A stretch of DNA of 64,000 bases, taken from contig JAAUSR010000002.1 in NCBI GenBank assembly GCA_012032555.1, positions 1 through 64,000 of the forward strand, in the 5' to 3' direction. Positions 1-64,000 of the stretch are shown piece by piece. The DNA comes from Thioploca sp. (lineage in GTDB: Bacteria; Pseudomonadota; Gammaproteobacteria; Beggiatoales; Beggiatoaceae). The notes under the pieces were generated by a model. The model saw only the letters and a list, made by a program, of their open reading frames with translations, did no database searches and was not told the origin of the DNA. The position numbers were made by a program, and so were the translations under genes. Each line of letters starts with the position of its first letter. Positions within the stretch are counted from its first letter, which is position 1.

Positions 1-117
1 CCGGTTGACGATGAAGTGATGGATATTCATCTACCCATTCAAAAGTGTTTAGAAGAGATACCGGAGATCTTTTCTAGACATGACTTCCCCACCAGGGTTG
101 CAAAAGTCAATTCTTAG
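1..117 (+). CDS. C-terminal end of an unidentified protein (partial)
   Basis: The first frame is open from the first base to a TAG at 115-117, giving 38 residues that include a DEVMDIHLPIQ stretch. The 5' part lies outside the window. No family is recognised in so short a piece; it is called coding only because the frame is open at the edge and its residue composition looks protein-like. A repeat element begins 27 bp downstream, so the gene may also have been cut by it. Confidence 0.3.
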   Translation, partial: PVDDEVMDIHLPIQKCLEEIPEIFSRHDFPTRVAKVNS

Positions 118-144
118 GGAAATTTTTAGTTAATGAACTATTTA

Positions 145-257
145 CTCGCTACCAAGCTTCGCTTGGTAGTGTTTGCTTAGGAAGCTTTGCTTGGCGAAGT
201 AGGTAGACGGAGCAGAGCTTGGCACACTAGCATTACCCAGTAGAACTTGGTAACGAG
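145..257. repeat. MITE-like element with 12-bp terminal inverted repeats
   Basis: CTCGCTACCAAG at 145-156 is matched 11 of 12 by the inverse of CTTGGTAACGAG at 246-257. Inside are further small palindromes built on the same word (ACCAAGC..GCTTGGT at 151-167, GCTTGGCGAAG, GAGCTTGG). The element holds no open frame. Nested CCAAGC/GCTTGG units with matching ends are what a short non-autonomous mobile repeat looks like; that identity is inference. Confidence 0.5.
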
Positions 258-445
258 CCAAAACTTTTTGCCCGATATTATATTCGACAAATACATATTA
301 TACTTTATACTGCTTATTAGTAGTTTGAATAGCTTTTTATAATCAGTTGATTTTATATAATTAATTATTAGTTATAACTGATTAGTAAAATCATATATTC
401 ATCCGAACTATTACTCGATTATAGTATTAATCCTACTATACTCTT

Positions 446-581
446 AAGAGCGTATGAACGGGGTAGTGAAAACTACGCGCTCTTCCGCCGGGAGTTTCCG
501 GTTCCTACCCAAGTGTGGGAATAACTAAGCGGTCCAGTTAATTTATAAGGATTAAGAAAACTCCCTTTTGGGAGTTTTTTT
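446..581 (+). ncRNA. Candidate structured small RNA ending in an intrinsic terminator
   Basis: No reading frame explains this stretch, but the plus strand folds well by eye. AAGAGCG (446-452) pairs perfectly with CGCTCTT (478-484), enclosing GTAGT (463-467) and ACTAC (472-476) closed by a GAAA tetraloop. A CCGG/CCGG stem (488-501) and a CCCA/TGGG stem (508-519) follow, then a strong terminator. TATACT at 437-442 could be a -10 element, placing the start near 449. No known RNA family was recognised. It could be a free small RNA or a leader left from a deleted gene; the genes to its right face the other way. Confidence 0.45.
557..581 (+). terminator. Intrinsic terminator
   Basis: CTCCC (561-565), a TTTT loop and GGGAG (570-574) form the core stem. 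AAAA (557-560) pairs with the first bases of a seven-T run (575-581). The long T run lies on the plus strand, so it terminates plus-strand transcription, consistent with the candidate small RNA just upstream. Confidence 0.75.
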
Positions 582-626
582 ATTTGGGAACTTTTACTCG
601 CTTTTTATTTAACGTATTGTAAGTAA

Positions 627-944
627 TTATAAAGAAATCAGTTGGTTTCTTTTTCGGTCGGTTACTTTGATGATAATGATATTTCTCAATTGTTTAGAGA
701 GTTCATACCGTTTAAAATAAATAAAATCAAATACTCGCGTTTCGCGAGAATCGCTGTACAACAAAGCGGGTTCTACAATTTCCTGCTCTCCTTTTTTTCT
801 GGTGAAACAAGGTAAGCTGAAAGCGACGCAAAAGTAATAAACACGTTCAGGTCTATCATTTTTAGCGGGTTGTATGTAGATCATCTCAAAGGGGTGAAGA
901 ACGATTCCTTGATACTTGAAAACTTGCCACTGCAAACCACTCAT
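627..944 (-). CDS. Hypothetical protein, 105 aa
   Basis: An intact minus-strand frame of 105 residues, 31 bp downstream of the acyltransferase locus and in the same direction, so it could be the last gene of that lipid operon. The sequence is rich in aromatic and basic residues (LQWQVFKYQGIVLHPFEMIYI near the start) with no signal peptide, membrane segment or recognised motif. It reads like a real, mostly beta protein, but no family is recognised and no function is proposed. No Shine-Dalgarno is obvious at the start. Confidence 0.4.
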   Translation of the reverse strand: MSGLQWQVFKYQGIVLHPFEMIYIQPAKNDRPERVYYFCVAFSLPCFTRKKGEQEIVEPALLYSDSRETRVFDFIYFKRYELSKQLRNIIIIKVTDRKRNQLISL

Positions 945-975
945 ATTTTGAGTAGCAAATTCCTAACTTTCATAA

Positions 976-1652
976 TTACTGCCAAGCTGGAAACTGTCCT
1001 TCCGCTGCTAAATTGTTCATTCGTTGACTTAATTCCGCCATAAATCTAAATTTATCACCATTCCAATACAGCGGCTCACCGACAAAAATGTCACAAAAAA
1101 ACGGTACTAGTAATGCCTCACCTTTGGGCAGGGTTTTACCTAGTCCGTGAATAAACACGGGATAAACTGGCACAGTGGGATAGCGACGAGCTAGGTGGGC
1201 TACACCACTTTTGAATTGGCTCAATTGTTCTGGGTTACCCCGACTCCCTTCGGGAAAAATAATCACGATATTACCTACTTCTAAGGCAGTGCCTACTCCA
1301 GCTAAGCGGTCCTGGTGCATTCCTCGTGCTTGACGTTCGATGGGGATAATGCCGATAATATGTAGAGCAATCCAAGTCTGCCAACGATTGCGTAGAAATA
1401 ATCGCTGGCCGCCAGTGGATGTAACTGCGGCAATAATCGTAATGGAAACAAGCTGATTAGCGCTAGAGCATCAAGATGGCTGTTGTGGTTAGCCACGATC
1501 ACAGCAGGTCCCTGTTGAGGTAGAGATTTTAGTCTGCGGACATTAATGCCGACGAGCAAAAGCAAGAGGGGACGCACGAGAATAGCAAAAAATAGGTAGC
1601 GTAACACGGAAGTTATTACTATAAAATGCCGTGAGAACCAAACGTATGCCAA
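976..1652 (-). pseudogene. 1-acyl-glycerol-3-phosphate acyltransferase-like (PlsC family), frameshifted
   Basis: PlsC-family enzymes transfer an acyl group to lysophosphatidate at the inner membrane. The first part has an N-terminal hydrophobic segment and motif I, NHNSHLD. The second part has motif III, FPEGSRG, and the later family blocks. They lie in different frames. After the DYF residues the expected continuation [18 protein letters not shown] is in the -1 frame, and one extra T in the short T run at about 1395-1399 would fuse them into one protein of about 225 aa. The gene overlaps the upstream CdsA-like gene by 34 bp and sits in a three-gene phospholipid operon. The break may be a real mutation or an assembly error. 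Confidence 0.75.
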
Positions 1653-2590
1653 GGAAATAAGTAGTAAATATAGTGAAAAAACAGTGGTGCTGTGTAGGTC
1701 AAACTATCGACTCGGTCCAGGATACCACCATGTCCCGGTAACAAAGTACCGGTATCTTTGATACCGAGATCGCGCTTAATTGCAGAAATATTGATATCAC
1801 CAAAAAAACCACCCATGCTAATAATTAAGCCAGCCAGTGCTGATTGCCAAGTATTCATTGGAGTTAATATTGTGCCTAATAAAATCGCTAAGATCAGAAT
1901 AGTCAGTATGCCACCCAGAAAACCACCCCAGGTTTTGTTTGGACTCACTTTGGGAATAATTTTATCACATCCTATTGATTTACCCCATAAATATTGAGCA
2001 ACATCATTTAATTGCGTTAATATAACCAAATACAACATTAATCCTGGTCCCGCCAGTATTCCATTTGGGGTTTCGTGGCGTAGCACGAGTAAGAAAGCGG
2101 CATGGCTCAAGCTGAAAACGGTGGTCATTAATCCCCAATGCAAGGTGCCAATTGCTCGTAAAAAACCATCCGTTTCGCCGACTAATAACATGCGCACCGG
2201 CAACAGTAAAAAACAGTAAACCGGAATAAAGATAATAAACATACCGTACCATTCCGCATAAACCCAGTAATATTGCAATGGAATAGCCAGATAAGCCCAG
2301 AATAACACACGGCGATCCGCACGGCGTGTAGGAATTAAAGAAAAATATTCTTTGATAGCTAGAAAACTGACGAACCCAAAAAAAAGCAAAGAAAAGGTAC
2401 GACTTAATACCATGGCTAAACCAAAAACGCTAACCATGATCCACCAGGTATTAATTCGCTGGCGCAATTCACTTAGATCTCGTTCAGCAGAACGGTTTAA
2501 CAGTGATACCACTATTGAAGCGAGGATGAGTAACCCGAAAATGCCAGCCAACGTCCAACGTACTGCCGGATCCAACTCCAAACCCATCAT
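1619..2590 (-). CDS. Phosphatidate cytidylyltransferase (CdsA family)
   Basis: Makes CDP-diacylglycerol from phosphatidate and CTP in the membrane. The 323-residue protein is polytopic, with about eight hydrophobic segments. It ends with the CdsA signature: a VSPNKTWGG block near residue 217, then [11 protein letters not shown]...[12 protein letters not shown] near 267-292, which contains the metal and substrate residues. Its start overlaps the stop of the upstream CDP-alcohol phosphatidyltransferase by 4 bp (ATGA), so the two are translationally coupled. Together with the acyltransferase this resembles the accessory cdsA-like clusters (ynbAB-type) rather than the main housekeeping cdsA next to dxr. 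The exact lipid product is unknown. Confidence 0.88.
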
Positions 2591-3195
2591 GATTTAATCT
2601 CCAGTAGCGCACTGCGCACCCGATTAACAATGGTCCAAGCGGCTAACGGTACGAGTATACTTAGCACCACATTGCACCAACTCCCTGGCAATACGCCACT
2701 TCCCAACAATAATCCTAATAATCCAAACGCCAGAGCACGGTCGCTTTTACCCAACGGACCATCGTAGCGGCGGCTAGCGCCAATTTGGATCCCCACCACA
2801 CCCATCATTTCACCAATCACAGCTAATAATACGATCAAAACCGGTAAGGGTGCATAAACCGCTGGTAGCCAAGCAAAAGGTAAATAGAGCGCAGCATCCG
2901 ATATCACATCCCCCAGTTCATTGAGGATCGCACCAAGCGGCGATTGCATATGGTACTCACGGGCTAACAAACCATCAATCGCATTAAGTGCCATCCGCAC
3001 TAGCAACACCACCGGTAATAGTAGCAACGGCCAACCTTGCGATGACCACCACACAATCGTTATACCGCTCAGTAACGAGAGGAGTATAGCACTTACCGTC
3101 ACTTGGTTAGCGGTAATACCCTTGGCAGCTAGTGAACGAGTGAGGGGACGGAGCACTAACTGGAAATAAGGTTTTAATTGGTAAATACTAATCAT
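2587..3195 (-). CDS. CDP-alcohol phosphatidyltransferase family membrane protein
   Basis: Enzymes of this family swap CMP on a CDP-linked lipid for an alcohol headgroup. The 202-residue protein has about five to six membrane segments. The active-site motif is visible as NAIDGLLAR...G...N...D...D (near residues 72-98). Two positions that are usually Asp (the first of the motif and the one after the conserved Gly) are Asn here. The DG, AR and last two Asp are kept. The same variant is, from memory, typical of the YnbA-like branch, so it need not mean loss of activity. It is the first gene of the operon with the CdsA-like and acyltransferase genes. The headgroup acceptor cannot be told. Confidence 0.82.
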   Translation of the reverse strand: MISIYQLKPYFQLVLRPLTRSLAAKGITANQVTVSAILLSLLSGITIVWWSSQGWPLLLLPVVLLVRMALNAIDGLLAREYHMQSPLGAILNELGDVISDAALYLPFAWLPAVYAPLPVLIVLLAVIGEMMGVVGIQIGASRRYDGPLGKSDRALAFGLLGLLLGSGVLPGSWCNVVLSILVPLAAWTIVNRVRSALLEIKS

Positions 3196-3257
3196 CGTGA
3201 TCCTCCCTGAATAGCGGACCCGAGTTTACTACCCATTTATTTTAAATAGAGGTCGCT

Positions 3258-3322
3258 GCCATTAAGTTAAAGACAAATTCCCCAACCTGACCAAGGAGGA
3301 AGTTAGGGTGTGGTTAAAAACC
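3258..3322. repeat. Dispersed repeat copy (CCATTAAGTTAA type)
   Basis: Begins with GCCATTAAGTTAAAG and continues through a CCCC...AAGGAGGAAGTTAGGG segment to GTGGTTAAAA. Diverged copies of the same layout occur at 41724-41773, 44783-44846, 44871-44933 (inverted), 59438-59491 and 59646-59683. This copy fills the gap between two minus-strand genes. Confidence 0.6.
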
Positions 3323-3344
3323 ATCTATTGGTTTTTTGTAATGA

Positions 3345-4388
3345 CTAAAGACTAATTTGTTCTATCTGCTCACTTATGAGCGGAGTATTTTCTTGAGGAT
3401 GAGTTTGATACCAATCCAGTAAAGACTGAGCTACCGTTAACCAATGATTTTGCCCCCGTTTAACGATCTGCTGCAATAAAATAAAATTATTTTTTCCAGG
3501 TAACTCTTGTTGATAAGCTGCAAGCAAACTGGGAAATAAAGCTTTTCGCATTCCTTTCAAATTAGCCAGATAAAGTAGTAAGGTAGAAGTTTGTGCCTTT
3601 TCTAAGATTTGAGGTAGGGTTACTAAACAATCAGCTAAATGATCACGTACTGCTCGTGCAAACCATTCTGCTTTCGTTCCGGCAAGCGTTATCAACATTT
3701 TTTCCCAATCTTCTCCCAGTATTTGACCCGCTTTTACTTCACCAATTTCATGATAAATTAAACTGTCTATTTCATCTTGAGTCATTTTATCTAGTGCCGA
3801 TTCTAAATTCTGATGCGCTTGGTAAATTTCTAACAGTTGGACAAAGTAGTTTTCAGCTTTTTTCCAATTCCAGGCTTCGATATTTTCCCATAAAGTTTGC
3901 CGCAACGCTTCTTGGCGAATAAATATCATTTTATTTTGACTCATCGCTGGTGGTGCGGTTAGATCCCGGGCGTATTCCTCTGCAACGATGAAAATCTCTA
4001 GCCCTTCTCGCCATTCATGTTGATGTAACTGACCAATAAAAAAGAGTGGTTTCCCAAAATGACCATAACCACCGCTATAAACTAAGCGATGTTGTAATAA
4101 AACTTGATTAATAGCAATTGTATCAAACGGATCGTAACACTTATTATCAACTGGAATACAAGCAAAGGGTTTATCTGCTAATTGTTCCCATAATTGTTCA
4201 CGCCTCTCTAACCAATTGCCAATATCTAGTTGGGACAATTTGGCGGTTAACGGCAACTTTTTTTCCCACCGATATAATTGTCGCATTTTAAGTAAATAAG
4301 TGCATAAACCATAATCCTGCGCAAAATTTCCATCAGAAATATGGCAGTTTCTTTGGATAGTGGTATATAACGTTGGTAGATCGGGCAT
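3345..4388 (-). CDS. Uncharacterised conserved protein, Sfum_1244-like family
   Basis: A 347-residue soluble protein without signal peptide. Conserved-looking blocks include CTYLLKMRQLYRWEKKLPL (28-46), YDPFDTIAINQ (85-95), LVYSGGYGHFGKPLFF (102-117), EEYARDLTAPPAM (137-149), FIRQEALRQTLWE (156-168) and a YHEIGE motif (219-224) that could bind a metal. The pattern matches, from memory, the Sfum_1244-type proteins of sulfate reducers and gammaproteobacteria, whose function is unknown. It ends beside a repeat and lies 10 bp downstream of the O-antigen-ligase-like locus, so it may be cotranscribed with it. Confidence 0.6.
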   Translation of the reverse strand: MPDLPTLYTTIQRNCHISDGNFAQDYGLCTYLLKMRQLYRWEKKLPLTAKLSQLDIGNWLERREQLWEQLADKPFACIPVDNKCYDPFDTIAINQVLLQHRLVYSGGYGHFGKPLFFIGQLHQHEWREGLEIFIVAEEYARDLTAPPAMSQNKMIFIRQEALRQTLWENIEAWNWKKAENYFVQLLEIYQAHQNLESALDKMTQDEIDSLIYHEIGEVKAGQILGEDWEKMLITLAGTKAEWFARAVRDHLADCLVTLPQILEKAQTSTLLLYLANLKGMRKALFPSLLAAYQQELPGKNNFILLQQIVKRGQNHWLTVAQSLLDWYQTHPQENTPLISEQIEQISL

Positions 4389-4398
4389 GATGAAAGTA

Positions 4399-5783
4399 TT
4401 ATAAATATCTATTAAATTTAAATGGTTTTTCAGATTTTACTGGTATTAACTTATTCGTTAACAAATGTTTGCTATCCCAAATTAAATAACCTTCACTCCA
4501 ACCGACAATAAGAAATAACAAATCAGCCGTTTGTCCTCCTAACCAAACCGTAGCAATTGACCAAAATATAACAACAAATAAACTCAATAAAGTAAAACCA
4601 AACGGATTAGTTGGAGGCCGAGTTAAAGGCTGTAACATGGAATAAAAAAATAAGCGAATCATCATTATAAAAAAATAGTCACAAACGGCACAAATCCCAT
4701 CATACCATGTCGCAATGACAACAGTAAAAAATGGTTGTCAATTGAACCTTGTACTTTTGACTTTGGCCAACCAAAACGTCCCCATCCCCATACTATCTGC
4801 TCTTTCACAATATCTATATAATTAATCATTAATTGCCAACGATAAGCAGCAGTGCCTTGGTTAACATCTTCCGCTTGTTCAGGATCGATAGAGGCATAAT
4901 CAATAAACCATTTAGCGGTTGGAATACCAACGATAATAGCACCAGTCAAAATAACAAAAAAAATGAGCCAACGTTTATTTGAACGTCCAATCAAGGGAAT
5001 AACTGCTGCGACAATGGCTCCACTTAATGGCCCACGGACTAATGTCATTAGCGCACCGATAAACAAACCGATACTAAAAAGTCGAGCTGGTGGTAAGGGA
5101 AACCAAGATAGATAACGAAGACGTGGCGGCCAAACCCGATTCCATTCTAGCCACCGTTGTATTCGATAACCCACCACCATAATAATACCGGCTAAAATCG
5201 CATGATCGTAGGGTCCCATCGCACGTGGTAATCCCCAACGATATTGAGTCGTTAAATTCCAAGCTTGTCCAGAAAAAAAACGTCCCAATATTTTTTGCCA
5301 TAGCGTATAAGGTGATAAAGTCAGTGATTGATATAAAGAAAGTGTTGCTACCATTAAAAGTACAATAACAATTTGTTTAGCCGCTTCCTCTCGCAAGCCA
5401 GCCGGTTCTATTAAACTTTTAGCTAAAATATAAGGTAACAGAATTGAAACCAACACCCCATTGGCTAAAAAATTCTGGGCATCTTTATAGCCGGCATTGA
5501 GGTACTCGGAATAGCCGACTGAAACAGCATAAGTCAATACCAGGATATCCAGTAACGAAAATCGCCATCCTGGTAAGCCGCGTATTAACCATACCATAAA
5601 AATAGGAATAATGGCCATAAATTGAAACGATGGATCCGGTATACCTGAAATAGGCCAGTCATAATAAGAAGGTAATAACAATAAAACCGGTATATATACT
5701 TTTAAAAAAGCTTGGTGAGGTGATTGTGTCCAGGCGATATACGCCGCTAATAAGCCGGGAATAATTACAATGCTGGCTAGCAC
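4399..5783 (-). CDS. O-antigen ligase/polymerase-like membrane protein, split by a -1 frameshift on a slippery heptamer
   Basis: The first frame (4665-5783) encodes 372 residues with many membrane segments. It has the family block RWGLPRAMGPYDHAI, a VRGPLSG motif, and an NHFLLLSLRHG block late in the protein. The usual C-terminal membrane segments (GFTLLSLFVVI...LGGQTADLLFLIVGW) are in the -1 frame at 4399-4665. In the mRNA the junction reads U UUU UUA immediately before the UAA stop (A run 4669-4675). A -1 slip there gives a continuous protein of about 460 aa. The stop also overlaps an ATG (TAATG), so reinitiation is possible. Such proteins join or polymerise surface polysaccharide. The exact substrate is unknown. 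Confidence 0.72.
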
Positions 5784-6164
5784 GAGTATTACCCTAAAAA
5801 GTAAAAGTGTTTTTATTTAATTAAAAGTTCAGTAGCACTAAAATAATAGTATAATGCCAAAAGTAGTATTTTTAAAAATAAGACAGCTGAATAATTATAA
5901 TTTAACTATTAGCATCGGTTACAACCGCTCAGACATTTTTTTCTAAGTACTTGATTTTATGTCGCCACCTTTATAAGATAACTGACTGAAAAAAATAATT
6001 TTTTAAAAAATGTCTGAAATATTATGGTTAGAGATCATTTAAAAAATGAATGTTAGCTAAAAGATATTTATTTTTAATAAATTAGACTTTAACTCATTGC
6101 TATTTTGGGCTAATTTGCCTATATATACTAAAAGAAGTTAACTTTTTAAGTCAGGAGAATTCCT
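5784..6164. other. AT-rich intergenic region with a 12-bp perfect inverted repeat
   Basis: Holds the divergent promoters of the ligase-like and secreted-protein genes. CAGACATTTTTT at 5930-5941 is the exact inverse of AAAAAATGTCTG at 6007-6018, about 65 bp apart. No open frame of interest is seen. TATATATACT near 6120 and GTCAGGAGAATTCCT before the ATG at 6165 would serve the plus-strand gene. Confidence 0.5.
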
Positions 6165-7202
6165 ATGAACTATAAACGTTATTTTTATGGAGGATGCTGG
6201 GTAATAAGCATTCTCTTTTGTAAAATGGTGTTAGCACAAGATCTGGTAATTAATTTGTATGATGCTCAGGGACAAGGTATTGATGTAAATAATGTTCAGA
6301 TAAATGACATTTTTATCGATACTTCAATTATAAATCCTTTAACCGGTATTTCTGAATGGGTAGCTATTCCCTATAGCTTTGTATTTAGAGCTTGTCAAAG
6401 TGATCCGCTTGATCCTAACACCCTCTATTTAGAACCGTTGCTAACTGGCACAGAACCACCTTGTTATCTCAGTCCATTAGATTTTACTGATACTCAAGTA
6501 TTTGGTGGCATGAATGATAATAATGGCAAACGACAACATTGGGTGCAATTAAATAATGTGCGTGAGTATACTGAGCAACCTGAAATAACAACGACTTACT
6601 ATAATATGGCTTTGGAACTTAATTTGGAATTATTACGCTTAGAACAAAGAGATAAATACCCTATTTCTCCTCCATCAATTAATTCAATTTCGCCAAATCA
6701 CCAAATCATGATAGTCCTTTCTTGGGATGGCAATCGGCGACTTGATTTTGATGCACATTTAACCGGACCAGCACCTGGATTAGCGGGTTCTTTTTACAAT
6801 GAGCCCGATCGGTTTCATGTTTATTTTAGTAATCCGAATTATGAAGAGGTAGCTCGTCTTTATACGGATGACTTTAGCAATAGCCAACCGGAAATTATAG
6901 AGATTTTGCCACCACTGGATCAGGAAAAATTTAGACCCGGTATTTATCGGTATTCCGTTCATCATTTCCAAGGAAACGGCAATTTTGTTGAAGCAAAGGT
7001 ACAAGTACATTTATGGATAGATGGTTTAGAACAAGTATTTGAACCGCTCTTACCACCAGAAACCGATAGTAAATATTGGAATAGTATCATGTATAAATGG
7101 GAAGTATTTGAGTTAATCGTCAGTGAAGACGGAATGATACAAATTCAAATGATTCAAAATTACGCACCACGTGCCCCCGCTGAAATAAGAAGGAAAAGGT
7201 AG
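6165..7202 (+). CDS. Secreted protein with a YfaP/DUF2135-like domain
   Basis: A 345-residue protein with an N-terminal signal peptide (residues 1-24, cleavage after VLA). The middle holds LSWDGNRRLDFDAHLTGP (about 185-202), then FHVYFSNPNYE and, further on, GIYRYSVHHFQGNG. This is the pattern of the YfaP/DUF2135 beta-sandwich domain, in which an LDSHLTGP-type line precedes an FHVYYSN line. Two Cys pairs upstream (CQSD, PPCY) may form a disulfide. The start has a good AGGAG at -9. It is monocistronic, convergent with rnfG 34 bp away. Function unknown; an exported or surface role is inferred from the signal peptide. Confidence 0.65.
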   Translation: MNYKRYFYGGCWVISILFCKMVLAQDLVINLYDAQGQGIDVNNVQINDIFIDTSIINPLTGISEWVAIPYSFVFRACQSDPLDPNTLYLEPLLTGTEPPCYLSPLDFTDTQVFGGMNDNNGKRQHWVQLNNVREYTEQPEITTTYYNMALELNLELLRLEQRDKYPISPPSINSISPNHQIMIVLSWDGNRRLDFDAHLTGPAPGLAGSFYNEPDRFHVYFSNPNYEEVARLYTDDFSNSQPEIIEILPPLDQEKFRPGIYRYSVHHFQGNGNFVEAKVQVHLWIDGLEQVFEPLLPPETDSKYWNSIMYKWEVFELIVSEDGMIQIQMIQNYAPRAPAEIRRKR

Positions 7203-7235
7203 CTAAGCAAATTAGGTCATGATAGTTGTTCATGT

Positions 7236-7913
7236 TCAAGGAGCAACGTTATCTTTATTGAATAAAGCCGGGCGTTGTTGTTGATAAAACAATAAAGCCT
7301 GATGAACTGCTTTAACAACAGCACGTGGTGTAATGGTAGCACCGGTCAACTGATCAAACACGCCACCATCGCGTTTGACTTTCCAACCTGATTCGTTGGG
7401 GTTAGTCAATGAACGTCCCTTAAAATCTAAAATCCAGTTGGAACGGCGTGTTTCAATATAATCACCCAACCCTGGGGTTTCTTGATGTGAAATAACTCGA
7501 ACGCCGAGAAGGGTACCATTATAATTGATACCCACTAGTAAACGAATAGCGCCACTATAACCGCTAGGAGCAACCGGTATGAAAAGAACAGCGACCGGTT
7601 GCTCGGCTTTGCGGGCACGATAGAGAATTACTGGTTGCTCGGTTCCTAATAACTCTTCGTTTTGTACCCAAATAAAATCATTAAATAAATCATTATCATA
7701 TTGATCTTGACTAATCAAAGCATTTAAGGTGCGCAATAAAGTAGCACGTTCATTTGCAGCAATGTGCTGAGCAGTAATTTGGTAAGTAAAAGTAACTAAA
7801 CCACTTCCCAATATGGCAAATAAAGTTAAAATAGTTGCTATGCGAATTATACGAACTTCTAACACCGTTTTACTTTCAATATCCAAATACACGCGGTTGG
7901 GTATAATAATCAA
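7236..7913 (-). CDS. rnfG: Rnf electron transport complex subunit RnfG
   Basis: RnfG carries a covalently bound FMN and passes electrons across the membrane side of the Rnf ferredoxin:NAD+ oxidoreductase. The 225-residue protein has one N-terminal membrane anchor (about 22-46), a periplasmic FMN-binding domain with GYSGAIRLLVGI and HQETPGLGD blocks, and the flavinylation motif LTGATIT near residue 190. The ATG used here overlaps rnfD by 38 bp; a later GTG is possible because no clear Shine-Dalgarno decides the start. This is the last rnf gene of the operon: the next gene is convergent, so rnfE is not adjacent. Confidence 0.88.
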   Translation of the reverse strand: MIIIPNRVYLDIESKTVLEVRIIRIATILTLFAILGSGLVTFTYQITAQHIAANERATLLRTLNALISQDQYDNDLFNDFIWVQNEELLGTEQPVILYRARKAEQPVAVLFIPVAPSGYSGAIRLLVGINYNGTLLGVRVISHQETPGLGDYIETRRSNWILDFKGRSLTNPNESGWKVKRDGGVFDQLTGATITPRAVVKAVHQALLFYQQQRPALFNKDNVAP

Positions 7914-8904
7914 TCAGCGGTACAGCTATATTCATTAATAAGACCGAGAAGGCTACGCCATCAGGATAACCGCCCCAGGTGCGAATAATATAAATTAAAA
8001 TACCAATCCCGGTACCATAAATTAATTTGCCCGTATTAGAAGTAGCGGCACTGACCGGATCAGTGGCAATAAAAAATGCACCAATCATAGCTGAACCTCC
8101 TCCAAAAAGATGAAAGAGTGGAGAAGGATAACGATCGGAGTCGAGGATAAAAAATAAGCTAGAAATCAGCAATAAACTACCAATTATTGCCATGGGAATA
8201 TGCCAAGTAATGACTCGCTTATAAATTAACCAGACACCACCTAAAAAAAATGTACTTCCTATCCATTCCCAACCTTTGGCGCCATAATAACTAAAAATAG
8301 GATTTTGCTTAATTTCAGTGACTGTATGAAAATTATTGAGTTGTGTTTTCATCGTATTTAAAGGTGTTGCACCACTGAGCGCATCTAAAGTGATCTCACC
8401 AAGCGGTTGGCCCGTAAAAATAATGCTCATACTTTCTACTATACCGGGATAATGGCCACTCAGCGAAGCCAGATAAGGCCATTTCGTCATTTCACCGGGA
8501 AACGAAATTAATAACATCGCATAGCCGACTATCGCCGGATTAAAGGGATTGTATCCTAAACCACCGTATAAATGTTTAGCAAAAATTAGCGCAAATGCGG
8601 TTCCAAGTACTGAAATCCACCATGGAGCAAAGGGAGGTAATGCCGACCCCAATAACCATGCCGTTACTAAGGCACTATTATCGGTTAGAAAGAGACGTAA
8701 GGGACGATTGCGTAACCATAAAAGTATCGCTTCACAACTCAAAGCCGTTATACTGGTTAGTAAAATATGAATAACAATTCCCCAACCGAAAAACCAAACA
8801 TACAGGGCAATACCGGGTATCAGCGCATAGAGCACTTGGCGCATCATGATTGCTACGCTATTAGCTTGATGCAAGTAAGGGGCGGTTGACAGCTTAAATG
8901 GCAT
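7876..8904 (-). CDS. rnfD: Rnf electron transport complex subunit RnfD
   Basis: Integral membrane subunit with a second covalent FMN. The 342 residues start with the typical PFKLSTAPYLHQANSVAIMM, contain about nine membrane segments, and hold the flavinylation site DALSGATPL (about residues 172-180), the conserved GGLGYNPFNPAIVGYAML block (114-131) and GSAMIGAFFIATDPVSA (273-289). Length and motifs are normal for the family. It lies 91 bp downstream of rnfC, the only sizeable gap in the operon, and overlaps rnfG. Confidence 0.92.
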   Translation of the reverse strand: MPFKLSTAPYLHQANSVAIMMRQVLYALIPGIALYVWFFGWGIVIHILLTSITALSCEAILLWLRNRPLRLFLTDNSALVTAWLLGSALPPFAPWWISVLGTAFALIFAKHLYGGLGYNPFNPAIVGYAMLLISFPGEMTKWPYLASLSGHYPGIVESMSIIFTGQPLGEITLDALSGATPLNTMKTQLNNFHTVTEIKQNPIFSYYGAKGWEWIGSTFFLGGVWLIYKRVITWHIPMAIIGSLLLISSLFFILDSDRYPSPLFHLFGGGSAMIGAFFIATDPVSAATSNTGKLIYGTGIGILIYIIRTWGGYPDGVAFSVLLMNIAVPLIDYYTQPRVFGY

Positions 8905-8995
8905 AGTTAAAGAAAATCCGGTTACCTTTTAGTTAATAGCCTTATTTTACGGTAGTATAAAATTTTAGCCAGCAATCAGTTTGAATTTTTCTCTG

Positions 8996-10537
8996 TTAAA
9001 GGAGCGATTCCTCCAGAATGGGTTTCTCTTCTGAATCAGGGTGTGTTTTCTTGGCTTTAACTCGTTCTAACGCGGCTTCAATGATAATTTTTTTATCGGG
9101 TTGACTGGCTGCCGCTGCCGATTGATGTCGAGCTAATTTTTCAGCTTTTTCTCGAGCTAAACGAAAAGTACGAAATTCATGTCGATTGCGAGCCAGATTA
9201 GCTTTTTGACGTTCCTGTTCATTAGCTCTAATTTCCGCTTTAGCATAACGATAATAATCCACTAAAGGGAGATAACTGGGACAAACATAAGCACAACAAC
9301 CACACTCAATACAATCAAATAGGTGATAATTTTTAGCCATTTTAAAATCCTTGGCTTTAGTATACCAATATAATTGCTGTGGCAATAAATTGACTGGACA
9401 AACTTGAGCACAAGCTCCACACCGAATGCAAGGCATAGCAGTTTGTTGGGTTGCCAGCGTTGGTGTGCTAGAAATAATTAAACAGTTCGTGGTTTTGATT
9501 ATGGGCAATTGGTCATGAGGTAAAGTAAATCCCATCATGGGACCACCCATAATTAATTGTTCTATATCGGGTTTACGTCCACATTGGTCAATAATAACCT
9601 GGATAGGTGTTCCCAAAAGTACTTCGAGGTTTTGTGGTTGTTCTATCCCATTACCCGTGACGGTAACTACTCTTGATATCAAAGGTCTACCCGCTTTAAC
9701 GGCTCGATATACTGCTCGAGTTGTTTCTATATTATGTACAACAATGCCAAAATCAGCCGGTAATTGTGCCTTACCAATTTCTTGACCAGTTAACACATGG
9801 ATAAGTTGTTTTTCTCCACCAGTTGGATATAAGGTAGGAACTTTTACTACACTGACTCGTCCTTGTGCCGATTGTAATAAAGCGGAATAAGCGGCTGGTT
9901 TATTATCCTCTACGGCTATTATACAATGCTGAGTGCCACCGAGAATATGCCTAAATATTTGAGCACCCGTAACAATATCATCAGGATATTCACGCATCAG
10001 GCGATCATCGCAAGTGATATAAGGTTCACACTCCGCGCCATTGATAATGAGAGTATCTATACCAGCTGATTTTAATTTCATATGTGCAGGAAATCCGGCA
10101 CCACCAAGCCCAACAATACCTGCCATAGCAATATGTTGACGTAACGTCATCGGTGAAATGGTCGTATAATCTGTAATGGAGTTACATTCCACCCATTCAT
10201 CTCGTCCATCCGTTTCAATAACAATACAATTTGCTTTTAAACCGGAGGGATGCGGTACGCTATGAGGTTCAATTGCTACAACTGTACCTGAACTAGAGGC
10301 ATGCAGAGGAACACTCATTTTCAGGTGACAATCGTTAGCTTGGCAATGAGCGATAATTTGACCTTTAAGTACTTTGTCTCCTACTTTAACCACCGGTTCT
10401 GCCGGAACGCCGATATGTTGTAATAAAGGTAATATCAGAAATTGAGGTAAATTAGCCTTCGCAATGGGTTGTTCACTTGATAAATTTTTATTCCCATTCA
10501 GTTTAATACCACCATGAAATTGCCAGAAACGGGTCAT
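8996..10537 (-). CDS. rnfC: Rnf electron transport complex subunit RnfC
   Basis: The NADH-binding, FMN- and Fe-S-containing peripheral subunit. In order: N-terminal biotinyl-like/SLBB region, a [13 protein letters not shown] flavin/NADH-binding block (about 142-154), the [17 protein letters not shown] motif (165-181), and two 4Fe-4S sites, [12 protein letters not shown] (about 374-385) and [12 protein letters not shown] (about 413-424). The C-terminal 80 residues are a charged, Ala/Lys/Arg-rich helix, shorter than the long repeat tail of the E. coli protein. The start overlaps the rnfB stop by 4 bp. Length (513 aa) fits the shorter RnfC group. Confidence 0.94.
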
Positions 10538-11127
10538 AGCAACGACAATTCTACCTCTTCTTTAAAGCCTTGTGGTGGTTTAACTGATAATGAATCCGCT
10601 GGATAAGGCCATTTCCAGGTAGTAAGCGTCGGTTGCATTGGGATCATCTGAATACAATTCACCGGGCAAGGTGCCACACACAGTTCACAACCCGTACATT
10701 CTTGAGTAAGAATAGTGTGCATTTGTCGCGATGCGCCTAAGATGGCATCTACTGGACAAGCTTGTATACAAAGAGTACAACCAATACATTGAGATTCTTC
10801 AATAACTGCTAACATTTTAATTTCTTCTAGTTGTTTTTTCGCACTCAAAGCGTTTGGATTTTGATTTAACAAATCGGCCAAAGAGAGCCGGGTAATTTCT
10901 CCTCCCGGTAGACATAAGTTAATGTTAGCTTCTTGATTAATGATGGCTTGTGCATAGGGACGACAACCCGGATAACCACATTTACCACATTGACTTTGTG
11001 GTAGTAGCATTTCGATTTGCTCAACCAGGGGATCACCTTCAATTTTAAAACGACCCGCAGCATAGCCGAGTAATAAACCAAATAAGAGAGCCAATCCACC
11101 AATGACGATAACCGCTATTCCTACCAT
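10534..11127 (-). CDS. rnfB: Rnf electron transport complex subunit RnfB
   Basis: Ferredoxin-like subunit that accepts electrons from reduced ferredoxin. A single N-terminal membrane anchor (about 3-25) is followed by an Fe-S domain with [15 protein letters not shown] (about 46-60) and two 4Fe-4S motifs, [12 protein letters not shown] and [12 protein letters not shown]. At 197 aa it is of normal length. Its start codon overlaps the rnfA stop (TAATG) and its stop overlaps the rnfC start, so A-B-C are tightly coupled. Confidence 0.95.
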
Positions 11128-11708
11128 TACTTGACTAATCCAGCAAAACCCATAAATCCGATTGACATAATTCCAGCGGTAAACAGCGTAACCGGTACAC
11201 CTTTAAATGCCAAGGGAACATCCGCTACCGCGATCCGCTCGCGAATTGCAGCAAATAACACTAAAACGAGAGCAAAACCAATTGCTGAACCGAACCCATA
11301 AATAGTAGCAGCGATAAAATTATGTTGTTCTTGTACATTTAATAAAGCAACACCTAATACAATACAATTAGTAGTAATTAAAGGTAAAAAGATACCTAAA
11401 GCCTGATATAACAAAGGACTAGCTTTATGTATCACTATCTCAGTAAATTGTACGACTACCGCAATGACAAAAATGAAAGTAATTGTACGCAAAAATTCTA
11501 ATCCAAACGGGATTAATAAGTAATTATAAACTAAATAACTGCATATGGATGATAAAGTCAATACAAAAGTCGTGGCTAATCCCATGCCGATAGCCGGTTC
11601 TAATTTGGTAGCAACACTGATCGTGGGACAAAGTCCTAAAAATTTAACCAGTACAAAATTATTAACTAGAACAGTACTAATAAAAATAAGTAGATATTCG
11701 GTCATCAT
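11127..11708 (-). CDS. rnfA: Rnf electron transport complex subunit RnfA
   Basis: First gene of the operon. A 193-residue, six-helix membrane protein with the family blocks [19 protein letters not shown] (about 9-27) and [16 protein letters not shown] (about 112-127), which carry the membrane Cys residues that hold the central 2Fe-2S cluster together with its partner RnfE. RnfE is a homologue and pseudo-symmetric partner of RnfA; it is not found beside this operon. The promoter should lie in the 209-bp gap to wrbA, where nothing specific was recognised. Confidence 0.93.
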
Positions 11709-11917
11709 TGACTTAACTAAACCTGATGATATGACTTAAAAAATACTTAACTAGGATTAAGTTAGTTCTCTTACTGCGGAAGATTTTCCTTCTTAAACGG
11801 ATTTTAGTATGACGAGATTGTTATTAAAATACAACAGAGCAATACTAATGTTTTTTTCCGCTGTGAGTACTGTGTGAATAAAGTAAGAAGTAAAGTTAAT
11901 TCAACCTATTCAATTGA

Positions 11918-12517
<600 letters not shown>

Positions 12518-12715
12518 TTATTCTCCACAGCTATTCAGTGAAACCTATCCTCTTTTAAATGAAGAGCATTCGGTGGGTGATGAGTGATTACTCTAACTAA
12601 AAAATAATCTATTTTAACGGTTATTTACTTGACATGTGAATAATTGCAGTGATATTTTTTCAATAGTTATTGATCTTTTAACGACGCTTTTCATGAAAGA
12701 ATATGGAGTTAACGC

Positions 12716-13339
12716 ATGCAGCGTATGCTTCAACGACTGAGTTTAGTGACACTTATTGTTATAACAATCATGGTAGGATGTGCTTATGTACCAACTCAAG
12801 AGATGAGTGATGCTCGACAGGCGATTAAGGCTGCCCGTGAAGTTAAGGCAATTTCTTATGTTCCAGCTAATTTGACTGTGGCAGAGCAAAGTTTAACCAC
12901 CGCTGAGCATTATTTAGAAGCCGGTCAATTCAATCAAGCCCGGCTAAATGCCAAGTTGGCAACCGAACAAGCTGTTAATGCCTACAAAATGACAGTAGCT
13001 TTAACGCGTGCTAAAACCATGGGAGAAAATCTAACTAAAATCGGTTACGCTACCCAAACCGTGAATGATCTTCTAAAACAAGCCACAGCATCGGCTCAAC
13101 AACAGGACGTTGACAAGACGATTACCCTGGCTGATGAAGCTTATCACCAAGCTGAGTTATCACTCAATCAAGCTCAATTGGAACAAGCCCATTTAATGAT
13201 TGAAAAAATCCAAACCCAACAAGCCCATTTAAATCAGCATGAATTAATGATTTTAAAATCAGCACAATTGGCGTATCGTCGCTATCAAGGTCGAAAAGCT
13301 TATGATTTAACTATTAATTTATATAATAAGTTATTTTGA
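12716..13339 (+). CDS. DUF4398-type helical lipoprotein
   Basis: A 207-residue protein with an N-terminal membrane segment ending in a lipobox (IMVGC, Cys21), so it should be lipid-anchored. The mature part is alpha-helical with a repeated A...L..AE...L..GQ...A...A pattern (about 27-95) typical of DUF4398 proteins, and a Gln-rich coiled coil after 110. Such proteins often accompany OmpA-like partners, but none is adjacent here. The start is preceded by ATGGAGTTAACGC, a weak ribosome-binding site. Function unknown. Confidence 0.7.
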   Translation: MQRMLQRLSLVTLIVITIMVGCAYVPTQEMSDARQAIKAAREVKAISYVPANLTVAEQSLTTAEHYLEAGQFNQARLNAKLATEQAVNAYKMTVALTRAKTMGENLTKIGYATQTVNDLLKQATASAQQQDVDKTITLADEAYHQAELSLNQAQLEQAHLMIEKIQTQQAHLNQHELMILKSAQLAYRRYQGRKAYDLTINLYNKLF

Positions 13340-13721
13340 TCGCGTAAAATGGAAACGACTTTAAATTTTATTTAACCACATCCATGCAGCTAGCTATTGT
13401 TGCCGAGTAACTGAAATGATTTATTAAAAGTAATCTGTTGTTATTCCTACTTCAATAGTCGCATTTGGGATTGACAATATTCCTACCTACCGTAACATCA
13501 TCTCTATATCTGTTATCCGTTATCCGTTTTTTCAGTTATCAGTCATCAGTTGTTATAGTGATTTATACTAAACTAGTTAGGAAGTTATTCATTTTTAAAT
13601 TATTTTACCTATACTTTTAGGCTAAAAATAAGCTGGATTATTAAACATGGATAACGGATATAAAATTAGACTGACAGCAAAAATACCATGAAGTTAAAAA
13701 TTACCCTGATTTAAAAGCCTT
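13340..13721. other. Intergenic region with TTATCCG repeats
   Basis: Contains tandem TTATCCG words at about 13510-13525, a following TCAGTTATCAGTCATCAG stretch, and an inverse GGATAACGGATATA at about 13649-13663. A long imperfect hairpin is therefore possible. No gene was found. The promoter of the giant kinase gene should be in its right half; no clear Shine-Dalgarno precedes the ATG at 13722. Confidence 0.45.
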
Positions 13722-16700
13722 ATGAATAATTTTATTATCTCATTTTTTACACCCTTATCAATAAAATATAAGATAATTTCTATGGTGATGATAAGTCATC
13801 TATTAGCAGGGCTTATTACTTCAGCCTTTTTTGTGACTTATGGAACACAGCTGCAGCAAAAAACCATCGTGGATAGTCAGTCAAGATTAGTTAAACTTAT
13901 GGCGATTCAGAGTCAAAATGTACTCTTAAATTTTGACTTAAATACCGCTCAACAGCTTCTAGCCACACTGAGTAGTCAACCGAATATCATGGTGGCACGG
14001 CTTTACAACACCTTAGGAAAAATAGTGGCTCAGTATCAACGCACTGATATCCATCATTTCTCTCCATTCTCTCCATTAACTCTCCCTTCAATTCCGTTCC
14101 ATTATCAACTGTCTGATCAATCTATGGAATGGTTTGAAGAAATTATTGTTCGTGATCAGAAAATAGGTACTATCTATATTCAATCTGATTTAACTATTAT
14201 GACACCCCGATTCAAAGACTACGGCCAGAAAGTAATCCTGATTTTATCCGTTTATTTAGCGGTTGCCGGGTTATTTGCTTATCTCTTTCAAAGATTTATT
14301 TCTCAACCCTTATTTCATTGCTTAACACTTATTGATGAAGCTATTCTAAAAAAGAATAATATCTTGGATATAGCGAATAAACCCATTCCAGATGAATTCA
14401 GTTGGTTAATAACCGCCTTAACAAAAATAGCCAATTATATTCAAAATTGTCATGAAGAACTGACTCATTATCGGAAAAAATTGGAAAAACAAGTGCAATT
14501 ACGAGCAACCGAACTGGCTAAAAATAATTCTGATTGGGAAAAAATGGTAAAAGAATTACACGAAGCGATGATTACAGCGGATATTGCTAATCAAACTAAA
14601 AGTGATTTTTTAGCTAATATGAGTCATGAAATTCGCACACCCATGAATGCCATTATTGGTATGACCGGTTTACTGCTTGAAAGTGAACTGAAGCCAGAGC
14701 AACGTGATTTTGTTGAAACAATCCGTACTAGTGGTGATGCATTATTAGCTTTAATTAATGATATTTTAGATTTTTCTAAAATTGATGCTGGCCGACTGGA
14801 ATTAGAAGTACAACCTTTTGAACTGTGTGAATGTATAGAAGGTTCGCTAGATTTAGTGGCTACTATCGCTGCCGAGAAAGATTTAGAACTCGCTTACTTC
14901 CTAGATAAGCAAGCACCTATCCGCTTATCTGGTGATATGAGTCGATTACGACAAATTTTAGTTAATTTGCTCAGTAATGCAGTGAAATTTACTCAAACTG
15001 GTGAAGTGGTTGTGCTGGTTTCTGGACAACGCTTAGAAGATCAACGAATAGAAGTCTATTTTGCGGTGAAAGATACCGGGATCGGTATTCCTCAGGATCG
15101 GTTTGAGCGGTTATTTTTACCGTTTAGCCAAGTGGACACTTCAACAACGCGGCAGTATGGTGGTACTGGTTTAGGACTGGCTATTAGTAAACATTTATGT
15201 GAGTTAATGGGTGGACGATTATGGGTTGAAAGCGAGGTGGGTAGTGGTTCTACTTTTCACTTCACTGTGGTTATGGATAATATTGCTGATGAAGAATTGC
15301 AATATGGACGTGCTGATAGTCATTTAAGTGGTAAACGCGTTTTGATTGTGGATGATAACGCCACTAATCGGCGGATTTTAAACTTACAGTTGCAAGCGTG
15401 GGGTATGCAACCCACTGAAGCACAATCAGCCTCAGCAGCGCTACAACTCCTTCACCATCAGCAACCGGTCACTCACCGATTTAATTTAGCTATTTTGGAT
15501 ATGCAAATGCCAATTATGGATGGTGCGCAGTTAGCCAAAGCAATTCGGCAATGGTATCCGGTGGAGCGCTTACCGCTTATTATGTTAAGTTCTTTAAGTC
15601 GACAGCAAATCGATTTGGAACCAGGGTTATTTTTTGCGTGCTTGACTAAACCGGTTAAATCGCATCAATTGTTTAATTGTTTATTAGATTTATTTGCCAA
15701 ACGGGAAAGTAAACTTTTTCTCAATCCACCTCCACCGCTAAATATTACCCAACAACTGAGTTATCAACATCCCTTACAGATTTTGTTAGTAGAAGATAAT
15801 CTGACTAATCAAAAAGTGGCTTTGCTTATTTTAAATCGCATGGGTTATTCGGCTGATATTGCGGCTAATGGTCTCGAAGCGGTACAAGCCGTAATAAGAC
15901 AATCTTATGAGGTGATTTTAATGGATGTGAGTATGCCGGAAATGGATGGTCTGGAAGCCACTCGCTATATTCGTCAACTGGATCTGAAATGTCGTCCTTA
16001 TATTATTGCCATGACTGCCCATGCCATGCATGGTTATCGAGAAAAGTGTCTCGAAGCGGGGATGGATGATTATGTGCCCAAACCAGTACGCCATCAGGAA
16101 TTAGAGTTAGCGTTAACCCGTTGTCCTTATTATAATAATACCTCGACGACCACCACACCACCGTTAATAATTCGTTATCCGTCATCAACTACTTCTTATG
16201 ACTCAACTTCATTAACAGAATTACAACAACAAATTCAATTAGCGCTCCGTGAATTAGTGGGTGAAGAAGCCGACTCAGAACTAACTTATGAATTGGTTCA
16301 GACTTATCTGGATAGTGGTGCTGTATTAATAAGAGAATTGCAAGTGGCATTAGTAGAACCCAATTTGAATCAAATTGTTAAAGCGGCTCACAGTCTTAAA
16401 TCTAGCAGTGCCAGTTTAGGTGCTGCGGTTTTGGCAGAACTTTGTAGACAACTTGAGCAACAAGGACGTACCCAAAAACTCACTCAACTTGATATAATGA
16501 TACAACAGATTCTTGTAGAATATGATCAAGTTAGTCAAGCGTTGAATTTGATTATCACCGACTGGAAACGGGATCCTTTAGCGACTCCAACAAATATACC
16601 ACTGAATTCAATGGCAGTTCAATCTATTTCTCCTTTAGAAACAGATATTAAAAATACGTTGTTGGCATTAACTGGTGAAACCGATCAAGCCATTCTGATA

Positions 16701-18650
16701 GAATTAATCCAAATTTATTATAATGATAGTATTAAACTTTTAGAACAATTGCGTGAATCGGTAGTCAATGGCGATCCGACCCAATTATCTCAAACAGCAC
16801 ACACGCTTAAGTCAAGTAGTGGTAATTTAGGTGCGCATCAACTGGCACATCTTTGTCAACTCTTAGAGGAGCAAGGTAAGCAAAATAATTTATTGAATAG
16901 TACCGCCATTCTTAAGCAAATCGAGGTAGAATATGATCAAGTTAAACAAGTATTACAATCTCTGGTCAGTATTCAATCGAATGAGTCGCTACCCTTAAAA
17001 TCCGATAGTGATAATAAAACTGCGTTACTGGTACAAGATATCAACCATACCTTAACGACGTTAGTTGGTGAAGATGAACCCGAACTGATTAATGAACTCA
17101 TCGAAATCTATCGAGAAGATAGCCAAGTATTAATGGAATCTATTCGCCAAGCGATTAGCCAAAACGATGCGCCGGCCCTAGCTAAGGCTGCTCATCCTTT
17201 AAAATCGAGTAGTGGTAATTTAGGTGCTAATCAACTCGCTCAGCTAGCACTGGCTTTGGAGAAGTGCGGTAAATCAGCCCAACTGGTTGAGACAACCGCT
17301 TGGTTAGCGCAATTGGAAATCGAATATAGCCAAGTCATTTCAGCTTTAGATCAATTGATACAACCGTCAGTTCCGGAAACGGTAATAAAACCAGTTATAG
17401 TTCATAGCGACCAACCGATAGTTGTGCCAACTACCATGAATAGTTCGCCGATACCTTTACCGCATAAGATGCAATCACCGACCCGAATAACGACATCATC
17501 TTATCTACAAGATGATCATGAGGAAACTCACCATGAGGACTATTCAACTTTACCTATCACCATATCTCTTCCAGCCGCTAACCAAGTTAAGATTTTAGTA
17601 GTTGATGATCAACCTTATGATACGTTGTTGATCAGCACCTATTTGCGGGAAGAAGGTTATCAAGTTTTAATTGCTTATAGTGGGGAAGAAGCTTTTCAAC
17701 TGGTGATATCCCAAACGCCTCATATCGTTCTCTCAGATGTCATGATGCCCGGTATGAATGGCTTTGAAGTTTGTCAACGAATCAAAGAACGAGAAGCCAG
17801 TATGCTAACACCGGTCGTATTAATTACCGCACTAGAAGAACAAGCGGATCGGATTAAAGGTATTCAAGCTGGTGCCGATGAATTTCTTTCTAAACCGATT
17901 AATCGTGAAGAATTAATAGCTAGAGTACGTTCCTTACTGCGCTATCAACAAGCGCGACTCCAACTAGAGCAAGCCAAAAAAGAACAACTTAAAAACATGT
18001 TTAAGCGCTATATTTCGCCTAAATGGGTTGATGAAATTTTAGAACATCCTGAAAAAGCAGAACTGACTTTGATTAATCAACACGATCGTCAAGAAGCTGT
18101 GATACTATTTGCTGACTTACGTGGCTTTACTGCCATGTCAGCGTTACTACAACCAACCGCAGTGGTCACTTTACTTAACGAATTTTTTACTATGCTTACC
18201 AAAGTAGGTTATCGTTATGATGGCACTATTTTCAACATGGCTGGTGATTGTCTTTTAATTGGTTTTGGAGTGCCTTTTTACCTAGACGACGCCGCGCCGC
18301 GTGCAATAAATGCGGCTATTGAAATGCAACAGGAGTTTATTGACTTATACGCTGCTTGGCAAAAAACTTACGATGTTCAAGTCGGTTTAGGCATTGGGAT
18401 TAATCAGGGTGAACTTATTGTTGGCAATGTTGGCTCTCCAACTTATATGAACTACACTGTCATTGGTGATACAGTCAATGTTGCTTCACGTTTAGTTGAC
18501 TTAGCTAAAGCCGGCGAGATTATTTTCTCACAACCCGTTTTTCAAGCGATTCACCATCTTAATATAAAGTTACCACTAGAAAAATTACCACCGGTTACAC
18601 TCAAGGGAAAATCACAACCACAACAAGTGTATAAACTCAGATATCACTGA
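13722..18650 (+). CDS. Giant hybrid histidine kinase: HisKA-HATPase, three receivers, three Hpt domains and a class III nucleotide cyclase
   Basis: 1642 residues. In order: a membrane segment (about 17-40), a sensor region, a second membrane segment (about 170-190), a linker/coiled coil, HisKA with [11 protein letters not shown] (His302), HATPase (about 400-515), receiver 1 (Asp593), receiver 2 (Asp735), three Hpt domains with AHSLKSS (His890), AHTLKSS (His1027) and AHPLKSS (His1158), receiver 3 (Asp1339) and a class III cyclase (about 1455-1640; [31 protein letters not shown]). All phosphoacceptor residues are present, so a full phosphorelay ending in a cyclase fits one polypeptide. The Lys that usually precedes the GD metal motif and helps choose ATP is Asn here, so cAMP as product should not be assumed. 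A second hybrid kinase follows 21 bp downstream. Confidence 0.93.
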
Positions 18651-18671
18651 TAATGGGTATAACAAAACAAC

Positions 18672-20516
18672 ATGAATCAGCTTGATCCTAAACTATCGCT
18701 TACCATTGGTTTTGGCTTAATGATGATACTATTACTGGCTTTAACCTTAACCGGATTATCCAGAATTCGAATTATCAACAACCATTTAGAAAAAATTGTT
18801 AATGAAAATAATGTTAAAACCGAACTAGCCACCGAAATGTACCAACTCACTCAAGAACAAGTGATCAAATTACAACACCTCTTTTTACTCACCACCCATG
18901 CTGAACGAATAGAAATATTTAATAAATTTAAATGGCTAGAGAAAAAATTCTTAACAACTCATCACCAATTCTTCGATCTAGCCTTAACTGAAGCTGAGCG
19001 AACCTACTTAAAAAGTACCTTGGCCTTTAGTCAAAATACGGCTGAAGTGCAAATCCAAATTGCCGAACTATTGCGTGAAGAAGATCCAGCCCCATTTCGA
19101 GCCTTAATCCTTAAAAAAGTTCTACCGGTGCAGAAAGAAGTCATGACTTCACTGAGAGGATTAGTCGCCTTACAGAAAAAAGCATCGCGTCTAGCTGAAC
19201 AACAAGCGGTTCAAGCTTACCAACATGCTTATTGGGTAATGAGTATTTTAGGAGGTATAGCGATAGCATTAGGTTTAATCATTACTTTTGTGGTATTTCG
19301 TCATATCAGCTTGGCAGAGAAAAAATTACTACAAGCTAAAGAGGCAGCCGTAGCTGCAAGTAAAGCTAAAAGCGAATTTCTAGCTAATATTAGTCACGAA
19401 GTCCGCACCCCCATGAACGCCGTTATTGGTATGACCCACCTTTTATTAGATACCCACTTAACCCCAGAACAACTAGAACTCGTTGAAACCGTCCGCACCA
19501 GTGGTGATGCCTTTCTAAAACTGATCGATGACATCTTAGATTTCTCTAGAATCGAAGCCGGTGAACTGGCCTTAGAAATAGAAGAATTTGAATTACGTGA
19601 AACGATTGAAGCAGCCGTCAACAAAGTTATACCGAAGGCCATAGCGAAAAATCTCGATATAAACTCACGAATTGAAGGACAATTGCCTAACAAACTTCTC
19701 GGTGATGTCAAAAGGTTACGGCAAATCCTGGATCATTTACTCGATAACGCCGTTAAATTTACTGAAATTGGTGAAATTAATTTAACGGTTACCGGTCGTT
19801 TATTAAGTGAGTATCAGATTGAATTACACTTTAAAGTCAAAGATACTGGGGTAGGTATTCCAGAAGAACGCATGGACCAACTATTTGAATCCTTCAGCCA
19901 ACTAGACTCCTCCTCTACCCGTCGTTACGGTGGGGCGGGTTTAGGATTAGCTTTAGGTAAGCAACTCTGTCAGCTAATGGGTGGAACACTTTGTGTTGAA
20001 AATAATATCTCTCCCGGTTCCACTTTTCATTTTACCGTGCTAATGGAAGTGTTCGTTGAACCATCGTTTGATAACTTAGCAAGCCCAGCCACTGCGCCTA
20101 AAACTCAACGTACCTTACAAAATTTACGCATTTTATTAGTTGAAGATAATTTGACTAACCAAAAAGTAGCCCAATTAATCCTTAAACGCATGGGTTATAC
20201 GGCTGACATCGCCAATAATGGCTTGGAGGCAGTCCAAGCCGTAGAACAACATGTTTATGATATCGTACTCATGGATGTCCAAATGCCAGAATTAGATGGA
20301 TTAGAAGCCACTCGGCGCATTCATGAACGGTGGCGACCAGAACAACGTCCTTATATTATCGCTATGACTGCTCATGCCTTGCAAGGTGATCGGGAAACCT
20401 GTCTCGCCGCCGGGATGGATGATTATATTGCCAAACCGGTTAAACCCGACGTATTATCTACTGCTTTTCAACGTTGGCAAATGCATCTTGAACAACGAAC
20501 GGATGGTTATGCTTAA
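18672..20516 (+). CDS. Membrane hybrid histidine kinase with 4-helix sensor and one receiver
   Basis: 614 residues: membrane helix (about 9-29), an extracytoplasmic helical sensor resembling the four-helix-bundle MCP type (about 30-185), a second helix (about 188-210), HisKA with [11 protein letters not shown] (about residue 239 onward), HATPase with KDTGVGIP and [13 protein letters not shown], and a C-terminal receiver (ILLVEDN...VLMDVQMP...KPVK). Kinase and receiver closely resemble the corresponding parts of the preceding giant kinase, suggesting duplication. With 21 bp between them the genes are probably cotranscribed. The upstream protein has free Hpt domains that could take phosphate from this receiver; that cross-talk is inference. 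Confidence 0.92.
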
Positions 20517-20555
20517 CAAATGTCTTAATCGTGCTAAAGAAAAAATAATAACTTA

Positions 20556-20581
20556 TAACAAGGGGTTATAACCCCTTGTTA
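20556..20581. terminator. Perfect 26-bp palindrome between convergent genes
   Basis: TAACAAGGGGTTA at 20556-20568 is followed directly by its exact inverse to 20581. It lies between the plus-strand kinase and minus-strand ccoP and could act as a terminator for both, although neither side has a long T run. Confidence 0.6.
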
Positions 20582-20608
20582 CGATATAACTATAAGATGA
20601 CTACCTAA

Positions 20609-21532
20609 TTACTTCTTCTCTTTCGAGAGACTATAAACATAAGTTGCTAATAAATGTACTTTGGCTTCACCCAATAACTCACCATGTGCTGGCATACGGC
20701 CTTGCCTTCCTTTGGCTATAGTTTCTTTAATTTTGTCTTCTGAACCACCATATAACCAAGTGTCATCAGTTAAGTTGGGGGCACCCAACGCGGGGGTACC
20801 TTTACCTTCTGGACCATGACAGGCTATACAGATTTGCATGAAGATCTTTTGACCCTCATCGGCGGCAGCGGTATCATGTTGGCGATTACTGAGACTCAGC
20901 ACATATTGTGCGACATTGTTAATATCATTTTCTCCATGCAGATTATTTTGCTCAGCAGTGGGCATCATACCTTGGCGCCCACTGGTAATGCTGGTTTTAA
21001 TCGTTTCCGGTTCACCACCATAAAGCCAGTCATTATCGCGTAAGTTAGGGAAACCCGGACCACCCCCGGCATCAGAACCATGGCAAACGTTACAATAAGT
21101 CATAAATAAGTGGCGTCCCGTTTCGACGGCATCTGGATTAGCAATTAATTTATCAATCGGCTCATTTTGATATTTAGCGTAAATGGGCCCATATTTTGAT
21201 TTGGCTGCTTCAACTTCCTGTTGATGTTGTTTAGCACTACTCCATTCTAGAATACCGGCAAATGAACCCAGTCCTGGATACAATACTAAGTAGAGAATGC
21301 CAAATACCAAAGTAAAATAGAACATCATTAACCACCACAAGGGCAAAGGGTTGTTATATTCTTCTAGGCTTTCGTCCCAAACATGTCCCATTGTTTCAAT
21401 TTTTTGGTCAGGTTTCGGACGACTAGAAGACATCCAAATAATCAGCCAAAATACCCCAACAATTCCTCCTAGGGTAAGTATAATAATAAACCAGTTCCAA
21501 AAGTCATTGATAAACAGGGTACTATCAAACAT
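20609..21532 (-). CDS. ccoP: cbb3-type cytochrome c oxidase subunit III (diheme cytochrome c)
   Basis: Delivers electrons from soluble donors to the oxidase. 307 residues with two N-terminal membrane helices (about 13-35 and 62-86, separated by the conserved W-D-ESLEEYNNPLP loop) and two c-type heme sites, CNVCH and CIACH, each followed by a distal Met motif (QGMMP, QGRMP). It is the last gene of ccoNOQP and overlaps the ccoQ end by 8 bp. No assembly genes (ccoGHIS) are in the window. Confidence 0.95.
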   Translation of the reverse strand: MFDSTLFINDFWNWFIIILTLGGIVGVFWLIIWMSSSRPKPDQKIETMGHVWDESLEEYNNPLPLWWLMMFYFTLVFGILYLVLYPGLGSFAGILEWSSAKQHQQEVEAAKSKYGPIYAKYQNEPIDKLIANPDAVETGRHLFMTYCNVCHGSDAGGGPGFPNLRDNDWLYGGEPETIKTSITSGRQGMMPTAEQNNLHGENDINNVAQYVLSLSNRQHDTAAADEGQKIFMQICIACHGPEGKGTPALGAPNLTDDTWLYGGSEDKIKETIAKGRQGRMPAHGELLGEAKVHLLATYVYSLSKEKK

Positions 21533-21704
21533 GATGCTTCTCCTTAGCTAGGGTTTCTACCGAATCATCGTCATCTAAAGGTAAGCGGGCCGCTTCATCG
21601 AATTTGACTTGACGCTTGCTGCTATAAGCCCATACCACAATACTTAAAAAGACGACCATGACTACGATTGTCCAAATAGAATGAATTAGCGGTAAGATTT
21701 CCAC
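21525..21704 (-). CDS. ccoQ: cbb3-type cytochrome c oxidase subunit CcoQ, GTG start
   Basis: A 59-residue frame between ccoO and ccoP. It starts with GTG at 21704, preceded by GGTGAGGTAATTAAAA (a good ribosome-binding site), and stops with TGA at 21525-21527 inside the first codons of ccoP. One membrane helix (about residues 9-25, SIWTIVVMVVFLSIVVWAY) is followed by a short charged tail with FDEAARLPLDDDD, typical of CcoQ. CcoQ stabilises the oxidase core. It is missed by a long-ORF cut-off because of its size. Confidence 0.9.
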   Translation of the reverse strand: MEILPLIHSIWTIVVMVVFLSIVVWAYSSKRQVKFDEAARLPLDDDDSVETLAKEKHHV

Positions 21705-21710
21705 TTTTAA

Positions 21711-22328
21711 TTACCTCACCGTTTTGATAGTCGTACCTAAGTTTTGCAAGTAAGCAATGACCGCTTGTATTTCCGTTTTCCCGGCGACTGCTTCCGGTGC
21801 TTTGCTAATTTCCTCGTCAGTATAAGGATGACCAAACCAATTTTTGAGTACCTGCATTTTATGCTGGACTTCTTTGCCATCAATTTGGTTTTCTAGCAGC
21901 CAAGGGTAACCAGGCATCACTGATTCGGGTACCACATCACGCGGATTGCGTAAATGCGCATAATGCCAATCATCACTATAGCGTCCACCAACGCGATGTA
22001 AATCGGGACCGGTTCGTTTTGAACCCCATTGGAAAGGACGGTCATACACAAATTCCCCCGCAACTGAATAGTGTCCATACCGTTCAGTTTCAGCTCTAAA
22101 CGGGCGAATCATTTGGGAATGGCAAAGATAACAACCTTCTCTCACATAAACGTCACGTCCAGCGAGTTGTAATGCCGAGTAAGGTTTTAAGCCCTCTACC
22201 GGTTGTGTAGTCGATTGCATAAAAAATAACGGGACAATTTCGACTAATCCCCCAATACTGACTACTAACAACGTGAGAATGATCAGTAAGCCTAAATTTT
22301 TTTCAACTTTTTCGTGTGCTGTTGCCAT
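21711..22328 (-). CDS. ccoO: cbb3-type cytochrome c oxidase subunit II (monoheme cytochrome c)
   Basis: 205 residues with one N-terminal membrane anchor (about 13-36) and a c-heme site CYLCH (in [17 protein letters not shown]). Downstream are the conserved [16 protein letters not shown] and the distal Met region [11 protein letters not shown]. It passes electrons from CcoP to the CcoN heme b. A good AAGGAGAAAG precedes the ATG; it lies 13 bp after ccoN. Confidence 0.95.
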
Positions 22329-22341
22329 TGGCTTTCTCCTT

Positions 22342-23793
22342 TTAATGATGAGCTAAAGCTGGCGCAATAATTTTATCATTCACTTCAGTCGTTTTAGGAC
22401 TACTCACAGTTCTCAAGACGTTATAAGCCATGACCAACATGCCAAAAAGGAAGAAAACTCCGCCAACCCAACGAGTGACATAGTAAGGGTGCATGGCTTG
22501 TACCGATTCAACAAAACTGTAAGTTAAGGTACCATCGGGATTAATCGCACGCCACATTAATCCTTGCATAATGCCAGAAACCCACATTGCTGAAATATAA
22601 AGGACGATACCAATTGTCGCCGTCCAAAAATGCAGCTCAACTAGTTTAAGGCTATATAATTCACGTCCAAATAACCTAGGAATGAGGTAATACATGCTTC
22701 CCATTGAGATCATCGCTACCCAGCCTAAAGCACCAGAATGAACATGTCCAATCGTCCAATCGGTAAAATGTGAAAGTGCATTGACGGTTTTAATCGCCAT
22801 CATGGGACCTTCAAAGGTAGACATACCATAAAAAGAAATGGAGACAATTAAAAAGCGTAAAATCGGATCACTACGTAGTTTTTCCCAAGCACCGGATAAA
22901 GTCATAATGCCGTTGATCATTCCACCCCAAGAAGGTGCTAATAAGATCAAAGACATAACCATACCTAAAGATTGGGTCCAATCAGGTAAAGCTGTATAAT
23001 GCAGGTGATGGGGACCCGCCCAAATATAGGTGAATATCAAGGCCCAGAAATGGACAATCGATAAACGATAAGAATAGACTGGCCGATTTGCTTGTTTGGG
23101 TACGAAGTAATACATCATTCCCAAAAATCCTGCCGTTAAAAAGAATCCAACGGCATTATGACCATACCACCATTGTACCATCGCATCCTGTACCCCCGCA
23201 TAAGCTGAATAAGATTTCCATAAGGAAATCGGTACTGCTAAATTATTAAAAATATGTAATAAAGCAATAGTAATGATAAAGGCACCATAAAACCAGTTAG
23301 CGACATAAATATGCGGCGTTTTACGCTTGAAAATCGTGCCAAAAAACACGATTGCATAGGCAACCCACACTAAAGTAATTAGAATATCAATTGGCCATTC
23401 TAATTCTGCATACTCTTTACTGGAGGTAATCCCTAACGGTAAGGTAATAGCCGCTAATACAATCACTAATTGCCAACCCCAAAAGGTAAACGCGGCTAGA
23501 CCGTCGCAAAATAAGCGGGTATGACAGGTACGTTGTACCACATAGTAAGACGTGGCGAATAAAGCCGAGCCGCCAAAGGCAAAAATCACGGCATTGGTAT
23601 GTAAAGGTCGTAGACGACTAAAGGTGATATAGGGGATATCAAAATTGAGCAGAGGCCATGCCAGCTCGGCGGCAATATAAACACCGACCGCCATGCCGAC
23701 AACACCCCAAACCACGGTCATAATAGCAAATTGTCTAACAACCTGATAATTATAGGTCGGTTGACTTGCTATTGAGGTTGCTGCTTTCGCCAT
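22342..23793 (-). CDS. ccoN: cbb3-type cytochrome c oxidase subunit I
   Basis: Catalytic subunit of the high-affinity terminal oxidase. The 483-residue protein has about twelve membrane helices. Visible heme-copper residues include the heme b His in [16 protein letters not shown] (about 61-76), the CuB His in [27 protein letters not shown], the [13 protein letters not shown] pair, and the His in [21 protein letters not shown] precedes the ATG. First gene of ccoNOQP. A cbb3 oxidase suits life at low oxygen, which fits a sulfide-oxidiser habitat. Confidence 0.96.
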
Positions 23794-24163
23794 GCGTTTG
23801 CTTCTCCTTAGATAAATGAATTGCCTATAAAAATATTCACTTATAACATTTTTCCATCGTTGCTAATAATATAATAAATTACTAATAAATCACGGCATCG
23901 CTTACCCGTTTGATTTTCTTTGACCAGTTTGATTTTCTTTGAGCGGTACACCAAGTGGTATTTTATACCGGATAACCCCGCTTATCGTCAAACTTTTTTA
24001 GGGTAACTGAACAATAAAATTATTTTATTTAAGGTAATATAAATTTAATTATTGATTATATTATTAAATTTTAATTTACTTGCGTACAATTATGCTCATT
24101 TTTAGAGAGAACTGTAACGTAACCGGAATTACGTTACAGATAAATTAGCTCATTTACCACATT
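23794..24163. promoter_or_regulatory. ccoN upstream region with a 16-bp direct repeat
   Basis: GTTTGATTTTCTTTGA occurs twice, at 23908-23923 and 23927-23942, with a 19-bp period, upstream of ccoN on the opposite strand sense. TTGAT is an FNR half-site word, but the second half (TTTGA) is not the expected inverse, so these are not canonical FNR boxes. No gene was found in the remaining AT-rich sequence. Confidence 0.4.
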
Positions 24164-25464
24164 TTATGGAGTGAGTATTTCAACCGGGGTTTCAACGGGA
24201 GGCGTTTCAACCGGGGCTTCAACTGGCGGTGGTTCGATATCTTGAATTTCAGCTTGGGTGAACCGAATAACTTTTAATTTATCCATTAACACTTGGAATT
24301 GAGAAGGTGGAAAAGCAAATGGAACGGCATTTTGCATATCGACACGTAGAACATAGGCATTGCCAATTTCATCGGTATAATCTAATAGTGGTATCTGGAG
24401 TGTACCTACACCCTCAGCAGTCGTTTTGTAAGTCGCATGAGGTGATGGACAGACCTCATAATCCGTTGGTGCGGTGGAACTGCTAATCCAACCGACTGGA
24501 ATATCACAAGGTGTAGGAAAAATTCCCCAGTGTAATGTCTGAGGATTTTGAGCATAAGTATAACCAAAAGGACACTCTACCGCTGGCGGTGGAACACTGG
24601 CCGCTTGAACTTGGATTTGATAGCTTCGTCCAAGTGGAGCTTTCTTTTCAACTAGAATTTGACCTTCGGTATCCTGAACTTCTTGAAGCAAGGGGCTAAC
24701 AGAAAAATAATGCGTCCCGGCATTAAGATTGACTTGCAAACTATTCCCTAAAGTAGTTGAAGGTATCTCGATAGTTTGCTGAGTTTGACCAATTAAACTC
24801 AGTTGCCAACCAAGCGTTGAATCAGCTCCAGGGATAGTTTGAGTTAAATTAATCGTTACTAGATCAGGAACTTGTAATGAAAATTGATAAGAATCAATAT
24901 CATCTACTGAAGATAAATTGCCATAATAAACTTCATTCGCTTTAATGGCAGTCGCATGCTCGGGATCGTTATTGGGTTGCTTTTCGTAGTGAGTATCTTC
25001 TTTCCAACTGCCTAGCACAGTGTATTCGGCTGCCGGAAAAAAGTATTGTCTATGGAAGTGATTTTGAAATAATAAATACCAGGTGATAATCCCTGTTCAA
25101 AATTGGCCTTTAAACTTGTTTCTAGTAAGGTCGTTGTGTATAAACTATTCGCTAAATCTTCTTGAGCATATAAATCAATTCGCCAACCGGATTGAGGATT
25201 AGCACCAGGTGGTGCCTTTTGACTAAAAGTCACACTGAGATTGCCACTCGTATCATGGGTTGGATCTTTACGGTCAGTATTTATATTAAATTTAAAAAAA
25301 TCAATATCTTGAGGTGAAGATAAGCTTTCAGTAGAGCCTCTACCACCAAATCGAAAACTACTGGCTTCCTGTGGGGTATTACCAGCGTCTAGTGGTAGTG
25401 TTTGAGCCATTGCAGTCAGGGGTACAATAGTAACCAAGCTGCAGATAAATCTTGCATAACGCAT
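24164..25464 (-). CDS. Secreted protein with two PPC-like domains, split by a -1 frameshift
   Basis: The first frame (25012-25464, 150 aa) has a signal peptide (cleavage after AMA) and a first domain with SSPQDIDFFKFNI and LSPGIYYFKITS. The second (24164-25018, 284 aa) has a like domain (SSVDDIDSYQFSL, NLNAGTHYFSV), a Cys-containing region and a Pro-Val-Glu repeat tail. The domains resemble bacterial pre-peptidase C-terminal (PPC) domains. The reading frame is restored by one extra T in the T6 run (25037-25042), where the mRNA reads U UUU UUC in the slippery register; -1 reading gives ...NTFFPAAEYTVLGSWKED. The whole would be about 430 aa. It has no protease domain, so a secreted binding role is inferred only. 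Confidence 0.65.
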
Positions 25465-25592
25465 GTCATTTGCCTCCTAATTTATAGAATTGAAACAAAA
25501 CTTGGTAATCTAACTAATCTAAACTATTCTAAATGAACGATATCACTAACTTTATCTATATAAATTAATAATTTATGATATTAACTTCAACT

Positions 25593-26129
25593 TTAACGAT
25601 TACTTTGTTGGTGTTGTTGTGCTAACTCTACGTAGTGATTAGCTGAATAAGAAAAGTATTCTCTTTCAGCGTCAGTTAACAGACGCGCTTTTTGGGCAGG
25701 GTAACCGAGCCATAAATAGCCACCTTCTAATACTTTACCTGGTGAAACTAAACTACCCGCAGCTAGTAAGGTATAAGGTTGTAAGACAGCACCATCTAAT
25801 ACAATCGCTCCCATCCCAATCAAACAATGGTGTTCAATGGTACAGGCATGTAAAATAGATTGATGTCCTACAGTCACTTCCTCACCAATAAATAAAGCTT
25901 GCCCACCGGGGCAGTATGGACCATCATGGTTGACATGTAATACCGTATTATCTTGTATATTAGTGCGCGCTTCAATGGTAATACGATTAATATCTCCTCG
26001 AGCAACCACAAAAGGCCATAAGGATGCCTGTTCACCAATGGTCACCTGACCGATAACAACCGCCAGCGGATCAATATAAGCGCTTGAAGCAATTTGTGGA
26101 GAATAAGTTTTAAAGTCACGAATAGGCAT
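25593..26129 (-). CDS. Gamma-carbonic-anhydrase-like left-handed beta-helix protein (YrdA/PaaY family)
   Basis: 178 residues with hexapeptide repeats. The three metal His positions of the gamma-CA family can be placed in VLHVNHDG, GHQSILHACTIEHHCLIGMGA (His in GHQ and in EHH). The QDNTVLH and GSLVSPGK blocks are typical of the YrdA/PaaY group. Members bind Zn or another metal; only some have proven carbonic anhydrase activity, so the reaction is not asserted. It stands alone between a secreted protein and a small conserved gene, all on the minus strand. Confidence 0.85.
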   Translation of the reverse strand: MPIRDFKTYSPQIASSAYIDPLAVVIGQVTIGEQASLWPFVVARGDINRITIEARTNIQDNTVLHVNHDGPYCPGGQALFIGEEVTVGHQSILHACTIEHHCLIGMGAIVLDGAVLQPYTLLAAGSLVSPGKVLEGGYLWLGYPAQKARLLTDAEREYFSYSANHYVELAQQHQQSNR

Positions 26130-26276
26130 AGTCAGTCATTATAAACAGTTTAAACTTAATTTTGCTGAAGCAGAATATTCTCGGTAAGTCATGAAGAGAA
26201 CTTTCAAATTTTTTCAAAAACAACGGTGATTAAAATATTATTATCAATATTTCTTGGACGTTGAACACCGCTAACA

Positions 26277-26795
26277 TCAGATGATGAGATCCAAGGTTTC
26301 TGGATCCGGCTCACTCGCTTGCCATAATTTTTCAAAACGTAATAATAGCTCTTTTACTTGAGGATGATTCTTAAAGTTGATAGTAGCTGATAAGCTATCA
26401 GCATAAGGACGGTATATCAATCCAATCTCGTCGGCTAACAGAAAAGTTTCTTGGATGGATTGGTGAATTTCGGCTAAATGACGAAATTGAATTAAACTAC
26501 CCAAACGTCTGCCTAGATAAATAATACGATGACCTCGTTTAGCGGCTTTGTTAGGATGGTGTAGTAGAATTCGAATCCGAGAATAACGACTGCGGAGTGC
26601 GAGCTGTTCAACGGCATCACAACAGTCCTGATTATCATAAATATCGGGATCAAAGTCACGGCTCAAAATATCGAGATGCAATTGAGTTTGGGTAATCATA
26701 GTAATCGTCACTTGTTGATTAGACTCGATGCCATTACAAAGAAATTCTTCATTGGTTTCACCTAAAATAAACCGCTCCAGCGTTAATTCATCCAT
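26277..26795 (-). CDS. Conserved hypothetical protein (DUF7931-like)
   Basis: 172 residues, no signal peptide or membrane segment. RSRYSRIRILLHHP (about 68-81), a GHRIIYLGRRLGSLIQFRHL block (about 88-107) and FLLADEIGLIYRPYAD (about 118-133) match, from memory, a small domain that in gammaproteobacteria often follows a GNAT acetyltransferase or stands alone, with a fold like the phospholipase-D-type HxK regions. No catalytic role is known. No operon partner is evident; the next gene on the same strand is 148 bp downstream. Confidence 0.5.
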   Translation of the reverse strand: MDELTLERFILGETNEEFLCNGIESNQQVTITMITQTQLHLDILSRDFDPDIYDNQDCCDAVEQLALRSRYSRIRILLHHPNKAAKRGHRIIYLGRRLGSLIQFRHLAEIHQSIQETFLLADEIGLIYRPYADSLSATINFKNHPQVKELLLRFEKLWQASEPDPETLDLII

Positions 26796-26916
26796 AAATT
26801 ACTTAACTTTTAACAGATTAGGTCGTTTTTATCCGAGTTAGGTTATCAAAAGGATTAAGGTACGTTAAAATTCCTCATTTTGGGATAGCTAGATAGTTTA
26901 TAGGAGATTGGACTAA

Positions 26917-27090
26917 ATGGAAGAGAAAAATAAATATATCGCTATAGTCGAGCAATATGATAAACAACTCGTTAAAGCCGTTAATGAAAAAATAAAAGCC
27001 GGTTATGAACCTTATGGGCAAGTTGTTATTTCTTTTAACGAAGCTGGCATCATAAAAGCCTTTGTGCAAACTATGATGTTGAAAGAATAA
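26917..27090 (+). CDS. Small DUF1737-like protein, 57 aa
   Basis: ATG at 26917 to TAA at 27088-27090, preceded by TAGGAGATTGGACTAA, a good ribosome-binding site. The sequence (YIAIVEQYDKQLVKAVNEKI then AGYEPYGQVVISF) follows the DUF1737 pattern, in which a short helix with V..AV...I..G is followed by a strand ending in ...G. Function unknown. It precedes the methyltransferase gene by 67 bp in the same direction and may share its promoter. Too short for a long-ORF filter. Confidence 0.65.
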   Translation: MEEKNKYIAIVEQYDKQLVKAVNEKIKAGYEPYGQVVISFNEAGIIKAFVQTMMLKE

Positions 27091-27157
27091 TATTTAGAAA
27101 GTCATGGCTACTCTGAGGTTAATTTAACCTCAGAGGATATGAGTAACGGACGCCAAT

Positions 27158-28771
27158 ATGAATAACAACGATTATGATGAAATTCCTTACACTAAACATA
27201 TTTATAAACAAACTCAACCCGATAATCTAGCCACGATAGCGACGGTGTTTGGTATGCAACCTCCGTCTGTGGCGACTTGTCGTGTATTAGAGTTAGGTTG
27301 TGCGAGTGGGATTAATCTCCTCGCTATGGCACAAGCCATTCCTCAAGGTGAGTTTTGGGGAATTGATTTATCAGCACCACAAATTCAAGAAGGTCAAAAT
27401 AATATCCAACAACTGAAATTACACAATATTACTCTTCAGCAAATGGATATCATGGCCATTGATTCTCAATTTGGACAGTTTGATTATATTATTGTTCATG
27501 GGGTTTATTCTTGGGTATCACCGGCGGTACGTGCTAAAATTTTACAAGTATGTCATCACCATTTGCACCCACAAGGTGTGGCTTATGTCAGCTATAACAT
27601 TTATCCGGGCTGGCATGTGGATGCGATGTTACGAAAAATATTACTCTATCACGTTCAACCTTTAAAGGAACCATCAGCGAAATTAGCAGCAGCGAAAACG
27701 CTATTGCGCTTTTTGATAGCGTCTATCAAGCATAAATACGATACTTATAGTCTATCGCTCCGGAAAGAATTAACTCGAATTGAGCAATTAGAGAATAATT
27801 ATTTTTTTCATGAATATTTAGAACCATACAACGAAGCGGTTTTCTTTCATGAATTCATTGAACAAGCTCAGCAATACGGTTTGCAATATTTGGCTGACAC
27901 TAAAACATTGTTTACCGCAATAGCAGCCTTTATTCCTCAAACTGAGATACCTTCTCTTAATTTAATAGAGAAGGAACAATACATTGATTTTTTACACAAC
28001 AATTCTTTTCGCGAAACTTTATTGTGTCACCAAGCAGTTATACTGGATCGGAATTTAGTTTCCGATAGCATGAATGATTTTTATATTGCGGCACCACTTA
28101 AACTGACCACCAGTCACTTATTAAATAATTCACTCGATTTAGAACAACCGGAAAAATTAGAATCGAATTTATCAGAACAATTTGAAACACTAAGCGGACG
28201 AATGGTGCTTTCAGTCTCTTCACCGTTGCTTAAGGTTATTTGTTGGTGTTTAGGAGAAATTTGGCCACAAAATTTATCATTTGAAGACTTGTTACAACGC
28301 GCTTATCAATTGCTGATTAAAATAGATAGCGAAAACTATCAGACCATCTTATCGCCACCTCAGGTTCAAGAAGTGAAAACCATGTTATTAGAATTTTATT
28401 TGAAAGATATTGTCGAACTCTCTCGTTATCCACCTCAATTTACCTTACATATAAGCCAGTTTCCTCTCGCCAGCCCGATTGCTCGGTTACAAAGCCAACA
28501 GAGTAACCTTGTAACTAACTTACGTTATGAGGTATTTAAGCTTAATCTAGCCACGCGTGAAATATTAAAACATCTTGATGGCACACATGATCGGGATTTT
28601 CTCTTAGCGATGATAAAGCAAACAATAGTTGAAGGCAAATTACTTTTATATCAGGACGAAGACAGAAAGGCATTAACTGAAATTAAACCGGGTGAATTAG
28701 ATTTGTACTTATCTGCGCAAATTGCAGAAATTTTACAAGATCTGGCTAATAAGGCTTATCTATTAGCTTAA
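27158..28771 (+). CDS. SAM-dependent methyltransferase with C-terminal regulatory region
   Basis: 537 residues. The N-terminal class I Rossmann domain shows motif I VLELGCASGINLLAMA (about 43-58), the acidic motif II GIDLSAPQI (about 68-76) and FDYIIVHGVYSWVSP (about 107-121), followed by YNIYPGWH. The architecture (methyltransferase, then a middle helical domain resembling the MethyTransf_Reg region, then a PKMT/winged-helix-like C-terminus with HLDGTHDRDFLL) matches the long methyltransferases common in proteobacteria and cyanobacteria. The substrate is unknown. A terminator-like hairpin follows. Confidence 0.85.
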   Translation: MNNNDYDEIPYTKHIYKQTQPDNLATIATVFGMQPPSVATCRVLELGCASGINLLAMAQAIPQGEFWGIDLSAPQIQEGQNNIQQLKLHNITLQQMDIMAIDSQFGQFDYIIVHGVYSWVSPAVRAKILQVCHHHLHPQGVAYVSYNIYPGWHVDAMLRKILLYHVQPLKEPSAKLAAAKTLLRFLIASIKHKYDTYSLSLRKELTRIEQLENNYFFHEYLEPYNEAVFFHEFIEQAQQYGLQYLADTKTLFTAIAAFIPQTEIPSLNLIEKEQYIDFLHNNSFRETLLCHQAVILDRNLVSDSMNDFYIAAPLKLTTSHLLNNSLDLEQPEKLESNLSEQFETLSGRMVLSVSSPLLKVICWCLGEIWPQNLSFEDLLQRAYQLLIKIDSENYQTILSPPQVQEVKTMLLEFYLKDIVELSRYPPQFTLHISQFPLASPIARLQSQQSNLVTNLRYEVFKLNLATREILKHLDGTHDRDFLLAMIKQTIVEGKLLLYQDEDRKALTEIKPGELDLYLSAQIAEILQDLANKAYLLA

Positions 28772-28790
28772 GAATACGACTCATAAAAAA

Positions 28791-28827
28791 GGCATAACGC
28801 ACCTTGAAAAACTAAATGCGCTATGCC
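28791..28827. terminator. Hairpin between convergent genes
   Basis: GGCATAACGCA (28791-28801) pairs 10 of 11 with TGCGCTATGCC (28817-28827) across a 15-base loop. An A run on the left (28785-28790) gives a T run for minus-strand transcripts, so it probably terminates the acidic-protein gene or both convergent genes. Confidence 0.55.
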
Positions 28828-28869
28828 CTATTAAGTTACTTAGTAATTACTAACCCAGTATAAAGAGGA

Positions 28870-29184
28870 TTATTCACTGTCACCAGTGGTATCGCCACCA
28901 CCTTCAGTCGTTGTTTCGCTATCACCACCTTCGGTTTTTTCACCTTCAGTCGCTGCTGCATCACCACCTTCGGTTTTTTCACCCTCAGCCGCTGCATCAG
29001 TACCAGAAGTATCACCACTGGTGGCTGCATCTCCTTCCGTTTTCGCTGCATCAGTAGTTTCTTCAGTCGTAGCTGGTGCGGCGGCTGCTGTTTCATCTGT
29101 GGCGGCTTCATCTTGTGCCAACAACGGTAAAGCGGCAAAAGTTGACAAATAAAGACCAGCAAGCACGGCGATCAGTTTTTTCAT
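28870..29184 (-). CDS. Secreted acidic low-complexity protein
   Basis: The likely start is ATG at 29184 (MKKLIAVLAG), preceded by GGGAGAG; an upstream in-frame ATG would add an implausible leader before the signal peptide. The 104-residue protein has a clean signal peptide (cleavage after LLAQ) and a mature part made almost only of Ala, Glu, Thr, Asp and Gly, with a repeated GEKTEGGD unit. Such disordered acidic tails are found in many gammaproteobacterial periplasmic proteins of unknown role. Repeat-number change by slippage is likely. Confidence 0.7.
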   Translation of the reverse strand: MKKLIAVLAGLYLSTFAALPLLAQDEAATDETAAAAPATTEETTDAAKTEGDAATSGDTSGTDAAAEGEKTEGGDAAATEGEKTEGGDSETTTEGGGDTTGDSE

Positions 29185-29373
29185 GAATAGCTCTCCCAAA
29201 AAGTGATTACAAAAAAATTCCATCGGTTTGAAAACCAATCCGATAAGCACATTATTTATACTAAGCAGGAGTGAATTAGTAAAACAAAATAAAATGATGG
29301 TTACAATTAAAATTATTGTTCACTCTAATAAAAAATAATATGATGACTATCATTTAGATAATTTTTGGTTAAT

Positions 29374-30264
29374 ATGGACATTGATTTATTGAAAACTTTT
29401 TTAGAAGTGGAAAGAACTCGTCATTTTGGGCGCGCTGCTAATAATCTTTATTTAACACAATCGGCAGTTAGTGCTCGCATTCGCTTACTAGAAGAAACAC
29501 TGGGTGTCGCTTTATTTACTCGTCATCGTCATAATATTCAGTTAACCCCCAAAGGCAAATGTTTAGTTAAACATGCTCATGCGGTTCTAAGTGCCTGGGC
29601 ACGTGCTTGTCAGGATTTAGCATTAGATGATGACGAAGGACAACGTCCGGCTTTATTAAGAATTGGTGGAATTTTTAGTTTATGGGAAATTATTTTACAA
29701 GATTGGATTCATACAATTTACCAACAGATCTCACCGCTGGTCATTCAAACAGAAGTAGAAAATTTAGAATGTTTACTACGTAAATTATCAGCGGGTGTTT
29801 TGGATATTGGTTTTTTATTTGACCCTCCCCCCGTACTTGAGCTGATTACTCAATCAGTCAGTCAAATCAAATTGCGGCTAGTCTCTTCTCAACCTGGTCT
29901 TAGCGTTGAACAAGCGCTGAGTGGAAATTATGTGTCAGTTGATTGGGGAACACGATTTGCCACCTTTCAGGCGCAATTACTTCCCCCCTCACCACCGCCG
30001 GTTGCTCAAATGGCACTGGGTAGCTTAGCTCTAGCGTTTATTCGTCACCGTAGTGGTAGTTCTTATCTACCAGAGACCCTGTGCAAAACTTTGCTCGATA
30101 ATGGGCAACTTTTTTTAGTAACCGATGCACCGATTTTTGATCACAATATTTATGCATTGTATACTCGCCAAAATACTCAATTAGCTTTAATAGAAAACGT
30201 TTTGAGTTATTTTAGCCTCATTATAAAAAGTTACCCCCTCAAATCGTTTTATTTGGAGCAATGA
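29374..30264 (+). CDS. LysR-type transcriptional regulator, HdfR-like
   Basis: DNA-binding regulator of about 296 residues. The start is placed at ATG 29374 (MDIDLLKTFLEVERTRHFGRAA); an upstream TTG is unlikely. The winged helix-turn-helix with RHFGRAANNLYLTQSAVSARIRLLEETLG (about 15-43) and LFTRHRHNIQLT closely resembles HdfR, the repressor-type LysR protein of enterobacteria, and the C-terminal effector domain is intact. The gene is divergent from the acidic-protein gene, with about 190 bp between them; LysR proteins often control the divergent gene. Its ligand is unknown. Confidence 0.85.
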   Translation: MDIDLLKTFLEVERTRHFGRAANNLYLTQSAVSARIRLLEETLGVALFTRHRHNIQLTPKGKCLVKHAHAVLSAWARACQDLALDDDEGQRPALLRIGGIFSLWEIILQDWIHTIYQQISPLVIQTEVENLECLLRKLSAGVLDIGFLFDPPPVLELITQSVSQIKLRLVSSQPGLSVEQALSGNYVSVDWGTRFATFQAQLLPPSPPPVAQMALGSLALAFIRHRSGSSYLPETLCKTLLDNGQLFLVTDAPIFDHNIYALYTRQNTQLALIENVLSYFSLIIKSYPLKSFYLEQ

Positions 30265-30320
30265 TAACTGGCTATTAATAACATTAACTCAGTCATTGCT
30301 AATGATATCCAGAAATGCCG

Positions 30321-31763
30321 TTACCCAAAATTGATTTTTCCTTCTAAGTCATTACGGGAGTCAGCGTTCTTTAAAGCTTCTTCCATACTGATTTTACCTT
30401 CTTTATATAACATATAGAGGGCATCATCAAAAGTTTGCATGCCTTTAGCACCACTGGCTTTCATCGCGTCTTTAATTTCAGTCAATTTCCCCTTCAGGAT
30501 CAAACCAGCAATATTCGGGGTATTAATCATCACTTCAATGGCAGCACAGCGCTTACCACGCACATCCGGAATTAAACGTTGGGAAATAATCGCTCGAATA
30601 TTTCCCGACATATCCATAAACAGCGATTTATGTTTTTCAGTAGGAAACATGTTAATGGTACGATCTAAAGCTTGATTGGCATTATTGGCGTGCATCGTCG
30701 AAACGCATAAGTGACCGGTATTGGCTAATTCTAAGGCGGCTTCCATGGTTTCCATGGTGCGAATTTCACCAATCAGAATCACGTCGGGTGCTTCTCGTAA
30801 AGAAGCTTTGATAGCTGCAGCATAAGAAGCCGTATCAACACCGACTTCACGTTGATTAAGAATTGACATTTTATTAGGGTGGGAGAATTCGACCGGATCT
30901 TCAATCGTTAAAATATGACCGGGTGAATTGGCATTGCGATAATCGATCATCGCTGCTAAAGTGGTTGACTTACCCGATCCGGTTCCACCAACCATCAACA
31001 GCAAGCCACGTTTAGACATAATTAATTCTAACAGGATTTCCGGCGTCCCCATGTCTTTGGCATTTGGAATTTCCGCCGGAATGAAACGCATAACTAAGCC
31101 AATGGTTTTGCGTTGAAAAAAAGCATTACCCCGAAATCTAGCACTACCATCTGGGAGGCTAATCGCAAAGTCTAAATCTTTGGTTTGTTCAAACTGAGCA
31201 ATTTGTTCATCTGTTAAAATGGAATAAGCACATTTTCTGGTAATTTCTGGAGTTGCTACAAAGGTACTTAAGGGTTTAGCGCTACCATAAATTTTCGCTT
31301 TAATTTGGGAACCCACCGTGACAAATAAGTCCGATCCGCTTCTTTCATACGTTATCTTTAAATAATCTAATAAATTCTCACTATCAATTAATGGTATTTC
31401 ATTACTGGTACTCACTGCTTTGGGGGGTTCTGCTTTGGGTGGCGTTTCGGTTTTTTCGGTGTTACCTTTAGCCGGTTGAATGTTGATATTAATGGCTTTT
31501 TGCTTAACAGCCACATTGACATTAAAGGTACCATTGCCATTACGATAAGCAAAATCCAAAGCTTTATTTTTAGCAAATTCCTTCTTTTGCTCATCCGACA
31601 TTAAACCCAAGGCGGCTGCTTTAGCCATTTCTGCAGTTACAGCAGTTTTACCCACCGGTTTATCTTTACCGTCTAACTTCAGTGTCACTGGTGAACCCAC
31701 CGTGACAAATAAATCTGAACCCTTTTTTTCAGCTAATAACTTTAAATAAGGTGATAAATCCAT
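30321..31763 (-). CDS. PilT/PilU-family ATPase with a duplicated N-terminal domain
   Basis: 480 residues, against about 345-385 for usual PilT/PilU. The extra length is a second N-terminal domain: GSDLFVTVGS occurs at residues 15-24 and again at 143-152, each followed by the same PAS-like fold pattern, separated by a Pro/Lys/Thr-rich linker (about 98-122). The ATPase core has Walker A GGTGSGKS (259-266), the Asp box LTIEDPVEF, Walker B VILIGEIR (an Asp replaced by the Glu of GEIR, as in PilT) and the His box STMHANNA. It is the third of three paralogues in a row and probably acts with PilT/PilU in pilus retraction or gliding; its specific role is unknown. Confidence 0.88.
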   Translation of the reverse strand: MDLSPYLKLLAEKKGSDLFVTVGSPVTLKLDGKDKPVGKTAVTAEMAKAAALGLMSDEQKKEFAKNKALDFAYRNGNGTFNVNVAVKQKAININIQPAKGNTEKTETPPKAEPPKAVSTSNEIPLIDSENLLDYLKITYERSGSDLFVTVGSQIKAKIYGSAKPLSTFVATPEITRKCAYSILTDEQIAQFEQTKDLDFAISLPDGSARFRGNAFFQRKTIGLVMRFIPAEIPNAKDMGTPEILLELIMSKRGLLLMVGGTGSGKSTTLAAMIDYRNANSPGHILTIEDPVEFSHPNKMSILNQREVGVDTASYAAAIKASLREAPDVILIGEIRTMETMEAALELANTGHLCVSTMHANNANQALDRTINMFPTEKHKSLFMDMSGNIRAIISQRLIPDVRGKRCAAIEVMINTPNIAGLILKGKLTEIKDAMKASGAKGMQTFDDALYMLYKEGKISMEEALKNADSRNDLEGKINFG

Positions 31764-31885
31764 CAGCTTTCACCCATTAAATCTTGATATATTGCCCATT
31801 AAAAAACTATCTCCCCATAATAAATCTTGAGAGTATAAGAAGCTATTAATCCTCAGTTCCAACCCCGCTTGGTTTTCAAACTATT

Positions 31886-33037
31886 TTAATGTTTATCATC
31901 GCCTTCTTTTTCTACCAACTTTAAGGAAGAACTACCTAATCCTCCTTCGCCAGCACGCTTACTTTCGAGTTTAATTTTCAAGCGCAATTCATTTTGTGAG
32001 TCGGCATTAGCAATCGCTTCTTCATAGTCAATTCGTCCCTCTTCAAACAACAGGAACAAGGCTTGATCAAAGGTTTGCATACCTAAGTCCGATGATTTAG
32101 CCATGATCGGTTTAATGCCACCGACATCCCCATTAGCAATCAATTCTTGAATCAGCGGCGAATTCCGCAAAATTTCAATAGCGGCAGCACGTCCGCCATC
32201 CGAAGTTTTAATTAAACGTTGCGAGATAATCGCTCTGAGATTCAACGAAATATCTTGCATTAATTTCTTTTGCTTTTCGGTCGAAAAGAATCCTAAAATT
32301 CGGTCAATGGCTTGGTTAGCATTATTAGCGTGTAAAGTGCCCATCGCTAAATGCCCAGTTTGCGCAAATTCCAATCCGAAGTTCATAATCTCGGCATCAC
32401 GAATTTCACCTAATAAGATAACGTCTGGTGCTTGCCGTAAAGTATTGTGTAAAGCCGCTTCCCAACTCCGCGCATCAACCCCAATTTCGCGTTGCATGAT
32501 AACACAATTTTTATGGGGATGGACGTATTCAATGGGATCTTCCAAGGTGATGATATGCCCATGAGTATTACGATTACGGTGATCGATCAGCGCTGCCATG
32601 GTCGTTGATTTACCCGAGCCAGTACCCCCTACCATAACGATCAGGCCATTTTTCGCCATAATCACTTCTTTAAGTATCACCGGCAGTTTCATTTTATCAA
32701 AGTCGGGTACTTCCGCCGTAATAATCCGCATTACCACGCCTTGGCAGCCTTGTTGGACAAAAGCGTTTACCCGAAAGCGACTTAACCCTGGTGGATGAAT
32801 CGCAAAATTACATTCCTTGGTTTCTTCATACTCCTTGAGTTGTTTGTCATTCATGATACATTGGGTGAGTGCCATTGACTCAGCGGCAGTCAGCGGCTTT
32901 TTCGTCATCGGCGTCATTTTGCCTTTGAGTTTCATCGCTGGTGGAAATCCTGCCGTAACAAATAAGTCTGACCCCCCTTCCTTGGTCATTAATTTGAGCA
33001 ACTTCATCATCAAGCTCATCGCTTCATCTCTTTCCAT
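31886..33037 (-). CDS. pilU: Type IV pilus retraction ATPase PilU-like
   Basis: 383 residues with KEGGSDLFVTAGFPP (about 19-33), Walker A GGTGSGKS, LEDPIEYVHPHKNCVIMQREIGVD, the Walker B VILLGEIRD, and the His box GTLHANNA. The long C-terminal tail (SLKLVEKEGDDKH) and its place just after pilT are typical of PilU, the helper motor that works with PilT when retraction needs more force. Gap to pilT is 76 bp and to the next paralogue 122 bp; all are on the minus strand and probably form one unit. Confidence 0.88.
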   Translation of the reverse strand: MERDEAMSLMMKLLKLMTKEGGSDLFVTAGFPPAMKLKGKMTPMTKKPLTAAESMALTQCIMNDKQLKEYEETKECNFAIHPPGLSRFRVNAFVQQGCQGVVMRIITAEVPDFDKMKLPVILKEVIMAKNGLIVMVGGTGSGKSTTMAALIDHRNRNTHGHIITLEDPIEYVHPHKNCVIMQREIGVDARSWEAALHNTLRQAPDVILLGEIRDAEIMNFGLEFAQTGHLAMGTLHANNANQAIDRILGFFSTEKQKKLMQDISLNLRAIISQRLIKTSDGGRAAAIEILRNSPLIQELIANGDVGGIKPIMAKSSDLGMQTFDQALFLLFEEGRIDYEEAIANADSQNELRLKIKLESKRAGEGGLGSSSLKLVEKEGDDKH

Positions 33038-33113
33038 CTTTATTTTCCTCTGTCATAACTCGGCTTGGCTAAGAATAAATTGATTTTAAGTAAAGGTTAA
33101 ATTAAAGGTTGGA

Positions 33114-34151
33114 TTAAGCGAATTTATCCTTATTAAAGGCATATTCACGAGCATGTTCTTTGGTCACTATTTTTTGTTGTAACAGTTTTTCGAGGACTTG
33201 ATCCAAGGTTTGCATTCCAAATTTTTGTCCCGTTTGCATAGCGGAATACATTTGAGCCACTTTATTTTCACGGATTAAATTGCGAATCGCCGGGGTCGCT
33301 ATCATAATTTCATGAGCAGCCACCCGTCCACCGCCAATCTTTTTCAATAACGATTGAGAAATAACCGCTTGGATTGATTCAGATATCATGGTACGAATAG
33401 TCGGTTTTTCAGCCGTGGGAAATACTTCCACGATACGGTCAATGGTTTTAGCCGCTGAGTTAGTATGTAAAGTTCCAAACACGACGTGCCCAGTTTCGGC
33501 AGCTGATAAGGCTAAACGAATCGTTTCTAAGTCGCGCAACTCCCCGACCAAAATAACATTTGGATCTTGCCGCAACGCTGATTTTAAGGCGTTATCAAAA
33601 CTCAGGGTGTCGCGTTTAACCTCACGTTGGGTAATTAAACAACGTTTCGAGTCGTGGACAAACTCAATCGGATCTTCAATGGTCAGAATATGTCCATATT
33701 CTGTTTCGTTGCGATAATTCATCATCGCCGCTAAGGTCGTGGATTTGCCCGAACCGGTTCCGCCGGTGACCGTGACAATTCCCTTGTGAGTCATGGCAAG
33801 GGTTTTAAAAAGCGGCGGGGCTTTTAATTGTTCCAAACTTAAAATTTTGGAAGGAATGGTTCGGATAACGGCACCAGCACCGCGATGCTGAACATAAGCA
33901 TTAACTCGAAATCGAGCGACACCCGGTATCGAAAATGAAAAGTCACATTCTAAGTATTTTTCATAATCTTTACGTTGTTTGTCATTCATGACGTCATAGA
34001 TCATGTCACGCACTTGACTATGATCTAAGGCCGGAATATCGATTCGACGCATATCACCACTGACTCGTACCATCGGTTGCACTCCAGCGGAGATATGAAA
34101 GTCCGAAACACCATTGGCTACACCAAAAGCAAGTAAGTCTGTAATGTTCAT
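33114..34151 (-). CDS. pilT: Type IV pilus twitching motility ATPase PilT
   Basis: Hexameric motor that depolymerises pilin from the base of the pilus. 345 residues, normal length. MNITDLLAFGVANGVSDFHISAGVQPMVRVSGDMRRID (start), Walker A GGTGSGKS, the Asp box LTIEDPIEFVH, Walker B VILVGELRD, the His box GTLHTNSAAKT and the AIRNLIRE motif needed for retraction are all present. First gene of the three-ATPase cluster. No pilin, pilB or pilC genes are in the window. Confidence 0.93.
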   Translation of the reverse strand: MNITDLLAFGVANGVSDFHISAGVQPMVRVSGDMRRIDIPALDHSQVRDMIYDVMNDKQRKDYEKYLECDFSFSIPGVARFRVNAYVQHRGAGAVIRTIPSKILSLEQLKAPPLFKTLAMTHKGIVTVTGGTGSGKSTTLAAMMNYRNETEYGHILTIEDPIEFVHDSKRCLITQREVKRDTLSFDNALKSALRQDPNVILVGELRDLETIRLALSAAETGHVVFGTLHTNSAAKTIDRIVEVFPTAEKPTIRTMISESIQAVISQSLLKKIGGGRVAAHEIMIATPAIRNLIRENKVAQMYSAMQTGQKFGMQTLDQVLEKLLQQKIVTKEHAREYAFNKDKFA

Positions 34152-34488
34152 GGTATTTCCTATCTCTTAACGTAATTTCTTAACATACTGGTTTATAATA
34201 ATGCCTTCACTCACCTTCAAGTGATTCTGTAAAATTTAATCATATCTTTACCGACAGGTAAAGTGACCTAGAAAAGCGATAACTCTAAGAAAGTTTAATA
34301 AATTTTCTCTATTTGGAATAACTCAATAGTGGACTACAACTTTTCCGGTTACCGTTTGCTTGAATGGTCTTAAACACCAAATATGTTATCATAAGTTCAC
34401 TCACTTCAGTGCAAATGAGCGCTGTTTTTATTGATAATTTTATCATACCCCATCGCTTTCAATTATTTACCTTAAAAGTAGTGTATTT
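34152..34488. other. Divergent intergenic region between pilT and ccmA
   Basis: About 337 bp, AT-rich, holding the promoters of both divergent genes. No specific operator, hairpin or small frame could be supported. Confidence 0.4.
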
Positions 34489-35151
34489 ATGAATATACAC
34501 CCCGTTCAACCCGTTTTTAATACGGCTTATAATTTCACCCATTATCTAACTGCAACCAATTTACAATGTATTCGTGATGATCGCATTCTCTTTGAAAATT
34601 TAAATTTTACTTTACCCGCTGGACAATTGTTGCAAATAGAAGGTCGTAATGGGAGTGGTAAAACGAGTTTATTACGTATTTTATGTGGTTTAACTTTACC
34701 GACTGAAGGAATGGTCACTTGGAGAGAACAAGACATTCAAGCCATCCGCTCAACTTATTACGCTAATCTAATTTACATTGGTCATGCGCCAGGTATTAAA
34801 GTGGAATTAACACCCTTAGAAAATTTAGCAATGGCACAGGCTATGGGATGTTATCCAACCGAAATTCCATTAACAGAAGCCTTAGCACAGGTTGGTTTGT
34901 ATGGTTTTGAAGATGTACCAACACGAACGCTTTCAGCCGGTCAACAACGTCGGGTAGCACTCGCCCGGTTATTATTAAACCAAGCTCAATTATGGATCTT
35001 AGATGAACCCTTTACTGCCCTGGATAAAATTGCCATTCATATGATTGAAAATTGGTTGGAACAACATGCTCAACAGGGTGGAATGGCTGTGCTAACCTCA
35101 CATCATCCAATCAATTGTAGCAATACAACACTCTTAAGACTGGATGCTTGA
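34489..35151 (+). CDS. ccmA: Heme exporter ATP-binding protein CcmA
   Basis: ATPase of the CcmABCD system that loads heme onto CcmE for c-type cytochrome maturation. 220 residues: Walker A GRNGSGKT (about 53-60), the CcmA-type LRILCGLTLPTEGMVTW block, signature LSAGQQRRVALARLLL, Walker B LWILDEPFTALD and the switch His in LTSHHP. The first 20 residues form a small extension before the typical ATNLQCIRDDR start. ccmB normally follows directly, but here the next gene is a response regulator kinase 453 bp away, so the gene is separated from the rest of ccm. Confidence 0.88.
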   Translation: MNIHPVQPVFNTAYNFTHYLTATNLQCIRDDRILFENLNFTLPAGQLLQIEGRNGSGKTSLLRILCGLTLPTEGMVTWREQDIQAIRSTYYANLIYIGHAPGIKVELTPLENLAMAQAMGCYPTEIPLTEALAQVGLYGFEDVPTRTLSAGQQRRVALARLLLNQAQLWILDEPFTALDKIAIHMIENWLEQHAQQGGMAVLTSHHPINCSNTTLLRLDA

Positions 35152-35604
35152 AAATAATCGTTAGCGGCGATGGAAGTCATACTAGGAAATAACTTTGCTT
35201 AAGTGATTTCCAGTTTTTATGATATTTCCTCTTTAATTACATAAAATATAAATTATAATTTAATTATATATCATCAAGATATATTCAATAATGATTTTAT
35301 CAGCCTATTTAAAAATATAATGTACGATCTAATCCCCTCGCTAATCTAAACCATTTAGATAAAGATTAAACGGATTCAAAGATTAACCAGATTTACGCAC
35401 CCTATCGTAAGCTGCCTAGAGACTCCAGAACAGCGTGAGAAGGAATCTGTCGTATTTAATCCGGTCAACCCTTTCTTTCCGTTTAATCCTACTCCAAATT
35501 CGTTGGTGAAAAAATTATCATTTTGGGAGGTTATGTTTCACTTCTTTTAGTTTTATCAATACTAGAAAGTAAACGGGTACCGGAACAACTTAAGAGATAT
35601 TCCA
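35152..35604. other. Intergenic region after ccmA
   Basis: About 450 bp with an AT-rich first half and a less AT-rich second half. No reading frame, tRNA or clear repeat was seen. The promoter of the following kinase gene should lie at its right end. No ccmB-like sequence was found on either strand. Confidence 0.4.
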
Positions 35605-36708
35605 ATGTCCGCGAAAAAAATTTTAATTATTGAAGATAACCCAGAAAATATCGGTGTACTATTTCATTTTCTAGAACAGTACGATTATGAACTTTTAGTG
35701 GCTACTGATGGTGAAAGTGGCTTGGAAGTTGCCGTAGAAAAAATACCCGATCTGATTTTACTGGATGTCCTGATGCCTGGTATCAATGGTTTTGAAACTT
35801 GCCGCTTACTCAAACAACAATCCCAAATTAAGGCTATTCCAGTGATTTTTATGACCGCTCTGTCTGAAGTCGAACACAAAATAATCGGCTTTGAGGTTGG
35901 CGGTGTCGATTACGTGACTAAACCACTGCAGCAACAAGAACTACTCATGCGAATTCGTACCCATCTCACGATCTATGATTTACAACGTGAACTGGTGCAA
36001 AAAAACGCTGAACTAGAAGCATTTGCTCATACAGTTGCCCACGATTTGAAAAACCCACTTAATATTATTGTTGGCAGTACCGAACTTATCGAAATGGCCC
36101 ACGAATCGCGTGATACGATAACGTTCAATAAATACCTCATCAAGGTGCGTAACGCTGCTAATAAATCAGCTGATATTATCGAATCTTTATTACTCCTAGC
36201 TGGAACATCGCGGCACAAACAATTATTTATTCAACCTTTAGATATGCGATTTGTCATAACCAAGGTCAGAGAACGACTCGATTTCATCTTGAAAGATTAC
36301 CCTGGTGAATTGAAAATACCGGACCAATGGCCATTTATCGCTGGTTATCCACCCTGGATAGAGGAAATTTGGATAAATTATATCAGTAATGCTTTTAAAT
36401 ATGGTGGAAGGCCGCCAGTAGTGGAATTAGGTTTAGACGAGTATAAAGATTTTGTTCGCTTTTGGGTACACGATAATGGTCCCGGTTTAAGTCAAGAAGA
36501 ACAGGCTAAATTATTTGTACCCTTTACCCGCCTACATACTAATCGTGCTGATGGTCATGGTCTAGGGTTATCTATCGTGCAGCGTATCGTCTCTAAACTG
36601 GGCGGCCATGTCGGTGTGGAAAGCACGCCGGGTCAGGGTAGTACGTTTTATTTCACGTTACCACGGCAGCCACCGCCATCCACAGATGAGGAGGTGTGGA
36701 CTGATTAA
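35605..36708 (+). CDS. Receiver-histidine kinase fusion
   Basis: Soluble 367-residue signalling protein. An N-terminal receiver (ILIIEDN at 6-12, phosphoacceptor Asp54 in LILLDVLMP, Lys in VTKPL) is followed by a short coiled coil, a HisKA domain with [13 protein letters not shown] (His146) and a HATPase domain with HDNGPGLS and [13 protein letters not shown]. Such receiver-first kinases relay a signal from another kinase to a further partner. The next gene, a membrane hybrid kinase, begins within or just at its 3' end, so the two act together in all likelihood. No own membrane segment. Confidence 0.9.
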
Positions 36709-39264
36709 TAAAATTCAGATATGCCGGCATCAGCAAATTATTCTCTGTTTGTTGCTGCTGTTGCTGTTGATGCGAATCGTAGTCGCGTCGCTTGGTCTCG
36801 ATCACCATGATACCAAACGTCACCTGCTAATTGTGCTTTCCTACCACGAAGGCATGCCTTGGCAACGCACATTTTTGAATGGCTTTAAACAGTTTTTTGA
36901 ACACCAGGATACTGAACTTTACATTGAGCAAGTGGACAAGGCTAGACTTCAGGGAAACTATACTGAAATTTTCCAAGAGATGCTGAGACAAAAATACCAA
37001 TCTATTAAACTCGATTTAATTATAACCGAAAGTACCCCAGCTTCTATTTTAGTGAGTCGCCTAAACCAATTCCAGCCTCAAGCTTTACGGCTTTATGTAA
37101 ACAATCGGGAGAATAAAAATTTATTTAATTATGTCGGCAAAAAAGTTAACCAGATTACTTTGCCGCTTGTAGATTATCTTGCGGTGGTCGATATGGCAGT
37201 TCAACTGGTGCAAGCTCAAACGCTTTATGTCATCAGTGAGGCTATTTCTCAAGACAGTTATGCAACGCTCAACGATTTTAAGGAAGCTATCAAACTTTAC
37301 CGAGGTAAAGTCAAAATAGAATACTTAGACCTGCCGTTGAATGAATTGAAAAAACGCGTGAGCCACTTACCGCCATCTAGTGCTATCCTCTTTTTGCTAA
37401 AATTCAAAGACGAAAACGGGTTACCTATTACACCTTACCAAGCGGTTCAGATCCTGTCACGGGATACGGCTGTTCCTATCTTTAGCTACTGGAGTTCTTT
37501 GATGGGTAGCGGTGTGGTTGGGGGTAAAATGATAGTGGGAGAAAAAGTCGGAAAATTGGTAGCTGAACAGGCAATCCGATTGCTAAAGGGCAAAACTATC
37601 ATCTCGTTAGATGAGATCTACCAGCATGTCTTTGCCTTTCAATTTGATTGGCGACAATTACAACGGTTTCACCTTAATCACCAGTACCTGCCAAAAAACA
37701 GTGAGATTTTTTATCGCGACCCGACTTTTATTGAGCAACATAAAGTACCTTTAGTGGTTTCAGCAATGATTATTATCATACTTTTCCTGATGGTGATTTT
37801 TCTTAAAAGAGAAGTTGCTAAACGGACTCAAACCCTCAAGGAGCAAAATACCGACTTGATCAATGCACGTAATCAAGCTGAATCCGCCAACCATGCTAAA
37901 AGCCAGTTTCTAGCTAACATGAGCCATGAATTACGCACACCACTCAATGCTATTTTAGGTTATACGCAAATTTTGGAGCGCAATACGACTTTATCTCCGG
38001 AAGTGCAGGAGAAAATTAGCATCATCGAACAGAGTGGCGAACATTTGCTAACACTTATCAACGATATTCTTGATTTATCCAAGATTGAAGCTGGCAAGTT
38101 GGAATTACAACCAGTAGAAATGAATTTACCCATATTTTTCAAAGAATGGTGCATTTATTTGAGTGGCGTGCCCAACAAAAGGGGCTAGAATTCCTTTATG
38201 AACGCCACTTCGGCGCGGCGTTATCGCCTCAAAGCTTTCCCAATATTATTATAGCCGACGCCAAACGTCTACGCCAGGTATTACTCAATCTACTCAGTAA
38301 TGCCGTGAAATTTACCGAAAAAGGCCAAGTGGTTTTAAGTGTTACCTATTTACCCCAAAGCATGCTAATAGCCGTGAAAGATAGCGGACGTGGTATTGCT
38401 ACAACGGATATAGACACTATTTTTGAACCTTTTCGTCAAGTGGGAGACCAACAGCAGATTGAAGGCACCGGTTTAGGATTGCCTATCTGCCGCAAACTGG
38501 TAGCACTAATGGGTAGTGAACTCAAAGTGAGTAGTATCCTTGGGCAAGGTAGCGTGTTTAGCCTAGAAATTCCTCTAGCGGTGGTGCAATGGACTACTCA
38601 GTTACCCATCTTATCAACAGTTACTCATCGACAAATCAGTGGTTATCAAGGACCTCGCAGAAAAATACTGGTAGTAGATGATGTAATGGCTAATCGTACT
38701 TTGCTGTTAGACTTTTTTAAACCGTTGGGGTTTATCTTGGCGGAAGCAAGTGACGGCTTAGAAGCTCTACACATCGCTTCAAATTTTCAACCAGACATCA
38801 TATTTATGGATATACGCATGCCTCATTTAGACGGTTTGGAAACGACCCGTCAATTACGTACGATGACCAATTTTGCTAACACCGTGATTTTCATCATGTC
38901 TGCTAGCGTATTCCAGGAACAAAAACAGCACGCTTTGGAATTAGGTGGTAACGCTTTTTTAAACAAACCGATTGATCTCGATGAAATGCTCACTGCTATG
39001 ACAGAACATAGTCATATCTCATGGATTGAAAAAGTAACCAGCCAAGAGAGTCAGGTTTTCAGTCATACCCTAGTTGCGCCACCTCCTGAAATTCTAGCAA
39101 CCTTACAAGAAATGTTGCGTCGCGGTGAAGTATTACCGGCGAGAAAACTGCTAGAAAATATCCAGGAACCAACCTGGTCCCGCTTTCGTCATGAAGCCTT
39201 GAAACTAGCAAAACAATTTAAAATAAAGGAGCTAAAAGCTTTTGTCAAAGAATTTGGCGTTTAG
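36686..39264 (+). CDS. Hybrid histidine kinase with periplasmic ABC-substrate-binding-like sensor, frameshifted
   Basis: Start chosen at ATG 36686, overlapping the previous gene; an alternative start just after AGGAGG (36689-36694) is possible. First part: signal anchor, a periplasmic domain like ABC sugar-binding/TMAO-type ABC_sub_bind sensors (about 40-350), a membrane helix ([17 protein letters not shown]), HisKA with [16 protein letters not shown]. After the T5 run at 38135-38139 the frame must slip -1 (or gain one T) to continue with [18 protein letters not shown], HATPase ([12 protein letters not shown]) and a receiver ([19 protein letters not shown]). The intact protein would be about 855 aa. 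Break unproven: error, mutation or slippage. Confidence 0.8.
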
Positions 39265-39360
39265 CCGCGCAACAATTGAAACATAGGGTGGATAAGGCGC
39301 CAGCCGCCATTCTCCTTTATCAAATAACAAGTAGGATGTGCTAGAATTTAAACTTCTCAT

Positions 39361-39378
39361 GGTGGGCATTGCCCACCC
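39361..39378. repeat. Palindromic GGTGGGCATTGCCCACC repeat
   Basis: A near-perfect inverted repeat, GGTGGGCA/TGCCCACC, in the gap between a kinase and the sirtuin gene. A second copy is at 59405-59424. Nearby words (GTAGGATGTGCTAG, TAGGGTGGATAAGGCGCCAGCCGCC at 39285-39345) look like parts of the same repeat family and recur at about 42262-42330. No gene is found in 39265-39465. Confidence 0.55.
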
Positions 39379-39465
39379 TACCTAGAAGGTGCATTGTTAA
39401 CACACCATTAAACCAGAGAGAAATATAGACCTTTTTAGTATATTACGGCTTTAGTTTTAATTTAT

Positions 39466-40227
39466 TTATTCTGGAATTGGATTCAAGGGTTCATGAGTCG
39501 CCCAAGTCAAATTAATGAGCGCGGGTAACAGCTGGGCAGCCGAGCCACGTAGCGTAAAATGAACCTGGGAAGTTAAGGGAGTTGTTTCTGAATTAATTTC
39601 TACTCGCGTCGCTTGTCGAGCTATCAAGGGTAATAATGCCGCCGGATAAACGAGACTAGAAGTACCAATACTAAAAAACATATCGCATTGTTCAGTCGCT
39701 TCCCGAGCAGATTGAAAAACTAAAGTTGGTATATTCTCTCCAAACCAAACGACATCAGGACGTAGTAATCCTCCACAATAAGGACAGTGAGGAGGTATCG
39801 CTTCGGTAGGTGACCAACTGGCTACGAGATGTTCCTGTTGAAAGCATTTGGTCCGATTGATATTACCATGAAGTTCCATCACCGATTGACTACCAGCTTG
39901 TTGATGTAATCCATCTACATTTTGCGTAATAAGAGTGAACTGAGAAACATACTTTTGCATCTGGACTAAAGCGAAGTGTGCCGGATTTGGTTTTGCTTGA
40001 GCAACTAATTCACGTCGCCAAGTGTACCACTCCCACACCAGACGAGGATTCTTTTGGAAAGCCTGGGGGGTAGCGAGTTCAGCCGGATTGTACTGTGCCC
40101 ATAAGCCGGTTTGTGCTGCCCTAAACGTCGGAATACCGCTTTCAGCTGACACGCCCGCACCGGTTAACACGACAACTTGTTGAGCGACCCGAAGTTTTTG
40201 TACCAATTCTAGAGGGATAGTCGTCAT
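39466..40227 (-). CDS. NAD-dependent protein deacylase, sirtuin family
   Basis: Removes acyl groups from lysine using NAD+. Start chosen at ATG 40227 (MTTIPLELVQKL), which has AGG at a good distance; an upstream ATG at 40263 has none. Motifs: GAGVSAESGIPTFR (NAD-binding), TQNVDGLHQQAG, LHGN with the catalytic His, and a Zn region with CPYCGG. The first Zn pair has only one Cys (RTKCFQQE), a variant I recall in several sirtuins of this group. VVWFGE and GTSSLVYPA blocks are normal. It lies 81 bp downstream of the EAD-TIR locus and is the last gene of the accessory island. Confidence 0.9.
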   Translation of the reverse strand: MTTIPLELVQKLRVAQQVVVLTGAGVSAESGIPTFRAAQTGLWAQYNPAELATPQAFQKNPRLVWEWYTWRRELVAQAKPNPAHFALVQMQKYVSQFTLITQNVDGLHQQAGSQSVMELHGNINRTKCFQQEHLVASWSPTEAIPPHCPYCGGLLRPDVVWFGENIPTLVFQSAREATEQCDMFFSIGTSSLVYPAALLPLIARQATRVEINSETTPLTSQVHFTLRGSAAQLLPALINLTWATHEPLNPIPE

Positions 40228-40344
40228 AACATACCTATTTTTAGGTTCAGAGGATAGTTTCATTACATAGATTACTTAACTGACCTTACGCAAAGCTAGC
40301 GTAAATTAAACAACCTTGATAAGAATAGCTTACTAACCTTTATG

Positions 40345-41130
40345 TTAAATCGGGGTAGCCAAGAGGCTATAAATTTCTCTTACCATCTCCTTTATCACTT
40401 TATCACGTTGAGCTTCCTCAAACTCAGCTAACGGTTTACCATCTTTAGGACGAACTTGTATCACTTTCAACCAATCGATAATATCCCAAAAACAGTCAGT
40501 AACAATAATCGGAAAAACGATCAAATCACCTTGTTGGCGCCGCTGTAAAAAATAAGGAACTTCTTGTTGCATAATGAATTTTGACGCCAAAAAATCATCT
40601 GAAATCAAAAGAATAGCTATCCTCGCTTGTGCTGCTGCTTGTTCAATTTGTTGGGCCCAATCCTCACCGGCTCGAATCTGCCGATCATCCCAAGGGGAAA
40701 TTAATCCTTGATTTTATAGGACTTTAAGAGGTTTTGCTAATAAATTTTTCCAGGTTTCGTCGCGGTGGCTATAACTAATAAAAATATCGTTTTGGCGTGG
40801 TGGTACTGATGACGATAAATTTTTTCCTTTAGTTTTAGTTACTGGTGATGGTTTTGGCTCAGGTACTGGCGACGATTTTGGCTCAGCGGTTGCTAAATTT
40901 GGCCAATTTAATTCTGGACGTAGTTTTTTGCCGATATCAATCAAAGTGGAAATTTGTAAGCGCCGTTCTAAGTGAGACAATAAATCACTGATCAAAGTTT
41001 CTTTACTGCTACCGTCTATTCGATCACTATCAATTCCTAAACGGTTACACAAATCTTTAAGTTCTTTTATGTTGAAATGATCCGTAAGTAGATCAATAAG
41101 TTGATTTCTCTCAAGCAAAGTTAGCGGCAT
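40345..41130 (-). pseudogene. Effector-associated domain (EAD1-like) plus TIR domain protein, interrupted by an in-frame TAA
   Basis: The N-terminus (about 1-78; LLTDHFNIKELKDLCNRLG ... LIDIGKKLRPELNWP) is an EAD1-like death-fold adaptor. A Pro/Lys/Ser-rich linker (about 80-110) follows, then a TIR domain: NDIFISYSHRDETWKNLLAKPLKVL, an in-frame TAA at 40714-40716, then, in the same frame without any indel, NQGLISPWDDRQIRAGEDW, ILLISDDFLASKFIMQQEV and the rest. The Glu after SKF.. is where the catalytic Glu of NAD-cleaving TIRs is expected. The stop could come from CAA by one C-to-T change. The same adaptor starts the SIR2-like gene at 45753-47225. Full length would be 261 codons. It may be a fresh pseudogene, a read-through product, or a sequence error. 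Confidence 0.8.
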
Positions 41131-41179
41131 AACTGGTTAATCCTTCGTTAATTATGCTCATCTCATTTTATTTTCTGAG

Positions 41180-41698
41180 TTAAGAATAGCTTAACAACGC
41201 TTCGTTTAATTCACCATCTAATTGTAGAGCTTCATCCATTAAGGCAATAATATAAGAATTCGGTGCAGCGATTTTACGAATCGAAAAAACTTTCCCCAGC
41301 GCGGCGATTGGTGACAAACCATGTTGACATAAAACACCGGTAGCTACCGCAGTAGAACGAGAAATACCCGCACTACAATGGATCAACAATTTATCATGAG
41401 AAGTTAAATCAGCGCTAAAAGCTAAGATAGCTTGCATGTCTACTAATGTGGGTAAAATTAACCCAAAATTATCCTCTGGCGTTATATCATCAAAATAGCA
41501 TTGATGCAGCGATAATTGGTCACGTGGTTTAGGAATTAGCGCTTCATAAGATTCATAAAAGATTCTGGTTGCGAATATTGTTTTAGTTAACTCTGTATCT
41601 AAGATACTGATCGTATGGGTTGCCCACTGCTGTGAAATTTCAGCAGCATTCCTCAAACTAGAAATGCGGAGTTCAAACAGTGAATTATTATTACTCAT
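41180..41698 (-). CDS. Dual-specificity/tyrosine protein phosphatase
   Basis: 172 residues with the cysteine phosphatase signature HCSAGISRST (His107, Cys108, Arg114) and an upstream acid, DDITPED (about 70-76), in place of the general acid loop. The small size and HCxAGxSRS form fit the DSP-like group. The gene sits between the EAD-TIR gene and a HEAT fragment in the accessory island and is intact, with 49 bp to the TIR start. A role in resetting a phosphorylation step in that locus is only inferred from position. Confidence 0.85.
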   Translation of the reverse strand: MSNNNSLFELRISSLRNAAEISQQWATHTISILDTELTKTIFATRIFYESYEALIPKPRDQLSLHQCYFDDITPEDNFGLILPTLVDMQAILAFSADLTSHDKLLIHCSAGISRSTAVATGVLCQHGLSPIAALGKVFSIRKIAAPNSYIIALMDEALQLDGELNEALLSYS

Positions 41699-41723
41699 AA
41701 GTAGTACGACTCACTTTCGTTTA

Positions 41724-41773
41724 CTTAAGAAAAATTACTCTCCGAAAAGGAGGGGTTGAGGGTGGTTAAAACC
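41724..41773. repeat. Dispersed repeat copy at the end of the HEAT fragment
   Basis: TTAAGAAAAATTACTCTCCGAAAAGGAGGGGTTGAGGGTGGTTAAAA-type layout, matching the other CCATTAAGTTAA repeats. It supplies the stop codon of the HEAT fragment, so the gene appears to have been cut there. A second element, a TTCCCACGC/GGCGTGGGAA palindrome at 41781-41808, lies beside it and recurs in part at 59625-59643. Confidence 0.55.
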
Positions 41774-42262
41774 GTTATCTCGTTCCCACGCTCCGGCGTG
41801 GGAATGCCTATAGTCCATTGTATCCGATCCCGAGTAGCGGCATCCTCAACTTGAGGTAAAAAATTTCTCAAAGCGGCTAAATCAGCATTATTACCTGCAT
41901 ATTCCAACGTAATCAACATATTATCAATAGCCTGATAAGCAGCATGACGAAAATGCGGTTTATCTGGATTAGCGACACGTTGTTGAATAAACATTTTCAG
42001 CAATTCAACGTTACCCCAATCAACTAGAACCAAGGCGATACTTTGTCGAACATCTGGGTCTTTTTCTTGATTGAATAAGGTGATTAACGGTGTGATGGCT
42101 TGGTCAGTTCGTATTCGACCTAACGCTAACACAGCGCTGTTGCGGACCTCCGAATCAAAATCTTTCAGCATCTTTTAACCACTCGATTAACGGCGGAATG
42201 GCGGCTGGCGCTTGTAGCCTCCCTAAGGCCGGCACGGCGTTGTAGTGAACATCCGAAACCAT
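41725..42262 (-). pseudogene. HEAT-repeat fragment, second copy
   Basis: From 42262 leftward the minus strand reads SDVHYNAVPALGRLQAPAAIPPLIEWLKD, then after a small frame change at about 42170-42180 DSEVRNSAVLALGRIRTDQAITPLITLFNQEKDPDVRQSIALVLVDWGN and onward to 41725. This is nearly the same sequence as the HEAT region of the STAND gene at 43300-43600, so it is a duplicated C-terminal part. Its end runs into a dispersed repeat. HEAT repeats are binding scaffolds. No ATPase part accompanies this copy. The 138 bp to the right (42263-42400) hold only repeat-like sequence. Confidence 0.7.
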
Positions 42263-42400
42263 GTTGCCTACCCTGCATAGCCACCTTGTTAATCCACCTT
42301 GTTAACTACGCTCTCTCAGCGCATCCTACCATATTGAGCCACTTAAACATGCTTTATTTAACTATTGGTCTCGGTGCATAAATGATAAACCCCGCGTTAT

Positions 42401-43189
42401 TTACAAAAACGCAGAATAGAAGGACAAAATTTCTGTCTTAGACCGTTTCTTCTTCTGAATAGCACTGTCTGGTTCGCTATTGCCTTCGATAGTGTCTATC
42501 ATAGTCCAACCGCGCAGAAGATAGACCCGTTCAATGAGCACCATGTGTTGATATGGTCCACCTACATAACCGATATCTCCTTTTTGCGGATAATGAATGC
42601 GCTTGAATCTCTGCACTGAATCGATCCCGCAACCTAGTATCCAGTTTCCCACCTGAATGTTCGCTGCCTTGTATGCCCACAAAGCGAAAATACCGCACCA
42701 ACTGGGACAGGGAGATAATTGATTTTCTTGACTCAGATAGGCGATGTCATCTTCAGTAAAAAACGTCTTTCCGGGGTTGTTTGGATCAGGAGCTGCTTTT
42801 CGGAAGTACTCCAGCAACTGAGTATGACCCGCCCGAAAGTATTTATTTTTGCCAGCATCTAATGCGCCGCGTCTTTTAGCGTGGACAAGCATTCCCTGAC
42901 CTTCTGCTTCTTTCTTGGCAACGCTGACAATTTTATCACGTGACTGATTGGTCTGGACTATTCGGTCAAGCAATCCCAATAGTATTTCCATAGTGTTCCA
43001 GGTTTGCCTCCCAACAATACCATCCACTACTATCTTCATCAAAACTTGGTACTCCTTGACTCGCTCGAACGTCTTTAGCCCGAATATCCCATCTACAGCG
43101 AGTTGCACAAGTTCACTCGGTAGAAGATTCAAACCGGTTTGTAGTGTCTTCACTTCAGGGCCGGTGGAACCGATTGTCAGCATTCTCAT
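42401..43189 (-). CDS. Peptidoglycan-binding amidase-like protein (PG_binding_1 plus CHAP/NlpC-type domain)
   Basis: 262 residues without a signal peptide. The N-terminus (about 3-75) is a peptidoglycan-binding repeat domain (LTIGSTGPEVKTLQTGLNLL...VDGIFGLKTFERVKEYQ...DGIVGRQTW). The C-terminus has a candidate papain-like site: SPCPSWCGIFALWAYKAA (Cys near residue 164), GDIGYVGGPYQHMVLIE (His near 210) and TIEGNSE. This is the layout of cell-wall hydrolases of the CHAP/NlpC type. Its ATG overlaps the TGA of the STAND-HEAT gene by 4 bp (ATGA at 43186-43189) with GGGGAT upstream, so it is coupled to that gene. Lack of export signal suggests a cytoplasmic lysin-like effector or delivery by another route; this is inference. 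Confidence 0.75.
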   Translation of the reverse strand: MRMLTIGSTGPEVKTLQTGLNLLPSELVQLAVDGIFGLKTFERVKEYQVLMKIVVDGIVGRQTWNTMEILLGLLDRIVQTNQSRDKIVSVAKKEAEGQGMLVHAKRRGALDAGKNKYFRAGHTQLLEYFRKAAPDPNNPGKTFFTEDDIAYLSQENQLSPCPSWCGIFALWAYKAANIQVGNWILGCGIDSVQRFKRIHYPQKGDIGYVGGPYQHMVLIERVYLLRGWTMIDTIEGNSEPDSAIQKKKRSKTEILSFYSAFL

Positions 43190-44716
43190 AGTATATCCCC
43201 TAAATGATAGATGTAGGTATAAAAATTAGCTGGTTGTAATGGTTTCGGCGTGATCATTACCTTGGCACTGATAAATTCTAACATTTCTATTATGGTATTG
43301 ATAGCTTTTTCGTTACGCCAGTCGAGCAAAAAAAGGCGATACTTCGACGAACATCAGAGTCTTTTTCTTGGTTAAATAAGGTGATTAATGGGGTGATGGC
43401 TTTGTCGGTTCGTAATTGACCTAACGCCAGCACAGCACTATTGCGGACATTCCAATCGGAATCTTGCAGTCACTCGATTAACTAGCGGAATGGCGGCTGG
43501 CGCTTACAGCGTCCCTAACCCTAGGCCTCCGCGGCGCTACTGCGGACAGTCGAATCGGAATCTTGCAGTAATTTGATTAAGTCGCTAACCATTTCTTGAT
43601 ATCCTAATTGAGCTAGTGCTGAAGTTGCGACATTATAAAGTGTAAAACCCGCGCTTGTTCTAACTTGTCCAAGGTTTTAGTTAAGGCGGCTACATTAACG
43701 CGCAGTAATTTGGCTAAATCACCAACTGGATAAGCCATCTTGGTACCGTGTTTATTGACCAAATAATTAACTGCGGCGGAAGCTAATGGTTTTTCAGTGG
43801 TAGAAAATTGGTCTATTTGCTTGCGAAAGTAATTTTTTAATAATCCTCTTGCCCGACCTTGACTTTCATAAGCCGCTCGGGTGAGTTGATGCTGGGGATT
43901 ATTTTTATCTATTTCCCACAACTGCATACAAACAATTTGTAAATTCGGTGGTTCCACTACTAAATGCGTTTCTACCACCTCTGCCGCTTTACCAAAGCGA
44001 TCCAATTACTCCTGCTGACCTAAATCTTTAACTAAGGTTTCCAATAAACCGTCTTCATACCGAAAACCCAAGCGGGTTACCGGAGTGACAATGGCTGGTT
44101 TGGCATTGTCGATGGTTAAGCGCTCTAACCGATAAAAATTTTCAAATAATAACGTCGGTAATTCGGGTTTAAACGCATTTAATTCCAAAGCAAAATTTTC
44201 CCGCATGGCAATCACAAACACCGTGGCAGTGTGGTGATCTAAAATTGCTTGGGTTAGTTGCTGAATAAACGGGAGAAAATATTGACTATAGCGTTGATAA
44301 TTAAAAAATTCTTCAAATTGGTCGAGAATAATCACCAGCGGCTGATTGGGAATAAACCGGGTAGCAACCCGGAGAAATTCAGGTAAAGTGGTAATTTCAG
44401 CTAAATTCTCACTGGTGCTTACTGGTTGGGTAGCAGTCAGCAATTTAAACAGGGTATTTCGCAGCGTTACCCGCGGATCTTCAACCCAATCGTTGTAATA
44501 CACGACTGTCAAATTTTCTCGATCCGGGCGTTTTAATTCCGGCATCACCGCGGCTTGTAACAAAGAACTTTTGCCCACGCCGCTGGCGGCAAATAGTAAC
44601 GTCAATTTGTTGGTTAAAATTTTGTCAACGAGAATTTGTTTTTCGACCTCGCGACCGAAAAAATTATCTTGATCAGCTTCCTCGTAGGGGCGGAGTCCTT
44701 TGTAGGGTTCTTTCAT
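43186..44716 (-). pseudogene. nSTAND1-type ATPase with HEAT repeats, several nonsense and frame breaks
   Basis: N-terminus: EPYKGLRPYEEADQDNFFGRE (start signature of the nSTAND1 group), Walker A AASGVGKSS (about 43-51), Walker B LVIILDQFEEFF (about 125-136). After DLGQQE there is an in-frame TAA (44006-44008), then the same frame continues with DRFGKAAEVVETHLVVEPPNLQIVC (winged-helix region). Gaining one T at 43637-43639 leads into HEAT repeats (NVATSALAQLGYQEMVSDLIKLL..., NSAVLALGQLRTDKAITPLITLF), with further TAG, TAA and TGA codons, and one T missing in the T7 run 43328-43334. The frame then ends in TGA at 43186-43188, overlapping the amidase start. CAA-to-TAA and TGG-to-TGA changes are evident against the other HEAT copy, so it is decaying. 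Role known for the family: NTP-gated sensor of conflict systems. Confidence 0.78.
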
Positions 44717-44782
44717 AAGGATTTTATTTTATTGAGTATGGTGGTTAATTATCAATTAACTTTCCCGCTTTATCCAGGCAAT

Positions 44783-44846
44783 ACCATTAAATTAAGAGTG
44801 TTTCTCCCCCTCCTTATCAAGGAGGGGGTAGGGGGGTGGTTTTAAA
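44783..44846. repeat. Dispersed repeat copy (forward)
   Basis: ACCATTAAATTAAGAG, then a CCCCCTCC...GGAGGGGG hairpin and GGGGGGTGGTTTTAAA. It forms, with the next copy at 44871-44933 in reverse, an inverted pair in the gap between the STAND gene and the nucleotidyltransferase gene. No gene lies in 44717-44979. Confidence 0.65.
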
Positions 44847-44870
44847 ATTCTTGATAAAATTAATTTTTTT

Positions 44871-44933
44871 GACCACCTCCAGCCCCTCCTTGGTAAGGAG
44901 GGGAGGAAGAGAATAAATGCTCAACTTAATGAC
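44871..44933. repeat. Dispersed repeat copy (reverse)
   Basis: Read on the minus strand: TGTCATTAAGTTGAGCA ... CCCCTCCTTACCAAGGAGGGG ... GGAGGTGGTC, the same layout as the neighbouring copy but inverted. The two copies could pair to a long stem and probably mark a junction in the locus. Confidence 0.65.
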
Positions 44934-44979
44934 AGTTGCCGGTTGAGCAGCATCTAGCATGTATTGTAAACGGACTTGA

Positions 44980-45273
44980 TCAGGCAACAGATAAATCCCT
45001 CGCTTCTGCCATCACTTCAGCGCGAAAATAACGACTTAAAAAGTTTGGCGTATTCAAATCGACCGTTCGAGCCAACAAGACCGATAATTCATGTTGCAAG
45101 GTAAAAAATCCTAGTCCTAAAGTTTTGCCTTCCTCAAATTCCACTAAAATATCAATATCGCTGTCATCTCGTTGGTTACCGTGCAAACAAGAACCAAATA
45201 CCGCCAACCGCCGAACGTGATATTGGCGACAGATTGTTGCTAAATCGGCCGAATCAATGGATAAATCTTTCAT
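44980..45273 (-). CDS. MNT-type nucleotidyltransferase
   Basis: Small nucleotidyltransferase-fold protein, about 97 aa when started at ATG 45273 (MKDLSIDSADLATIC); this start overlaps the DUF29 stop by 4 bp (ATGA), so the pair is coupled. The core is RRLAVFGSCLHGNQRDDSDIDILVEFEEG, the GS...D.D.LV pattern with the metal Asp residues of the MNT family. MNT proteins usually act as antitoxins by modifying a HEPN-type partner. Here the partner position is taken by DUF29 rather than HEPN. Function is inferred. Confidence 0.82.
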   Translation of the reverse strand: MKDLSIDSADLATICRQYHVRRLAVFGSCLHGNQRDDSDIDILVEFEEGKTLGLGFFTLQHELSVLLARTVDLNTPNFLSRYFRAEVMAEARDLSVA

Positions 45274-45728
45274 TGCGGGTAAAATTCTTTCTCCAAGAGT
45301 TGCTCTACTGTATAGGGACAAACATCAGGAAAAGTGCTTTTAGCTAACTGGGTTTCCTCACTGGCTAATTCCACTGCATCCGGATAAGCATTAGCGATAG
45401 CTTCAGACAAATGGGGTTTTAAGCCTGGATTATTCCTTAATAATTTCGCAATCTGCACGCGCTGTTCAATGATTGAACCACGCCAACTACCGCCTTGCCA
45501 AGACCACATTGCCATGATTTGTTGCAGCTGATATTGCCATTTCAGTAAATGCGCAATTAAAATAATAAAACGACTTTCTAATTCGCGCTGATCTTTTTTA
45601 CTCATGCTTTCTAATTCCTCAGCAATATGCTCAACGTCAATTTCCGCAAAGCGACCTTGACGCAATAATTGGGCGTTGCGCACCGCCCAACCATAAAAAT
45701 CGACTTCGTAATCGCCAAATTGACTCAT
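45270..45728 (-). CDS. DUF29 family protein
   Basis: 152 residues, all-helical, with the family pattern clearly visible: YEVDFYGWAVRNAQLLRQGRF (near the start), EIDVEHIAEELESMSKKDQRELESRFIILIAHLLKWQYQ, SWRGSIIEQR and a final FPDVCPYTVEQLLEKEFYP. DUF29 is frequent in cyanobacteria and sulfur bacteria; its biochemical role is unknown. It lies 24 bp downstream of the EAD-SIR2 gene and overlaps the nucleotidyltransferase gene, so all three are probably in one transcript. Confidence 0.85.
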   Translation of the reverse strand: MSQFGDYEVDFYGWAVRNAQLLRQGRFAEIDVEHIAEELESMSKKDQRELESRFIILIAHLLKWQYQLQQIMAMWSWQGGSWRGSIIEQRVQIAKLLRNNPGLKPHLSEAIANAYPDAVELASEETQLAKSTFPDVCPYTVEQLLEKEFYPQ

Positions 45729-45752
45729 CGGAACACCTCATTAAATATAATG

Positions 45753-47225
45753 CTATAAATTGTCAATAAATTCTTGTAAATCAACTGGGTAATTTTTAAC
45801 TCGGGCATTTTCCCAAAATACTTTAGCAAAACTATCTGCGGTCTTATGTACTGTTAAAGCTTGTTCTTCGTGCAGCCGCTTTTTCAAAATCGCTTCCACT
45901 AACAAGCGATTTTCCCAACCGTGGAGATAATGCCCTAATAACCAACAACCGCGCCCGGTCAATTGTCTAACGACATAGTTGGGAATCAGTTTATCGGTGT
46001 AGCGGGCGAAAGCGAAATAATCTCTTTCTGATAACATCAACGAATCTCGTTGATTGATGTTTAAGGGTTTACTCAAAGTAAAACCACCGAGAATTTTATA
46101 AATTAGCGAATAGCCCCGTTCGAGTAACTGTAATCCGGATAAATCTTCAGTCGAACAACATTCGACCTCGGTTTTATTGGAATATTCTAATCGTAACGTC
46201 CCAATTTCTTCTACCACATGGGAAAGTAACACAAATTCCTTACCCTGTTGACGAAAGGTATTTTCTAATAGTTCGTTGATACAACTAGAGATAATGACTA
46301 AAGGAATTGGAACACGGGCTAATAATTGATGCAATAAAATCGGTGTCGTGAAAGGGGTATCGACTAATTCCTGTAATTTAAGCCGCAGAAAATGACGACC
46401 ATATTGGTTATTCATATCCAAATATTCACATAATTCCGGTAAAGAACCTTTGAATTCTGGATAGTTAGCACAATGAGCTAATTGGGGAACCAGTTTTTCA
46501 ACGGTGGGAACACTTTGATCAAAGGCTGCTGGGGCGTCGGTACCCAAAAATATGACAATTTCACCACGTTGTAACCGTCCGGCTAAGGCTTGATAATTAG
46601 GCATTTCCACCGCTGGGGTTGATTGGATATCAATGCCACCGCTCCAGAAATCGATAAATTCTGGCGCGGTCGTTTCACCCGCTAAAAATTCCGCAATCGT
46701 TGCTAAAATAAACTCCGCCGTGTCGTCAAGACTTTCCTTTTCCAATCGTTTTAAATGGGAAGCAACCGACAGATAAATCGATTTAATTTCTAATTTGCGT
46801 TGAAATAATTGTTGTTGCAGGATAATAATACGTTTATTGCGGGTAATTTTTTCCTGAAGACGTTCAATTTCTGGCGCTATCGTTGACGTTTGGGGATCGA
46901 AGGTTTGAATTTTTTGCCATTGAGCAATGGCTTCCTGGTAAGCTTGATTGCGTTCCATGCGTCTGGCAATCTCGATCCATTCGGTTTTAATCCACGGTGG
47001 CATGGGCCAATCAATGTCTGGACGATCTTTGCGCCCGATTGCAATCAAGTCAAGCAGACGTTGATGTCGATCTAAATAGGTTATCAATTCTGTAGCGACT
47101 GCTTTTTTGGCTGAATTGCTTAACTCTTGACCTAATTTAAAAGCCAAAAGTTTTAATTCTTCCAATGAGAAGCGCTTGTCCAGGATATCAACTAAATCAT
47201 TAAGATAAGCTTGCTTGGTGTCCAT
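45753..47225 (-). CDS. Effector-associated domain (EAD1-like) plus SIR2-like domain protein
   Basis: 490 residues, intact. N-terminal EAD1-like adaptor (about 1-74): LVDILDKRFSLEELKLLAFKLG ... LLDLIAIGRKDRPDIDWP, aligned over its length with the start of the EAD-TIR gene. A helical linker (about 80-205) follows. The C-terminal SIR2-like Rossmann domain starts at GEIVIFLGTDAPAAF (about 218-232), with LVIISSCINELLENTFRQQGKEFVLLSH (about 310-337). The usual GAG and TN.D motifs are altered (GTD, SSCIN), so NAD cleavage cannot be assumed. In the known EAD-effector systems the shared adaptor brings effectors to a common platform. First gene of the accessory operon on the minus strand. Confidence 0.8.
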   Translation of the reverse strand: MDTKQAYLNDLVDILDKRFSLEELKLLAFKLGQELSNSAKKAVATELITYLDRHQRLLDLIAIGRKDRPDIDWPMPPWIKTEWIEIARRMERNQAYQEAIAQWQKIQTFDPQTSTIAPEIERLQEKITRNKRIIILQQQLFQRKLEIKSIYLSVASHLKRLEKESLDDTAEFILATIAEFLAGETTAPEFIDFWSGGIDIQSTPAVEMPNYQALAGRLQRGEIVIFLGTDAPAAFDQSVPTVEKLVPQLAHCANYPEFKGSLPELCEYLDMNNQYGRHFLRLKLQELVDTPFTTPILLHQLLARVPIPLVIISSCINELLENTFRQQGKEFVLLSHVVEEIGTLRLEYSNKTEVECCSTEDLSGLQLLERGYSLIYKILGGFTLSKPLNINQRDSLMLSERDYFAFARYTDKLIPNYVVRQLTGRGCWLLGHYLHGWENRLLVEAILKKRLHEEQALTVHKTADSFAKVFWENARVKNYPVDLQEFIDNL

Positions 47226-47402
47226 TATGATTTTCTACAGTTTCTCTCCAAAATCAGCAAAATTAGCGGTTTAATTCCCGTACTAAACGGTCAAATATTC
47301 AGCAAAGGCAATACCATCAATATTATTATGGATGAGAATTTGGGGGAATGGCTAGCTGGGTTGGACATAGACCAAAATTATCTGAACTATTACAGTCAGT
47401 TA

Positions 47403-48581
47403 TTATTTATAGTGGATAGCATGTGCAAAAATATAAGTGCACACCGGAACACCTAAAATAAGTCCCCAAAAATAAAACAATTTGCCACCAATGGTGAGAA
47501 TAATCAAAACAATAACCGGGTTGATACGTAAACGGTATCCATAAATTCTTGGATTTAATACGTAACCTTCTAACAAGTGAACCACAACAATTAATCCAAT
47601 TGCCGCTAACATGGCATGTATACCAGAAACCTGTAAGACCACCAAACAAATCGGTATAGAACTAATAAATACGCCCACAACTGGTACAAAACTAAATAAA
47701 AATACAATGACCGAGAGAAAAGCAATGTGTTGTCCCACACCCAAAAAAGATAAACCCAACGCCGTCAATAAAGTATTAACAAGAGCAATTAAAAACTGCG
47801 CTTCAAAAGCTTGGCCTAAGACGAGTCCAAAATCATGAATACTCTCTGCCACTTCTATATAAATAAATTGTAGTTTGGTATTTTCCAAGCTTCGAATACT
47901 AGCACTGAGAACCGGTAAATCTAACACAATGAGAAAAGAGAATAATAAAGCTAATAAAAAAGCCGATACGGTAGAAATAATTTTTTCCCCAATATGTTTG
48001 ACATTACCCAACAGTTGTTCAATCTTTTCATGCGATTTAATATTTTCTTTGCTAAAACCAGCTAATTGCCGAATAAAAAACTTGGTAATTGAGGGCGGTG
48101 AACGACTTTGACCTGATTTTACGGCCTCCACTTCTTCTGGATCGCGTAATTGTTGCATAATCTCTTCAAGCAAAGAGTGGTGAGCACTAAATTCCCAAAT
48201 GCCTTGGTCAATCTTTTGGGTATAAACATTAAACTGAGTAATAAAATTTTGGGTTTGTTGAATTACTCGGGGCGTTAAATAAAGACTTAAGGCGATTAAA
48301 ATACTTAAAAATAAACTACTAAACAAAATAACTCGCCGAGTACGATTTTGGATATGAGGGGCGAGACGCTTCGCGCCATTAGCTTGAATATAAGCAAATA
48401 CAAAAGTGAGAAAAATTAATAAAAAAAATGATCGCAATAAGTAAAGTACCAGAAACAGTAATCCCCATACGAAAGTACGGGTACTCAGAGAAAAAATTCG
48501 ATCCCAGGGGGGCGGTAAAGCGGAATGAGGTTCGTTCGGTAAGGCAACAATAGATTCATTAGAATAAGACTGATTCGACAT
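47403..48581 (-). CDS. AI-2E family transporter (UPF0118-type)
   Basis: 392 residues with about eight membrane segments: a pair near the N-terminus (about 36-65), a long central hydrophilic stretch, and a C-terminal set with the family block LGLSFLGVGQHIAFLSVIVFLFSFVPVVGVFISSIPICLVVL and LEGYVLNPRIYGYRLRINPVIVLI. The family includes putative AI-2 exporters and Na+/H+ or small-molecule permeases; no substrate is implied here. Gap to the ankyrin gene upstream is 90 bp, so it may be the last member of the exported-protein operon. Confidence 0.85.
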   Translation of the reverse strand: MSNQSYSNESIVALPNEPHSALPPPWDRIFSLSTRTFVWGLLFLVLYLLRSFFLLIFLTFVFAYIQANGAKRLAPHIQNRTRRVILFSSLFLSILIALSLYLTPRVIQQTQNFITQFNVYTQKIDQGIWEFSAHHSLLEEIMQQLRDPEEVEAVKSGQSRSPPSITKFFIRQLAGFSKENIKSHEKIEQLLGNVKHIGEKIISTVSAFLLALLFSFLIVLDLPVLSASIRSLENTKLQFIYIEVAESIHDFGLVLGQAFEAQFLIALVNTLLTALGLSFLGVGQHIAFLSVIVFLFSFVPVVGVFISSIPICLVVLQVSGIHAMLAAIGLIVVVHLLEGYVLNPRIYGYRLRINPVIVLIILTIGGKLFYFWGLILGVPVCTYIFAHAIHYK

Positions 48582-48671
48582 AAGATATTATTTTGACAAA
48601 TTATACTCAAGCATTTCATGGCTAATTATTGTTGATATTTATAGTTCAGTAATAAGTTACCATTGGTTGAA

Positions 48672-50102
48672 TTAATGGGATGATGACCACCATTCTTCAA
48701 TGGTAAAACCCTGAGTTCTTAATTTATCGGCGACTTTTTGTACAATAAACAACTCTTCCATCCGAATTTGGCCTTTAGCCAAGTTTTGAAATAGACTATA
48801 AACTCGAAAAAATTGATCTCTTACGGCTGGATCTGCTTCAAATAAAATATTTTGGTGATCGGTTTTGGCTAAGGTTTTTACAGCGTGTTGAAGAATTTCC
48901 GGTGAATAGGCACTAAATAGCGAGGACATATTTTCAGCTAGAAAAATTTGTTGTTCAGCCCGTGCTAAATACGGACTAAGAACATCAAAAGAAATATAAT
49001 CATAGCGACTTTGTGTTATTTCATCCACCATACTTTGATATTGGCGCCATTGTTTCTCAGTTTGAGGCAGGTCCTGTGAGGTAACCTCCCGAATTTTATC
49101 TTGTAAAACCGTTCCCAATTTAATTAAAGATAATTTAAGTTGTTCATATCCTTCAAGAACTTGGTCCACTTCGGTGAAAGATAAAGTTGCAATCGGATTA
49201 TTGATTTCATGTTGAATTTGCCACTGACGATTAGACAAAAAATTGCGTGAGGGTGGCAAAGAACCGACTGAAGCGAGTTGACTTAAAGTCCGTTTTTGGT
49301 TCTGGATCTTCAATTCATCAAACAAACGTTTATCGACTTCCAACCAGCGATCCAATAAGGTCATATCTCCCGTGACTTGATAACCGTCTTGAATAATTTC
49401 TCGTGCTAGTCTTATCTGGTTTTGGTTTAATAAGTAATCTGCCTTAGCCAGATATTCTTTCACTGGTGAGGTGGTTTCCGGAGTGGACGTGACTGTCTTA
49501 GTCGTAGTCGTTGCTGATGGGGTTGGTTGCACCACATTCCAATCACTAAACAACAGCTTTTGAAAAATGTCAGTATAACCGCGAGCTTGTGCTATTTCCA
49601 TGGGAGTAATCCCTTCATAATGCCGAATATTCACATCCGCATGATACTGTAACAACAGTTCAACGGCTGTCATATCGTTATTTTCTACGGCATACATTAT
49701 GGCGGTATAGCCAGTGCGCTTATTTTGTAAATTGACATTGGCACCTTGTTCTAATAATAATTGCACCATGTCATGGTATTGATTATGTGTTGCGGCCATG
49801 AGAGCCGTCATGCCTGCCGCATTTTCTACATCCGGATTGGCTTTGGCTTCCAGCAATAATTGAGCAATAGGTAACTGTCGATGAGAAACCGCCACTAACA
49901 ATGCTGGATTGCCTTGTTCATCAGCGATATCGGGTGAGTTAGCTGTTGCTAAATAGCGTGAAACTTCGGTAACTTGACCTTCAATAATCAATTGAATCAG
50001 TGATTTGGTTTCTTCAACAACTTCATCTTCAGCAACTACAGTGGTGATAAAGGGCAGTATAACAAGCCATACGCCCAAAGTAATATAAACTGATATTTTC
50101 AT
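48672..50102 (-). CDS. Exported ankyrin-repeat protein
   Basis: 476 residues with a signal peptide (cleavage near TTVVAED). Five ankyrin repeats (about 33-190) are clear from ..GNPALLVAVSHRQLPIAQLLLEAKANPDV, ..GMTALMAATHNQYHDMVQLLLEQGANVNL, ..GYTAIMYAVENNDMTAVELLLQYHADVNI and ..GITPMEIAQARGYTDIFQKLL. A Thr/Pro-rich linker (about 196-218) leads to a helical C-terminal half with no recognised domain. It is probably periplasmic and, by position, part of the set with the TPR-CHAT protease and the coiled-coil lipoprotein. Specific partner unknown. Confidence 0.78.
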   Translation of the reverse strand: MKISVYITLGVWLVILPFITTVVAEDEVVEETKSLIQLIIEGQVTEVSRYLATANSPDIADEQGNPALLVAVSHRQLPIAQLLLEAKANPDVENAAGMTALMAATHNQYHDMVQLLLEQGANVNLQNKRTGYTAIMYAVENNDMTAVELLLQYHADVNIRHYEGITPMEIAQARGYTDIFQKLLFSDWNVVQPTPSATTTTKTVTSTPETTSPVKEYLAKADYLLNQNQIRLAREIIQDGYQVTGDMTLLDRWLEVDKRLFDELKIQNQKRTLSQLASVGSLPPSRNFLSNRQWQIQHEINNPIATLSFTEVDQVLEGYEQLKLSLIKLGTVLQDKIREVTSQDLPQTEKQWRQYQSMVDEITQSRYDYISFDVLSPYLARAEQQIFLAENMSSLFSAYSPEILQHAVKTLAKTDHQNILFEADPAVRDQFFRVYSLFQNLAKGQIRMEELFIVQKVADKLRTQGFTIEEWWSSSH

Positions 50103-50148
50103 TATGAATCACTCCGGTTATAACTTAGTTTTTCGCATTTAAGTGACT

Positions 50149-50670
50149 TTATTGTAAACCTTGAAAGTCATGCCATAGTTGTTGAACATCCTGATTTAAT
50201 TGCATTAACTGTTGCTGGTGCGTTGCTATGTCATCACGATTAATCAGTGAATCACGCTGTAGTTGTTCAATATGAAGATTAATTTGTTTAAGTTGTTCAG
50301 TCATTAAGGATTTTTTCTCAGTAGCTAAGGGGTTATTTGTTTTAAAATGGGCTAATTGATCGGCAAGTTGTTGGGTTTCCTGAATAATACGGAATAATTC
50401 TTTATCTAATTCATTAAGCTGTAATTGTTTTTGGTCTACATCTACCGCTAAGCGACGTTGTTCTTGTTGAGCTTCGCGTTGCAAGTGTCGTATTTCTTCT
50501 AAACGACCCTCTTGTTCTTCAATATGATTATTATAAATGCCGGCACCAATACTATAAGATCTATTTCTTGTTCCACTGGGTTGAGTTTCATATCCCGTAG
50601 TACAACCACTGATAATACCAATAACTAACACCACCACGCCGGTTAATTCGTTGATTTTATTTTTCTGCAT
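50149..50670 (-). CDS. Coiled-coil lipoprotein
   Basis: 173 residues. The N-terminus ends in a lipobox (ISGC, Cys23), so the protein should be lipid-anchored in the envelope. Residues about 50-173 form a long Gln/Glu/Leu-rich coiled coil (EEQEGRLEEIRHLQREAQQEQRRL...). No family is recognised. It lies 46 bp upstream of the ankyrin gene and 89 bp downstream of the CHAT locus on the same strand. A tether or scaffold role in the envelope is inferred from the anchor plus coil. Confidence 0.7.
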   Translation of the reverse strand: MQKNKINELTGVVVLVIGIISGCTTGYETQPSGTRNRSYSIGAGIYNNHIEEQEGRLEEIRHLQREAQQEQRRLAVDVDQKQLQLNELDKELFRIIQETQQLADQLAHFKTNNPLATEKKSLMTEQLKQINLHIEQLQRDSLINRDDIATHQQQLMQLNQDVQQLWHDFQGLQ

Positions 50671-50759
50671 GGCACTGGCTCCTTCAATAAAATTGCTTTA
50701 ACTTGACGATGAATTACAATTTGACTAATCGATCTCGTGAAGAGATCGGATTCATTAAG

Positions 50760-53209
50760 TTATAACCAATTGCCGATTAATAAAAAAGCTGACCAATAAT
50801 AGGGATGTCGATAACGGACATAGCTTTTATCAGTTAGCATCCTTATTTGAGCCTGTTGTAAAGCTTTCGCTTTGGATAAGCTTAAATTTTGCAATTGACT
50901 ATAAAATTCAATAATAACGGCGGGGGTTGCCTCATCATCAACTTGCCATAAACTAGCGACAGCACTGTTAACGCCGGCTCTTAAAGCCACACCAGCTAAA
51001 CCTAAAGCGGCTCGATCATTACCAACGGCTGTCTCACAAGCGCTCAACGTGAGCAAGTCAACCGGTTTACCTTGAATCGAGGTGAGATTCATTAATTCCT
51101 CCAATTTAGCCATCGTTAATTTGTCATCATAAGTTAAAATGAAGGTATTGTCTAAATTAGCGCTAAATTGACCATGAGAAGCGACATGTACAGTAGAGTA
51201 GGTTGTCTGATTGAGAGAACGTTGCAAAGCGGGAAAGGTAAATTTTTCGTTGAGTAAAGGTTGAGGGGCGGTTTTAAATAAGGCTTGGATGGTGGTTAGT
51301 TCATATTCAGCACAAGGTAAAGCCGAAAATCCTTGGACGGATTGAGATAAGCCGCCTAGTAGAATGGTTTGTGACCCAGAGCGATGGGATTGCGATTGGC
51401 TTAAGCATAAACTAGGTACACTAGCCAGGGCATATTTCTGAATTAGAAATTGTTGGCCATCATGTAAAGCCGCAAAAGGGATGGTATACAAAGCGCCTTC
51501 CGGTACAATAACCAGCGTGTCAATGTTATCTAAATAAGCGGTGAGTGGTTCAATTAACCAACGATATAAATTCTGGGCTGGTTTTAAAAAGGTTTGAGTA
51601 GTAGCGGTGAGGTTTTGGGCAATAGACCCGCGTGTTGAAGGCTTACAAATCGCTATTCCCGTTTCCTGAGAATTACTATTTCTGGTTCGTTCATCTGGAT
51701 TAGGATGTTGACGAAGTGGTGATAAAAAAGCCGCTATTTCATCACGTAAATAGATTCTTTAATGGGAATGGTTATTTGGACCACGTTATGGGATAAATTA
51801 AGTAATAATTCCAACCGATCTGGCAAAGGAATGGGATATAAAATAGCGGTATGTGGATCGAGTAATTGTTCTACATCAGTACAACTCGTGGAAATATTAG
51901 CACAATCCCATTGAAAATAATCTTGTAATTCAGCTTGTTTAAACAATTCTATCGTATTTTTGGCTTGTTGTAATAATGACTGACGTTGATCGGCAGAATG
52001 AGTTAAATGACTCTCTTGTAATAATAAATCAGCTAATTCAAAATAGATCGGTGCGACTCGTTCCCGAAAACTTTCTTCCAGATTAATATAACCCATGGTG
52101 GCAACCGGTAACCGGATGGGCGTTAAGTTAGTGACTGCTTGTTGATAGGCTTTGATAGCACCAAGTCGATCACCTTGTGCTTTGAGTAGTCTCCCTAATT
52201 GCCACTGCCAATAATACAATAGCGATTTAGTTTGGGTTTGTTGAGCAAAAAAAATAGCTTGACGAGTAAAAGCTAAAGCTTCCTTATCATGATGAGTTTG
52301 TTCATCGCGTTTGCCCAAATAACCGTAGACATAAGCTTTAGCCGTCGGGTTTTCGCTCTGTTGAGCGAGGGTTTGTGCTAATTTTAAAGCCTGATCCATC
52401 AGTTGGTTTAAGTGAATAATGGGTTTGGCTAATTGAGCTTGAATTTGTTGCGCTAATTGGCTTAAAGCCAACAGTCCCAAGATCTGGCTGTAAATATCAT
52501 CCCATTGTTGAGTTGCTTGCCAAGCCGTTGTTAATGCAGCCATACTTTCCGGAAAAGCGAGTTGTGAGTCGGTATATTGGAAAGCATTTTCAGATTCAAG
52601 CAGAAAAGTAGTTCGTGCTTGATTAATAAGAATTTTTCCATATAGAGTGGCTATTGCTGACGGCGAAACCAGCGGCTGTAGAGCTGGTTGGTAAACTTGA
52701 AGGTGGTTTAAAGCTTCACGATAATGCTCTAGAGCTGATTCATAGTCACCCTGAACCGCGAGCATATTACTCCAATGGTTTAAAACACCGGCTAATACCC
52801 AAGGATGATGAGTATTTCGCGTGAGCTGCAAAGCAGTTGTCACTAATGAAATCGCTTTCTGAGGCTGGGTTGGTTTTTGGGAGAAATATAACTTACTTTG
52901 TTCATTCAGCAAGAGCACATAGTAAATCGTATCAGTAGATTTAGCTAAAGGTAAGGCTTGGTTAAGTATTTTGATAGCTTCCTCATAAGCCCCCAAGCGT
53001 CGGTAAGCTTGTACTAAACTTAACTCGACTTGGAGGCGTTGCTGGGTAGTTGGGGAATGAGTTAAAGCCATTTGCCACTGTGTTATTGCTTGCTCATAAT
53101 AACCTTGTTGAAAAGCTTGTGTCGCTCGTTCTAAAGGCTGCGCAACGGTGCTATTCCAAATAAGCGTTAATAAATTAATTAAAAGTAAGCACCAGAGATC
53201 ACGGATCAT
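50760..53209 (-). CDS. Exported TPR-CHAT protease-like protein, frameshifted
   Basis: First frame (51734-53209, 491 aa): signal peptide (cleavage after TVAQ), then TPR repeats (FQQGYYEQAITQWQMAL, AYRRLGAYEEAIKILNQAL, QGDYESALEHYREAL, AQGDRLGAIKAYQQAV). At 51748-51750 one T is missing (-1 break); the next frame continues with RDEIAAFLSPLRQ, then LVIVPEGALYTIPFAALHDG and a CHAT protease core with HVASHGQF (His) and LSACETAVGN (Cys), ending in the typical HPYYWSAFLLIGNW. CHAT is a caspase/separase-fold peptidase. The intact protein would be about 815 aa. It is unusual in being exported. Upstream is another secreted protein, 56 bp away. Confidence 0.82.
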
Positions 53210-53265
53210 AATCGCAATTTGGATAACCTTTAATTGGCTTTAGACTCAACCAATTACTAAAATAA

Positions 53266-53811
53266 TCAAGCGGTTTGTTTTTCTAAAAGCATTTCTGCTT
53301 GCCAATCACAACCCTGCTGTTTCATCCACTGGATTTGTCCAGCTATCGTTTGATTCTTAAGTGGAATTTGATGCACAATAATTTCGTTATATTCAGAAGC
53401 ATCACCGAGCTTGATTAGATAAGTATGGCCTGGCTGAATAGGTAGACGGTTATTTGGCCAAGCGAGAGTGGTTTCATGAGCAAGCCACCGTAATTTAATT
53501 TCTCGTTGAGTTTGCTTCTCTTTAATGATAAGTCGATCTAACTGTCCACTCCGGTTATCTTCTGGTAACCACAAAACAATTTCTTCTGGGGTAAGGTAAC
53601 AAAAATCACGATAGTGATGAATGTTAATAGCCCATATCTTGGGTGGAGTATTTTCTAAACCTCTTCGACGTGATTCAAACTTTTCAGCTAGCCAGAGTGG
53701 CTGTGGATTTTTAACCGTTACCGGTGTAACTTGTTCTAGCTCATTAGCAAAACTTTTACCCAGATAACAACAATAAAGCATCAATAAAAAAATAAAACGT
53801 AATGATAACAT
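53266..53811 (-). CDS. Secreted hypothetical protein, 181 aa
   Basis: Signal peptide (about 1-22, cleavage near KSFAN). The mature part looks like a small beta-rich domain (IVLWLPEDNRSGQLDRLIIKEK, LRWLAHETTLAWPNNRLPIQPGHTYLIKLGD) with two Cys in the second half. It is the first gene of the operon with the exported TPR-CHAT protein, so it may act as its partner or substrate. A similar small secreted protein preceding a TPR-CHAT gene is a layout I recall from cyanobacteria and sulfur bacteria, but no named family is recognised. Confidence 0.6.
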   Translation of the reverse strand: MLSLRFIFLLMLYCCYLGKSFANELEQVTPVTVKNPQPLWLAEKFESRRRGLENTPPKIWAINIHHYRDFCYLTPEEIVLWLPEDNRSGQLDRLIIKEKQTQREIKLRWLAHETTLAWPNNRLPIQPGHTYLIKLGDASEYNEIIVHQIPLKNQTIAGQIQWMKQQGCDWQAEMLLEKQTA

Positions 53812-54194
53812 GGTATTACTCCCTAAAAGTAGGCCAGATTAGGTAGTGCTTAAGCGGTAGTCATTTTACTCGGGTAACCAAGAATTAAAACGACTCTCCT
53901 GGTTGTTAGGTTGCTAATCTGACTGCCGGTTTAATACTACTCTCAATTAAATAACATCATTCAAGATGGCTGTGAAATAATTCAATTTATCATGTTGTCG
54001 TAGTTTATACCAAGACTCGTTATACTGAAAATTGAATAAAACTTTTCCATATCTATTTTAAATTTAGCATTCAATACATTGAAATGGGTATTAAGTTGTC
54101 AATTGGTAGGAGAATAAGTCATGATGAGAAACTAAGTAGGAGTAATAATAACAATTTTATTAGCATTAACACTATTTTATTGGTAGTACTTAAA

Positions 54195-57100
54195 ATGAAT
54201 GCCTATCATCTGATTGGGGTATTATGGTTTTATTTGTGGCCATTATGGGTTGTTGCTTACCCTCCAACGCTTAAATTTGAGCATCTTTCTCTGGAAGAGG
54301 GGCTGTCTCAAAGTACTATTTATGCTATACTACAAGATAGTAAAGGATTTATGTGGTTTGGTACCCAAGATGGACTTAATCGATATGATGGTTACCAATT
54401 CACAATTTATCGTCATAATCCAATTGATCCTAACAGTTTAAGTCATAATGAGATCTTCACCCTTTATGAAGATCGGCAAAACAATCTTTGGATTGGGACC
54501 GGGGGTGGACTTAATCGCTTTGATCGTCAACAAGATCGATTTATTCACTACTCTCATGATCCACATAATCCGAATAGCCTAAGTCATAATACGGTTTGGT
54601 CAATTTATGAAGATCACCAAGGTCGGCTATGGATTGGTACTAATGGTGGTGGTCTTGATCAATTTGATATTCAACATAATCGTTTCATTCATTATCGGCA
54701 CAATCCTCAAGATCCTCATAGTTTAAGTCATGACCGGGTTTGGCCCATTTACCAAGATAAAAAAGGTACTTTATGGGTGGGTACTGATGGGGGTGGTCTG
54801 AACCGATTTGATCCCCAAACTAATCAGTTTATGTACTATTTACTGGATATGCAAAATCCAGATTGTTTAAATAATTATGTGACGAGTATTTACGAAGATC
54901 AAAGTGGTATGTTATGGATTGGCACGGTTGGTGGATTACACCAATTTGATCGGGATCATGAACAATTTATTCCTTATTACCATGATCCGCAACAACCCAA
55001 TAGTTTAAGTCATGATGCAGTATGGGCTATTCGTGAGGATGAACAAGGTAATTTATGGATAGCTACCGACGGTGGTGGATTAAACTGGTGGGATCGCCAA
55101 CAAAAAAAATTTTTTCATTATCAGAATGATCCACAAAATTTAGCGAGTTTAAGTAGTGATGCGGTATTATCAATTTATCAAGATCAGGCGGGTACTTGGT
55201 GGGTTGGTACCGGGGGGGGAGGAATCAATTTTTTTAATAACGAGCGTCAAAAATTTATCCACTACTTCCATGATCCCAATAACGCTAATCAGTTAAACAA
55301 TAATCATGTGTTATCACTCTATGAAGATCGCCAGAAAATACTTTGGGTTGGGACACGGGGTGGCGGACTAAACCGGTTCAATCAACAACGAGATAAAGTG
55401 ACTTATTATCTTCATGATCCCAACAATCTAAATAGTTTAAGCCATAATGATGTGTGGTCTATTCTTGAAGATAGTTATGGTATGCTTTGGATTGGAACTT
55501 ATGGGGGGGGATTAAACCAATTTAATCGTGAGCAAAATCAGTTTGTTGCTTACGTTCACGATCACCAAAATCCTCAAAGTTTAGTTAATAACTATGTTTT
55601 ATCGCTTTATGAAGATAGTACAAAAATACTTTGGATTGGTACCCGCGAAGGGTTAGACCAACTAGACCGCGAGCACCACCAATTCATCCATTATCACCAT
55701 GATTCCAAAAACAATACCAGTTTAACTCATAATACCATTTTATCTATTTACGAAGACCGCACTCAAACTCTCTGGGTTGGTACTCAACAAGGTTTAAACC
55801 GTTTTGACCGCCAACACCAACACTTTAGCCATTACCAATTTAATCCGCAAGATCCAACGAGTTTAAGTCACAACCAAATTTCGGCGATTCATGAAGATAA
55901 CTATGGTAATCTATGGGTAGGTACCTTTGGTGGTGGTCTCAATCAGTTAAATCGGATCACTGGGACTTTTAATCACTATCGAGAAGCGGATGGATTAGCT
56001 AATGATGTCATTTATGGCATCTTATCAGATGCTAAGGGATATCTTTGGATTAGTACCAATAAAGGTCTTTCTAAATTCGATCCGGCTACGAAACGATTCA
56101 GAAATTATGATACGTTAGATGGATTACAAAGCCTTGAATTCAATAGTGCTTATTTTAAAAATAGCCGTGGTGAACTATTTTTTGGCGGTATTAATGGTTT
56201 TAATGTCTTTAATCCTCAACAAGTTAACGATAATTCTTATATCCCACCGGTCGTGATCACCGATTTTGAAATTTTTAATCAACCCATGACTATCGGTGAA
56301 AATTCTCCTTTAACCCAATCCATTACCGAAACTAAAAAAATCACGCTAACTTATAAACAAACTTTTTTCACTTTTGAATTTGCTGCTTTAAATTTCTTAC
56401 AACCATCCAAGAATGAATATGTTTATAAGTTAGAAGGTTTTGATCAGGATTGGAATTCGGTTGGTAATCGCCGTCATGCTTATTACACCAACGTACCTCA
56501 CGGCACTTATACTTTCCGAGTCAAAGGGAGTAACAATGACAAAATCTGGAATAAAACTGGAACTTTTATTGAACTGACCATTTTGCCTCCCCCCTGGAAA
56601 ACTTGGTGGGCTTATAGTTTATATATCTTAACTACCTTAATGGTTATCACCAGATATATTTATATTCAACAACAAAAATTATTTGCCAAACAACAAGAAC
56701 TCGATCTAGAAAAGAAAATCGCTACTCAATTAAAGGAAGCTAATCGACTTAAAGACGAATTCTTAGCGAATACCTCGCATGAATTGCGCACACCGCTCAA
56801 TGGAATTATTGGGATTGCGGAATCTTTGCTAGATGGAGTGGCTGGACCACTCAATCAAGCCGTCAGTAACAATTTGGTGATGATTGTCTCCAGTGCTCGA
56901 CGTCTCATGACTTTAGTTAATGATATTCTAGATTTCTCTCAAATTAAACGACGCAAACTGCAATTGCAAATTGGTCCGGTGGATATTCGAACCATTACAG
57001 AAGTCATATTAGCTTTAACTCGCCCCCTCATTGGTCATAAACCGGTGCAATTACTTCAGCAAATTCCTATGGATTTGCCACTGATTCAAGCCGATGAAAA

Positions 57101-58694
57101 TCGAGTTCAACAAATTCTTTATAACTTAGTAGGCAATGCTATTAAGTTCACTGAGAGCGGAACAATAACCATAGCCGCTCAATACCCAGAAACCTCAAAT
57201 CATCTCACCATTACGGTTACGGATACTGGAATTGGTATTCCAGCAGATAAATTAGAGCGAATTTTCGATGCGTTTGAACAAGCTGATGGTTCAATTATCC
57301 GAATTTATGGCGGTACCGGTTTAGGTTTAACGATTACTCGTCACTTAGTTAAGTTGCAAGGTGGGCAATTATCCGTGCAATCTCAAGTAGGCGTTGGCTC
57401 GCAATTTACTTTTACCCTTCCAATTTTACCACTAGAATCAATCGAAACGCCTTTACCGATTTCCCCTTTACCACTTCGAAGCGAATCCACTTTATCTTTG
57501 GTTCTCGTTCCAGAATTACCGCAATCTGATCGGACTCAAGGAAACTATCACATTCTGATAGTGGATGATGATCCCGTTAATCGACAAGTTCTGATTAACC
57601 ACCTATCCTTACATAATTACGCGGTTAGTCAGGCGACTTCTGGACAAGAAGCACTGACTTTAATCGTGAATGGTTTAAAACCGGATTTAATTTTACTCGA
57701 TGTGATGATGCCCCACTTAAGTGGTTATGAAGTGACCCAAAAAATTCGCGAACAATGGCAAGCGAATGAATTACCGGTACTGCTACTAACCGCTAAAAAT
57801 CAAATTGTTGATTTAGTGACTGGCTTGGAAGCCGGTGCTAACGACTATTTAACCAAACCGGTGGCTAAAGAAGAATTATTGGCTCGTATTAAAACTCATC
57901 TGCATCTGCAGCAGCTACGAGCAGAAAATTTACGTATGCATACTGAATTAGAAGTAGCTAGACGTATCCAGCAAATGTTGTTACCCACTCATCCGGAACT
58001 ACAATGCTTAACGAGCTTGGATATTACCGGTTACATGTTACCGGCAGAAGAAGTGGGTGGTGATTATTACGATGTTCTTGAACATCAAGGACATATTCTT
58101 TTTGGTATCGGTGATGTTACCGGACATGGGTTAGAAAGTGGTGTATTAATGCTCATGGTACAAACGGCTATTCGTACTTTGCTAGAACATGGAGAGAAAG
58201 ATTTAACTCAATTCCTCAATACACTCAATCGCACCCTCTACAAAAATATCCAGCAACGCATGAAAGTGGATAAAAATCTCACCTTATCATTACTCAAATA
58301 CTTTCCATTATCGGCTACTACCGGTCAGATCTATCTGAGTGGACAACATGAAGAAGTCATTATTATTAGAAACAATGGTCAATTAGAACGTCTTAGCACT
58401 GAACCGTTAGGATTTATAATTGGGTTTATGGAAGACATTTCAGCATGGTTGAGCCAAACCCCCATTTTATTAAATTCTGGTGATATGATTGTACTTTATA
58501 CCGACGGTATTACTGAAGCGGTCAATTTAGCTGGTGAATATTATGGACTGGAGCGACTCTGTGAAATCATGCTTCGTCATCAACAACAAACCGTTGCAGA
58601 AATTCGCCAAGCGGTAATCAACGATGTCCATCAACACATTGGTCGACAAAAACTGTTTGATGATATTACGTTATTAATAATAAAACAAAAATAA
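54195..58694 (+). CDS. Two-component propeller hybrid kinase with receiver and SpoIIE-type phosphatase
   Basis: About 1499 residues from ATG 54195 (MNAYHLIGVLWF, signal-like start; an upstream ATG at 54084 adds an unlikely leader). In order: 13 beta-propeller repeats of the YEDxxGxLWIGTxGGGLNRFD type, a Y_Y_Y domain (YVYKLEGFDQDWN), a membrane helix (about 797-818), a coiled coil, HisKA with [11 protein letters not shown] (His862), HATPase (GGTGLGLTI), a receiver (Asp1169) and a PP2C-type SpoIIE phosphatase with EVGGDYYDV, GIGDVTGHGLESG, LYTDGITEA and DDITLLI. All catalytic residues are in place. The periplasmic propeller should sense a ligand; the phosphatase output fits partner switching with the STAS protein encoded 24 bp downstream. 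Confidence 0.93.
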   Translation: MNAYHLIGVLWFYLWPLWVVAYPPTLKFEHLSLEEGLSQSTIYAILQDSKGFMWFGTQDGLNRYDGYQFTIYRHNPIDPNSLSHNEIFTLYEDRQNNLWIGTGGGLNRFDRQQDRFIHYSHDPHNPNSLSHNTVWSIYEDHQGRLWIGTNGGGLDQFDIQHNRFIHYRHNPQDPHSLSHDRVWPIYQDKKGTLWVGTDGGGLNRFDPQTNQFMYYLLDMQNPDCLNNYVTSIYEDQSGMLWIGTVGGLHQFDRDHEQFIPYYHDPQQPNSLSHDAVWAIREDEQGNLWIATDGGGLNWWDRQQKKFFHYQNDPQNLASLSSDAVLSIYQDQAGTWWVGTGGGGINFFNNERQKFIHYFHDPNNANQLNNNHVLSLYEDRQKILWVGTRGGGLNRFNQQRDKVTYYLHDPNNLNSLSHNDVWSILEDSYGMLWIGTYGGGLNQFNREQNQFVAYVHDHQNPQSLVNNYVLSLYEDSTKILWIGTREGLDQLDREHHQFIHYHHDSKNNTSLTHNTILSIYEDRTQTLWVGTQQGLNRFDRQHQHFSHYQFNPQDPTSLSHNQISAIHEDNYGNLWVGTFGGGLNQLNRITGTFNHYREADGLANDVIYGILSDAKGYLWISTNKGLSKFDPATKRFRNYDTLDGLQSLEFNSAYFKNSRGELFFGGINGFNVFNPQQVNDNSYIPPVVITDFEIFNQPMTIGENSPLTQSITETKKITLTYKQTFFTFEFAALNFLQPSKNEYVYKLEGFDQDWNSVGNRRHAYYTNVPHGTYTFRVKGSNNDKIWNKTGTFIELTILPPPWKTWWAYSLYILTTLMVITRYIYIQQQKLFAKQQELDLEKKIATQLKEANRLKDEFLANTSHELRTPLNGIIGIAESLLDGVAGPLNQAVSNNLVMIVSSARRLMTLVNDILDFSQIKRRKLQLQIGPVDIRTITEVILALTRPLIGHKPVQLLQQIPMDLPLIQADENRVQQILYNLVGNAIKFTESGTITIAAQYPETSNHLTITVTDTGIGIPADKLERIFDAFEQADGSIIRIYGGTGLGLTITRHLVKLQGGQLSVQSQVGVGSQFTFTLPILPLESIETPLPISPLPLRSESTLSLVLVPELPQSDRTQGNYHILIVDDDPVNRQVLINHLSLHNYAVSQATSGQEALTLIVNGLKPDLILLDVMMPHLSGYEVTQKIREQWQANELPVLLLTAKNQIVDLVTGLEAGANDYLTKPVAKEELLARIKTHLHLQQLRAENLRMHTELEVARRIQQMLLPTHPELQCLTSLDITGYMLPAEEVGGDYYDVLEHQGHILFGIGDVTGHGLESGVLMLMVQTAIRTLLEHGEKDLTQFLNTLNRTLYKNIQQRMKVDKNLTLSLLKYFPLSATTGQIYLSGQHEEVIIIRNNGQLERLSTEPLGFIIGFMEDISAWLSQTPILLNSGDMIVLYTDGITEAVNLAGEYYGLERLCEIMLRHQQQTVAEIRQAVINDVHQHIGRQKLFDDITLLIIKQK

Positions 58695-58718
58695 TAACAC
58701 AACCGATTAGGAATCACT

Positions 58719-59060
58719 ATGAACATTAAAGATGACAATTATAGTATTGATTATGATGCCGCCACCGCAACGGTTTACCTACGTGGAGTATTACGTCTTA
58801 ATCCGGAAGAATATGTGCCAATAGTGCAATTATTAGAACAGGTTATTACGCTAGAACCAACCTTACTGACAATCAATTTACGCGAACTGGAATTTCTCAA
58901 TAGTTCAGGATTTACCAACCTAGCTCGCTTTATAACCAAAGTGAACACTAAAAAAACTATCCAATTACAAATGCAAGCTTCTTCACAAAATCCTTGGCAT
59001 CAAAAATCATTGAATAATTTTAAGCGGCTCATGCCTCAATTACGATTGGAATTTGTTTAA
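58719..59060 (+). CDS. STAS-like anti-sigma-factor-antagonist-type protein
   Basis: 113 residues with a STAS-like fold pattern: ATVYLRGVLRL, a central LTINLRELEFLNSSGFTNLARF, where the SSG Ser pair is at the place phosphorylated in SpoIIAA-type proteins, and a C-terminal strand-helix. Its start has TTAGGAATCACT upstream, and it follows the SpoIIE-type phosphatase by 24 bp. By established partner-switching logic the phosphatase would dephosphorylate this protein, which would then release or bind a partner. The cognate kinase (an HPK/anti-sigma of the RsbW type) is not in the window. Resembles the slr1659-type regulators. Confidence 0.85.
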   Translation: MNIKDDNYSIDYDAATATVYLRGVLRLNPEEYVPIVQLLEQVITLEPTLLTINLRELEFLNSSGFTNLARFITKVNTKKTIQLQMQASSQNPWHQKSLNNFKRLMPQLRLEFV

Positions 59061-59172
59061 TTTTAAATCACTCCAATGTAGTTGATGTGGTGTAGGCAAA
59101 ATAACAACCTATTTTATTCATCCAATACTAATTGAGTATTGTGGCATTGGTAAGACGTCGGCAATACGAATA

Positions 59173-59400
59173 GGCTTGGTTATGATTTCAGCAGTGACTC
59201 TGGCGGAGTGACGTTATGGTGTACGTTGTTGCTCACTGGAAACCCGTACCCCAAACGAAACGGCACTCAATGCTTTATTAGAAGTGATTCCGGCAATCCC
59301 TGTTGATGAGCAATCGGCAAATCAATATGCCGAAGTCGTTATGCCACATAAGAAAAAAAGAAGTCTGATACGTTGGATAAGTTGATTACTACACAAGTAA
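59173..59400 (+). pseudogene. PIN-domain toxin (VapC-like) remnant
   Basis: The frame from 59173 reads GLVMISAVTLAE, then a TGA, then RYGVRCCSLETRTPNETALNALLEVIPAIPVDEQSANQYAEVV, which is the ISAVTLAELRYGV...R..AL..LLE..PV.P.D...A..YA.. pattern of VapC PIN domains. After about 59360 the frame changes (SDTLDKLITTQ). It is cut off by the GTGGGCATTGCCCACC repeat at 59403. The N-terminus with the first PIN Asp was not found. Not functional. No VapB antitoxin is beside it. Confidence 0.65.
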
Positions 59401-59402
59401 TT

Positions 59403-59429
59403 GTAGGGTGGGCATTGCCCACCCCACCC
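59403..59429. repeat. Palindromic GGTGGGCATTGCCCACC repeat, second copy
   Basis: GTAGGGTGGGCATTGCCCACC followed by CCACCC. Same core as at 39361-39378. It truncates the PIN remnant and abuts a dispersed CCATTAAGTTAA repeat. Confidence 0.6.
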
Positions 59430-59437
59430 GGCTCAAT

Positions 59438-59683
59438 GCCATTAAGTTAAGAATTCCCCGCCTTTGAAAAAGGGGGGTTAGGGGGAATTTAAAGATCTCG
59501 ACCTCACAGCTAATCTTAGTTCACTACTCAAAACTTTGAACAAAAATTCGTCTCATTATTCGTTGAGACTACTTTTCCACCGGTTTGTCCAGCAAAACGC
59601 GATTAAAATTAATGATAATTTTATCGTTCCCACGTTGGAGCGTCACTGCTATTAAGTTAAGAATCCCCCCAAAGGGGGAGGGT
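59438..59683. repeat. Two dispersed repeat copies in a 700-bp gene-free stretch
   Basis: GCCATTAAGTTAAGAATTCCCC...AAAAAGGGGGGTTAGGGGGAATTT at 59438-59491 and ATTAAGTTAAGAATCCCCCC AAAGGGGGAG at 59650-59680. A partial CGTTCCCACG element (59625-59643) lies just before the second copy. Between PIN remnant and transposase remnant (59400-59764) no gene was found. Confidence 0.6.
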
Positions 59684-59764
59684 CGATTCAAAGTAAACAA
59701 TCATTATTTATAACAATTGATTAATACAAGAGTAGGGCTAACCTTTTGATTAAGAATAAGCTTT

Positions 59765-60295
59765 GTCTCCGAAAGAGATTGTCTTCCACAACGCCAAAAT
59801 ATTATCTCCCCTGGTGCTGATGCCCTCGGAAATCGATTTAAATCCATTCATGACCAACCCATTAAAGCGGATATTTCGAATCACGGCCATATGGCCGCGT
59901 GAGGAGCAGCCCAACCACAATCCGCTTCATTTGGTCCCACGTCTTTGGTCCAATGAAGCGGGTTTTCTATCTGGCGGTGATTGCGGATAATCTGAGCGAG
60001 ACCCCAAGCACTCAGCGGTTCACTCGTCATAAAGTCGTGGTATCAATGGCTTTGCCGGTGCGGAGGCCTTGACGGCGGACGCTCACCTAACGTTGCCATC
60101 CCGCCCAGTTGGTCATCATGACTTCATCGGCGTCCCCAACTTTAATCCGACAGCGGGTGTCATGTCCGTGTCCCAGTTGTTGCCAACTATGTGCGTCAAG
60201 CGGTTTCGCTTGGGCTTGAGCTTCAATTGCTTGGTATAAACGGGGTTGATTATTTTTTACCGTGATGACATAACCATTTCCGGAGTTGACCATTC
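59765..60295 (-). mobile_element. ISAs1/H-repeat-type transposase remnant
   Basis: Read on the minus strand in broken frames: NGYVITVKNNQPRLYQAIEAQ (60190-60290), then TSEPLSAWGLAQIIRNHRQIENPLHWTKDV (59935-60030), then MAVIRNI...NGFKSISEGI...NILALWK (59790-59890). These follow the order of the C-terminal half of ISAs1/H-repeat-associated transposases (VKGNQP..L, IR.HW.IEN.LHW.LDV, AVIRN). The N-terminal third is absent and at least three frame changes occur, so it is inactive. It abuts the truncated hemagglutinin, which suggests insertion into that gene. No clear terminal inverted repeats were found. Confidence 0.7.
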
Positions 60296-60889
60296 CCAGC
60301 GTCATTGAGCGTAATTTCTCCACCCAATAAGGAAAATGATTGTTTTTCTGACACGGACAAGTGACTGCCATCTACCGTCAACGTCCCCGGGGAGTCAGTT
60401 AAAAATCCAAACGCCACTACCGGGGCAATGCTCAACACACTTTCTTCGGGTTGACGAGCATTGAAAGTGCCCCCATCTTCAAAACGTAACACGTCGGCGG
60501 AACTGGCATGAAATGACCCCAAAATGTCTAAAGTGGCTTGGGGACCAAAGGAGATTCCCGCCGGGTTAATTAGGTAAACATCCGCATTCGGAATGGTGGA
60601 ACGTAATAGTCCGTTGAGGTGAGCGGTTTGCCCACCCGTGACTCGACTAATGATATTGTTAATTGATGCTGGTCCAGAAAAAGTAGCGCTTTCTCCGGCA
60701 ATAAGGTTAAAATCCTTGAAGCTATGGAATAAGTTATTACCACGTTGTTGGCCTAATTCGGCTCCAATTTGATAATGGGGGACAGGTAGCGTGAGCCGAG
60801 GGCCCTAAGGTACCATCGAGGGTGATTTGTGCTGGCAGCGGCAAATTAAAGCCGCATAATGACAAGAATAGTAATTTCTTTAGCATCAT
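60270..60889 (-). pseudogene. Filamentous hemagglutinin N-terminal (TPS) domain fragment, truncated
   Basis: Start ATG 60889 (MMLKKLLFLSL, a signal peptide ending near LPAQ), then ITLDGTLGP. One surplus C at about 60803-60806 shifts the frame, after which the other frame reads LTLPVPHYQIGAELGQQRGNNLFHSFKDFNL, GPASINNIISRVTGG, LINPAGISFGPQA, FHASSADVLRFEDGGTFNA, then VVAFGFLTDSPGTLTVDGSHLSVSEKQSFSLLGGEITL. This is the secretion/hemagglutination domain of two-partner-secreted adhesins. It stops where the transposase remnant begins. The full adhesin would be thousands of residues, so the gene is dead here. Confidence 0.78.
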
Positions 60890-60905
60890 ATTGATTATTC
60901 TAATT

Positions 60906-61835
60906 TTATTTCCATTCAAAGCTTTGCACAACCAGCACGCCCTGTTCACGAGCTTGTTCTAACATCGCCGGGTTGGCAAAATGAGTCACGATTAAAGGAA
61001 AAACCGGCTGATGAAATTGGGTTGCAACCACTTGGACATTTTTTCCGAGTTGTCCTATTTTAGCGCGATCATCCAATCTCAACACGGTTTCACCAACTAC
61101 CAAGAGTGGTTCAGTATGACAGGTCGCCTTAGCAAACAGATTAATTTCTTCGCCACCAATCACGGTACGAATAAATTGTTCGGTGATTTCTATTTGATAA
61201 TGGTCTTTTAAATAGATTGGTAGTTGGCGATAGGCTTCATTTTCTAACGCATAAGACATACTTCTAGCTAAGCCACCAACCTGAGTTCTGGTGCCTTTTG
61301 CAGAGCGGGAGAGTTCTGCAATTTCTTGTTCAGTTTGTTTCTGTACTTGAATTAGATCTTCTAAGGAACAAGAGAGTTTAGTCACTTGTTGTTTAGTTTG
61401 TTGCTGCGCTTGAGTGAGTTCTCCTAGGGAACGAGAGAGTTTGGTCACTTCTTGTTCAGTTTGTTGCTGCGCTTGAGTGAGTTCCCCTATTGCTTTCATT
61501 ACGCCTTTCTGAGCTTGTGCTAATTCTTCTTGGGTTTGTGCTAAGCTTGCTAAGCGTTGGTCAATACGAGCTTGTGCCTCGGTCCAGCGTTGGTCTGTGC
61601 GATTTTGTGCTTCGACCAAATTTATCAAACGTTGCTCGGTACGGTACTGTGCTTGGGCTAAGGCTTTAGTTGTTTGACCGAGTTCTTTGACAATTCCTTT
61701 TAATTCATTGAATTCCGTTTTCGTCACCGAGATTTCCCGGTGTTGTTCAATTTCGTCCAGAATCGTCCACCAAATTGCTTTCCAGGGTGGTTCGAGGACA
61801 TCGAGTCGGCGCATTAGATTGACGCTAAAGGACAT
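60906..61835 (-). CDS. Coiled-coil protein with C-terminal nuclease-like domain
   Basis: 309 residues, intact. The N-terminal 30 residues (MRRLDVLEPPWKAIWWTILDEIE) are followed by a long coiled coil (about 35-185) with internal 21-residue repeats, GELTQAQQQTEQEVTKLSRSL repeated three times with changes. The C-terminal 110 residues (INLFAKAT, PLLVVGETVLRLDD, VFPLIVTHFANPAMLEQAREQGVLVVQSFEW) resemble the PD-(D/E)XK-like end of DUF3782-type proteins found in many copies in sulfur bacteria and cyanobacteria, though the catalytic residues are not clear. Function unknown. Confidence 0.65.
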   Translation of the reverse strand: MSFSVNLMRRLDVLEPPWKAIWWTILDEIEQHREISVTKTEFNELKGIVKELGQTTKALAQAQYRTEQRLINLVEAQNRTDQRWTEAQARIDQRLASLAQTQEELAQAQKGVMKAIGELTQAQQQTEQEVTKLSRSLGELTQAQQQTKQQVTKLSCSLEDLIQVQKQTEQEIAELSRSAKGTRTQVGGLARSMSYALENEAYRQLPIYLKDHYQIEITEQFIRTVIGGEEINLFAKATCHTEPLLVVGETVLRLDDRAKIGQLGKNVQVVATQFHQPVFPLIVTHFANPAMLEQAREQGVLVVQSFEWK

Positions 61836-62187
61836 GGTTTATCTCACTTGAAATTAATCAAACGATCTGACTTAAATTAAGTTTCGAGCTTGGCAGGGTT
61901 AATGTCAACTACTTGGTTTCAATTATTTGGCTTTAATTACTATTGAGTTCACTTTGTTTAATAGGTAAAGCGGATATAAACTGGATTAATGTCAGGTATA
62001 GAGCTAAAATGCTAACAATTAATTTACTAACGCTCAGAAGGTTCGGTAACTACCATTAAATGAAATGGTAGGCGTAATTTAACTACCCAACCAGGAATCG
62101 AGTTGCAACCTTTCAAGGTTATCAACCGAGAGCGAATTACCTAAAAATGTCTAATTTTGTCTAACTCTTTAGGAGTAGCAGTAGGCT
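61836..62187. other. Intergenic region
   Basis: About 350 bp between divergent genes. Apart from AGGAGTAGCAGTAGGCT before the UPF0175 start, nothing specific was recognised. Confidence 0.35.
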
Positions 62188-62442
62188 ATGGCGCTCACTT
62201 TAACAATTCCCGATGAAGTCCTTGAATCTTTAAAAATTCCTAAAAAACAACTTGAGAAAGAATTAACTAAAGAAGTTGCTTTTTCTCTCTAGGAGAGAGG
62301 TTTGCTATCTATGGGTATTGCCAGACGTTTTGCTCATTTAAGCAAGTGGGCTTTCATAGAAGGTTTAGCTGAACGAAATATTCAAAGACATTACTACCAA
62401 GAAGCAATGGACGAAGACTTAGCTTATGCCAAGCGTTATTAG
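62188..62442 (+). pseudogene. UPF0175 family protein with in-frame TAG
   Basis: The frame reads ALTLTIPDEVLESLKIPKKQLEKELTKEVAFSL, then TAG at 62290-62292 (codon 35), then ERGLLSMGIARRFAHLSKWAFIEGLAERNI and YYQEAMDEDLAYAKRY to a TAG at 62440. Both halves match one UPF0175 protein (L.IP.E......L..A..LY..G.LS.G.A..LA.LS...F...L..R.I), a family of small antitoxin-like helix-turn-helix proteins often paired with PIN toxins. A single substitution (Tyr or Gln codon to TAG) broke it. A downstream ATG could still give the second half. The PIN remnant 2.8 kb away may be its lost kin. Confidence 0.7.
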
Positions 62443-62514
62443 CAACTCGTCTCTTTACTTTATACAATAACTTTTTGTCTAAAGCAGAATTTACAACTAA
62501 CTAACAACTAACCG

Positions 62515-64000
62515 ATGTCGCCCAGTTTCGACGCTTTTATCTCTTACGGACGTGCTGATAGCAAAGTCTTTGCTACTGAACTGTACTCCCAGTTAACTGA
62601 ACAAGGTTTTAAAGTCTGGTTTGACCAAAACGATATTCCGCTAGCAGTTAACTTTCAAACCAAATTGATGATGGTATTGAAAAAGCTCATAATTTTCTAT
62701 TTATCATTGCACCGCATTCTGTTAACTCACCGTATTGCCTCAAAGAAATTAACTTAGCAGTCCAGTTGAATAAACGGATTATTCCCTTGTTTCATGTTGG
62801 TGAAATTAAGAAAGCGACTTGGCAACAGCGAAACCCAGAAGGGACTGATGCTGATTGGAAACTATTTAAACAACAAGGCAAGCATAATAGTTTTCCCAAT
62901 ATGCATTCTAAAATTGCCGAAATTAATTGGATCTATTTTCACGCGGAGGTGGATGGTTTCAAAATAGCGCTACCAGGCTTAATCACGGCTTTGCGTAAAC
63001 ATGCCGATTATGTTAGCCAACATACGCAGTTTTTAATTAAAGCCTTGGCTTGGCAACGGCACCATAAACAAAACCACTATTTGCTCATTGACGAAGAACG
63101 TATTCAAGCCGAATCTTGGTTAAAAATACGGTTTGAAAATGAACAACCGCCTTGTGAACCAACTGATTTACACTGTGAATTCATTTGCGAAAGCACTAAA
63201 AATGCTAATAACTTAATGACTCAGGTATTTCTGAGCTATTCCGCGCTAGATAAAATGCTAATGCAACAAATTCGACGAATCTTGATGCGTCAGGGTATCA
63301 CAGTGTGGATGAGTAAAACCGATATTCAAACCAGAACTGAATTTCAAGAAGAAATCAACCAAGGCATTGAAGGCGCGGATAATTTCATCTATTTAATTTC
63401 TCCTGATTCAGCGCAATCCAAATATTGTCAACAAGATCTGCAACATGCTACCAATCTCAATAAACGCATTATTTTCTTATTAATTCGAGCTACGGAGCCT
63501 GAATTTATTCCGCTGCCGGTACGCAAGCAACAATTTATTGATTTTACTAAATATCCACATGAAACGCTGGGAATAGACGAATTACTGAAGGAATTGAACC
63601 AATCGGCTTATTATTACCAACAACACAAAATTTTGTTAGTTAAAGCCTTGAAATGGGATCGGCAAAATGCCAATCCCAGTATTTTGCTACGCGGGCATAC
63701 TCTACAACATTTTGAAAATTGGCTGAAAGTGGCTAAAACACGCCAACAACACGGGACTTTACCGCTGCAGGAACGGTTTATTGCGGAAAGTGCTAATCAG
63801 CCAGCGGATTTGATCCAAGAAGTTTTTATTTCCTATTCGCGGGCTAATGCCGATTTTGCACGCCGACTGAATGAAGCGTTACAACTCCAAGGTAAAACGA
63901 CTTGGTTTGATCAAGAAAGTATTGCCGCTGGCGTTGATTTTCAGCAAGAAATCTATCGCGGGATTGAGAATACCAATAATTTTCTGTTTATTATTTCTCC
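62515..64000 (+). CDS. Multi-TIR-domain protein, partial at window edge, one frame break
   Basis: Begins with FDAFISYGRADSKVFATELYSQLTEQGFKVWFDQNDIPLAVNFQTK. One A is missing in the A3 run 62662-62664; from there a single frame stays open for 1.3 kb to the window end. Three TIR domains follow each other: the first (…HNFLFIIAPHSVNSPYCLKEI), the second (about 63220-63470, VFLSYSALDKMLMQQIRRIL…SKYCQQDL) and the third (from 63825, VFISYSRANADFARRLNEAL…). Between them is a repeated linker of the LLVKALKWDRQ...LLRGHTL..FENWL type. The Glu expected after SPYC.. is present in TIR 1 and is Asp in TIR 2; TIR 3 is cut before it. WD40 or STAND parts often follow such linkers, but they would lie outside. 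Confidence 0.78.

Follow-up and report, generated by a model that had tools for sequence, protein, structure and literature searches.

The solved fold closest to the TPR-CHAT protein described here is that of Csx29, the TPR-CHAT protein of Craspase (type III-E CRISPR), which is RNA-guided and cytoplasmic. A CHAT domain is also found in DdvA, a transmembrane anti-sigma factor of Myxococcus that acts in membrane signalling and has a solved chain with His and Cys motifs. In DdvA the CHAT part belongs to the membrane receptor itself, whereas at the locus studied here CHAT is a separate exported protein. HetF of Anabaena carries CHAT at its N-terminus (aa 1–555) rather than at the C-terminus. A further group, TPR-CHATs linked to two-partner secretion (TPS) genes in Nitrospira, Desulfobacterota, Cyanobacteria and Beggiatoaceae, shares with our protein the TPR array, the C-terminal CHAT, the His-Cys dyad and, mostly, a signal peptide. 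A membrane sensor and a small exported protein are likewise encoded close to them, but the small partner is DUF928 there and a protein we call S181 here, and the sensor is a CHASE2 cyclase there and a Reg_prop-histidine kinase-SpoIIE receptor (REGP) here.

CHAT substrates are reported to be commonly encoded nearby, and the substrate gene of Csx29 is one such case (PMC9729208), resembling S181 beside CHAT at our locus. In Thioploca ingrica, a hypothetical protein is encoded upstream of a sensor kinase with a REC domain and adjoins a TPR-CHAT gene; homologues of this neighbourhood occur in Maribeggiatoa, and two Beggiatoaceae kinases end in SpoIIE (MacGregor 2016, PMC5108060). In the sections of that paper drawn on here, the framing is one of rearrangement and gene exchange, and export, a protein family and a module do not appear. 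No study on what exported CHAT proteins do was found in the literature searched.

We analysed a window of 64,000 nucleotides from Thioploca sp. (positions 1 to 64,000 of contig JAAUSR010000002.1, assembly GCA_012032555.1), using a second genome of the same genus, G001, as the reference for residue numbers and for the intact TPR-CHAT ortholog. The relevant features are the following.

53266..53811, minus strand: S181, small exported protein of 181 aa, with a signal peptide and exactly two cysteines in the mature part (residues 71 and 168)
51734..53209, minus strand: first part of TPR-CHAT, 491 aa, with signal peptide, TPR array and start of the pre-CHAT region
50760..51758, minus strand: second part of TPR-CHAT in another frame, 332 aa, the CHAT caspase-like core (PF12770, E=1.5e-66)
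51735..51761, minus strand: frame-break interval of TPR-CHAT, just before the linker insert
51579..51713, minus strand: class-specific linker insert, 45 aa in the window copy
51645..51647, minus strand: insert cysteine (G001 residue 534), in 23/23 of the clade
51312..51314, minus strand: second cysteine of the pair, within the CHAT core (G001 residue 645), restricted to those 23 of the 111 sequences
51174..51176, minus strand: catalytic histidine (G001 H691), 111/111
51036..51038, minus strand: catalytic cysteine (G001 C737), 110/111
50149..50670, minus strand: lipobox coiled-coil protein, 173 aa (lipobox ISG|C, by eye), a genus-level passenger
48672..50102, minus strand: exported ankyrin protein, 476 aa (VVA|E, by eye), a genus-level passenger
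47403..48581, minus strand: AI-2E-type permease, which closes the minus-strand run and has the same position in G001
54084..58694, plus strand: REGP, divergent receptor of 1536 aa, with Reg_prop (13 stretches), Y_Y_Y, HisKA, HATPase, receiver and SpoIIE phosphatase
58719..59060, plus strand: slr1659-superfamily (STAS-like) regulator, 113 aa, a possible SpoIIE target

An earlier note on this DNA had read four same-strand genes with export signals (S181, TPR-CHAT, lipobox and ankyrin) as one operon. The N-termini of all four are indeed of export type, but TPR-CHAT is not a single open reading frame; by eye, its signal peptide is more probably cut after TVA than, as the note had suggested, after TVAQ. 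Intergenic gaps in the minus-strand run are 46–90 nt, compatible with a single operon. A promoter scan gave 24 candidates where chance alone predicts 24.6, and a terminator scan returned 7 against 5.0 expected. The AI-2E-type permease lies inside the range of that reading (47403–53811) and had been omitted from it; the divergent kinase, outside the range, and the frame break had also been overlooked.

Judged from its sequence, the window TPR-CHAT is a predicted separase/caspase-like cysteine protease. By profile it is a CHAT peptidase (225 bits against PF12770, cut-off 24), and the His-Cys dyad is present in the window copy and kept in 110/111 relatives, the exception being a shortened ORF (L093). 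The AlphaFold2 model (pLDDT 90.5) has Csx29 (Z 29.6, 570 residues aligned, dyad shared) and separase (Z 24) as its nearest folds, although identity to Csx29 is only 12%. Part of this match is generic, because TPR-only proteins reach Z 25.7 against the same model. The protein is not a member of the Csx29 family NF041237 (19.9 bits, cut-off 300), the neighbouring ORFs scanned belong to families other than gRAMP/Cas7-11, and a phmmer search of PDB with the CHAT half turned up chance matches only. DdvA was matched by Foldseek over both TPR and CHAT at a TM score of only 0.27–0.29 and was not significant by CHAT profile (E 0.63). Pfam found TPR-type and CHAT families only and no anti-sigma domain in the window protein, and its first helix looks like a signal peptide of the cleavable type.

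The protease belongs to a clade that two features set apart from the other 88 CHATs in the comparison, a linker insert of 40–64 aa and a cysteine pair. Linkers are 10–15 aa long in 85/88 of the others, which lack the pair. Among 111 CHATs, both cysteines were present in 23, neither in 88, and one alone in none. The insert cysteine is the sole invariant position in linker columns 512–556, occurring in 23/23 sequences down to 30% identity, yet the mean top-residue share of the linker is 0.38; the CHAT core is conserved across the sequences compared. The carriers of the pair form one clade in a quick tree, so the pair could represent a single inherited event.

Export is a family trait. Signal peptides were called by home-made strict and relaxed rules, with other ORFs and shuffled sequences as controls. 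The strict rule was passed by 65/101 CHAT ORFs, compared with 166/624 other ORFs, a control that itself contains truly exported and membrane proteins, and 77/2020 shuffles. Under the relaxed rule the counts were 92/103, 277/603 and 128/515, respectively. The window TPR half is among those passing the relaxed rule, and the G001 ortholog fails the strict one. Near-identical rows were removed by their last 70–80 residues in these counts and in those for the CHAT set, the cysteine pair and TPS fusions. Signal-peptide-like N-termini were present in most of the homologues examined, which came from Nitrospira, Desulfobacterota, Cyanobacteria and Beggiatoaceae-type genomes, and this supports export across the family. 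CHAT export as such is widespread and not new, and the statement that CHAT proteases are mostly cytoplasmic is too simple: 61/88 other TPR-CHATs lie near TPS, ShlB, DUF928 or CHASE2 genes, and DdvA, a transmembrane protein, has a CHAT domain in solved structures.

S181 changes faster than the genes around it. Its dN/dS was 0.46, compared with 0.10–0.16 for neighbouring genes, and it was less conserved than CHAT in 5/5 genome pairs compared. The two cysteines are nevertheless kept in 62/63 family members, the second one missing in 1/63, in a count that tolerates a shift of three alignment columns; such conservation is as expected of an oxidising compartment. We found no relatives of S181 in Pfam, NCBIfam, PADLOC or PDB and no match among solved structures at E up to 10, and the AlphaFold2 model was poor (pLDDT 57, four alignment rows). 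Membership in DUF928 was rejected (hhalign probability 0.7%), with the window protein and the scanned homologues having no Pfam match. Among the matches listed (80 named loci), S181 occurred only in three Beggiatoaceae/Thiotrichales contigs.

Linkage across genomes supports a different core from the four-gene set. The lipobox and ankyrin genes were found with CHAT only within the genus, and the four-gene operon was rejected as a family-wide unit. What recurs across the family is S181, exported TPR-CHAT and REGP, the last outside the range first considered; signal peptides and the S181-CHAT part of the proposed neighbourhood are thus conserved, and its repeat-rich lipobox and ankyrin partners are not. 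Of the 63 S181 genes in our census, 15 had CHAT, 14 had REGP, 24 had either and 5 had both within 1.5 kb, the linked cases being spread over 14 genomes. The census rested on 64 family matches, minus the paralogous clade-B copy of G001, which has the same final 60 residues as that of G000; a match in G055 (E 0.003, outside the family) was also excluded. An earlier set of 45 rows had been chosen partly after the CHAT list was seen; the census repeated the count on those 64 matches. Each gene was assigned to clade A or B according to its best BLAST match among rows already placed in two trees, one of them with 57 rows (22 in clade B; six census genes absent), and the window CHAT entered through its TPR half. 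Clade B was never linked to CHAT or REGP (0/25), and 14/38 non-B genes had neither partner within 1.5 kb, some at contig ends; several loci are cut this way, so that unlinked counts are upper bounds. Chance estimates for the linkage were 4e-12 and 8e-18, figures that take no account of common descent and rest on gene densities in 14 genomes.

Seen from the protease, 15/23 clade members had S181 or REGP within 4.5 kb, compared with 1/88 other CHATs (Fisher 5e-12). Three of the 8/23 unlinked members are no more than 0.7 kb away from a contig end, which is not true of the others; for 7 of the 8, the same genome holds an S181-REGP pair at another place. S181 also adjoins REGP without CHAT in 9/14 REGP-linked places. 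Across 36 family genomes, with presence of the CHAT clade defined by E<1e-99, non-B S181 occurred in 15/15 genomes with the clade versus 3/21 without it (p 1.5e-7). CHAT matches in general numbered 8–44 per genome in the 14 chosen family genomes searched.

The features computed here are the export signals, the dyad and the fold, the linker insert with its cysteine pair, and the linkage and co-occurrence of the genes. From these we propose, at about even chances, that in Beggiatoaceae-type bacteria exported TPR-CHAT, S181 and REGP form one module for signalling at the envelope. The protease would be exported and probably work in the periplasm, often encoded and co-inherited with the fast-changing S181, its best candidate for a substrate or inhibitor. 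The clade linker is probably disulfide-pinned to the CHAT core and may gate the active site. S181, the protease or both would act together with REGP, all of whose domains scored above Pfam cut-offs, making it a Reg_prop two-component hybrid. With the Reg_prop sensor outside and the histidine kinase, receiver and SpoIIE phosphatase inside, REGP may read the outcome of the protease/S181 step and carry the signal inward. In this locus its output would probably go to the STAS-like partner, which among the loci searched was found in the window genome and G001 only. The linked receptor kinase has a predicted N-terminal sensor part of large size, and this linkage favours an envelope-level role, the portion of the earlier proposal of an envelope-level proteolytic response that stands without its repeat-rich partners.

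The broken state of the window gene counts against this proposal. TPR-CHAT is split by a frame shift: the TPR half stops at 51734 and the CHAT core continues in a different frame, with no usual start of its own because no ATG, GTG or TTG occurs before 51491. The G001 ortholog is one intact ORF of 828–840 aa, in which the break maps to residue 499/500, with identities of 86.7% for the TPR half and 88.8% for the CHAT half. Programmed frame shifting was rejected, as by eye the break has no slippery heptamer and the second half has no start codon. A recent pseudogene sharing no function with its neighbours would fit the missing slippery site, and four CHAT loci of the same genome also look split. 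However, dN/dS is 0.152 upstream and 0.155 downstream of the break, the same purifying selection, and a kinase at 36608–39264 that is open for 877 aa in G001 is also frame-broken in the window. Equal constraint on both halves and this second broken gene make assembly error plausible. Decay also leaves the other genomes unexplained, and we consider it very unlikely as an account of the locus; for the window genome itself, either recent loss or assembly error could apply.

Other functions for an intact protease must also be weighed. It could mature or release two-partner-secreted or other surface proteins, with S181 a helper and REGP regulating expression only. The association of most other TPR-CHATs with secretion genes points this way, as do three CHAT ORFs fused to TPS and four paralogues in the window genome (L170, L172, L173 and L175) with TPS-like genes at most 1 kb downstream. 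Yet the Pfam hits of the window neighbours scanned include no TPS exoprotein or ShlB gene, none was detected at up to 4.5 kb from the G001 ortholog, which of the families sought has only S181 and REGP nearby, and the 4/23 clade members with TPS nearby all have S181 as well, making this reading unlikely. We regard as distinctly unlikely a defence or death switch, in which an attack on the envelope would be detected by periplasmic CHAT and the pathway would then launch a defence programme, much as DdvA is reported to control a CBASS-CRISPR island. DdvA structures (named CHAT domain-containing protein) ranked 9 and 12 in Foldseek, genes for EAD7 and nSTAND1 lie 3.5–10 kb from CHAT in the window, the ankyrin part of the 476-aa protein matches PADLOC candidate family PDC-M72A (3e-26), and the fast change of S181 would fit an arms race. 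Against this, DdvA is one fused membrane protein and the genes here are separate, CHAT and REGP gave weak PADLOC matches, and no complete system was named; S181, the STAS-like protein and REGP were rejected as PADLOC defence proteins (none, none and E 4e-5 at best). A scaffold that binds partners and cleaves nothing might avoid the thiol loss that a cysteine protease would risk in an oxidising compartment, but retention of the dyad and of the conserved CHAT core makes this extremely unlikely.

A more specific version of the signalling module, which we rate as improbable, is a redox-gated extracytoplasmic separase-like enzyme. The disulfide-pinned linker would cover the active site and be opened by envelope stress, for example thiols or sulfide, which is abundant in the habitat of these bacteria; S181 would then be cut, the beta-propeller receptor kinase would sense cut versus uncut S181, and the signal would pass to a SpoIIE/STAS switch. 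If true, this would be a bacterial outside-in counterpart to separase-securin logic. For the signalling module more broadly, the locus offers a handle through which the function of extracytoplasmic CHAT proteases becomes directly testable: a protease class recognisable by its insert and cysteine pair, a single candidate partner or substrate, and a single receptor, for the most part inherited together.

Gene linkage across genomes suggests that the recurring unit at this locus comprises S181 (a small exported 181-aa protein, 53266-53811, minus strand), an exported CHAT protease, and REGP (a divergent Reg_prop/histidine-kinase/receiver/SpoIIE receptor, 54084-58694, plus strand), which occur in shifting pairs. 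The earlier note had described four neighboring genes encoding S181, TPR-CHAT, a lipobox coiled-coil protein, and an ankyrin protein. The association of S181 with exported CHAT recurs, but close relatives of the lipobox (86%) and ankyrin (87%) proteins were found only in G001, a genome of the same genus, among 57 genomes searched; an ankyrin relative in G018 (43%) lies in a 14 kb locus (L103) without CHAT.

S181 was present in 33 of 36 Beggiatoaceae-type (family) genomes and, as a weak match, in 1 of 21 others. Its tree contains clade B, which is unlinked with at most one copy per genome, and the remaining genes. Our linkage census covered 63 genes with a distance limit of 1.5 kb. Among 38 non-B genes (18 genomes), CHAT was this close to 15, REGP to 14, either to 24, both to 5, and neither to 14, compared with CHAT or REGP beside 0 of 25 clade-B genes. 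Chance would give about 0.7% for REGP and about 2.1% for CHAT per S181 gene, as 71.6 Mb of sequence from 14 genomes contained 58 matches to REGP and 251 to CHAT, totals in which fragments of one gene are sometimes counted separately. CHAT and REGP also occurred together without nearby S181 (L168, L169, and L177). Family genomes that lack the CHAT clade described below (e.g., G002, G008, G012, G022, and G035) also encode REGP-like receptors, so the receptor is the broader component of the unit. In three genomes examined, the clade-B paralogue lies near AAA/STAND-like ATPase genes (L105 7903-11949, L104 4248-5267, and L100 7121-8302), mostly sub-cut-off Pfam matches.

A 40-64 aa linker and a cysteine pair, C534 in the linker insert and C645 in the CHAT core (G001 numbering), were shared by 23 of 111 CHAT sequences, and neither cysteine occurred alone (0/111). 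The linker was 10-15 aa long in 85 of the 88 other CHATs, with exceptions of 6, 25, and 62 aa. The 23 carriers grouped together in a quick tree (99% SH-aLRT), with one non-member inside (L134, from G013). Mean top-residue share within the clade was 0.38 in the linker versus 0.67 in the core, but the linker cysteine was nonetheless present in 23/23. The simplest reading of this pattern is a C534-C645 disulfide. S181 or REGP lay within 4.5 kb of 15/23 clade members versus 1/88 other CHATs; seven of the eight remaining members are in genomes that we searched, each with an S181-REGP pair elsewhere.

The predicted fold of L176, an intact relative modeled from an alignment of 41 rows, had a pLDDT of 90.5 and pTM of 0.89. 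Craspase TPR-CHAT (7y84) was its best VIA-align match (Z 29.6, 570 residues, rmsd 5.4), followed by the separase protease domain (5fby; Z 24.2, 334 residues, rmsd 4.1); TPR-only proteins (Z 21-26) rank around separase, matching only the TPR part. Foldseek placed DdvA ninth (E 8e-12) and twelfth (E 2e-11), with TM 0.27-0.29. Because the linker is the least certain region (pLDDT near 53-67), its placement over the active site is putative.

In the window, the four exported products are present on the minus strand, as previously described, but TPR-CHAT is split over two frames rather than encoded by one gene.

Features of the window
36608-39264, plus strand: hybrid histidine kinase, the second split gene, its frame broken after HisKA and before HATPase
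40717-41130, minus strand: EAD7 fragment
44009-44716, minus strand: nSTAND1 NTPase fragment
45756-47225, minus strand: EAD7-SIR2-like gene
50760-51758, minus strand: CHAT half of the split TPR-CHAT gene, in a different frame from the TPR half
51734-53209, minus strand: TPR half, in its own reading frame

No usual start codon was found before 51491 for the CHAT half. The break corresponds to residue 499/500 of the ortholog in G001 (one 4.81 Mb contig), where CHAT is a single ORF and gene order is the same (S181, CHAT, lipobox, ankyrin, and AI-2E permease, with the divergent kinase). The TPR-CHAT dN/dS was 0.152 upstream and 0.155 downstream of the break, so no relaxation was seen. The split hybrid kinase, whose G001 counterpart is an open frame of 877 aa, suggests frame errors in the window's assembly (a 5.55 Mb draft of 198 contigs). 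We lean towards assembly error for the TPR-CHAT break, with recent loss as a less favored alternative. The EAD7, nSTAND1, and EAD7-SIR2-like genes (40717-47225) adjoin the operon and are possibly pieces of a conflict-system island.

For the protease, our genome scan yielded at least 454 confirmed relatives, and we retained the 80 best loci; hosts among the matches listed were Desulfonema, Nitrospira, Scalindua, Cyanobacteria, Beggiatoaceae-type, and other genomes. The export signals that the earlier note proposed checking across homologues were common, with signal-peptide-like N-termini in 65/101 CHAT ORFs under a strict rule and 92/103 under a relaxed one. For 74 CHAT ORFs from these best 80 of at least 454, neighbors within 4 kb (Pfam names of representatives) included ShlB (37), DUF928 (35), TPS (two-partner secretion; 30), and CHASE2 (21), with none of the families sought beside 17. 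CHAT and a TPS exoprotein domain were fused in single ORFs in L208 (97-4902), L230 (610-6888), and L244 (5782-11235). A short ORF of the window (60737-60949, minus strand) resembling, by eye, the start of a TPS exoprotein is probably a remnant. Just past the window, a TPS-like gene lies downstream of another exported CHAT (L170). Three more CHAT genes in the window's genome (contigs C11, C166, and C170) are apparently in two frames, making four split loci.

Our searches of open-licence PMC literature showed no exported CHAT module among the papers listed. One paper (PMC5108060) describes a kinase, hypothetical protein, and TPR-CHAT gene as adjacent in T. ingrica, with homologues in Maribeggiatoa, and treats them as a rearrangement case; from its THII_3682 SpoIIE kinase, G001 is probably Thioploca ingrica.

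S181 had a dN/dS of 0.46 versus 0.10-0.16 for neighbor genes and was less conserved than CHAT in 5/5 genome pairs compared, while two cysteines were kept in 62/63 S181 proteins. Conservation was higher in clade-B S181, at 90.9% and 76.6% in two genome pairs. Some homologues (L146, L153, L158, and L231) carry an additional N-terminal beta domain, FecR-type-like by eye, with no Pfam match over cut-off in L146 or L231. Rapid change with kept cysteines fits a recognized or cleaved partner. Since CHAT substrates are commonly encoded close to the protease, according to a Craspase paper (PMC9729208), we propose S181 as a candidate substrate or inhibitor of CHAT; we infer cleavage and binding, as well as the disulfide and gating. 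Based on signal peptides, and on kinase topology deduced from domain order, CHAT, S181, and the Reg_prop part would be expected in one compartment outside the inner membrane. REGP may be the reader and its SpoIIE domain the output, with an slr1659-type protein as a candidate SpoIIE target in the window's genus.
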